The notes under the pieces were generated by a model. It worked only from the letters and a program-made list of their open reading frames with translations. It was not told the origin of the DNA and ran no database searches. Positions 1-37,437 of a stretch of DNA of 37,437 nt are shown one piece after another. The translations under genes were made by a program, and so were the position numbers. The stretch is from the NCBI GenBank assembly GCA_021784115.1, contig JAJXTE010000012.1, positions 1-37,437 of the forward strand. The letters are read 5' to 3'. Within the stretch, counting starts at the first letter, position 1, and each line of letters starts with the position of its first letter. This DNA comes from Pseudomonadota bacterium (GTDB lineage Bacteria; Pseudomonadota; Gammaproteobacteria; Burkholderiales; Thiobacillaceae).

Positions 1-110
1 AGTTCGCGCAGGAAAATGTCCTTGTTGGAATACAAGGAATGGATCATCAGCTGCAGCAGCTGTTTGACTTCGGCCTGGAAGCCCAGGGTTTCTTTGGTGG
101 TGGCGGACAT
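1..110 (-). CDS. htpG: Chaperone HtpG (Hsp90), N-terminal fragment
   Basis: Only the first 36 codons lie in the window; the gene runs off the left edge on the minus strand. The translation begins [20 protein letters not shown] and goes on to a segment containing [12 protein letters not shown]. This is the conserved first helix of the Hsp90 ATPase domain, where the [10 protein letters not shown] and SNKxIFLREL blocks are diagnostic. Hsp90 is an ATP-dependent cytoplasmic chaperone that refolds client proteins under stress. The start at 110 follows a GGGAG ribosome site about nine bases upstream. A sigma-32-like promoter upstream (150-178) fits a heat-shock gene and supports the assignment. The identity is firm for so short a piece; nothing can be said about the rest of the protein. 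Confidence 0.9.
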
Positions 111-149
111 GCCTTTATCTCCCGTCAATTACAAACAAGGTGGAACGGG

Positions 150-178
150 AGGTGGGGGCGGGGGCGGCGGGTTTCAAG
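150..178 (-). promoter_or_regulatory. Sigma-32 (RpoH) type heat-shock promoter of htpG
   Basis: Read on the minus strand, a perfect CTTGAAA -35 element (178-172) is followed after 14 bases by CCCCACCT (157-150). This matches the RpoH -10 consensus CCCCATNT at all but one defined position. The predicted start site lies about 30 bases before the htpG codon. Spacing and both elements agree with the known heat-shock promoter class; activity itself is inferred. Confidence 0.75.
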
Positions 179-285
179 CCCTGTTGTGGTGATCGAACAC
201 CGTTTCATTTGCTTCATGGTCTACAAATAGAAGTTCCCTTTTTGCGACCCGGATGTGCCGGGTTGAGGGGTGAAGGAGGTACAGC

Positions 286-483
286 ATGGCACGCAAGTAC
301 ATTGATTGCCGGGAATACCCGAGCGAAATGAACTGCACGATGTTCATGTCTGCCGACAGCGACACGGAACTGCTGGAAGCGGCGGTGCAGCACGCCGTGG
401 CCGTTCATGGCCACACCGACACGCCTGAACTGCGCGAAACCCTGCGCTCGCTGTTCAAGGAAGAAATGAGGAAGGCGGCCTGA
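286..483 (+). CDS. DUF1059 family small protein
   Basis: A 65-residue protein starting MARKYIDCREYPSEMNCTMF, with a later segment DTELLEAAVQHAVAVHGH and a charged C-terminus. The paired cysteines at positions 8 and 17, the E-LLEAAV-HAV--HGH pattern and the length fit the DUF1059 family, whose function is unknown. It has no signal peptide or membrane segment and so is probably cytoplasmic. The start is well defined by AAGGAGGT (273-280), five bases before the ATG, which suggests high expression. It stands alone between divergent htpG and convergent ppk1. The leader carries a small perfect hairpin at 245-265. Confidence 0.8.
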   Translation: MARKYIDCREYPSEMNCTMFMSADSDTELLEAAVQHAVAVHGHTDTPELRETLRSLFKEEMRKAA

Positions 484-530
484 CGCTCGCGCGGTCCGCC
501 GGACCGTCGGGCGGCGTGTTTCAGTGTTGG

Positions 531-552
531 CGGCAGGCTGCAAATCCTGCCG
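531..552. terminator. Hairpin between convergent DUF1059 gene and ppk1
   Basis: CGGCAGG (531-537) pairs perfectly with CCTGCCG (546-552) around an eight-base loop, directly beyond the ppk1 stop codon. A TTTTT run follows on the plus strand, but only at 562-566. A second small hairpin, CGGTCC-GCC-GGACCG, lies at 492-506. The position between two gene ends suggests transcription termination. The poor U-tracts make this uncertain. Confidence 0.4.
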
Positions 553-2625
553 TCAGGGCAGTTTTTGCTTTGTAAGCAGGGCCAGCAGTTCCACCTGCGC
601 GCTGTAGGGCTTGGCCCGCCGCTTGGCGCGGCGGCGGAAGCTGCCGTCGGAGAGCATGTCCCAGGCCTGCACGTTGTCGCGCAGGTAGGGCTTCAGCCCT
701 TCGGCGATCACGCGCTTCTTCAGCTTGGGGTTGAGGACGGGGAAAGCGGTTTCGATGCGGCGGAAGAAGTTGCGGTCCATCCAGTCGGCCGACGACAGGA
801 AGACCTTCTCGTCGCCGCCGTTTCTGAAATAGAAGATGCGCGTGTGTTCGAGGAAGCGACCGACCACCGAGCGCACCCGGATGTGCTCCGACAGTCCGGC
901 GATGCCGGGGCGCAGTGCGCAGACCCCGCGGATGATGAGGTCGATCTTCACGCCGGCCTGTGAGGCGGCGTAGAGGGCGGCGATGACCTGCGGCTCCAGC
1001 AGCGCGTTCATCTTGGCGATGATGGCGGCTGGCTTGCCGGCGGCGGCGAGTTCGGCTTCATGGTTGATCGCGGCGACAACTTCGCTGTGCAGGGTGAACG
1101 GCGACTGCCACAGGCGCTTGAGCTTGCCCGCCTTGCCGAGGCCGGTGATTTGGGTGAACAGGCTGCCGACGTCTGCGGTGATGGCCTCGTCGCAGGTCAG
1201 GAGGCCGAAATCGGTGTACATCCGCGCGGTGCGGGCGTGGTAGTTGCCGGTGCCCAGGTGGGCGTAGCGGCGCAGTTCGCCTTCCTCGCGGCGGATGACC
1301 AGCGCCAGCTTGGCGTGGGTCTTGTGGCCGACCACGCCGTAGACGACATGGGCGCCGACCTCTTCCAGTTTGGCCGCCCAGTTGATGTTGGCTTCCTCGT
1401 CGAAGCGCGCCAGCAGCTCGACCACCACGGTGACTTCCTTGCCCGACTGCGCGGCGCGGATCAGCGCCTGCATCAGCTTGGAATCGGTCCCGGTGCGGTA
1501 CACGGTCTGTCGCATGGCGACGACGTGGGGGTCGTCGGCGGCCTGTTCGATGAAGTCGATCACCGGCTGGAAGGATTCGAACGGGTGGTGCAGAAGGATG
1601 TCGTTTTTGCGGATATGCGCAAAGATGTCGTCCAGCTTGGCCAGCCGCGGCGGCAGGGCAGGGACGAAGGGCGCGAACTTGAGGTCGGGACGGTCGACCC
1701 AGTCGGGCACCTGCATCAGACGCACCAGGTTCACCGGGCCGCGTTCCTGGTAGAGGTCGTCGGCCTCGAGTTCGAACTGTTCCAGCAGGAAGGCTGCCAT
1801 CGAAGGCGAGCAGTTGTCGGCCACCTCCAGCCGCACGGCCGCACCGAAGTGCCGCTGTGGCAGTTCGCCCTGCAGGGCCTGGCGCAGGTTCTTGGTTTCC
1901 TCGTCGTCGACGAAGAGGTCGGAATTGCGGGTGACGCGAAACTGGTAGCAGCCCTGCACCGTCATCCCGGCAAACAGCTCGCCGACGTGGGCGTGCAAGA
2001 TCGACGACAGAAACACGAAGCCGTATTCGCAGCCGGCAATCTCTTCCGGCAGGCGAATGACGCGTGGCAGGGAACGCGGCGCCTGCACCACGGCGGCGCC
2101 TGAATTGCGGCCGAAGGCGTCGCGGCCGGACAGCTCGACCGCGAAATTAAGACTCTTGTTCAGCACGCGCGGGAAAGGGTGCGACGGGTCGAGCCCCACC
2201 GGCGTCAGCACCGGTATCAGCTCGCGGAAGAAGTAGTCGCGTATCCACCCCGCCTGGGCTTCGTTCCACTGTGTACGGCGGATGAAGTGAACGCCGTGTG
2301 TGGCCAGCTCGGGAATGATCTCCTTGTTGAAGAGTTCGTACTGCCGGGCGACCAGCGCGTGCGCTGTCTCTGATACCGCGCGAAACTGCTGGCGCGGCGT
2401 GAGGCCGTCGGGCGAGCGCTGGGTGGAGTTGGCGCGGATCTGTTCCTTCAGCCCCGCGACGCGCACCTCGAAGAACTCGTCCATGTTGCTCGACACGATG
2501 CACAGGAAGCGCAGGCGTTCCAGCAGGGGCATGGACGGATCGTCGGCCTGGGCCAGCACGCGGCGCTGGAAGGCGAGAATGCCGAGCTCTCGGTTGATGA
2601 GGGTATCGGGGCTGGGCAGATTCAT
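553..2625 (-). CDS. ppk1: Polyphosphate kinase 1
   Basis: PPK1 reversibly transfers the terminal phosphate of ATP to inorganic polyphosphate. With the start at 2625 the protein has 690 residues, the usual PPK1 length, and opens MNLPSPDTLINRELGILAFQ. The open frame continues upstream to 2709, but that would overlap the Pho box and the divergent gene and adds 28 residues not expected in the family. The N-terminal block with SSNMDEFFEVRVAGLKEQ is typical. The phosphohistidine site region GHKTHAKLAL lies around residue 437 and the second conserved histidine block YAHLGTGNYHARTA around 455, close to His435 and His454 of the E. coli enzyme. It is divergent from a CYTH-CHAD gene followed by sixA, a polyphosphate-linked setting. 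The Pho box upstream implies induction under phosphate starvation. No strong ribosome site is visible. Confidence 0.96.
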   Translation of the reverse strand: MNLPSPDTLINRELGILAFQRRVLAQADDPSMPLLERLRFLCIVSSNMDEFFEVRVAGLKEQIRANSTQRSPDGLTPRQQFRAVSETAHALVARQYELFNKEIIPELATHGVHFIRRTQWNEAQAGWIRDYFFRELIPVLTPVGLDPSHPFPRVLNKSLNFAVELSGRDAFGRNSGAAVVQAPRSLPRVIRLPEEIAGCEYGFVFLSSILHAHVGELFAGMTVQGCYQFRVTRNSDLFVDDEETKNLRQALQGELPQRHFGAAVRLEVADNCSPSMAAFLLEQFELEADDLYQERGPVNLVRLMQVPDWVDRPDLKFAPFVPALPPRLAKLDDIFAHIRKNDILLHHPFESFQPVIDFIEQAADDPHVVAMRQTVYRTGTDSKLMQALIRAAQSGKEVTVVVELLARFDEEANINWAAKLEEVGAHVVYGVVGHKTHAKLALVIRREEGELRRYAHLGTGNYHARTARMYTDFGLLTCDEAITADVGSLFTQITGLGKAGKLKRLWQSPFTLHSEVVAAINHEAELAAAGKPAAIIAKMNALLEPQVIAALYAASQAGVKIDLIIRGVCALRPGIAGLSEHIRVRSVVGRFLEHTRIFYFRNGGDEKVFLSSADWMDRNFFRRIETAFPVLNPKLKKRVIAEGLKPYLRDNVQAWDMLSDGSFRRRAKRRAKPYSAQVELLALLTKQKLP

Positions 2626-2679
2626 GATGGGTTTATTGGTGGTGTGCTTCAATGATAAGGGCCCGCGCTCAACGCTGAC

Positions 2680-2697
2680 ATGACAGTTATATGACAA
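2680..2697 (-). promoter_or_regulatory. Pho box (PhoB site) between ppk1 and CYTH-CHAD gene
   Basis: On the minus strand the sequence reads TTGTCAT-ATAA-CTGTCAT. This is two direct heptamers with a four-base spacer, differing from the classical CTGTCAT-N4-CTGTCAT Pho box at only one base. It points toward ppk1. A possible -10, TATCAT (2657-2652), lies 22 bases further down, one helical turn more than usual. The box overlaps the upstream candidate ATG (2691) of the divergent gene, so it may serve both. Confidence 0.75.
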
Positions 2698-2708
2698 CGC
2701 CGCATCCA

Positions 2709-4256
2709 ATGGAAATCGAGCTCAAGCTGGCGCTGCCGCCGGGGCAGGTTGCGGGCTTCATGAAGCGGATGGCCCGACGGCGCAGCGTGCCGGTGCAGCA
2801 GGACCTCGTTACCCGTTATTTCGACACACCGGACTTTGTCTTGAGCGGGCAGGGCGTGGCGCTGCGCGTGCGGCGGGCGGGGCGGCGCTGGCTGCAGACC
2901 CTGAAGACCGAGGGTGAGCGGCAGGGCGGGCTGTCGCGGCGCGTCGAATTCGAGATGCCGGTGCGGCGCGGCGCGCCGGACTGGAACCGTTTTCCGCCCG
3001 AGGCGGTGGCATATGTGTCCGAGGCGCTGCGTGCGCAATTGGTTCCGGTGTTCGAAACGCGCTTTCACCGCACTGCCTGGCGGGTCGCCGGCAAGCGCGG
3101 CGCGCAGATCGAGGTGGCGCTCGACGTCGGCGAGGTGATTACCCTATCGGGCATAAACGCCGGCGAACGCCGCCAGCCGCTTTGCGAGATCGAGCTCGAA
3201 CTGAAATCCGGCCAGCCCGATGCGCTGTTCGCGCTGGCGCTGGAGTGGGCCGGCGCGTTCGACTGCCTGCCGTTCGACATCAGCAAGGCCGAGCGCGGCG
3301 TGCGCCTGGCGCACGGCGAGGAGCCGGCGCCGCTGAAATCCGTGCCGCTGGTGCTGGACGACGGCATGAGCGTGGAGGAAGGATTTGCCGCGATCTGCCA
3401 GGCGTGCCTTGCGCAATTTCAGGCCAATCTGCCCGGCGTGCTGGCGTCGGACGACATCGAATACGTGCATCAGGCGCGGGTGGCGCTGCGGCGGCTGCGT
3501 GCGGCGCTGCGGCTGTTTCGCGACGTGTGCGTGCTGCCGGACGACCTGCTGGCCGGCCTGGATGCGCTGGCGGCCGCGCTGGGCCCGGCGCGGGACTGGG
3601 ACGTGCTGTGCGACGAAACCCTGCCGGCGATCGCGCCGCGTTACCCCGACGCCGATACCTGGCAGCGTGGCATGCAGGCGCTGGAGCGGCGCCGCCTCGC
3701 GGTGCGGACGGCGATGCGGGAAGGACTGAACCAGGCGCACCCGGGTGCGTGGTTGCTGGCATTCCAGCGCTGGCTGTTGCAGCATGGGTGGCGTTCATAT
3801 CGCGGGGAGGGGACGCACCCTTCAGGGCGGACGGCGCCGGAGGCTCAGCGTTTCGACCAGTTGGCGCCGCTGGACGCATGGGCACGCCGGGCCCTGCGCA
3901 CAGGGCATCGTCCCATCGTTCGCGGCGCACGCGATTTCAGCAGACTGGCACCGGCGCAGCGCCATGCCCTGCGCATCGCGATCAAGCGCCAGCGTTATGC
4001 AGCCGAGTTCTTCCAGGGACTGTTCGACGGCAGGCGGCAGGCACGTTATCTGGCGGTGCTGCGTGACGCCCAGGACAGCCTGGGACAGGCCAACGACGCG
4101 CATATCGCATCGGGCCTCCTGGTCACCGCGCAGGCGGAGACGGGCCCGATGGGCGCCTTCGCTCTCGGCTGGCTGGCGGCAAGACAGGCGGAGATGGCCG
4201 GCGGCGGGAGCGCCAGGCAGGTGCGCGCGTTCCTGAAATCGAAGCCCTACTGGTAG
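2709..4256 (+). CDS. CYTH-CHAD domain protein (inorganic triphosphatase / polyphosphate-binding)
   Basis: About 515 residues in two parts. The N-terminal CYTH domain (residues 1-200) opens with MEIELKL, the ExExK signature that binds metal-triphosphate. RYFDTPDF, LRVRR and QTLKT follow, all typical tunnel strands. The C-terminal CHAD domain (about 225-510) is helical and rich in Arg and His, with the segment VHQARVALRRLRAALRLF; such domains bind polyphosphate. The architecture equals E. coli YgiF, an inorganic triphosphatase. The start is uncertain: ATG 2709 places the CYTH motif at the N-terminus as in relatives, whereas ATG 2691 lies inside the Pho box. Neither has a good ribosome site. Divergence from ppk1 and linkage to sixA suggest a polyphosphate-related task. 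Confidence 0.9.
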   Translation: MEIELKLALPPGQVAGFMKRMARRRSVPVQQDLVTRYFDTPDFVLSGQGVALRVRRAGRRWLQTLKTEGERQGGLSRRVEFEMPVRRGAPDWNRFPPEAVAYVSEALRAQLVPVFETRFHRTAWRVAGKRGAQIEVALDVGEVITLSGINAGERRQPLCEIELELKSGQPDALFALALEWAGAFDCLPFDISKAERGVRLAHGEEPAPLKSVPLVLDDGMSVEEGFAAICQACLAQFQANLPGVLASDDIEYVHQARVALRRLRAALRLFRDVCVLPDDLLAGLDALAAALGPARDWDVLCDETLPAIAPRYPDADTWQRGMQALERRRLAVRTAMREGLNQAHPGAWLLAFQRWLLQHGWRSYRGEGTHPSGRTAPEAQRFDQLAPLDAWARRALRTGHRPIVRGARDFSRLAPAQRHALRIAIKRQRYAAEFFQGLFDGRRQARYLAVLRDAQDSLGQANDAHIASGLLVTAQAETGPMGAFALGWLAARQAEMAGGGSARQVRAFLKSKPYW

Positions 4257-4325
4257 TTTCGGGCATGCTGGCTACCCCACTGCAGGATTCCCAATCAGAC
4301 ACGTATTTGAGGAAAGGAAACCCGG

Positions 4326-4778
4326 ATGGAACTGATCTTGTGGCGACACGCCGAGGCCGATGATGCGGTCCCCGAGCTCAAGCGCGAACTCACCGACAAG
4401 GGCCGCAAGCAGGCGGCGCGCATGGCAGACTGGCTCAATCCGCGGCTGTCGCAGGACATCCGGATTCTGGTGAGCCCTGCCACCCGCGCGGTGCAGACCG
4501 CGCAGGCGCTGGGACGCGAATACGAGGAGGCGACGGCGATGGGGCCGGGGGCCAGCGCAAAAGACCTGCTGGGCGCCGCAGGCTGGCCGGATGCGGTCAG
4601 CCCGGTGCTGATCGTCGGCCATCAACCCACGCTGGGTCAGGTGGCGATGCAACTGCTGGCGGGACAGACCGGTGACCTGACAATCAGGAAGGCGAGCGTC
4701 TGGTGGTTCCATGGTCGCGAGCGGGGTGGACAATTGGAGGTGGTCTTGCGCGCTGTGGCCACGCCTGACTGGTTATAA
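4326..4778 (+). CDS. sixA: Phosphohistidine phosphatase SixA
   Basis: A 150-residue histidine-phosphatase-superfamily protein of SixA length. The catalytic RHG-type motif is LILWRHAEAD at residues 3-12, with His8 as the expected phospho-acceptor. Further motifs are LVSPATRAVQTAQAL and the late histidine block VLIVGHQPTLGQVA. SixA removes phosphate from histidines of phosphorelay or PTS proteins in the cytoplasm. The ATG follows AGGAAAGG at a slightly long spacing. It lies 69 bases after the CYTH-CHAD gene and is probably co-transcribed with it. Its stop codon is embedded in the TATAAT that may drive fliF. The family is clear; the substrate in this organism is not. Confidence 0.88.
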   Translation: MELILWRHAEADDAVPELKRELTDKGRKQAARMADWLNPRLSQDIRILVSPATRAVQTAQALGREYEEATAMGPGASAKDLLGAAGWPDAVSPVLIVGHQPTLGQVAMQLLAGQTGDLTIRKASVWWFHGRERGGQLEVVLRAVATPDWL

Positions 4779-4779
4779 T
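4774..4779 (+). promoter_or_regulatory. Possible -10 element for the fli operon
   Basis: A perfect TATAAT overlaps the sixA stop codon, 75 bases before the fliF ATG. No convincing -35 is found at 16-18 bases. The nearest TTGCGC (4746-4751) is 22 bases away, so either an activator is needed or the match is chance. Confidence 0.3.
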
Positions 4780-4853
4780 CGCCGGGTGACTACCCAAGCC
4801 ATCCAGTGTGAGGTGAACCAGTTGACCCCGGCCATGCAGACGAGGTACGCCCT

Positions 4854-6188
4854 ATGCCGGGTTGGTTGAGCAGTCTGCGCGACCTGATCGCGGAGGCGAG
4901 CCCATTGCGCCGCCTGATGCTTGCCCTGCTGGTGCTGGTGCCGCTGGCGGCACTGGCCGGAGCCTATGTGTGGTTCAATCCGCCTGCCTATCGCGTGCTC
5001 TACGCCCATCTGTCCGACCGGGCGGGTGGCGAGGTCATCGCCGCCCTCGAGCAGCTCGACATTCCCTACCATCTGTCCGCCGCCGACGGCACCATCGAGG
5101 TGCCGGCCGATCAGTTGCACGCAGCGCGCTACCGCCTTGCCGCGCGCGGCCTGCCCCGCTCCGATGCCGACGCGCAGGATGAGGTCGATCGCGCGCCACG
5201 CTTCGGCGCGTCGTCGCTGGAGGAGCAGCAGCGCTATCAGCGCGCGCTCGAAACCGATCTGGCGCGCTCGATCCAGTCGCTGGAAGCGGTCGAGCTGGCG
5301 CGGGTCCATCTTGCCTTGCCCAAGGTCTCGCCCTTCCTGCGCGACGCGCCGCCGGCCACCGCCGCGGTGCTGGTGCGGCTGCGTCCTCATGCGCAACTGT
5401 CGACCGAGCAGGTGACGACGATCCAGACCCTGGTGGCGGCCAGCGTGCCGCGTCTGAAGCGGACTGACGTGCAGGTGCTCGACCCCCGCGGCGTCCTCCT
5501 GGGCGGCTCGGCGCCCGAAGTGGTGCAGTCGCGCCGGCAGGCGCTGGAACAGGATCTGGCGCAGCGGGCGCTCGCCATATTGACGCCCTGGCTCGGCAAG
5601 GACCGCGTGAGCGTGCAGGTGACGGCCACGCTGGAGGACAGCGATGTCCAGCAGACCGTGGAACGGGTACGCAATGTCGTGGTCGGCGGCGAGGCGCGTC
5701 CGCTGGAAAGAACCGTGCGCACCACGCATTCGCCGGAAGGCCGCATTCAGCGGGTGAACGCCATCGTGATTCTCGGATTCGACGCGAGCGCCGACGAACT
5801 CGCGCGTGCAGGACAACTGGCCCGCCAGGCGCTGGGCCTGGTGCCCGTGCGCGGCGACACGCTGAATGTGTATGCGCTGCCCGCTGCGGCTCCCAAGGTG
5901 CCGACCGGGGCTGCCGTTGCCAGTGCGCCGGCACCCATCCCCCAGGTACAGCAGGTGAGTCCGCCGCCGGAGACGCGCGGCCTCTTCGACATTCGGCTCG
6001 GGACGCTGGTGGCTGCGGCGGCGACCCTGCTCCTGCTCGGCCTGGGCGTCGTGCGGCGCAACCGGCGGACATCCGCCGCGCAGCCGCCCATCGAGGATTT
6101 CGATGCCGAGATCGACGCCGCCCGCAACCAGGCGCTGGCCAATCCGCGCGTGGCGGCGGATGTCATCAAGCTGTGGATGCGTGCATGA
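4854..6188 (+). CDS. fliF: Flagellar MS-ring protein FliF, compact form
   Basis: FliF builds the inner-membrane MS ring that houses the export gate. This protein has 444 residues, against roughly 550 in enteric FliF. A first membrane helix (about 21-41) leads to ring-building domains with PAYRVLYAHLSDRAGGEVI and LARVHLALPK. The last periplasmic segment includes RGDTLNVYALP. A second membrane helix (about 382-400) precedes a cytoplasmic tail, ARNQALANPRVAADVIKLWM, the FliG-binding end. Most of the shortening lies between SDVQQTVERV and LERTVRTTHSPEGRIQRV (residues 262-300), where usual FliF carries the long beta-collar insertion. It heads a ten-gene overlapping cluster; a GAGG ribosome site lies at 4842-4845. 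fliE, normally just upstream, is absent. Confidence 0.9.
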   Translation: MPGWLSSLRDLIAEASPLRRLMLALLVLVPLAALAGAYVWFNPPAYRVLYAHLSDRAGGEVIAALEQLDIPYHLSAADGTIEVPADQLHAARYRLAARGLPRSDADAQDEVDRAPRFGASSLEEQQRYQRALETDLARSIQSLEAVELARVHLALPKVSPFLRDAPPATAAVLVRLRPHAQLSTEQVTTIQTLVAASVPRLKRTDVQVLDPRGVLLGGSAPEVVQSRRQALEQDLAQRALAILTPWLGKDRVSVQVTATLEDSDVQQTVERVRNVVVGGEARPLERTVRTTHSPEGRIQRVNAIVILGFDASADELARAGQLARQALGLVPVRGDTLNVYALPAAAPKVPTGAAVASAPAPIPQVQQVSPPPETRGLFDIRLGTLVAAAATLLLLGLGVVRRNRRTSAAQPPIEDFDAEIDAARNQALANPRVAADVIKLWMRA

Positions 6189-7150
6189 GCCAGGCCGGCA
6201 TCGAAAAATCCGCCGCGCTTCTGCTCGCACTCGGCGAAGAGGCTACGGCGGCCGTATTTCGCTATCTGAGCCCGCTGGAGGTGAGCCGGCTCGGCAGCGC
6301 CATGCGCGAACTGGATGTGCTGCCGCGCGAACGCGTGCGCGCGATCCTGCGCGATTACGCCGCGGAGGCGGCCGAACAGACAGGGTTCGCGGCAGATACC
6401 GAGCGTTTCCTCGATGAGACGCTGAAGCAGGCCTTTCGCCCGGAGCGCGCGCAGGCCATATTGCAGCGCCTCGGTGCGTCCGGTGCGCAGGCGCTGGAGA
6501 AACTGGCCTGGCGCGAGCCGGCGGAGATTGCCGGGCTGCTGGAGGCGCAAGCGCCCCAGCTGATTGCAGCGATGGCCTCGCAATTTCCACGCGACGTCGC
6601 CGCCGCGGTGCTTGAACTGCTGCCCGGCAAGACGCGTGCGGACACCCTGCTGAGCCTGGCACACAGCGATGCACCCAGCGCCGACATGCTGCGCGACCTG
6701 GACGACTGGCTGGCGGGTCTCGAATCCAACGCGCCGCCGCAGGGCGAAGCGGCGGTGGCCGGCCTGCTGGGGCAGATGAGCGCGGGCAGTGCCGCCGCCG
6801 CGCTGAGCCAGCTCGACCAGAACGATGCGGACCTGGCCGCGCGCCTGCGCACGCGCAATCTCGCTTTCGAAGACCTGGCACGGCTGCCCGAGGCCGGTCG
6901 CAAGGCTTTTCTGCGCAACGTCGGCGCGCGTACCCTGCTGCATGCCTTGAAGGGCAGCGACCGACGCGTGCTTGACGCCCTGACCGCCGTGATGAGTCCG
7001 ACGGCCGCGCAGCGCATGCGCGTCGACCTTGACACCCTGGGGCCTGTGCCGGTGACCGCAATCCAGGCCGCGCAGGACGAAGCGGGCGCGAGCCTGCGAC
7101 GGCTGGCGGCAGAGGGCGCAATCGAGTTCCCCGACGAGGAGGCGGCATGA
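6185..7150 (+). CDS. fliG: FliG-like motor switch protein, degenerate FliM-binding motif
   Basis: FliG links the MS ring to the switch and bears the torque helix. The ATG at 6185 overlaps the fliF stop (ATGA) and gives 321 residues, near the normal 331; ATG 6173 is less likely. The N-domain IEKSAALLLALGEE and LSPLEVSRLGSAM is typical. The C-domain keeps LLHALKGSDRR and GPVPVTAIQAAQ. By alignment from memory with E. coli FliG, the FliM-binding EHPQ is QAPQ and Arg160 is Ser. The MFxF motif reads NLAF. In the torque helix Lys264 and Asp289 are kept, but Arg281, Asp288 and Arg297 become Thr, Val and Pro. Family membership is clear; a normal switching role is doubtful. Confidence 0.88.
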   Translation: MSQAGIEKSAALLLALGEEATAAVFRYLSPLEVSRLGSAMRELDVLPRERVRAILRDYAAEAAEQTGFAADTERFLDETLKQAFRPERAQAILQRLGASGAQALEKLAWREPAEIAGLLEAQAPQLIAAMASQFPRDVAAAVLELLPGKTRADTLLSLAHSDAPSADMLRDLDDWLAGLESNAPPQGEAAVAGLLGQMSAGSAAAALSQLDQNDADLAARLRTRNLAFEDLARLPEAGRKAFLRNVGARTLLHALKGSDRRVLDALTAVMSPTAAQRMRVDLDTLGPVPVTAIQAAQDEAGASLRRLAAEGAIEFPDEEAA

Positions 7151-7761
7151 GCACAGAGGACGACACGAGGCTCGATAATCCCACCGCTTTCGAACAGTGG
7201 GAGGTAGTGGAACTGGCCGCGTCTGCCGGCGAGGATGCCTCGCGCCAGCCCGACCCCGAGGCCGAACGGGCCGCGCTGCGCGAGGCCGCGCGTGCCGAGG
7301 GCTACGCCGAAGGCATCGCCGCCGGGCGGGTGGAGGGGGAGCAGGCGTGCAGCCGCATGAAGCAGTTGGCGGAGAGCTTTTCCTCGACGCTCGACAGCCT
7401 CGATTTCCGCCTCGCCGACATGGTGCTGGAACTGGCGCTCGACGTCGCGCGCCAGGTGGTGGCGGGCGAATTGTCGGCACGGCCTGAGCGCATCCTCGAT
7501 GTGGTCAATCTGGCGCTGAAGCAGATGGCGGAAACCAGTCGCGAGGCGCGCCTGCTGCTGAATCCGGACGATGCCGCGCTGGTGCGCCCGCACCTCGAGC
7601 AGGTGCTCGACAAGAACCGGCTGCGCATCGTGGAAGATGCGCGCATCGTTCGCGGCGGCTGCCTGATCGAAACCGCGCAGGGCGACCTCGACGCCACGCT
7701 TCCGGCGCGCTGGCGCCAGGTGGTGCAGGTGCTCGGCTCCAACCAGAACTGGCTTGAATGA
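7147..7761 (+). CDS. fliH: Flagellar export ATPase regulator FliH
   Basis: A 204-residue soluble protein overlapping fliG by an ATGA junction. Near the N-terminus FEQWEVVEL carries the conserved tryptophan region that docks FliH to the export apparatus. The segment [16 protein letters not shown] (about 51-66) is the GxxxG repeat region characteristic of FliH/SctL helices. The C-terminal half, including [30 protein letters not shown] and [16 protein letters not shown], matches the family domain that binds the N-terminus of FliI. FliH forms the stalk dimer regulating the ATPase at the inner-membrane export gate. Position and partner fliI agree. Confidence is high. Confidence 0.92.
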
Positions 7762-9155
7762 TGGACCGCATCGTCCGCCTGCGCGAATACCTGGCTGACT
7801 GCCGCCGCGCGGTGAGCTGGGCGACGCCGATCGCGACCAGCGGGCGGCTGACGCGGGTGTCCGGGCTGGTGATGGAGGCAGTCGGGCTGCGCCTGCCGGT
7901 GGGCAGCCAGTGCCACATCCAGATTCCCGGCGGACAGAGCATCGAGGCCGAAGTGGCCGGGTTTTCCGGCGACCGGCTGTTCATCATGCCGGCCACCGAC
8001 ATCTATGGCGTAATGCCTGGCGCGCGGGTGATTCCCGACAACCCGATGGCGGCGCAGCCGCCGCGCCTGGGGATGCGCTACATTCCGCGCCGCCGCGCGC
8101 AGGACCGGGTGCGGCAGGTGCCGGTCGGCGAGGCGCTGCTGGGGCGCGTGCTCGACGGCGCCGGGCGACCGCTCGACGGCCTCGGCCCGTTGTCGCTGGA
8201 ACGCCGCGTGCCCTTGTACAGCCGTCCAATCAATCCGCTGGAGCGCGCGCCGATCCGTCAGACGATGGATGTCGGCGTGCGCGCGATCAACGGCCTGCTG
8301 ACGGTGGGGCGCGGGCAGCGGCTCGGCCTCTTCGCCGGCAGCGGCGTCGGCAAGAGCGTGCTGCTCGGCATGATGGCGCGAATGACAGAGGCCGACGTGG
8401 TGGTGGTCGGGCTGATCGGCGAGCGCGGCCGCGAGGTCAAGGAATTCATCGACCGCATCCTCGGCAGCGAGGGCATGGCGCGGGCAGTGGTGGTGGCGGC
8501 GCCGGCCGACCATCCGCCGCTGATGCGACTGAACGGCGCGGCGTATGCGATGTCGATCGCCGAGTATTTCCGCGACCAGGGCAAGCACGTGCTGCTGATC
8601 ATGGATTCGCTCACGCGCTACGCGATGGCGCAACGCGAGGTGGCGCTGGCGATCGGCGAGCCGCCCGCGACCAAGGGCTATCCGCCATCGGTGTTCGCCA
8701 AGCTGCCGCAGCTCGCCGAGCGCGCGGGCAACGGCCGCAGCGGCAGCGGCTCGATCACGGCGTTCTTCACCGTGCTCATGGAAGGCGACGACCAGCAGGA
8801 CCCGATCGCCGACGCCGCGCGTGCGATCCTCGACGGGCACATCGTGCTTTCCCGCGATCTGGCCGACGCCGGGCATTACCCTGCGATCGACATCGAAGCC
8901 TCGATCAGCCGGGCGCAGCCCGACCTGCTTTCCGACGACGCACTGGAACGAACGCGCCGCTTCAAATATCTCTATTCGCGCTACATGCGCAGCCGCGATC
9001 TCCTGGCTGTCGGCGCCTACGTACCGGGCGCGGATCTGGTGCTGGACGAGGGAGTGCGGCTGTTTCCCAAAATGCAGGGTTATCTGATGCAGGGCATGCG
9101 TGAACGCGCGCCGCTGGATGCGGCCCGCGCCGGACTCGACGAGGTGCTCGGATGA
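7758..9155 (+). CDS. fliI: Flagellum-type export ATPase FliI
   Basis: A 465-residue F1-like ATPase energising substrate unloading at the type III export gate. The N-terminal beta-barrel is followed by the Walker A loop [11 protein letters not shown] (about 191-201) and the [14 protein letters not shown] block typical of FliI/SctN. Then come the Walker B-like strand [20 protein letters not shown] and [20 protein letters not shown]. The C-terminal helical domain includes [12 protein letters not shown] and [14 protein letters not shown]. All catalytic motifs look intact, so this part of the apparatus is probably active, in contrast with the altered FliG. The start ATG overlaps the fliH stop; a second ATG follows at once at 7761. 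Confidence 0.96.
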
Positions 9156-9604
9156 GACCGTTCGCGCTGGCCCGGGTGCTGCAGCTCGCCGAGCGTCGGA
9201 GCGAGACGCTCTCGCGCACGGTGAAGCTCGCACATGGCGTGTGGCTGCGCGCACGCGGCCGCCAGGTGCAGCTGACCGCACTGCGTGACGCCCACATCGC
9301 GCGGATGGCGGGCCGACTGCGTGGCGGCGTAACGGCAGAACAGCTGCAGGAGATGAATCGTCTGCAACACGCTCACGCGGCGGAGATGCAGGCGACACGG
9401 GAAGCCATCGACGCCGCGCAGCGGGATTGGCAGGCGCGACTGTCCGAATGGATGCAGGCCGAGCAGCGGGTCAAGGCATTGCGCCTGCTGGAACAGCGCC
9501 ACCTGGCGCAGGCCGCCATCCTGCAGCGACGCGTCGAGCAGCGCGATCACGACGAGCTGGTGGAACTGACGCATCGGCGTGACGCGGGACTGAGGGGACG
9601 CTGA
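9152..9604 (+). CDS. fliJ: Flagellar export chaperone/stalk protein FliJ
   Basis: A 150-residue, largely helical, charged protein beginning [20 protein letters not shown]. It has regular heptads through [20 protein letters not shown] and a C-terminal segment [10 protein letters not shown]-like in character, typical of the FliJ two-helix coiled coil. FliJ sits inside the FliI hexamer and contacts FlhA. Sequence conservation in this family is low, so the call rests mainly on helical character, length and the position right after fliI (ATGA overlap). Confidence 0.82.
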
Positions 9605-10068
9605 TGCAGCTGCTTGAGCTCACGCCCGCGGAGATCGCTTTCCTGTCGGCGCCTTCTTCGGCGCCGGACGGCTTGCAGACGCGCCTGACCCGCAAGCTTG
9701 CTGCGACGCTGAGCGCGCGCCTGCGCCTGCCGGTTCAGGCGACGGCGCAACCGGCACCTGCGCCCGTCGACGCGCCGGTGACGCCCGTCTGGCAGCCCGA
9801 TGCCGTGCTGGCCAGCCTGTGGCTGACACGCCGTCTGGGTGGACGCCACGTGGCAGGGGCAGGTTCCTTTGTTCCCGCCACGCTCGTCCGCACGCTCGAT
9901 GCCGTGCTGGCGGAGTGCTGGCTGGATGCGCCGCCGCAGGCCGCGCTGCCCGCTGCGCTTGCGTGGCGCATCACCACCGATCTCGCGCAGGCAACGGTCG
10001 CCGTGCAGGTGCCGCGTTTCCCAACCGACATGACGCGCTGGGCGCAGGAGGTCATCCGGCATGGCTAG
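9604..10068 (+). CDS. Unrecognised protein in the fliK-fliN position of the fli cluster
   Basis: 154 residues, not recognised. It starts at the ATG sharing one base with the fliJ stop (TGATG) and overlaps fliO by eight bases, so it is translationally tied to the export genes. The N-terminal third ([17 protein letters not shown], then a basic helical stretch) leads through an Ala/Pro-rich linker (about 43-60). A compact domain follows with LASLWLTRRLGG, SFVPATLVRTLDAVLAECWL and a C-terminal TVAVQVPRFPTDMTRWAQEV. There is no signal peptide, membrane segment or recognisable SpoA (FliN/FliM C-terminal) domain. Its place is where fliK, fliL, fliM and fliN normally stand. It could be a remnant or replacement switch/adaptor component, but that is position-based inference only. 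Confidence 0.75.
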   Translation: MQLLELTPAEIAFLSAPSSAPDGLQTRLTRKLAATLSARLRLPVQATAQPAPAPVDAPVTPVWQPDAVLASLWLTRRLGGRHVAGAGSFVPATLVRTLDAVLAECWLDAPPQAALPAALAWRITTDLAQATVAVQVPRFPTDMTRWAQEVIRHG

Positions 10069-10396
10069 ATTCGTCGCGGCAGGTGGATTGCTGCTGATTC
10101 CGTCCTGGGCGCTGGCGGCAACCGATCCCGCAGGCGGCATGCTCACCGTGCTGCTGAGCCTGGTGCTCATCCTCGGCGGCTTCGTAGGGGTCGCCTGGTT
10201 TGTCCGGCGCTATCTGCCGGGCATCGGTGCGCAAGGCGTGGTCAAGGTGGTGGGCACCACGGCGGTGGGCGCGCGCGAACGGGTGGTGGTGGTCGAGGTC
10301 GACGACACCTGGCTGCTGCTGGGGGTGGGCGGCGGCAACGTGCATCTGCTGCATACATTGCCGAAGCCGGCTTCGACGCAGGAGCACGCACGGTGA
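10061..10396 (+). CDS. fliO: Flagellar biosynthetic protein FliO
   Basis: 111 residues with a short hydrophobic N-terminus ending in SWALAATDPA. One strong membrane helix follows (MLTVLLSLVLILGGFVGVAW, about 27-46), then a cytoplasmic beta-rich tail with VKVVGTTAVGARERVVVVEV and DDTWLLLGV. This tail pattern is the FliO hallmark. FliO assists assembly of the FliP pore of the export gate. It overlaps the preceding gene by eight bases and fliP by four (GTGA). The position directly before fliP is the canonical one. Confidence 0.9.
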   Translation: MARFVAAGGLLLIPSWALAATDPAGGMLTVLLSLVLILGGFVGVAWFVRRYLPGIGAQGVVKVVGTTAVGARERVVVVEVDDTWLLLGVGGGNVHLLHTLPKPASTQEHAR

Positions 10397-11121
10397 GGGC
10401 GATTCTGCTGCTGCTGGCACTGGGCCTGAGCGCGCCGGCCTGGGCGGCGGATGCCAGCGTGCCCCTGTTGAGCGTGACGCCCGGCGTGGGCGGGCAGGTG
10501 ATCGGCGTGCCGGGGGCGAGCCTGCCGTGGCTGCTGCTGTTCCCGTTCTTGCCCGCGTTGCTGCTGGCGTTCACCGCCTTCACCCGGATTGCCGTGGTGC
10601 TGTTTCTGCTGCGGCAGGGCCTGGGCAGCCCGACCGCGCCACCCAATCTGGTGCTGACGGGGCTGGCGGTTCTGCTGACGATATTCGTGATGTCGCCGGC
10701 GCTGAAGACCATCAATGCCGAGGCTTACCAACCCTATCTGGCCGGCGCAATGAATTTCAACGACGCCGCCGGGAAGGCCGCGTCGCCCCTGAAGAACTTC
10801 ATGCTGCGGCAAACCCGGGCTGACGATCTGAGCCTGTTCATCGGGGACGACAAGACCATCGATCCAAAAAAGGTCGACAGTGTGCCGCTGGCGGCGCTGG
10901 CGCCGGCCTTTCTCACCAGCGAGCTCAAGACCGCCTTCCAGATCGGCTTCATGGTGGTGCTGCCGTTCCTGGTGATCGATCTGGTGGTCGCCGCCGTGCT
11001 GACCGCGCTCGGCATGATCATGCTGCCGCCGCAGCTGGTGTCGCTGCCCCTGAAACTGCTGCTGTTCGTCACGGTCGATGGCTGGCATCTGCTGGTCGGC
11101 TCGCTGATCGGGAGCTTCTGA
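10393..11121 (+). CDS. fliP: Flagellar export gate protein FliP
   Basis: A 242-residue polytopic membrane protein with a GTG start overlapping the fliO stop. A cleavable-looking signal (MRAILLLLALGLSAPAWA) is followed by the FliP signatures FTAFTRIAVVLFLLRQGLG, PPNLVLTGLAVLLTIFVMSP, TSELKTAFQIGFMVVLPFLV and GMIMLPPQLVSLPLKLLLF. FliP pentamers form the core of the FliPQR export pore in the MS ring. Motifs are well kept and the length is normal. The export gate therefore looks functional, unlike the altered switch part of the cluster. Confidence 0.96.
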   Translation: MRAILLLLALGLSAPAWAADASVPLLSVTPGVGGQVIGVPGASLPWLLLFPFLPALLLAFTAFTRIAVVLFLLRQGLGSPTAPPNLVLTGLAVLLTIFVMSPALKTINAEAYQPYLAGAMNFNDAAGKAASPLKNFMLRQTRADDLSLFIGDDKTIDPKKVDSVPLAALAPAFLTSELKTAFQIGFMVVLPFLVIDLVVAAVLTALGMIMLPPQLVSLPLKLLLFVTVDGWHLLVGSLIGSF

Positions 11122-11375
11122 TGGAAGGCATCGCCCGCGACGCGCTCTGGCTGCTCATGCTGATCGCCGCGCCGGTGCTGCTGGCGGGGCTGCTGACGGC
11201 ATTCGCCATCAGCCTGTTCCAGGCTTCCACGCAGATTCTCGAACCCACGCTCTCATTCGTCCCCAAGCTCGTCGTCGTGCTGATCGTGCTCGCGCTGCTG
11301 GGCAGCTGGATGGGCGGGCAGCTGGTCGAGTTTGCGCGCAGCATGCTGACCGATTTCCCGGGCCTCGTCGAATGA
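11121..11375 (+). CDS. fliQ: Flagellar export gate protein FliQ
   Basis: 84 residues with two membrane helices. The stretch SLFQASTQILEPTLSFVPKL carries the FliQ consensus. The second helix, VVVLIVLALLGSWMGGQLVE, is typical. FliQ surrounds the FliP-FliR pore of the type III export gate. Its ATG shares one base with the fliP stop. It is slightly shorter than the usual 89 residues but complete. Confidence 0.94.
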   Translation: MEGIARDALWLLMLIAAPVLLAGLLTAFAISLFQASTQILEPTLSFVPKLVVVLIVLALLGSWMGGQLVEFARSMLTDFPGLVE

Positions 11376-11382
11376 GCGGGTC

Positions 11383-12132
11383 ATGCCGCTGACCGAGGCA
11401 GGCCTGTCAGTGTGGCTATTCGCCTTCGCGCGGCTGGCGGGGTGGACGGCGCTGGATCCCCTGACCGGCCGCCTGCCGCTGCTGCTGCGGCTGTTCCTGG
11501 CAGCCGTGCTGGCAGCCGTGCTGGCGCCGGGCCTGGCCACCAGTGCGATCGCGCCCTTCAGCGTGCAAGGCATGCTGGCACTGGGCATGGAGGTCGCGTG
11601 GGGCGCCGCGCTGGCGCTTTGCGTGTGGCTGGTTTTCGCGGCGGTGAGTGCGGCGCTGGTGTGGACTGGTCACACCGCCACCGGCGGCCTGCTGGCCCTG
11701 ACCGCCGACCAGGCCGTCCCGGCGGACGCCGCCTGGCGCGCCCTGGCCGGATGGCTGGCGGCGATGGCGTTTCTGGGCGCGAGCGGCCACTTGCTCATCG
11801 TTCACGCTTTGCGTGACAGCTTCGCCGCCATGCCGGTTGCCGTCCTGCCTGCCGCAATGGATGTTCGCCAGCTGGCCGAAGCCGGCAGTTGGCTGTTTGC
11901 GACCGGCATCCAGCTGGCCTTGCCCTTGCTGGCCCTGGCGCTGCTGGTCCAGCTGGCAGTCGGCATCGTGGCGCGCACCACGCCGGGCATGGATATGTTC
12001 TCGGTCGGGCTGGGCGTGGCGGCATTGGGCCTGGTGGCCGTCTGGATCGCGGCGGTGCCGCTCCTTGCGCACGGCGTCGGCCTGGGCATCGAACATCTGA
12101 CGGGCTGGCTGGGCCGGCTCGCGTCGAGATAA
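11383..12132 (+). CDS. fliR: Flagellar export gate protein FliR
   Basis: 249 residues, mostly hydrophobic, with about six membrane segments. The N-terminal VWLFAFARLAGWTALDPLTG and the later HLLIVHALRDSFAAMPV and PALLALALLVQLAVGIVAR-like region fit FliR, the third pore subunit. Seven bases separate it from fliQ, the only non-overlapping junction of the cluster. A 12-base unit repeats in tandem at 11497-11520, encoding LAAVLAAV. The cluster ends here: flhB, which often follows fliR, is absent and dapA comes next. Confidence 0.92.
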   Translation: MPLTEAGLSVWLFAFARLAGWTALDPLTGRLPLLLRLFLAAVLAAVLAPGLATSAIAPFSVQGMLALGMEVAWGAALALCVWLVFAAVSAALVWTGHTATGGLLALTADQAVPADAAWRALAGWLAAMAFLGASGHLLIVHALRDSFAAMPVAVLPAAMDVRQLAEAGSWLFATGIQLALPLLALALLVQLAVGIVARTTPGMDMFSVGLGVAALGLVAVWIAAVPLLAHGVGLGIEHLTGWLGRLASR

Positions 12133-12227
12133 AGCCAGTGGCAGCGAGATAGATTAGAATGCTTCGATTTATCGTTGACCCGCCGGAAGCAACGGCGCGG
12201 TGTTGAAATATAAGCGGCGGAAACAAG

Positions 12228-13118
12228 ATGGCAGAAATGAACACGGCCAGAGGAAGCCTGGTTGCGATTGTCACCCCCATGACGGACGACGGCGCGCTCG
12301 ATCTCGATGCGCTGCGCCGCCTGGTCGACTGGCACATCGCAGAGGGGACGGACGGGATCTGCATTGTTGGCACCACCGGCGAATCGCCCACGGTCAGCTT
12401 TGACGAGCACTGCCTGCTGATCCGCACCACGGTCGAACAGGTTGCCGGACGGGTGCCGGTGATCGCGGGCACGGGCGCGAATTCCACCACCGAGGCGATC
12501 GAACTCACCGAATGCGCCAAGGCAGCCGGCGCGCAGGCCGGCCTGTCGGTCGTGCCCTACTACAACAGGCCGACGCAGGAAGGCCTCTACCAGCACTACA
12601 AAAAGATCGCCGAGGCGGTCGACCTGCCGCTGATCCTCTACAACGTGCCGGGGCGCACGGTCGCCGACCTGTCGAACGACACCACGCTGCGCCTGGCCGA
12701 AGTGCCCGGCGTCATCGGCATCAAGGACGCCACCGGCAGCATGGAGCGTGCGGCCGATCTGCTGCGCCGCGCGCCGAAGAATTTTTCGCTCTACAGCGGC
12801 GACGACGCCTCGGCGATGCCCTTCCTGCTGCTGGGCGGCCACGGCGTGATCTCGGTGACTGCCAATGTGGCGCCGAAACTGATGCACGACATGTGCGTGG
12901 CGGCGCGCGAAGGGAACCTGGCGCGCGCGCGCGAACTCAACAACGCATTGCTGCCGCTGCACAGCAAGCTGTTTGTCGAGGCCAACCCGATTCCGGTCAA
13001 GTGGGCGTGCGCGGAGCTGGGACGGATTCCGTCCGGTCTGCGTCTGCCCCTCACCCCGCTGTCGGCCGCACTGCATGACACGGTGCGTGATGCGATGCGT
13101 CACGCCGGACTGATCTAG
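12228..13118 (+). CDS. dapA: 4-hydroxy-tetrahydrodipicolinate synthase
   Basis: DapA condenses pyruvate with aspartate semialdehyde, the first committed step to lysine and diaminopimelate. The 296-residue protein has the family length. The Schiff-base lysine is K166 in GIKDATG and the catalytic tyrosine is Y138 in LYNVPGRT, the same 28-residue spacing as Tyr133/Lys161 of E. coli. GTTGESPT and [17 protein letters not shown] are also present. The start at 12228 is preceded by GGCGGAAACAAG; an alternative ATG is 12237. The 95-base gap after fliR holds AT-rich sequence (TAGAAT at 12155, TATAAG at 12209), so an own promoter is likely. bamC follows, as dapA-nlpB do in E. coli. Confidence 0.96.
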
Positions 13119-13172
13119 CGCGATGCGATGCACCGCGACGCTTTGAAGCAAGCCTTTCGTTTAGGACACCTT

Positions 13173-14273
13173 ATGCGTTTATTGCCCCTGTTTTTGATGG
13201 CTACCGTGGCCCTGTCGGCCTGCGGCATCGTGGAATCCAAAAAGATCGACTACAAATCGGCCCAGAAGGCGCCGACGCTCGAAGTGCCGCCCGATCTGGT
13301 GGCGCCGACGACGGACAACCGCTACGCGATTCCCGACGCCCAGGGCGGCGGCACCGCGACCCTGTCGACCTACAGCCAGGAACGCAAATCCACGCCTGGT
13401 GAATCCACCACGTTGCTGCCCACGGAGGAGAAAGCCCGCATCGAGCGCGCCGGCAGCCAGCGTTGGCTGGTGGTGCAGGCGACCCCGCAGCAGGTGTGGC
13501 CGGTGATCAAGGATTTCTGGCAGGAGAACGGTTTCATCATCAACCTGGAGTCGCCCGAGACCGGCATCATCGAAACCGACTGGGCGGAAAACCGGGCCAA
13601 GATTCCGCAGGACATCATCCGCCGCACGATCGGCAAGGTGATCGACGGGCTGTATTCCACGGCCGAGCGCGACAAGTTCCGCACGCGCATCGAAACGGGC
13701 AAGGACGGCACCGAAATCTACGTCAGCCACCGCGGCATGAAGGAAGTCTACGCCACCGAGGGCAAGGACAAGACCATCTGGGAACCGCGCCAGCCCGACC
13801 CCGAGCTTGAGGCCGAAATGCTGCGCCGCCTGATGCTGCGCTTCGGGGTGGAAAAGAGCCGCGCCGACGCACTGCTGGCCAAACAGCAGACGCCGGAAAT
13901 GGCGCGCATCATCCAGGAAGCCGGTGCCCCCGTACTCGAAATGGATGAGGGCTTCGACCGCGCCTGGCGTCGCGTCGGACTTGCGCTCGACCGTGTCGGC
14001 TTTGCGGTGGAAGACCGTGACCGCTCGAAGGGCGTCTATTACGTGCGCTACATCGATCCCGGAATCGACAATGCCGGCAAGCGCGACGAGGGGATGTTCG
14101 CCAAGCTTGCCTTCTGGCGCAGCAAGAAGTCGCAGACCTCGCCGCAATTGCAGATCGTGGTCAGCGAAGCGGGCGAGAAGAGCCGGGTCAGCGTCACCGG
14201 CGCCGACGGAAAGCCGGCCGACGAAAAGACGCGGAACCGCATCATCAACCTGCTGGAAAAGGAACTGAAGTGA
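13173..14273 (+). CDS. bamC: Outer membrane assembly lipoprotein BamC
   Basis: BamC is a lipoprotein subunit of the BAM complex that inserts beta-barrel proteins. The chosen ATG (13173) is preceded by AGGACACCTT and gives 366 residues. It opens with a lipoprotein signal (MRLLPLFLMATVALSACG) whose lipobox LSAC places the lipidated cysteine at residue 17. The frame is open to 13128, but that start would bury the signal. After the signal comes the unstructured segment with KIDYKSAQKAPTLEVPPDL, which in BamC binds BamD. Two helix-grip domains follow. The dapA-bamC pairing supports the call. Confidence 0.92.
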   Translation: MRLLPLFLMATVALSACGIVESKKIDYKSAQKAPTLEVPPDLVAPTTDNRYAIPDAQGGGTATLSTYSQERKSTPGESTTLLPTEEKARIERAGSQRWLVVQATPQQVWPVIKDFWQENGFIINLESPETGIIETDWAENRAKIPQDIIRRTIGKVIDGLYSTAERDKFRTRIETGKDGTEIYVSHRGMKEVYATEGKDKTIWEPRQPDPELEAEMLRRLMLRFGVEKSRADALLAKQQTPEMARIIQEAGAPVLEMDEGFDRAWRRVGLALDRVGFAVEDRDRSKGVYYVRYIDPGIDNAGKRDEGMFAKLAFWRSKKSQTSPQLQIVVSEAGEKSRVSVTGADGKPADEKTRNRIINLLEKELK

Positions 14274-14289
14274 CGCAGGTGCGGGTGTA

Positions 14290-15048
14290 ATGCGTTTCGC
14301 CAGCCTCGGCAGCGGCAGCGAAGGCAACGGCCTGGTGGTCGAGGCCGGAGGCACCCGGGTGCTGATGGACTGCGGTTTTGGTCTGGCCGACAGTGTGACC
14401 CGGCTGGCGCGGCTGGGTTTGCAGCCGGCGGATCTCGCCGGCGTCGTGGTGACGCATGAGCACAGCGACCACATCGGCGGGGTAGGGCGGCTGGCGCGCA
14501 AGCACAAGATTCCGGTGTGGCTGACCGCCGGCACGCTGGCGATGGCGCAGGACCTCGACGGCGTGGCGGTGCAGGTGATCGACAGCCATGCGGCGTTTGC
14601 CGTGGACGACCTGGAAATCCAGCCGTATCCCGTGCCGCACGATGCGCGCGAACCGGTGCAATACGTGTTCAGCGACGGCGACCGCAGGCTCGGCGTGCTG
14701 ACGGATACGGGATGCAGCACGCCGCACATCGAGGCCATGCTGGCCGGTGTCGATGCGCTGGTGCTGGAATGCAATCACGACGCCGCGATGCTGGAGAGCG
14801 GGCCCTATCCCGTGAGTCTCAAGCGGCGCGTCGGCGGGCGTTTCGGCCATCTGGAAAACGGACAGTCGGCGGCCCTGCTGCAAAAGCTCAAGCATGAAAA
14901 ATTACAGTGCGTGATGGCGGCACACGTATCGAAAAAGAACAACACGTCGGCGCTGGCTCAGCGTGCGCTGGCCCAAGTGCTCAACTGCGCGGACGACGAC
15001 GTGCGCGTGGCCTGCCAGACGGCGGGCTTTGACTGGATCAGAATTTAA
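14290..15048 (+). CDS. MBL-fold metallohydrolase, YycJ/WalJ-like
   Basis: 252 residues with the metallo-beta-lactamase fold: LGSGSEGNGLVVEAGGTRVL at the N-terminus and the zinc motif THEHSDHIGG (HxHxDH). Later metal ligands lie in VPHDAREPVQY, LTDTG and ECNHD, with a terminal AAHVSKKNN. This arrangement resembles YycJ/WalJ-type cytoplasmic hydrolases, some of which are 5'-exonucleases acting on DNA. There is no signal peptide. It follows bamC by 16 bases and is probably in the dapA operon. The substrate is unknown. Confidence 0.85.
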   Translation: MRFASLGSGSEGNGLVVEAGGTRVLMDCGFGLADSVTRLARLGLQPADLAGVVVTHEHSDHIGGVGRLARKHKIPVWLTAGTLAMAQDLDGVAVQVIDSHAAFAVDDLEIQPYPVPHDAREPVQYVFSDGDRRLGVLTDTGCSTPHIEAMLAGVDALVLECNHDAAMLESGPYPVSLKRRVGGRFGHLENGQSAALLQKLKHEKLQCVMAAHVSKKNNTSALAQRALAQVLNCADDDVRVACQTAGFDWIRI

Positions 15049-15059
15049 CTGGATGGACA

Positions 15060-16438
<1,379 letters not shown>

Positions 16439-16442
<4 letters not shown>

Positions 16443-16783
16443 GCTGGGAGATCCTGCTGCTCGGACTATTGGGCGCGATCGGCTGGTACTGGTACGCGGG
16501 CATGCATGCGCGCGAACAGGCCGTCGTAGTGGGCCGCCGTGCTTGTGGCGACGCCGGGGTACAGTTCCTGGACGAGAGCGTGGCCCTGAGCCGAATCCGT
16601 TTTGCGCGCAACGGCAGCGGCCAGCTGCAATTCCAGCGCGACTATCGCTTCGAGTTTTCCGACACCGGCAACAACCGCCGCCCCGGCGTCGTCCGCATGC
16701 TCGGTGACCGCGTCGAATGGGTCGGCCTCGACGGGGAGTGGCAACCGGGCCACGTGGCCAGCGTCAGCCGGCTGGGGGACTGA
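16439..16783 (+). CDS. DUF3301 family membrane-anchored protein
   Basis: 114 residues starting at a GTG that overlaps the helicase stop. One N-terminal membrane helix (WEILLLGLLGAIGWYWYAGM, about 3-22) anchors a soluble domain containing QFLDESVALSRIRFARNGSG and QRDYRFEFSDTGNNRR. This LDxSVAL and YxFEFSxxG pattern is the DUF3301 signature. Function is unknown. The overlap suggests coupled translation with the helicase, but a functional link is not established. Confidence 0.8.
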
Positions 16784-16791
16784 TCGTGCTG

Positions 16792-16819
16792 GCCACGCCC
16801 TGCGGATGCACGGCGTGGC
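16792..16819. terminator. Hairpin between convergent genes
   Basis: GCCACGCC (16792-16799) and GGCGTGGC (16812-16819) form a perfect eight-base stem with a 12-base loop. It lies between the ends of the DUF3301 gene and the convergent MBL gene. No U-tract follows on either strand, so it is at most a non-classical terminator. Confidence 0.3.
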
Positions 16820-16831
16820 ACCAGGCCGGCA

Positions 16832-17770
16832 TTACTCCTGCTCGATTTCGAGGATTGCCAGGCTGATCTGCTGGCCCAGATTGGTATCCCATTCCGCCCA
16901 GTCCCGATAGGCCTTGAGCTTTTCGGCGATGACGGGCTTCATTTCGTAATCGCTCTTGCCCTCGTCGTACATGCGCCGCACTTCGGACATCAGCGTCTCG
17001 AAGTAGGCCTTGTGGTCTTCGACAAATTTGCGGTCGCCCGTCTTGCCGTGGCCGGGCACGTAGAGTTTCGCGTTGAGGGCAAGCGCCTGGTCGGTCGCTT
17101 TCATCACCCCCTTGAACGTGCCGTCGCGGAGGTTCATGACCTGGTGGTTCAGCACGTTGTCCCCGGTGAACAGGGTGCGGTCTTCCACCAGTTCGATCAT
17201 CAGATCGGTCTTGCTGTGCGCGTCGGTCGAGGAGTGGATGCGGAAGGTCTTGCCGCCGATTTTGAACGCCTGGCCGTCGGCCGCCTCGACGGTCGGAATC
17301 ACGGCGCGGGTACCCTCGGTGTAGCCGCCGGTCATGTCCGACATCAGCTTGAGCCAGAATGCATCGGCACCGTTTTTCGCCTGTTTGATCATGTCGGGAT
17401 GGGCGATGATCGTGGCGTTCGGCCACGCTTCCAGAATCGCCTGGTTGCCCAGCCAGTGGTCGCCGTGCACATGGGTGTTGAACACATGGGTGACCGGTTT
17501 CTTCGTGGTTTTGCGCAGCTGCGCCACGACCATGCGCCCGGCCTGTACGCTGGAACCGGGATCGATCACCACGACGCCATCCTTCATGACGATCCAGGCC
17601 GGGTTGTTCATGAAGCTCTGGTTGGCGACAGACGGCACGCCCTGCGGGCCGTGGATCACGTAGGTGTCGGCATTGACCTTTTGCGCAGGATAGGGGCGTA
17701 CGGCGTCATTGGGACCGGCCAGCACGCTGCTGCAGACGCCCAGGGTGGCGAGAAGGGAAATGATGCGCAT
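16832..17770 (-). CDS. Exported MBL-fold hydrolase (SoxH-like)
   Basis: 312 residues. The start at 17770 is supported by a GGAG ribosome site and by an immediate signal peptide (MRIISLLATLGVCSSVLAG), so the product is probably periplasmic. Zinc ligands are seen in NTHVHGDHWLGN, FTGDNVLNH and VPGHGKTGDRKF, the complete MBL set. The fold and export resemble SoxH/quinoprotein-relay type hydrolases found near sulfur-oxidation genes, but no sox gene is present here. It follows the reductase gene on the same strand after 69 bases and may be co-transcribed. The substrate is unknown. Confidence 0.82.
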   Translation of the reverse strand: MRIISLLATLGVCSSVLAGPNDAVRPYPAQKVNADTYVIHGPQGVPSVANQSFMNNPAWIVMKDGVVVIDPGSSVQAGRMVVAQLRKTTKKPVTHVFNTHVHGDHWLGNQAILEAWPNATIIAHPDMIKQAKNGADAFWLKLMSDMTGGYTEGTRAVIPTVEAADGQAFKIGGKTFRIHSSTDAHSKTDLMIELVEDRTLFTGDNVLNHQVMNLRDGTFKGVMKATDQALALNAKLYVPGHGKTGDRKFVEDHKAYFETLMSEVRRMYDEGKSDYEMKPVIAEKLKAYRDWAEWDTNLGQQISLAILEIEQE

Positions 17771-17839
17771 GGGAATTCTCCGTTCGGATTGAAAGTTGAA
17801 CATACCAGAGGGGTGAATTTGGCGAATGGTCGAATCGGC

Positions 17840-18544
17840 CTACCACCACTTCTCGAAAATGATGCGGTTCATCGGCACGCCCAGGTCGTGCAAGAGGGTG
17901 CTCAAATTCTCGACCATGCCCATGGGGCCGCACAGGTAGTAAAGGGTGTCGTCCGGCACCTCGAGCGCATGCAGCTTGACCGGGTCGATGCGTCCGGTGA
18001 GGCCGTGCCACTGGGCATCGGGCTGGGTGACGGTAATGCTCATATGCAGGTTGTCGTGCGTGCGGACAGCCGCCTCGAGTTCGTCGCGGAACAGGATTTC
18101 GCTGCTGTCCGATACGCTGTAGACGAGATGCGCGCGGGTCGGCAACGCCGCATCGCGCACGTGGCGGAAGATGGACAGGAGCGGCGTGACACCGACGCCG
18201 CCGCCGATCAGCACCACGTTGTCGCTCATCTCCGGCAGGTAGACGAACGGGCCCTGGCCCTGGCTCACGCGCACGCGGTCGCCGACCCGGGCCTGCGCGT
18301 GCACCCAGCGCGCCACCGGATGGCGGGCGCTGGCCTTGATCGCCAGTTCGATCTGGCCCTGATGGATGGGCGAACTGGTGATGGAGTAGCCGGAGGTATG
18401 CGTCGCGCCATCGATCTCGATGCTGAGGTCCACCCACTGTCCCGGCAGGAACCGGAAACCGCCGTCGGGAATGGCGAGGCGGAGGGCGTGGATGCTGGGC
18501 GTGGCGGGGGTGATCGCCGTAATCTGCGCATCGTAGATATGCAA
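17840..18544 (-). CDS. FNR-family FAD/NAD(P) oxidoreductase
   Basis: 234 residues with the FNR two-domain plan. The FAD barrel includes LPGQWVDLSIEI and GYSITSSP. The nucleotide domain has VVLIGGGVGVTPLLSIFRHV, VYSVSDSSEILFRDEL and the late YYLCGPMGMVENL, with the terminal FEKWW where an aromatic stacks on the flavin. The usual Arg of the RxYS FAD motif is Ser (SGYS). There is no ferredoxin domain, so a separate partner must pass or accept electrons. The only candidate start is TTG 18544, three bases after the msrB stop, with AGGA in the msrB end. Coupling to msrB suggests a reductive repair role, which is inference. Confidence 0.85.
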   Translation of the reverse strand: MHIYDAQITAITPATPSIHALRLAIPDGGFRFLPGQWVDLSIEIDGATHTSGYSITSSPIHQGQIELAIKASARHPVARWVHAQARVGDRVRVSQGQGPFVYLPEMSDNVVLIGGGVGVTPLLSIFRHVRDAALPTRAHLVYSVSDSSEILFRDELEAAVRTHDNLHMSITVTQPDAQWHGLTGRIDPVKLHALEVPDDTLYYLCGPMGMVENLSTLLHDLGVPMNRIIFEKWW

Positions 18545-18547
18545 GGT

Positions 18548-18949
18548 TCAGTCCTGTTTTTTGCGGAAAGTCAGCGAGGCCGAGTTGATGCAGTAGCGCA
18601 TGCCGGTCGGGGCGGGGCCGTCGGGGAAGACATGACCCAAATGCGAGCCGCAGCGATGGCACAGCGCCTCGACACGTACCATGCCGTGGCTGCTGTCGGT
18701 CTTTTCCGCGACCGCGTCGGCGTCCAGCGGCTGATAAAAGCTTGGCCAGCCGGTGCCGGAATCGAACTTGGCGGTGGACGAAAAGAGCGGCTCGCCGCAC
18801 GCGGCGCAGCGGTATTCGCCGGTCTCGTGGTGGTCCCAGTATTGCCCGGTGAAGGCCCGTTCGGTGCCCTGCTCACGCAGGATCCGGTACTGCTCCGGGC
18901 TCAGTTCGGCGCGCCATTCGGCGTCGGTTTTTGTCTTGTCAGATCGCAT
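18548..18949 (-). CDS. msrB: Peptide-methionine (R)-S-oxide reductase
   Basis: MsrB reduces methionine-R-sulfoxide in proteins. The 133-residue enzyme has the zinc site CAAC (C48, C51) and CHRC (C97, C100). The signatures [11 protein letters not shown] and [12 protein letters not shown] are present, and the catalytic cysteine is C120 in RYCINS. There is no signal peptide, so it is cytoplasmic and probably thioredoxin-dependent. The start has GGAGG seven bases upstream. It is the first gene of a minus-strand operon and divergent from rubrerythrin, so two oxidative-stress genes share one regulatory region. Confidence 0.95.
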
Positions 18950-18984
18950 GGCAGGCCTCCATTGATCTCGAGTTCCAGGGAAGG

Positions 18985-19014
18985 TTGACAGTGTTATATT
19001 AACCGGTTTAATCT
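18985..19014 (+). promoter_or_regulatory. TTGACA element with AACCGGTT palindrome between msrB and rubrerythrin genes
   Basis: A perfect TTGACA (18985-18990) is followed by the palindrome AACCGGTT (19001-19008) and TAATCT (19009-19014), a poor -10 at 18 bases. On the other strand TATAAC (18998-18993) could serve msrB. The palindrome placed between promoter elements looks operator-like; the regulator is not known. Confidence 0.3.
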
Positions 19015-19025
19015 TCGTTCAGGTA

Positions 19026-19040
19026 TTAGACTTAGTCTAA
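19026..19040 (+). promoter_or_regulatory. 7-1-7 inverted repeat upstream of rubrerythrin gene (Fur/PerR-like operator)
   Basis: TTAGACT-T-AGTCTAA is a perfect seven-base inverted repeat around one base. This is the architecture of Fur-family (Fur, PerR) operators, and the TTA...TAA ends resemble PerR boxes. It lies 27 bases upstream of the extended -10 of the rubrerythrin gene, over the -35 region. Peroxide or iron control is plausible but inferred. Confidence 0.45.
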
Positions 19041-19067
19041 AAACCGCATTTCATCCCTTGCCACACC

Positions 19068-19076
19068 TGCTATAAA
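19068..19076 (+). promoter_or_regulatory. Extended -10 promoter of rubrerythrin gene
   Basis: TGC-TATAAA fits the extended -10 form TGnTATAAT with one mismatch and lies 77 bases before the ATG. No good -35 is seen, as is common for extended -10 promoters. The palindrome at 19026-19040 lies just upstream. Confidence 0.45.
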
Positions 19077-19153
19077 GAAGCCATTGCAGGGCGGGGCAAG
19101 AGTGAAAATTTCAGTGCTGCAAAGCATGTCATGTAAACCAAGGAGATCAGGTT

Positions 19154-19573
19154 ATGCAACTCAAAGGTTCGAAAACCGAAGACCATCTGAAAGCCGCCTT
19201 CGCCGGCGAATCGCAGGCCAACCGCCGCTACCTCTATTTCGCAGCCAAGGCTGACGTGGAAGGCTACAACGACGTTGCCGCGGTGTTCCGCTCCACCGCC
19301 GAAGGCGAGACGGGCCATGCCCACGGCCACCTGGAGTACCTCGAAAAGTGCGGCGACCCCGCCACCGGCATGGCGTTCGGCCCCACCGCCGACAACCTGA
19401 AGACCGCGATCGCGGGCGAAACCCACGAGTACACCGACATGTACCCGGGTATGGCCAAGGACGCGCGTTCCGAAGGCTTCGACGAAATCGCCGACTGGTT
19501 CGAAACCCTGGCCAAGGCCGAGCGTTCCCACGCCAACAAGTTCCAGAAGACCCTGGACACTCTGGGCGCGTAA
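19154..19573 (+). CDS. Rubrerythrin-family diiron protein without rubredoxin domain
   Basis: 139 residues, covering only the four-helix diiron domain. Expected iron ligands are E19 (GESQANRRY), E52 and H55 (EGETGH), E89 and E92 (GETHEY) and E123 and H126 (AERSH). These show the same pattern as classical rubrerythrin E20, E53, H56, E94, E97, E127 and H130. The C-terminal rubredoxin centre of classical rubrerythrin is absent, so an external electron donor is needed. Such proteins reduce peroxide in the cytoplasm. A strong AAGGAGA ribosome site lies at 19140-19146. An Fe-S protein and DUF3501 gene follow after a terminator, a grouping seen in many proteobacteria. Confidence 0.93.
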
Positions 19574-19590
19574 TTTCGCCCAGGCAAAAA

Positions 19591-19617
19591 GCGGGTCGGG
19601 TTCGGCCCGCTTTTTTT
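19591..19617 (+). terminator. Intrinsic terminator after rubrerythrin gene
   Basis: GCGGGTCG (19591-19598) pairs with CGGCCCGC (19603-19610), with one G-U pair and loop GGTT, followed by seven T. A preceding AAAAA run extends the stem. It is a textbook terminator between rubrerythrin and the Fe-S gene, so the downstream genes are probably reached only by partial read-through or by an own promoter. Confidence 0.88.
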
Positions 19618-19660
19618 CGAACTCGTTTTTCAACTGATACCAAGTCCAACTGGAGTTCGC

Positions 19661-20989
19661 ATGAGCACACGCGAAGGCAACCTCGAAGCCCCGACCCGTC
19701 ACCCGCTCGACTGGAAAAATCCCGATTTCTTCAACGAGGACAAGCTCAACCACGAACTCGAGCGCATTTTCGACATCTGCCACGGTTGCCGCCGCTGCGT
19801 GTCGCTGTGCACCGCGTTTCCCACCCTGTTCGACCTGGTGGACGGATCGTCGACGATGGAAGTGGATGGCGTCGCCAAGGCCGACTATTGGAAGGTGGTC
19901 GACGAGTGCTACCTGTGCGACCTCTGCTACATGACCAAATGCCCCTATGTGCCGCCGCATCCGTGGAACCTCGACTTCCCGCACACCATGCTGCGCGCCA
20001 AGGCGATCAAATTCAAGAAGGGCGGCACGACCTTCCGCGACAAGCTGCTGTCCAGCACCGACGCGATGGGCAAGCTCGCCTCGATTCCGGTGGTGGTGCA
20101 GGCGGTCAACGCGAGCCTGAAGAACAAGCCGATCCGCAAGCTGGTGGACAGCGTGCTTCACATCCACCCTGACCGCAGGCTGCCGGAATACGACAGCGCC
20201 AAATTCCGTTCCACCGCAAAGCCGCGCAGCGACTTCCCGGTGAAGGCCGGCGACAAGACGCCCGGCAAGGTTGCGATCTACGCGACCTGCTACGTGAACT
20301 ACAACGAGCCCGGCATCGGCCACGACCTGCTGAAGTTGCTGGCACACAACGAAATCCCTGCCGTGCTGGTGGAAAAGGAAGCCTGCTGCGGCATGCCCAA
20401 GCTGGAACTGGGCGATCTCGACGCCGTGGCAAAACTGAAGGAAGCCAACATCCCGCATCTGGCGAAGCTTGCCCGTGACGGCTATGCGATCCTGACCGCG
20501 GTGCCCTCGTGCACCCTGATGTACAAGCAGGAACTGCCGCTGATGTTCCCGCACGATGCCGACGTGCAGGCGGCGAAGGAGGCGATGTGGGATCCGTTCG
20601 AGTACCTGATGGCGCGCAACGTCGACGGCCTGCTGAAGACCGATTTCAAGAGCCCGCTCGGCAAGGTCGCCTACCATGTGCCGTGCCACCAGCGCGTGCA
20701 GAACATCGGCAACAAGACGCGCGATGCGCTGCAGCTGGCCGGCGCCACGGTGACGATGGTCGAGCGCTGCTCCGGCCACGACGGCACCTGGGGCGTGAAG
20801 AGCGAGTTTTTCGACAAGTCGATGAAGATCGGCAAGCCGGTGTTCCGCCAGATGGCCGAGCCGCAGCCCGATTACGTCAGTTCAGACTGCGCGATCGCCG
20901 CGCGCCACATCCTGCAGGGCATGGGCGAGTCTACCGCGCAGAAGCAGCATCCGATCACGCTGCTGCGCATCGCCTATGGCCTGGAATGA
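19661..20989 (+). CDS. GlpC/HdrD-like (Fe-S)-binding CCG-domain protein
   Basis: 442 residues. Two [4Fe-4S] motifs occur near the N-terminus: CHGCRRCVSLC (about 40-50) and CYLCDLCYMTKCP (about 87-99). Two cysteine-rich CCG domains follow. The first has a full ACCGMP motif. The second runs from VPCHQRVQNIG to ERCSGHDGTWG, where CCG is altered to CSG. CCG domains hold unusual [4Fe-4S] clusters in heterodisulfide reductase, and GlpC-type proteins carry electrons between a dehydrogenase and quinone. No transmembrane helix is seen. Between rubrerythrin and DUF3501 it is the natural candidate electron donor to the diiron protein, but this is inference. A GGAG ribosome site precedes the ATG. Confidence 0.88.
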   Translation: MSTREGNLEAPTRHPLDWKNPDFFNEDKLNHELERIFDICHGCRRCVSLCTAFPTLFDLVDGSSTMEVDGVAKADYWKVVDECYLCDLCYMTKCPYVPPHPWNLDFPHTMLRAKAIKFKKGGTTFRDKLLSSTDAMGKLASIPVVVQAVNASLKNKPIRKLVDSVLHIHPDRRLPEYDSAKFRSTAKPRSDFPVKAGDKTPGKVAIYATCYVNYNEPGIGHDLLKLLAHNEIPAVLVEKEACCGMPKLELGDLDAVAKLKEANIPHLAKLARDGYAILTAVPSCTLMYKQELPLMFPHDADVQAAKEAMWDPFEYLMARNVDGLLKTDFKSPLGKVAYHVPCHQRVQNIGNKTRDALQLAGATVTMVERCSGHDGTWGVKSEFFDKSMKIGKPVFRQMAEPQPDYVSSDCAIAARHILQGMGESTAQKQHPITLLRIAYGLE

Positions 20990-21013
20990 ATCGTTGTCTG
21001 CAAGGAGAAAAAC

Positions 21014-21598
21014 ATGCCGCACATTACCCGTGACAGCCTGATGAGCCTGGAAAGCTACGCCAAGGTTCGCCCGACCATGCGGGCCGAGATCATGGCGCAC
21101 AAGAAGAACCGCATGGTCGAACTGGGCGACCACGTCACGCTGATCTTCGAGGACGAGAAGACCATGCGCTACCAGATACAGGAGATGCTGCGCGCGGAGC
21201 GCACCTTCGAGGAAGCCGGCATCCAGGACGAGCTCGACGCCTACAACCCGCTGGTTCCGGACGGCACCAACTGGAAGGCGACCATGATGATCCAGTATTC
21301 GGACCCGGACGAACGCAAGGTGGCGCTGGCCAAGCTGAAGGGTATCGAGGACCGCGTGTGGGTGCAGGTGGCCGACCAGCCGCGCGTGTTCGCCATCGCC
21401 GACGAAGACCTTGAACGCGAGAACGAGGAGAAGACCTCGTCGGTGCATTTTCTCCGTTTCGAGCTCGATCCCACCTCGATCGCCGCCGCCAAGGCGGGCA
21501 GCCCGATCCGCATGGGGATTGATCTCGATGCCTACCGGGTGGAATCGATCACGCTGGCGGACAACACGCGCGCTGCGCTGGTCGTGGATTTGGCCTAA
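21014..21598 (+). CDS. DUF3501 family protein
   Basis: 194 residues beginning MPHITRDSLMSLESYAKVRP. The conserved blocks are HVTLIFEDEKTMRYQIQEML, EELDAYNPLVPDG-like (DELDAYNPLVPDGTNWKATM) and VHFLRFELDP, which define DUF3501. It is soluble, with no cofactor motif and no cysteine. AAGGAGA precedes the ATG; it lies 24 bases after the Fe-S gene and is surely co-transcribed. The family is almost always found beside the rubrerythrin and GlpC-like pair, suggesting one complex or pathway, possibly peroxide or sulfur-stress related. No activity is known to me. Confidence 0.88.
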   Translation: MPHITRDSLMSLESYAKVRPTMRAEIMAHKKNRMVELGDHVTLIFEDEKTMRYQIQEMLRAERTFEEAGIQDELDAYNPLVPDGTNWKATMMIQYSDPDERKVALAKLKGIEDRVWVQVADQPRVFAIADEDLERENEEKTSSVHFLRFELDPTSIAAAKAGSPIRMGIDLDAYRVESITLADNTRAALVVDLA

Positions 21599-21660
21599 GG
21601 TTATAAGTACGCGGCCAAGACCCATCACGACAACGCGCCGCAATCCCTGGAGGAGGTGTG

Positions 21661-22872
21661 ATGCTGGATCAATTGCTGGTTCATCAGGTGCGGCGGCGAG
21701 TGGAAGCGTCCGGCTTGCCGTTTGTTGTCGAGTTGTGGAATGGCGAACAGGTCGGCTCGGTTGCCGATGCGGCGGTGCGGGTGCGGCTGCACCAGGCGGC
21801 CAGCCTCAAGGCCATGGCCGACCCCAGCCTCGGCACACTGGCCCGGGCGTACGTCGAGGGCCATCTCGATCTGGAGGGCGATGTCCGCGATATCCTCGCG
21901 CTGGGCGACCGCCTGTGCAACGCAGGCGACTGCTCGCCGAAAACCGGCTCCGAGGGCTGGAAATGGTGGCGCCACACGCGCAGCAAGGATCGCAGGAACA
22001 TCCAGTATCACTACGACGTCTCCAACGACTTCTACGGCCTGTGGCTGGACACGCGGCGCGTCTATTCCTGCGCCTATTTCAAGTCCCCGGACATGAGCCT
22101 CGACGACGCGCAGGTGGCCAAGCTCGACCACATCTGCCGCAAGCTCGACCTCCAGCCTGACGAGCGGTTTCTCGACATCGGCTGCGGCTGGGGCGGGCTG
22201 ATCCTGCACGCAGCGGAGCGCTACGGCGTGCGCGCGGTAGGCATCACTCTGTCGGATGACCAGCATGCCTACGTCAGCCAGCAGATCGAGGCGCGTGGCC
22301 TGGCCGGCCGGGTCGAGGTGCGGCGGATGGACTACCGCGACGTGCCCGAACACGGCGGCTACGACAAGATCGCCAGCGTCGGCATGGTCGAGCACGTAGG
22401 CCGCCCCAACCTGCGCACCTATTTCGACAAGATCAACGCGCTGCTGAAGCCCGGCGGGCTGGTGCTCAACCACGGCATCACCACGTCCGCGCCCGAGGCC
22501 AGCGGCCTCGGCAGCGGCATCTCCGAATTCATCGAAGACTACGTGTTCCCCGGGGGCGAACTGGTGCACGCGTCCGACGTGTTGCGCGCCGCCGCAGGCA
22601 GTGGCCTCGAATGTCTCGACGCCGAGAACCTGCGCCCCCACTATGGCAAGACCCTGTGGCACTGGGTCACCCGGCTGGAGGCCCATGCCGACGAAGCGCG
22701 GCGCCTGATCGGGGAGCAGAAATACCGCATCTGGCGCATCTACATGGCGGGTTCGGCCTACGCGTTCGACCACGGCTGGATGGAACTGTGGCAGGTGCTG
22801 GCAGGCAAGGCCGTCGACGGCATGCAGCCGAACTATTCGTTCAGGCGGGATTTCATCTATCGCGATGCCTGA
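21661..22872 (+). CDS. cfa: Cyclopropane-fatty-acyl-phospholipid synthase
   Basis: 403 residues with the CFA synthase plan: an N-terminal lipid-binding domain (1-110) followed by a SAM-dependent methyltransferase. Visible motifs are YHYDVSNDFYGLWLDTRRVY, the SAM loop LDIGCGWGGL, GITLSDDQHAY and SVGMVEHVG, with a C-terminal LWHWVTRLE and YRIWRIYMAG. The enzyme transfers a methylene from SAM to unsaturated acyl chains of membrane lipids, an acid and stress adaptation. AGGAGG (21651-21656) favours ATG 21661 over the adjacent GTG 21658. It follows the DUF3501 gene by 62 bases and may share its transcript. Confidence 0.95.
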   Translation: MLDQLLVHQVRRRVEASGLPFVVELWNGEQVGSVADAAVRVRLHQAASLKAMADPSLGTLARAYVEGHLDLEGDVRDILALGDRLCNAGDCSPKTGSEGWKWWRHTRSKDRRNIQYHYDVSNDFYGLWLDTRRVYSCAYFKSPDMSLDDAQVAKLDHICRKLDLQPDERFLDIGCGWGGLILHAAERYGVRAVGITLSDDQHAYVSQQIEARGLAGRVEVRRMDYRDVPEHGGYDKIASVGMVEHVGRPNLRTYFDKINALLKPGGLVLNHGITTSAPEASGLGSGISEFIEDYVFPGGELVHASDVLRAAAGSGLECLDAENLRPHYGKTLWHWVTRLEAHADEARRLIGEQKYRIWRIYMAGSAYAFDHGWMELWQVLAGKAVDGMQPNYSFRRDFIYRDA

Positions 22873-22949
22873 GCCGCAGCGCGCGGGGGGCGCGTTTGAA
22901 ATCGGCGCCGTCCCCGGGCCATCCTCCGCCAAACAACGCAGAAACCCCC

Positions 22950-23807
22950 ATGACCCTACGACCCATCCGCCAGCTCGTGCCCGCCTTCGAGGTGTCCGAA
23001 GGCGCCGGCGTCACGGTGCATCGCAGCATCGGCACGCCGGCGCTGAAGAACCTCGATCCCTTCCTGATGCTGGACCACTTCGGCAGCGACAATCCGGACG
23101 AGTACATCGCGGGGTTTCCGGATCATCCGCACCGCGGCTTCATCACCTTCACCTACATGCTCGACGGTCACATGGAACACCGCGACAGCATGGGCAACCG
23201 GGGTGACCTCAAGGCCGGCGGCGTGCAATGGATGAAGGCGGCCAGCGGGGTCATCCATTCGGAGATGCCGCAGCAGACCAACGGCCTGATGCGCGGCTTC
23301 CAGCTCTGGATCAACCTGCCGGCCCGTGAAAAGATGTCCGCGCCCGCCTATCAGGAGTTCTCCGCTGCGGCCATCCCGGAGGTGACGCTGGACGGTGCGA
23401 CGGTGCGCGTACTGGCTGGCGAACTGGTCGGCAGGCGTGGCGTCATCGACGATCCGGCCACCGATGTCCTCTACCTCGACGTCACCCTGGCAGCCGGTGC
23501 GCGTTTCACGCTGCCGCTGAACGACACGCACAATGCCTTCGCCTATGTCTTTGAGGGCAGCGCCCGTCTGGCCGGCGAGGACCTGGCGACGCACACCCTG
23601 GCGGTGCTGGGTTCGGGTGACACGGTGGAGATCCAGGCGGGTGCCGCCGGCGCCCGCTTCATCCTGGTGGCGGGGCGGCCGATCGGCGAGCCCATTGCGC
23701 AATACGGTCCCTTCGTCATGAACACCCGCGACGAGATCGAGCAGGCCTTCGCAGACTATCACGCGGGCCGTCTGGTGCAGGCCAGGGCAACGATGACGGG
23801 ACATTGA
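22950..23807 (+). CDS. Pirin family protein
   Basis: 285 residues with the bicupin pirin fold. The metal site is seen in DHPHRGFITFTYMLDG and in GVIHSEMP, giving the usual three histidines and one glutamate. The starting block MTLRPIRQLVPAFEV and FLMLDHFG are typical. Pirins are cytoplasmic iron proteins; some are quercetin dioxygenases and others regulators. The frame is open far upstream into cfa, but the family begins at ATG 22950. No clear ribosome site is seen. The stop overlaps a possible TTG start of the ATPase gene, so the two are probably co-expressed. Confidence 0.92.
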   Translation: MTLRPIRQLVPAFEVSEGAGVTVHRSIGTPALKNLDPFLMLDHFGSDNPDEYIAGFPDHPHRGFITFTYMLDGHMEHRDSMGNRGDLKAGGVQWMKAASGVIHSEMPQQTNGLMRGFQLWINLPAREKMSAPAYQEFSAAAIPEVTLDGATVRVLAGELVGRRGVIDDPATDVLYLDVTLAAGARFTLPLNDTHNAFAYVFEGSARLAGEDLATHTLAVLGSGDTVEIQAGAAGARFILVAGRPIGEPIAQYGPFVMNTRDEIEQAFADYHAGRLVQARATMTGH

Positions 23808-23821
23808 ATGCAGGTGGCCGG

Positions 23822-26398
23822 GTGATCGAACGAGAATCCGCACCCCCCGGCGAACTTCCCCTCTTCCAGGGCGTGACGACCGCGCTCGCGCACGAGCGCC
23901 TGGCGACCGAGGGGCCGAACGCCTTGCCTGCGGGCGGACCCCGCGGCACGGCAGCCATTGTGCGCGAGGTGATCCGCGAGCCGATGTTCTTGCTGCTGCT
24001 CGCCGCCGCTGCCATCTACCTGGTCCTGGGCGATCTGCGCGAGGCCTTGCTGCTGCTCTTCTTCGTGTGCGTGGTGATGGGCATCACCCTCTACCAGTCG
24101 CACAAGACCGAGCGGGTCCTGCAGGCCCTGCGCGATTTGACCAGTCCGCGCGCCCTGGTGCTGCGCGATGGCGAAAAGCAGCGCATCGCCGGCCACGAAG
24201 TGGTGCGCGGCGACATCGTGATGCTGGCGGAGGGCGACCGGGTGCCCGCGGATGCCTGCCTGCTGATGTGCAACGGCCTGCAGGTGGACGAATCGCTGCT
24301 GACCGGCGAAGCGGCGCCGGTGCGAAAGGCGGCCGGTGAAGGGGGTGTGGCCGCGACGCGCCCGGGCGGTGACGATTTGCCGATGGTGTACTCGGGCACG
24401 CTGGTCGTTCAGGGCCAGGGCATCGCCCGCGTGACGGCGACCGGTCAACGCACGGAAATCGGCAGGATCGGCAAGTCGCTGCAGGCCCTGCGTCCCGAAC
24501 CGAGCCCCATGCAGAGCCAGGTGCGCCGCATGATGTGGATGTTCGCGCTGCTCGGCATCCTCTTGTGCGGCGTGGTCGTCGTGCTGTATGGCCTGACGCG
24601 CGGCGCGTGGCTCGATGCCTTGCTTGCCGGCATCACGCTCGCCATTTCCCTGCTGCCGCAGGAATTCCTGGTGGTGCTCACGGTCTTCCTCGCCCTGGGC
24701 GCCTGGCGCATTTCGCACAGCCGCGTGTTGACGCGGCGCATTCCGGCGCTGGAGACGCTCGGCGCCGCTACCGTTCTGTGTGCGGACAAGACCGGCACCA
24801 TTACCGAGAATCGCATGACGGTGACCCAACTGGTGACGCGCGACGCGCACCATGCGGTCGACTATGCGCGGGCGAATACGCTTCCGGAAGCCTTTCACGA
24901 ACTGGTCGAGTTCAGCGTCCTGGCGAGCATGGTCGATCCGTTCGATCCGATGGAGAAAGCCTTTCGTCGCCTCGCCGATCATTATCTGGCAGGGACCGAA
25001 CACCTGCACGACGACTGGACGCTGATCCAGCACTATCCGCTGAGCCGCGACATGCTCGCCATGTCGCACGGCTGGCAGGCCACCCGGCGCGACGAATACG
25101 TGGTGGCCGCCAAAGGGGCGCCGGAAGCCATTGCCGATCTGTGCCACCTGTCGCAGGACGACACTGCGGCCATCGCCGCGCAGGCGGATCGCCTGGCGGG
25201 GCAGGGGCTGCGCGTCCTCGCCATTGCCCGGGCGACGTTCAAGGGCACGGCCTGGCCGCCGCAACAGCACGATTTCCCCTTCGTTTTCCTCGGCTTGATC
25301 GCGCTGGCTGACCCGGTGCGCCCACGCGTGCCGGAGGCAATCCGCGTGGCACGCGTCGCCGGCATGCGGGTGGCGATGATCACCGGCGACTATCCCGGCA
25401 CCGCCGAAGCGGTCGCGCGCGAGGCCGGAATCGATCTTGGCGGTGGCATCCTCACTGGCCCGGAGATCGACACGCTCGACGATGCGGCCTTGCGGCGGCG
25501 ACTCGAAACGACCCATGTGTTCGCGCGCGTGGTGCCGGAACAGAAGTTGCGCCTGGTCGAGGCCTTCAAGGCCAACGGCGAAGTGGTGGCGATGACCGGC
25601 GATGGGGTCAACGATGCGCCGGCCCTCAAGGCAGCCCACATCGGCATCGCGATGGGTGGGCGCGGCACCGATGTCGCACGCGAAGCGTCCTCGCTCGTCC
25701 TGCTCGACGACGACTTTTCCAGCATCGTCGACGCCATCCGCCTCGGACGGCGCATCTACAACAACCTGCACAAGGCGATGGCCTACATCCTCGCAGTGCA
25801 TGTGCCAATTGCCGGGATGGCGCTGCTGCCGCTGGTGTTCGGCTTGCCACTGGTGCTCGCGCCAATGCATATCGTGTTTCTGGAACTCATCATCGATCCC
25901 GCCTGCTCGATCGTGTTCGAGGCCGAGGCGGAAGAACCCGACAGCATGAAACGGCCGCCGCGCCGCGCCGATGCGCCCCTCTTCAGCCTGCGCACACTGT
26001 CGTTGTCGCTGCTGCAGGGCGCGACCGTGTTTGTTGCCGTAGCCGTGGTGTATGCCATCTCGCTGCAGCGCGGGCAGGCTGCGGACGAGGCCCGCGCGCT
26101 GACGTTCGCCACGTTGGTGATCGGGAATCTGTGGCTGATTCTGGCCAACCGCTCCTGGTCAAGCAGCCTGCTGGCGTCGCTGAATACGCCGAATCCTGCC
26201 CTGTGGTGGGTAATCGGCGCTACCCTCGGTTTTCTTGCATTCGTGCTTTATGTGCCCGGCCTGCGCGAGGTGTTCGGCTTCACCTTTCTGCACGCGAGTG
26301 ACGTGCTGCTTGCATTCGCCGCCGGCGCGGCGGGAATAGCCTGGTTCGAGGTGCTCAAATGGGCGAAGACCCGACGCACCGCGTTGCCAGACGCATGA
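23822..26398 (+). CDS. Cation-transporting P-type ATPase (P2-like)
   Basis: About 858 residues with a complete P-type ATPase. It has M1-M2 (about 45-90), an actuator domain with LTGEAAPVRK (TGEA for TGES), M3-M4, the phosphorylation site DKTGTITENRMTV (Asp322), a nucleotide-binding domain, GDGVNDAPALKAAHIGIAMG and six C-terminal helices. The M4 ion-site motif PEGL of Ca-type pumps reads LLPQEF. M6 has LELIIDPACSIVFE, typical of an uncharacterised bacterial branch. There are no N-terminal metal-binding or P1B CPC motifs, so copper and zinc are unlikely; Ca, Mg or Na are possible. Start GTG 23822 has AGGTGG upstream; TTG 23804 is the alternative. Confidence 0.9.
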   Translation: MIERESAPPGELPLFQGVTTALAHERLATEGPNALPAGGPRGTAAIVREVIREPMFLLLLAAAAIYLVLGDLREALLLLFFVCVVMGITLYQSHKTERVLQALRDLTSPRALVLRDGEKQRIAGHEVVRGDIVMLAEGDRVPADACLLMCNGLQVDESLLTGEAAPVRKAAGEGGVAATRPGGDDLPMVYSGTLVVQGQGIARVTATGQRTEIGRIGKSLQALRPEPSPMQSQVRRMMWMFALLGILLCGVVVVLYGLTRGAWLDALLAGITLAISLLPQEFLVVLTVFLALGAWRISHSRVLTRRIPALETLGAATVLCADKTGTITENRMTVTQLVTRDAHHAVDYARANTLPEAFHELVEFSVLASMVDPFDPMEKAFRRLADHYLAGTEHLHDDWTLIQHYPLSRDMLAMSHGWQATRRDEYVVAAKGAPEAIADLCHLSQDDTAAIAAQADRLAGQGLRVLAIARATFKGTAWPPQQHDFPFVFLGLIALADPVRPRVPEAIRVARVAGMRVAMITGDYPGTAEAVAREAGIDLGGGILTGPEIDTLDDAALRRRLETTHVFARVVPEQKLRLVEAFKANGEVVAMTGDGVNDAPALKAAHIGIAMGGRGTDVAREASSLVLLDDDFSSIVDAIRLGRRIYNNLHKAMAYILAVHVPIAGMALLPLVFGLPLVLAPMHIVFLELIIDPACSIVFEAEAEEPDSMKRPPRRADAPLFSLRTLSLSLLQGATVFVAVAVVYAISLQRGQAADEARALTFATLVIGNLWLILANRSWSSSLLASLNTPNPALWWVIGATLGFLAFVLYVPGLREVFGFTFLHASDVLLAFAAGAAGIAWFEVLKWAKTRRTALPDA

Positions 26399-26444
26399 CG
26401 TCACATTGACACGCGATCAGTGGGCGTAGCCCGGAGGGGATCAA

Positions 26445-26816
26445 ATGGCCTTGATGCTTGCCGACGCGCTGGTGATGGTGCACCTGCTGTTCGTCGCCTT
26501 TGTCGTTGCCGGCGGGTTCCTGCTGGTGCGCTGGCCGAAGCTGGCATGGCTGCATCTGCCGGCTGCGGCGTGGGGGGCGGGCATCGAATTTACCGGCTGG
26601 ATCTGTCCGCTCACACCGCTTGAAAATCACCTGCGCGTTCTCGGAGGACACGGCGCCTACAGCGGCGGCTTTGTCGAACGCTACTTGTTGCCGGTCCTGT
26701 ATCCCGAGAATCTGACCTTGCCGATCCAGCAGGTTCTGGGCGGCGTGGTTGTGGCCGTGAACCTTGTCGCGTATGCGCTGGCTTACCGGGCCTGGCGGCG
26801 CAGGCGTGGCAGGTAG
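26445..26816 (+). CDS. DUF2784 membrane protein
   Basis: 123 residues with about four membrane segments. It begins MALMLADALVMVHLLFVAFV and includes VRWPKLAWLHLPAAAWG, GWICPLTPLENHLR and the C-terminal helix VLGGVVVAVNLVAYALAY with a basic tail. The W-CPLTPLEN block and length match DUF2784, a family of unknown function. CCGGAGG precedes the ATG. It follows the P-type ATPase by 46 bases and may be co-transcribed. Confidence 0.85.
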   Translation: MALMLADALVMVHLLFVAFVVAGGFLLVRWPKLAWLHLPAAAWGAGIEFTGWICPLTPLENHLRVLGGHGAYSGGFVERYLLPVLYPENLTLPIQQVLGGVVVAVNLVAYALAYRAWRRRRGR

Positions 26817-26867
26817 CGGGGGAGGCGATCAAAAAGGGGGAGGCTTCCGATTCGTCGGCGCGCAGGC

Positions 26868-27776
26868 TCAGCCCGCATGGCGGTCCAGGTCCTGGTCAGC
26901 CAGCGAGACCGGGTCTTCCAGCGGTTCCAGATGGGTGGTGATGTGCGCGTGCGACACGGCCCGTCGAATGTCGGCCTCGATGCGTTCCGACCAGTCGTGT
27001 CCATGCTGGACCGTCCACGCGCCAGGCACCAGCAGATGGAAGCTGACAAACGCGCGGGTGCCGGCCTGCCGCGTGCGTAGGGCGTGGAACGCCAGCCCTT
27101 GCTGGCGGTAGCGGTCCAGTATGCCTTCGATGGCCTTGAGGTCTTCCTCCGCGATCGAAACGTCCATCAGGCCCGCGGCGGAACGCTGCAGCAGTTGCCA
27201 CCCCGTCCACACGATGTTCAGGGCCACCAGAATGGCGATCACGGGGTCGAGCCAGAGCCAGCCGGTCAGCCAGACCAGGCCGACGCCCGCGATGACGCCC
27301 ACGGACGTCCAGACGTCGGTGAGCAGGTGGTGTGCATCGGCCTCGAGGGTGATGGATTTGTATCTCCGGCCGACGCGCATGAGGATGAGCGAGGTGGCCA
27401 GGTTGATCACCGAGGCGATCACCGACACGCCGAGGCCGATCCCCACTGCCTCGAGCGGCTGCGGATTGAACAGGCGCTCGATGGCCGCATAGGCGATGCC
27501 GACTGCGGCGACGAGGATGAGAAAGCCTTCGAACGCGCTCGAGAAATACTCGGCCTTGCCGTGCCCGTGCGCATGATTGTCGTCCGCCGGCAGTGATGCC
27601 AGCGACAGCATGGCGAGCGCCATCATCGCGCCGGCCAGATTGACGAAGGATTCGAGCGCGTCGGAGAGCAGGCCGACCGAACCGGTGAGCCGCCAGGCCA
27701 GGCCTTTGAGCAGAATGGTGGCGAGGGCCGCGGCAATGGAAAGCCAGGCGTAGCGTTTGAGGGAGGCAGGTAACAT
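26868..27776 (-). CDS. Cation diffusion facilitator (CDF) transporter
   Basis: 302 residues with six membrane helices and a C-terminal cytoplasmic domain (about 210-300), the CDF plan for proton-coupled divalent metal export. The TM2 metal motif is SDALESFVN, that is ExxxN where zinc-type carriers have HxxxD or DxxxD. TM5 keeps DAHHLLTDVWTS (HxxxD). A His-rich loop NHAHGHGKAEY lies after TM2. The start at 27776 (MLPASLKRYAWLS) fits the family; the frame continues upstream without membrane or family sequence. No strong ribosome site is seen. The unusual TM2 suggests Mn, Fe or another ion rather than Zn, which is tentative. Confidence 0.9.
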   Translation of the reverse strand: MLPASLKRYAWLSIAAALATILLKGLAWRLTGSVGLLSDALESFVNLAGAMMALAMLSLASLPADDNHAHGHGKAEYFSSAFEGFLILVAAVGIAYAAIERLFNPQPLEAVGIGLGVSVIASVINLATSLILMRVGRRYKSITLEADAHHLLTDVWTSVGVIAGVGLVWLTGWLWLDPVIAILVALNIVWTGWQLLQRSAAGLMDVSIAEEDLKAIEGILDRYRQQGLAFHALRTRQAGTRAFVSFHLLVPGAWTVQHGHDWSERIEADIRRAVSHAHITTHLEPLEDPVSLADQDLDRHAG

Positions 27777-27875
27777 CTCGGTGCTTCGCAAGGACGCATG
27801 AAGTGGGCCCGATTGTATCCCAGGCCCGGCGGGTTCTTCCCGGACATGTCGGACAAGGGTCTTGTAGGGGCCTTC

Positions 27876-27904
27876 CTGACGGAGCCCGACCTGTGCGCTA
27901 TGGT
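27876..27904 (+). promoter_or_regulatory. Weak sigma-70-like promoter before nitroreductase gene
   Basis: CTGACG (27876-27881) and TATGGT (27899-27904) are separated by exactly 17 bases, each matching four of six consensus positions. It lies 30 bases before the nitroreductase ATG in the 157-base divergent gap. Confidence 0.3.
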
Positions 27905-27933
27905 CAAGGCATGAGTGCAGGGGAGGGATCACG

Positions 27934-28521
27934 ATGGCGACCGCGCTGATCGAGGCGATTCAACAGCGTTACGCCTGCCGCGAATTCGTGGCGGGGAAAC
28001 AGGTTTCGGCGGAGGAACTGGCCCGGGTGCTGGAGGCCGGCCGGCTGGCGCCTTCGGCGTTCGGCATGGAACCGTGGCGTTTCATCGTCGTGACGGACGA
28101 GGCGGGGCGGACAGCCGTTGCACGGGCCTGTTACGACCAGCCGGCCGCCACGACGGCTGCGGCGCTGATTGCCATCGTGGCGCTGGTGGCTGCGCTCGAA
28201 CCGGATTCGGACTACGTGCGGAGGCAATTTTTGGCGGAAGCCCGCGGCCGTGATGCCGAACCTATTCATACTGCCTATCGGTCGTTCTATCGCAACGGAT
28301 CCATCGCCGAATGGGCGCAGGGGCAGTGTAATTTTGCGGCCGCGCAGATGCTGTTGCAGGCCGCGCACATGGGGCTCGGCAGTTGCCCGATCGGAGGTTA
28401 TGACACGCCCGCGCTGACGGAGGCCCTGTCCCTGCGATCGGGCGAGGTGCCGGCGCTCGTCATCGCCCTGGGCCAGTGTCGCCACGACGCACCCGAACGA
28501 ATCCGCAAGCCGTTCGATTGA
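27934..28521 (+). CDS. Nitroreductase family FMN protein
   Basis: 195 residues with the nitroreductase fold. The FMN-phosphate site RYACREFVAGK lies at the N-terminus. LEAGRLAPSAFGMEPWRFIV is the family signature, and QMLLQAAHMGLGSCPIGGY contributes the second flavin loop. Members use NAD(P)H to reduce nitroaromatics, quinones or flavins in the cytoplasm; the natural substrate here is unknown. GGGAGGG precedes the ATG. It is divergent from the CDF transporter gene. Confidence 0.92.
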   Translation: MATALIEAIQQRYACREFVAGKQVSAEELARVLEAGRLAPSAFGMEPWRFIVVTDEAGRTAVARACYDQPAATTAAALIAIVALVAALEPDSDYVRRQFLAEARGRDAEPIHTAYRSFYRNGSIAEWAQGQCNFAAAQMLLQAAHMGLGSCPIGGYDTPALTEALSLRSGEVPALVIALGQCRHDAPERIRKPFD

Positions 28522-28599
28522 GCCCCGGCCCCTCCGCAGGGCATTGCGGCGCCCGTGGCCAGATCTTTCTTGAAGACATCCCGCCGTTGAATCAATAAA

Positions 28600-29106
28600 A
28601 TGCTGGGCATGAAAATCCTGCCCGCCCTGTTGCTTTGTCTTCCACTTGTCGCCCATGCCGAGTGGAATGAGTTCGATCACGATTTCGAGCAGGACAAACC
28701 CTGGGTCGAGACGGCGGCTCAACTGCCGCCCTATCCCAAGGCCGAGAACCTGATTCCGTTCAACGTTTCGTCGGCGACCCGCAACAGGTTTTTCGTCGAT
28801 TCCGCGTCGATCAGCGTCGGCGCCGACAAGGTGGTGCGCTACACCGTGGTGATCGATGCTGCGGGCGGCGCGCGGAATGTATCCTACGAGGGCATGCGAT
28901 GTGAAAACGGCGAGCGCCGCCTGTATGCCTATGGGCACCCGGACGGCACCTGGTCAAAAGCACGCAATGCCGGCTGGGAGAGCATCAGGTTCCGTTCGCT
29001 GCTGTCGTATCACAAGGCGCTGTACGAGGATCATTTCTGTTCCGACGGTGTCAACGTCAGGGATGCCAAGGCCGCGGTGGAAAGCCTGCGGCGCGGGGTG
29101 CGCTGA
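28600..29106 (+). CDS. CNP1-like family exported protein
   Basis: 168 residues with a signal peptide ([17 protein letters not shown] from the second Met, 28609) and no membrane anchor afterwards, so it is probably periplasmic. The mature part starts [17 protein letters not shown] and contains [35 protein letters not shown] and a two-cysteine core (RCENG, HFCSDG). This is the CNP1-like domain known from Neisseria and other betaproteobacteria, of unknown role. The ATG at 28600 or 28609 may be used. The stop shares one base with the proB ATG. Confidence 0.82.
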
Positions 29107-30227
29107 TGAATTCCGTGGTGAAGCATGCCCGGCGCATCGTCGTCAAGGTTGGCTCCAGCCTGGTCACCGCCGAGGGGCGCGGGCTCGACCACGCCGCGCT
29201 GTCGCGCTGGGCCGAGCAGATCGCCGCGCTGACCGCGCAGGGCAAGGAAGTGGTGCTGGTGTCCTCGGGCGCGATCGCCGAGGGCATCGCCCGGCTGGGC
29301 TGGAAAAAGCGCCCGAAGGCCGTCAACGAACTGCAGGCCGCCGCCGCCGTGGGGCAGATGGGGCTGGTGCAGGCCTATGAATCCATCTTCCGCACCCACG
29401 GCCTGCATGCGGCGCAGGTGCTGCTCACCCATGAAGACCTGGCCGACCGCACGCGCTACCTGAACGCGCGTTCGACCCTGCGCACCCTGCTGGAGCTCGG
29501 GGTGGTGCCCATCATCAACGAGAACGACACCGTCGCCACCGACGAGATCCGCCTCGGCGACAACGACACGCTGGGCGCGCTGGTGACCAACCTGATCGAA
29601 GCCGACTGCCTCATCATCCTCACCGACCAGCCCGGGCTCTATACCGCCGATCCGCGCAAGCACCCGGACGCCACGCTGGTGATGGACGCCCACGCCGGCG
29701 ATCCCGAACTCGAGCGCATGGCAGGCGGGGCGGGCAGCAGCGTCGGCACCGGCGGCATGCTGACCAAGATTCTCGCCGCCAAGCGCGCAGCCCGCAGCGG
29801 CGCCCACACCGTGATCTGCAGCGGCCGCGAGGAGCGCGTGCTGCTGCGGCTGGCGGCGGGCGAGGCAATCGGCACCCAGTTGGTGGCGCGGCAGGCCCCG
29901 CTCGCCGCGCGGCGGCAGTGGCTGGCCGACCACCTGCAACTGCGCGGCGGCGTGGTGCTCGATGACGGCGCGGTACGCGCCCTGTGCGAGGACGGCAAGA
30001 GCCTGCTGCCGGTCGGCGTGAAAGGCATCACCGGCGACTTCGAGCGCGGGGAGGTGGTCGCGATCGTCGATGCGGAGGGCCATGAAATCGCACGCGGGCT
30101 GAGCAACTACAGCGCCGGCGAGGCGCGCCGCATTGCCGGCAAGCCGAGCAGCGCGATCGAGGCCGAACTCGGCTACATGGACGAGCCGGAGCTGATCCAC
30201 CGCGACAATCTGGTGGTGCTGGCGTGA
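29106..30227 (+). CDS. proB: Glutamate 5-kinase
   Basis: ProB phosphorylates glutamate, the first step of proline synthesis. The 373-residue protein has an amino-acid kinase domain (1-255) with [53 protein letters not shown] and [15 protein letters not shown]-terminal PUA domain (about 275-360) contains [20 protein letters not shown]. This is the long ProB form. The ATG overlaps the CNP1 stop (TGATG), so translation is coupled. Feedback inhibition by proline is known for the family. The histidine phosphatase gene overlaps its end by GTGA. Confidence 0.96.
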
Positions 30228-30820
30228 CCACCACGCTGGATTTGCTGCGTCACGGGGAGCCCGTCGGCGGGCGCAAATACCGCGGACAGATCGACGATCC
30301 GCTGTCCGAAAAGGGCTGGGCGCAGATGCACGCGGCGGTGGGCGAGATGGCGCCGTGGACGCGGATTGTCTCGTCGCCGCTGGCGCGCTGCCGTGCCTTT
30401 GCCGAGACGTTGTCCGACCGCCATGGCCTGCCGCTGGCGTTCGACGAGCGCCTGAAGGAAGTCGGCTTCGGCACGTGGGAGGGCAAGTCCGCCGCCCAGA
30501 TCGAGTCGGACGCGCCCGGCACGCTGGCCCGTTTCAAGCGTGATCCCGTGAATGCGCGTCCGGGGGGGGCGGAACCGCTGGCTGATTTTCATGCGCGAGT
30601 GGCCGCCGCGTTGGATGCCATCCTGACCCAGCATCCCGACCAGCACGTGCTGCTGGTCGGGCATGCCGGAGTCATCCGCATGGCGTTCGCTTGGGCGCTG
30701 CACGTGCCGCTGGAGAACGCCTACCGCATCGAGGTGGCGAGTGCCGGCCTGACCCGCCTGCGCTTTGACGACGGGCGTGGGAGCCTGATCTTCCACGGCG
30801 GCGGACTTGCCGATCGGTGA
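30224..30820 (+). CDS. Histidine phosphatase, CobC-like (alpha-ribazole phosphatase candidate)
   Basis: 198 residues of the phosphoglycerate-mutase-like superfamily, with a GTG start overlapping the proB stop. Catalytic motif [12 protein letters not shown] has the phospho-accepting histidine. [16 protein letters not shown], the acidic block [12 protein letters not shown] and [13 protein letters not shown] complete the site. The pattern, with RYRG-like [15 protein letters not shown], matches CobC, which dephosphorylates alpha-ribazole phosphate in cobalamin assembly. The following BtuF-like gene supports a B12 link. Other small-molecule phosphatases of this family cannot be excluded. Confidence 0.82.
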
Positions 30821-31680
30821 TTCGTCGCGGCTTCCTCTGTCTGGGTCTGCTGGTTGTCGTGTCGGCCCAGGCGGCGACGCTTCACCTGCGCGACGATGCC
30901 GGACAGACGCTTGAATTCAGCCTGCCGCCGCAGCGCATCATCTCGCTGGCCCCGCATCTCACTGAACTGCTGTTTGCCGTCGGCGCTGGCGCCAAGGTGG
31001 TGGGCGTGGATGGCGCCAGCGATTATCCGAAAGCGGTGCAGGCGTTGCCGCGCGTCGGCGATTTCAGCCGCATCAACTTCGAGCGCATCCTGGCGCTGAA
31101 ACCCGATCTGGTCGTTGTCTGGGTGGGCGGCAACCGGGCCGCCGACATTCACCGCCTGAAACAGATGGGCATTCCCGTGTTGCAGACCGAGGCTACCCGG
31201 CTCGACGACGTGGCGCGCCTGTTGCGGCTGATCGGGCAGGCGAGCGGCCACGCCAAGGATGGGGACCGGGCGGCCCGGGATTTTTCTGCGCAGCTCGCCG
31301 CGCTGCGGGTACGGCCCGGCCGGACGCCGCCGGTGCGCGTGTTCTACCAGGTATGGGATCGTCCGCTGATGACGGTGGGTGGCACGCACTGGATCAGCGA
31401 TGCGCTGGCACGATGCGGCGCACGCAACGTGTTTGCCGACCTGCATGCGCTGTCTCCCGTGGTGTCGCGCGAAGCGGTGCTGCAGCGTGCGCCGGAACTG
31501 ATCGTGAGCGGCAGCGACGCGCCCGACATGCGCCGCGCGTGGCAGCAGTTTGCCAGCCTGCCGGCGGTGAAAAACCAGGCTTTCGTGCGGGTGGATGCTG
31601 ACCGCCTGCATCGTCTCACGCCGCGTCTGATCGACGGCGTGGCCGAGCTGTGTGCTGCGGTTGAGCCTTACGTGCGGTGA
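30817..31680 (+). CDS. btuF: Periplasmic cobalamin-binding protein, BtuF-like
   Basis: 287 residues, with a GTG start overlapping the phosphatase stop. The signal peptide ([20 protein letters not shown]) sends it to the periplasm. The mature class III binding protein contains [53 protein letters not shown] and [10 protein letters not shown], all close to BtuF. No btuC or btuD permease gene is nearby. Heme or siderophore binding is possible, but the coupled CobC-like gene favours cobalamin. Its end overlaps the convergent fur gene by 13 bases. Confidence 0.85.
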
Positions 31681-32117
31681 CGCGGGTCGGCGGGTTTGCG
31701 GTTGGGACAGTTTTCCTTGATGCAGTCGGCATAGATCTGCAGCGAGTGATCGTGGATGGCGAATCCGCGTTCCTTGGCGATCCGGTTCTGGCGTTTTTCG
31801 ATTTCGCTGTCGAAGAACTCCTCGACCTTGCCGCATTGCAGGCAGACCAGATGGTCGTGGTGCTCGCCCTGGTTGAGCTCGAACACCGCCTTGTCGCTGT
31901 CGAAGTGGTGGCGAATCAACAGCCCGGCCTGCTCGAACTGGGTCAGCACGCGGTAGACGGTGGCAAGGCCGATATCCTGGCCTTCGTCGGAGAGCAGGCG
32001 ATACACCTCCTCGGCAGTCATGTGACGTTTGTTGCTCTGCTCGAACAGATCGAGAATTTTCAGGCGCGGCAGCGTGGCTTTGAGACCGATGCTCTTGAGA
32101 TCGGACGGATTGCTCAA
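31668..32117 (-). CDS. fur: Ferric uptake regulator Fur
   Basis: 149 residues. The winged helix (1-80) has [27 protein letters not shown] and [17 protein letters not shown], the Fur DNA-recognition segment. Metal ligands follow: [10 protein letters not shown] (H86, H87, H89, C92, C95), HDH (122-124) and a C-terminal C132/C137 pair. It represses iron-uptake genes with Fe(II). Divergent placement beside bamE is common in beta- and gammaproteobacteria. The 3' end overlaps btuF on the other strand. The gap to bamE holds overlapping promoter-like elements at 32149-32155. Confidence 0.96.
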
Positions 32118-32148
32118 TGGGGTCTCCAGAACGGGAACGCGAATACGT

Positions 32149-32155
32149 TATGATA
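32149..32155. promoter_or_regulatory. Overlapping divergent -10 elements between fur and bamE
   Basis: TATGAT (32149-32154, plus) and TATCAT (32155-32150, minus) each match five of six -10 positions and overlap. They are embedded in a direct repeat ATACGTT-ATG-ATACGTT-like at 32143-32158. No good -35 is seen for either direction. Overlap would make the two transcripts compete. Confidence 0.35.
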
Positions 32156-32196
32156 CGTTTTTTTCCAACCGCCCAAACCTTTCCGGTTTCCTGGCC

Positions 32197-33243
32197 ATGC
32201 GTCATTTCCTGATTTCTGCCCTGTTTTTGAGTCTGCTCGCGGGATGTTCCAGCATCGGTCCCCATCACATCGATGTGCAGCAGGGCAATGCGCTCGACCA
32301 GGAAAACGTCGCTCGCCTGAAGACGGGCCTGAATCGCTCGCAAGTCCGCTTCCTTCTCGGTACGCCGCTGATCGTCGACCCGTTCCGCACCGATCGCTGG
32401 GATTATGTGTACCTCTATTACAAGGCGGGGAAACTGACCGAGCAGAAGCACATTACCCTGTTCTTCGAGGGTGATACGCTGACGCGCATCGAAGGGGATC
32501 TGCCGCCGCCGGCTGACGAACCAAAGCCTGAGCCGCAGCCCGCATCCGTCACGCCGGCGGTACCGGCAGCCTCAGCGGCGCCGCTCGCTGTCGAGCCGGT
32601 GGCGCAGCCTGCACCGGTCGCTGCCGAGCGTGCCCCGACGCCAGCAGCGCCTGTTGTGGCCCCGGTTGCACAGCCGGAAGCGTCCAGGACCGAGCCGGCC
32701 TCCCAGCCGCCGGTGTCCGAAACCAGCATCGTGCCACCGCTGCCGAGCCCGAAGGATGCCCCGGCCTACGTCGATCCGCGTCCTGCTCCCGAGCTGAGCC
32801 TGAAGCCTGAAACCGACGTGGCGCAGATCAAGCCGGATGCCATGCCGCCTTTCCCCGAGCCGCATGCAGCGGTGGCCGCAAGCAACGACCCGGTGCTGAA
32901 ATCGCTGAATGCCTGGGCCGACGCCTGGGCGCACCGCGACAGCGACGCCTATTTCGCGGCGTATGACGCCAGCTTTGCTCCACAGGATGGGGGCAGCCGC
33001 GCCGCCTGGGCGGCACGCAAACGCCAGGCGTTGAGCGCGGCGAAAAACATCGAAGTGAAAATCGGTTCGCCGTCGGTCGAGAAGGGCAGCGACGGCACGG
33101 CCACGGTGACCTTCAAGCAGTATTACCGATCGGGCAGTTATCACGATGCCGTCGTCAAACAGGTGCGCATGGTCGAACGCGAGGGCCACTGGTTGATCAC
33201 GGAGGAAAAGGTGCTGTCGACGCTGAAGGATGGCCGGCCGTGA
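32197..33243 (+). CDS. bamE: BamE lipoprotein fused to C-terminal NTF2-like domain
   Basis: 348 residues, about three times the usual BamE length. The lipoprotein signal ([17 protein letters not shown], lipidated Cys17) leads into a normal BamE domain (about 20-105) with [33 protein letters not shown] and [12 protein letters not shown] Pro/Ala/Glu-rich linker (about 106-225) follows. The last domain (about 232-345) has [32 protein letters not shown] and [18 protein letters not shown], like NTF2/Cds6-type domains of cell-envelope proteins. The frame is open to 32029, but only 32197 gives a signal peptide. BamE supports outer-membrane barrel assembly; the linker could let the last domain reach peptidoglycan. 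dapB overlaps its stop (GTGA). Confidence 0.9.
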
Positions 33244-34043
33244 GCGTGCGGATCGCGATTGCCGGTGTGTCCGGCCGGATGGGGCGTGCCCTGCTCGAAG
33301 CCGTGGCGGCCGATGCCGGCTGCACGCTCGGCGCGGCCATCGACCGTCCGGGCAGCCCACTGGTGGGCCAGGATGCGGGCGCCGCCTGGGGTGCAGCCAG
33401 CGGGATTCGGGTGACGGATCAGCCGGCAACGACCCTGCTGGGCACGCACGCGCTGATCGACTTCACCCGTCCCGAAGCCACCTTCGGCTATCTTGAGGCC
33501 TGTGTCGCGGCCGGCGTACCGCTGGTCATCGGCACCACCGGCTTCGATGAGGCGGGCAAGGCGCGCATTGCCGCGGCGGCGCAGCGGATTCCCGTTGTGT
33601 TCGCGCCCAACATGAGCGTGGGCGTGAATCTCCTGATGAAGCTGGCCGAGATCGCCGCCCAGGTGCTCGAGGATGGCTACGACATCGAAATCATCGAGGC
33701 GCATCACCGCCACAAGGTCGATGCGCCGTCCGGCACCGCGCTGGGACTGGGGCAGGCAGTGACGCGCGCGATCGGCCGCGACCTCGCCAGTTGTGCCGTT
33801 TACGGACGCGAAGGCGTCACCGGCGAGCGCGACCCCAAGGCCATCGGCTTCGCCACCGTGCGCGGCGGCGATATCGTCGGCGACCACACGCTGCTGTTCG
33901 CCGGCATCGGCGAACGCGTCGAGCTGACCCACAAGGCCAGCAGTCGCGCCACCTTCGCTCAGGGCGCGCTGCGCGCCGCCAAATGGCTGCAGGGCCGTGC
34001 GCCGGGCCTGTACGACATGCGCGACGTGCTGAATCTGAAATAA
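33240..34043 (+). CDS. dapB: 4-hydroxy-tetrahydrodipicolinate reductase
   Basis: DapB reduces the DapA product with NAD(P)H on the way to diaminopimelate and lysine. The 267-residue enzyme shows the nucleotide loop [29 protein letters not shown] and [14 protein letters not shown]. The catalytic block is [16 protein letters not shown], with the His-His and Lys needed for proton transfer. The terminal segment [20 protein letters not shown] is typical. A GTG start overlaps the bamE stop. dapA lies 20 kb away in the same orientation. Confidence 0.96.
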
Positions 34044-34066
34044 CCGCTTTGCAACAGGAATACACC

Positions 34067-34321
34067 ATGAACGCCGTCAAGGTATACAGTACCGGCACCT
34101 GCCCCATCTGCGTCAAGGCCAAGGCCTTTCTCGACAAGCGCGGGATCGGCTACGACGAAGTCCGCATCGATCTCGACCGCGAGGCCATGAAGGAATTCGC
34201 CGTCGTCACCAACGGCGCGCGCACCGTGCCGCAGATCGTCGTCGACGGCACCTGCATCGGTGGTTTCACCGAGCTCACCGAGCTCGACATGGACGGCGGG
34301 CTGGATCACCTGCAGCCCTGA
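34067..34321 (+). CDS. grxC: Glutaredoxin
   Basis: 84 residues of the glutaredoxin 3 type. The redox centre is TGTCPICVKAKAFL with C12 and C15 (CPIC). The cis-proline loop TVPQIVVDG and the GGFTEL glutathione-binding turn are present. It reduces disulfides with glutathione in the cytoplasm. AGGAA precedes the ATG at 34067; the frame is open further upstream inside dapB, but that is not glutaredoxin. It lies 23 bases after dapB and is probably the last gene of the bamE-dapB transcript. A GC hairpin (34327-34342) without U-tract follows. Confidence 0.92.
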   Translation: MNAVKVYSTGTCPICVKAKAFLDKRGIGYDEVRIDLDREAMKEFAVVTNGARTVPQIVVDGTCIGGFTELTELDMDGGLDHLQP

Positions 34322-34359
34322 TCCGGGCGGGGAAAGGCCCGCTCTAGCGTCGTTGAGCA

Positions 34360-34388
34360 TTGAAGACAGACGCCGCTTCGGCTATAAT
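34360..34388 (+). promoter_or_regulatory. Sigma-70 promoter of carAB
   Basis: TTGAAG (34360-34365) and a perfect TATAAT (34383-34388) are separated by exactly 17 bases. The start site would lie near 34395, giving a 68-base leader. It is the best housekeeping promoter in the window. Confidence 0.8.
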
Positions 34389-34401
34389 TGCGACATTCAA
34401 G

Positions 34402-34438
34402 TTCAGGCGGGTTCGCGCAAGCGGCTCGCCTGAATTTT
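34402..34438 (+). terminator. Terminator-like hairpin in carAB leader (possible attenuator)
   Basis: TTCAGGCG (34402-34409) pairs perfectly with CGCCTGAA (34427-34434), with a GC-rich inner arm, and is followed at once by TTTT (34435-34438). It lies wholly between the promoter and the carA start, where termination would shut off carAB. The short U-run leaves its strength uncertain. Confidence 0.5.
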
Positions 34439-34462
34439 GTCACCTGTCTTGCGGAGTATTCC

Positions 34463-35585
34463 TTGTCTCGTGCCCAGCCCGCCATCCTTGTTTTAGCTGA
34501 CGGTTCGGTGTTCCGCGGCCTGTCCATTGGCGCCGACGGCATCACGACCGGTGAGGTGGTGTTCAACACCGCGCTCACCGGATATCAGGAAATTCTGACG
34601 GATCCCTCGTATTCGCGTCAGATCGTGACGCTGACTTATCCGCACATCGGCAACACCGGCATCAATGACGAGGACATCGAGGCGGATCGCATCCATGCGG
34701 CCGGTCTGGTGGTGCGGGACGTGCCGCGACTGCATTCGAATTTCCGCGCCGGCCAGTCGCTGCCCGATTACCTCAGAAGCCAGAACATCGTCGCGATCGC
34801 CGACATCGACACCCGGCGTCTGACACGCATCCTGCGTGAAAAGGGCGCACAGAGCGGTTGCATCATGGCCGGTGCGGTGGACGAAGCCAAGGCGCTTGAG
34901 GCCGCGCACGCCTTCCCGGGCCTGGCCGGCATGGATCTGGCCAAGGTGGTCAGCGCGCCGGCGGCGTACGAATGGATTGAAACCGAATGGAAGCTCGGAC
35001 GCGGCTACGGCCGGCAGACCGAGCCGCGCTTTCATGTCGTGGCCTTCGATTATGGCGTCAAGCGCAACATCCTGCGCATGCTGGCCGAGCGCGGCTGCCG
35101 CCTGACGGTGCTGCCCGCGACCGCAACCGCCGAGCAGGCGCTTTCGCTGAAGCCGGACGGCATTTTCCTCTCCAACGGCCCCGGCGATCCGGAGCCGTGC
35201 GATTACGCGATCCAGGCGATCAGCGAACTGGTCGCAGCGAAGGTCCCGACGTTCGGTATCTGCCTCGGACACCAGCTGCTCGCGCTCGCGTCGGGGGCCA
35301 AGACGGTGAAGATGAAGTTCGGCCACCACGGCGCCAATCACCCGGTCAAGGATCTGGACAGCGGACGGGTGGCGATCACCAGCCAGAACCACGGCTTCGC
35401 GGTGGACGCGGCGACGCTGCCCGCCAATCTGCGCAGCACCCATGTTTCGCTGTTCGATGGTTCGCTACAGGGCATCGCCCGAACGGACGTTCCCGCGTTC
35501 AGTTTCCAGGGTCACCCTGAAGCCAGCCCCGGCCCGCATGACGTGAGCTATTTGTTTGACCGATTTATTCAGATGATGGCCGACC

Positions 35586-35602
<17 letters not shown>
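34463..35602 (+). CDS. carA: Carbamoyl-phosphate synthase small subunit
   Basis: CarA supplies ammonia from glutamine to CarB for arginine and pyrimidine synthesis. From a TTG start with GGAG six bases upstream it has 379 residues; the frame is open to 34388, but that lies at the promoter. The N-domain has [10 protein letters not shown] and [19 protein letters not shown]. The class I glutaminase has [15 protein letters not shown] with nucleophile C267 and [15 protein letters not shown] with H351 and E353, the full triad. carB starts inside its last codons (17-base overlap), so the subunits are translationally coupled. Confidence 0.96.

Positions 35603-37437
<1,835 letters not shown>

Follow-up and report, generated by a model that had tools for sequence, protein, structure and literature searches.

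Can a run of flagellar-type genes that lacks much of the flagellum still encode a machine, and if so, of what kind? The question is raised by a cluster in the 37,437-nucleotide stretch of DNA analysed here (the window). As the original prediction had described, ten open reading frames run from fliF2 to fliR2 on the plus strand at positions 4854-12132 (Table 1), with overlaps at eight of the nine junctions (16, 4, 4, 4, 1, 8, 4 and 1 bases); the sole junction without overlap is fliQ/fliR, with a gap of 7 bases. An alternative start of fliG2 at ATG 6185 is possible, in which case the fliF/fliG overlap would be 4 bases. Nine of the ten frames matched Pfam families above cut-offs (FliF, G, H, I, J, O, P, Q and R), and the tenth, gene X, had no match in Pfam or NCBIfam. 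The flanks were also as described: orthologs of sixA and dapA occupy the same places in relatives, sixA directly before the cluster in 15/15 fetched loci and dapA directly after it in 12/15.

Table 1. Features of the cluster and its flanks, in window coordinates
Feature	Position	Strand	Length (aa)	Description
sixA	4326-4778			5' flank of cluster; named by eye
fliF2	4854-6188	+	444	Short MS-ring protein; Pfam YscJ_FliF, 2.1e-52
fliG2	6173-7150	+	325	Three FliG Pfam domains
fliH2	7147-7761	+		ATPase regulator; Pfam FliH, 2e-38
fliI2	7758-9155	+		Export ATPase, P-loop present; NCBIfam FliI_clade1, 642.2 bits (cut-off 619.1)
fliJ2	9152-9604	+		Pfam FliJ, 4.7e-16
gene X	9604-10068	+	154	Candidate FliM middle domain alone, by predicted fold
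fliO2	10061-10396	+		NCBIfam FliO, 70.4 bits (cut-off 55.25)
fliP2	10393-11121	+		NCBIfam fliP, 238.1 bits (cut-off 217.45)
fliQ2	11121-11375	+		Pfam Bac_export_3, 2.3e-26
fliR2	11383-12132	+		Pfam Bac_export_1, 7.6e-30
dapA	12228-13118			3' flank of cluster; named by eye

The cluster belongs to a second export system of flagellar type, which occupies two loci and is retained in Thiobacillus and a sister genus. In the window's genome, flhA and flhB were found in one copy each at the second locus, on contig C153, which has the order flhB2-flhA2-flhF2-(FlhG remnant)-fliA2 and completes the export set. FlhB2 is truncated, with the NPTH autocleavage site in 0/16 FlhB2 versus 2/2 ordinary FlhB. The FlhG remnant keeps DQAxxLR and lacks the P-loop in 16/16 cases, and fliA2, which encodes a sigma-28-type factor, comes last in its operon and is very constrained by dN/dS. 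By sequence similarity, the two loci together encode FliF2, FliG2, FliHIJ, FliOPQR, FlhA2, the truncated FlhB2, FlhF2, the FlhG remnant and FliA2.

The cluster holds up as a genuine and intact unit rather than debris, as had been proposed, and it evolves under purifying selection. Values of dN/dS ranged from 0.01 to 0.44 across all 15 genes of both loci in two comparisons, and were 0.056-0.059 for fliI2. If the genes were the remnant of a decaying flagellum, the many missing flagellar parts would be explained, as would the lesions of fliF2 in individual genomes (an out-of-frame copy in G011, a copy split in two in G008 and a single internal stop in G017). However, order and content are conserved in 15/15 fetched loci at each of the two loci (congener loci in the case of flhB2 to fliA2), the system recurs in the sister genus, and dN/dS is low in all genes. 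Decay is rejected for the lineage by these low values, and we consider it extremely improbable.

Short FliF2 was found in 33/36 congeners, 26 of which also carry ordinary FliF. No ordinary FliF was found in G017 and G021, yet ordinary FlhA and FlhB are present there; G003 and G021 have FliF2, and type-2 FlhA was not found in them. The scan of genome contigs covered the best 80 of 540 rows (78 loci), so the spread of the system beyond the family rests on other searches. In a tree built on 33 of 63 FliI rows and containing no Myxococcus sequence, the reduced FliI rows formed one group (99/100) that fell among flagellar FliI and was not sister to the ordinary FliI of Thiobacillus.

The genome of the window (G000) is 91.3% complete in 155 contigs and holds one copy each of FliF, FlhA and FlhB; an additional, ordinary FliF is found in 26 of the 36 congeners. 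Genome-wide searches of G000 gave no match to the rod/hook family Flg_bbr_C, FliE, SpoA (FliM/FliN) or the flagellin families, while each of these searches was positive in 4/14 control genomes. The idea that the missing genes lie elsewhere in G000 therefore fails for these four families, the ones covered by the searches; nor did G000 show a full flagellar set elsewhere beside a lone fliF and fliG. Flagellar loci could be missing from the assembly because of its completeness and fragmentation. A second genome, G015 (97% complete), has the same pattern, with only short FliF and type-2 FlhA and FlhB, and SpoA, flagellin and FliE were not found in it either. These two genomes bear on whether the system is a helper of the ordinary flagellum, such as a regulator or placement seed. 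Both kinds of FliF occur in 26/36 congeners, and relatives of FlhF, FlhG and FliA could act upon a flagellum, but in G000 and G015 the system stays under constraint with no flagellum detected, and a helper role is very unlikely.

Among the genes listed as missing from the cluster, fliE and fliN (SpoA) proved unmatched genome-wide, while "no fliM" is right only in part, since gene X models as a FliM middle domain. The AF2 model of gene X (pLDDT 85.7, pTM 0.77) retrieved FliM or flagellar C-ring/rotor entries at all of Foldseek ranks 1-13 (best E 3.0e-3), with TM of about 0.5 to FliM structures and E never better than 3e-3. Comparison of profiles by hhalign gave no significant match to FliM (probability 0.1, E 0.73), and the sole local match was to FliM's GG motif. 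Single-sequence Pfam scans of 18 gene X members returned only two weak, unrelated matches, and no relatives were found in viral contigs. The gene X of L048 (run of N) was left out of alignments A1 and A4, and that of L151 (51-aa fragment) out of A5. The predicted fold supports assignment of gene X as a mini-FliM, probably reduced to the middle domain, with neither the N-terminal CheY-binding peptide nor, as the searches also indicate, a SpoA domain.

FliF2 passes the NCBIfam fliF model (161.7 bits, cut-off 129.75) and retains RBM1-RBM3 and a FliG-binding-like tail, but its collar insert is reduced: the collar span is 31 residues in the window's protein and 29-31 across 18 FliF2, versus 94-96 in four ordinary FliF. 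Its AF2 model (pLDDT 73.3, pTM 0.36) has FliF rings as top Foldseek matches. The FliF of L035 (broken frame) was left out of alignment A2 and the collar comparison, and alignment A6 was made without the FliF of L141, L148, L153 and L159 (no usable reference for L159). FliG2 scores 138.5 bits, below the NCBIfam fliG cut-off of 226.7, and has T and P in place of the torque arginines at E. coli R281 and R297; these residues occupy the two columns in 19/19 FliG2, versus R in 4/4 ordinary FliG. In the gate, a motif count showed FTAF at the FliP2 hinge where MTSF is ordinary, FliQ2 falls narrowly below its NCBIfam cut-off (87.5 versus 88.9 bits), and FliR2 is below its own (89 versus 168.6 bits). 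The FliF collar and the FliP MTSF hinge have roles in rod assembly or gate opening. The losses of the FliF collar span, the FliG torque arginines and the FlhB NPTH domain fit together.

Taken together, we think it likely that the system arose by an old exaptation, in which the flagellar export engine became a non-rotating export device of the inner membrane, separate from today's flagellum and equipped with a placement GTPase and a sigma factor of its own. This stripped-down engine, present beside or instead of a flagellum in some sulfur-oxidising bacteria, is probably a separate secretion device. Of the two alternatives first put forward, the one supported is a flagellum-derived device without a standard C-ring. 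In such a device, FlhF2, kept in check by the DQAxxLR helix that the FlhG remnant retains, would put FliF2 rings into the inner membrane, perhaps at a cell pole. FliG2 and mini-FliM would form a small ATPase platform that replaces the rotating C-ring, and FlhA2 and the gate would carry proteins across the inner membrane, either into the periplasm or on to a partner machine. The device would neither rotate nor build a flagellar rod or hook, and an FlhB-dependent substrate switch would be impossible for it. Alternatively, FlhB2 without its C-domain might mean no export at all.

A platform that organises membrane rather than exporting substrates, with FlhA, FlhB, FliPQR and FliF2 acting as a CORE-type base for nanotubes or as a hat-shaped inner-membrane structure, would fit the presence of all five CORE genes (FlhA, FlhB, FliP, FliQ, FliR) in type-2 form. 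In the cited passages, CORE is reported as a nanotube platform (PMC7176660) and the FlhB C-domain is dispensable for the hat-shaped structure (PMC9380563), as would apply here. Such a platform leaves the strongly constrained FliHIJ, FliG, mini-FliM and sigma factor unexplained, however, and the hat-shaped structure is not built from FliF (PMC9380563); we regard this reading as unlikely.

In the export device that we favor, FliA2 probably drives cargo genes. FliA-type promoters (TAAA-N14-16-GCCGATA) numbered 1 in G000 versus 1 in the reversed control, and 1 versus 3 in G015, and the two sites were not upstream of matching genes. Neither this search nor the cluster-neighbour genes yielded cargo: a zwf-like gene 3' of fliR (L038, L040, L042, L047) and a CHASE2-like gene 5' of sixA (L041, L042, L047) were rejected, as each is missing in other relatives. 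The final position and strong constraint of fliA2, which would befit a machine with late cargo genes, together with the full retention of gate and ATPase, could also suit an exporter of its own unrecognised axial proteins that builds a new type of appendage or a periplasmic rod. FliE, Flg_bbr_C and flagellin are all without match in the genome, however, and the collar and MTSF hinge are altered, making this quite unlikely.

If the export device is real, it is a natural experiment on what remains essential to the engine after the loss of rod, hook, switch and rotation. The need for the FlhB C-domain in export as such, the role of the FliF collar and FliM middle domain where there is no rotor, and the number of times the flagellum became another machine would all become testable. 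In at least two genomes (G000 and G015) the system is retained and no flagellum was detected, so an ordinary flagellum would not interfere with its study there. The case of a flagellum becoming another machine described in the cited passages is the injectisome branch with a Myxococcales side line (PMC3459982). With belief and doubt in roughly equal measure, we propose that the Thiobacillus lineage made a separate exaptation, in which a whole second export engine turned into an organelle complete in itself, equipped with a placement module derived from FlhF/FlhG and a sigma-28-type factor of its own. The rod, the C-ring base, the torque residues, the collar and the substrate switch would have been lost in matching steps, and lineage-specific cargo would pass through a rodless ring, possibly polar, touching minerals or other cells.

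The system resembles the bacterial flagellum in its homologues of FliF, FliG, FliHIJ, FliOPQR, FlhA, FlhB, FlhF and FliA and in flagellar gene order. It differs in the FliE, rod/hook, SpoA and flagellin families unmatched in G000, the truncated FlhB, the loss of most of the FliF collar insert, the putative FliM middle domain alone and the FlhG without P-loop. Injectisomes (NF-T3SS) share a homologous ring, ATPase and gate, and FliP2 additionally passes one broad NCBIfam subfamily model, EscR/YscR/HrcR (186.5 versus 179 bits). In contrast, FliI2 (482 bits), FliP2 (169.7 bits) and FliF2 (78.6 bits) fall below the SctN (604.75), SctR (208.6) and SctJ (161.95) cut-offs, and no needle or secretin gene adjoins the cluster in the window or the fetched loci. 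The nanotube CORE and the hat-shaped structure have the same gate proteins but, as described in the cited passages, rely on the ordinary flagellum's gate (PMC7176660; PMC9380563), whereas here there is a second set with an ATPase, a ring and control genes of its own. Closest among known systems is the needleless T3SS* of Myxococcus, which in the cited passages consists of an export apparatus in the inner membrane with an ATPase platform and has no needle, rod, secretin or filament parts (PMC3459982, PMC12075869). The present system likewise encodes an export apparatus and an ATPase complex, and no rod/hook or flagellin family was matched in G000. The Myxococcus systems belong to the injectisome branch and, in the same account, FliG is absent from them (PMC3459982); here, in contrast, there is a FliG, and FliI, FliP, FliF and FliO score above flagellar cut-offs.

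Re-checking of the open reading frames, which lie on the + strand, bore out the original prediction of ten genes, fliF2 to fliR2, with overlaps at eight of the nine junctions, and inspection by eye placed sixA and dapA on the two flanks as predicted, orthologs being likewise placed in loci fetched from relatives. Here the suffix 2, "type-2" and "short" denote this reduced set, and "ordinary" the normal flagellar version. Nine of the ORFs were assigned by Pfam to FliF, FliG, FliH, FliI, FliJ, FliO, FliP, FliQ and FliR; the tenth, here called X, is listed in the table. FliF, FliI, FliO and FliP of the cluster exceeded the NCBIfam flagellar equivalog cut-offs, and FliG, FliH, FliJ, FliQ and FliR each had a flagellar model as best NCBIfam match at a score below cut-off. 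FliP also exceeded one broad EscR/YscR/HrcR subfamily model (NCBIfam, 186.5 against a cut-off of 179). The polyphosphate-type group upstream of the cluster, read by eye, adjoins it in most fetched relatives.

Coordinates of the reduced set and its surroundings in the genome of the window (G000)
Feature	Location	Remark
ppk (-), CYTH/CHAD-like gene (+), sixA (+)	window 553-4778	polyphosphate-type group
fliF2 to fliR2 (+)	window 4854-12132	ten genes
X	window 9604-10068	no match in Pfam or NCBIfam
flhB2	C153/L002 10735-11499	
flhA2	C153/L002 11496-13574	
flhF2	C153/L002 13571-14743	
Y	C153/L002 14733-15395	occupies flhG position; no Pfam match
fliA2	C153/L002 15399-16109	

The export set was completed by a second locus in G000 (2.23 Mb in 155 contigs, 91.3% complete, the window being contig C155). 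Searches of the assembly returned a single FliF with no second copy, one FlhA and one FlhB. The FlhA gene is on contig C153 (locus L002), within the five-gene run flhB2-flhA2-flhF2-Y-fliA2. The same order, with a malic-enzyme-like gene adjoining, was seen in 15 of 15 congener loci (L114-L128) picked for having FlhA2 or FlhB2, and an ordinary flhB-flhA-flhF-flhG-fliA locus is also present elsewhere in two relatives (L129, L130). FlhB2 terminates upstream of the autocleavage domain, and NPTH is found in none of 16 FlhB2 sequences versus both ordinary FlhB. All 16 Y sequences carry the DQAxxLR motif in their N-terminal part and none has a P-loop; DQAxxLR has been described as the enhancer helix that FlhG uses to stimulate the GTPase FlhF (PMC12826062).

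The reduced system appears to persist in G000 and its congener G015 (97% complete) without a detected flagellum. Both have short FliF only and type-2 FlhA and FlhB only, and family searches of both gave no SpoA, FliE or flagellin match; the Flg_bbr_C (rod, hook) search, which of these two covered G000, found no match in the whole assembly. Four of 14 control genomes had matches in each flagellar family search. The predicted lack of fliE, fliM and fliN thus extended to all of G000 as regards FliE and the SpoA domain of FliM/FliN, but for FliM it was weakened by our reading of X as a FliM middle domain. Short FliF alone was also found in G029, G035 and the sister-genus genome G266, as judged on the FliF search only. 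Such a search can mislead: in G017 and G021 ordinary FlhA and FlhB are present despite the absence of an ordinary FliF match. In the ordinary flagellar region many congeners carry a free-standing ORF whose match to the FlhB family is confined to the C-terminal part (positions ~262-335; for example G011:C1:1682392-1682601); the FlhB search found none in G000 or G015.

X gave a good AF2 model (pLDDT 85.7, pTM 0.77). Foldseek ranks 1-13 were FliM or flagellar C-ring/rotor entries and ranks 14-19 were CheX or CheC-like, with TM ~0.5 and no E-value reaching 0.001; comparison with the FliM profile gave no supported match. Because of these fold matches and its operon position, X is taken as a putative FliM middle domain lacking the CheY-binding peptide and the SpoA domain.

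Other components are altered. The collar span of FliF2 is 29-31 residues (n = 18) versus 94-96 in ordinary FliF (n = 4), and the whole protein has 443-456 residues versus 537-542; its AF2 model was middling (pLDDT 73.3, pTM 0.36), with FliF rings as top structural matches. In 19 of 19 FliG2 sequences T and P occupy the sites of the E. coli torque arginines R281 and R297, whereas all four ordinary FliG keep R, and the sites of K264 and D289 are unaltered. In all 19 FliG2 the EHPQ motif is altered at its first two positions. FliP2 has FTAF or FSAF (19/19) in place of the MTSF of ordinary FliP (4/4), a motif whose deletion is reported to stop export in Salmonella (PMC12403130).

In the working model, FlhF2 would place the device, a FliF2 ring would carry FliG2 and the mini-FliM as a small platform, and the ATPase and FlhA2 would drive export through FliPQR, with no rod, switch or rotation. 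Sigma-70-like promoters were seen by eye at the start of both operons. Since fliA2 is the final gene of its operon, FliA2 probably controls genes located elsewhere; a search for FliA-type sites that included G000 found no regulon. The sole strict FliA-type site of G000, which may be chance, lies ~60 bases upstream of an ORF with a signal-peptide-like start (L135:763-1527, contig C36).

Counted from the FliF search, short FliF is present in 33 of the 36 genomes of the genus Thiobacillus (G000-G035), ordinary FliF in 28 and both in 26, the two being ~40% identical over residues 18-273. G026 has X and no short FliF match, G025 has ordinary FliF only, and G009 has neither FliF. With the type of FlhA and FlhB assigned from score, coverage and neighbourhood, 22 of 25 genus genomes were counted with type-2 FlhA, 21 with type-2 FlhB and 24 with short FliF, and G009 with none; for G003 and G021, which do have FliF2, no type-2 FlhA was found. 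The ten genes follow sixA in 15 of 15 loci (L034-L048), with dapA downstream in 12 and different genes there in L043, L044 and L048. By eye, the CHAD-like gene and sixA are separated by a CHASE2-like gene in three loci (L041:13668-15605, L042:2973-6543, L047:3658-7234), and in two of these a LysM/FecR-like gene precedes it. The more distant loci L149, L160 and L161 (FliF 66, 45 and 38% identical) have the same arrangement after ppk, a CHAD-like gene and sixA; dapA lies downstream in L149 and L160, and the L161 sequence ends within fliP. X was identified by reading in L160 and L161 and is alignable with other X sequences. In L160 (Betaproteobacterium SCN2) three genes sit between fliQ2 and fliR2 (16949-19357), read by eye as encoding a coiled-coil protein (178 aa), a cytochrome-c-like protein (123 aa) and a sulfide-dehydrogenase-like flavoprotein (434 aa). 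A survey of 70 family genomes in 12 genera gave short-FliF matches above 350 bits in 15 of 16 genomes of this genus and 8 of 9 of the sister genus g28, one of these eight being partial; the top match in the remaining 45 genomes (10 genera) was at most 262 bits, the range of ordinary FliF. X was found in 5 of 399 genomes sampled from the order, all within the family.

Comparison of G000 with two relatives gave dN/dS values of 0.056-0.059 for FliI, 0.07-0.10 for FlhA2, 0.01-0.03 for FliA2, 0.35-0.43 for X and 0.28-0.44 for Y, the neighbour dapA giving 0.14-0.15. The fliF2 of G011 (one contig, 2,909,809 bases) stops at 381 aa (L035:7690-8966), and its FliG-binding end is cut off because the tail lies in a different frame; the G008 copy of fliF2 is split in two, and that of G017 contains a single inner stop. 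These apparently broken copies count against full health of the system. In a FliI tree of 33 of 63 rows, in which several deeper forks are weak, ten reduced-system rows were united at 99/100 and four ordinary Thiobacillus rows at 98/99. The two groups were not sister, which argues that the reduced set is older than the genus and not a recent copy of its current flagellum.

We found no description of this system in searches of an open-licence literature library; an earlier mention is possible, for example in the T. denitrificans genome paper. Among known systems, Abby and Rocha assign to the injectisome branch a system of Myxococcales that is without FlgBCDEK, FliE, FliG, FlgH and MotAB, and suggest protein translocation as its role (PMC3459982). 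In Myxococcus this system is reported to take part in predation together with a Tad pilus (PMC12075869), and Kaplan et al. describe a hat-shaped inner-membrane structure linked to the flagellar gate (PMC9380563).
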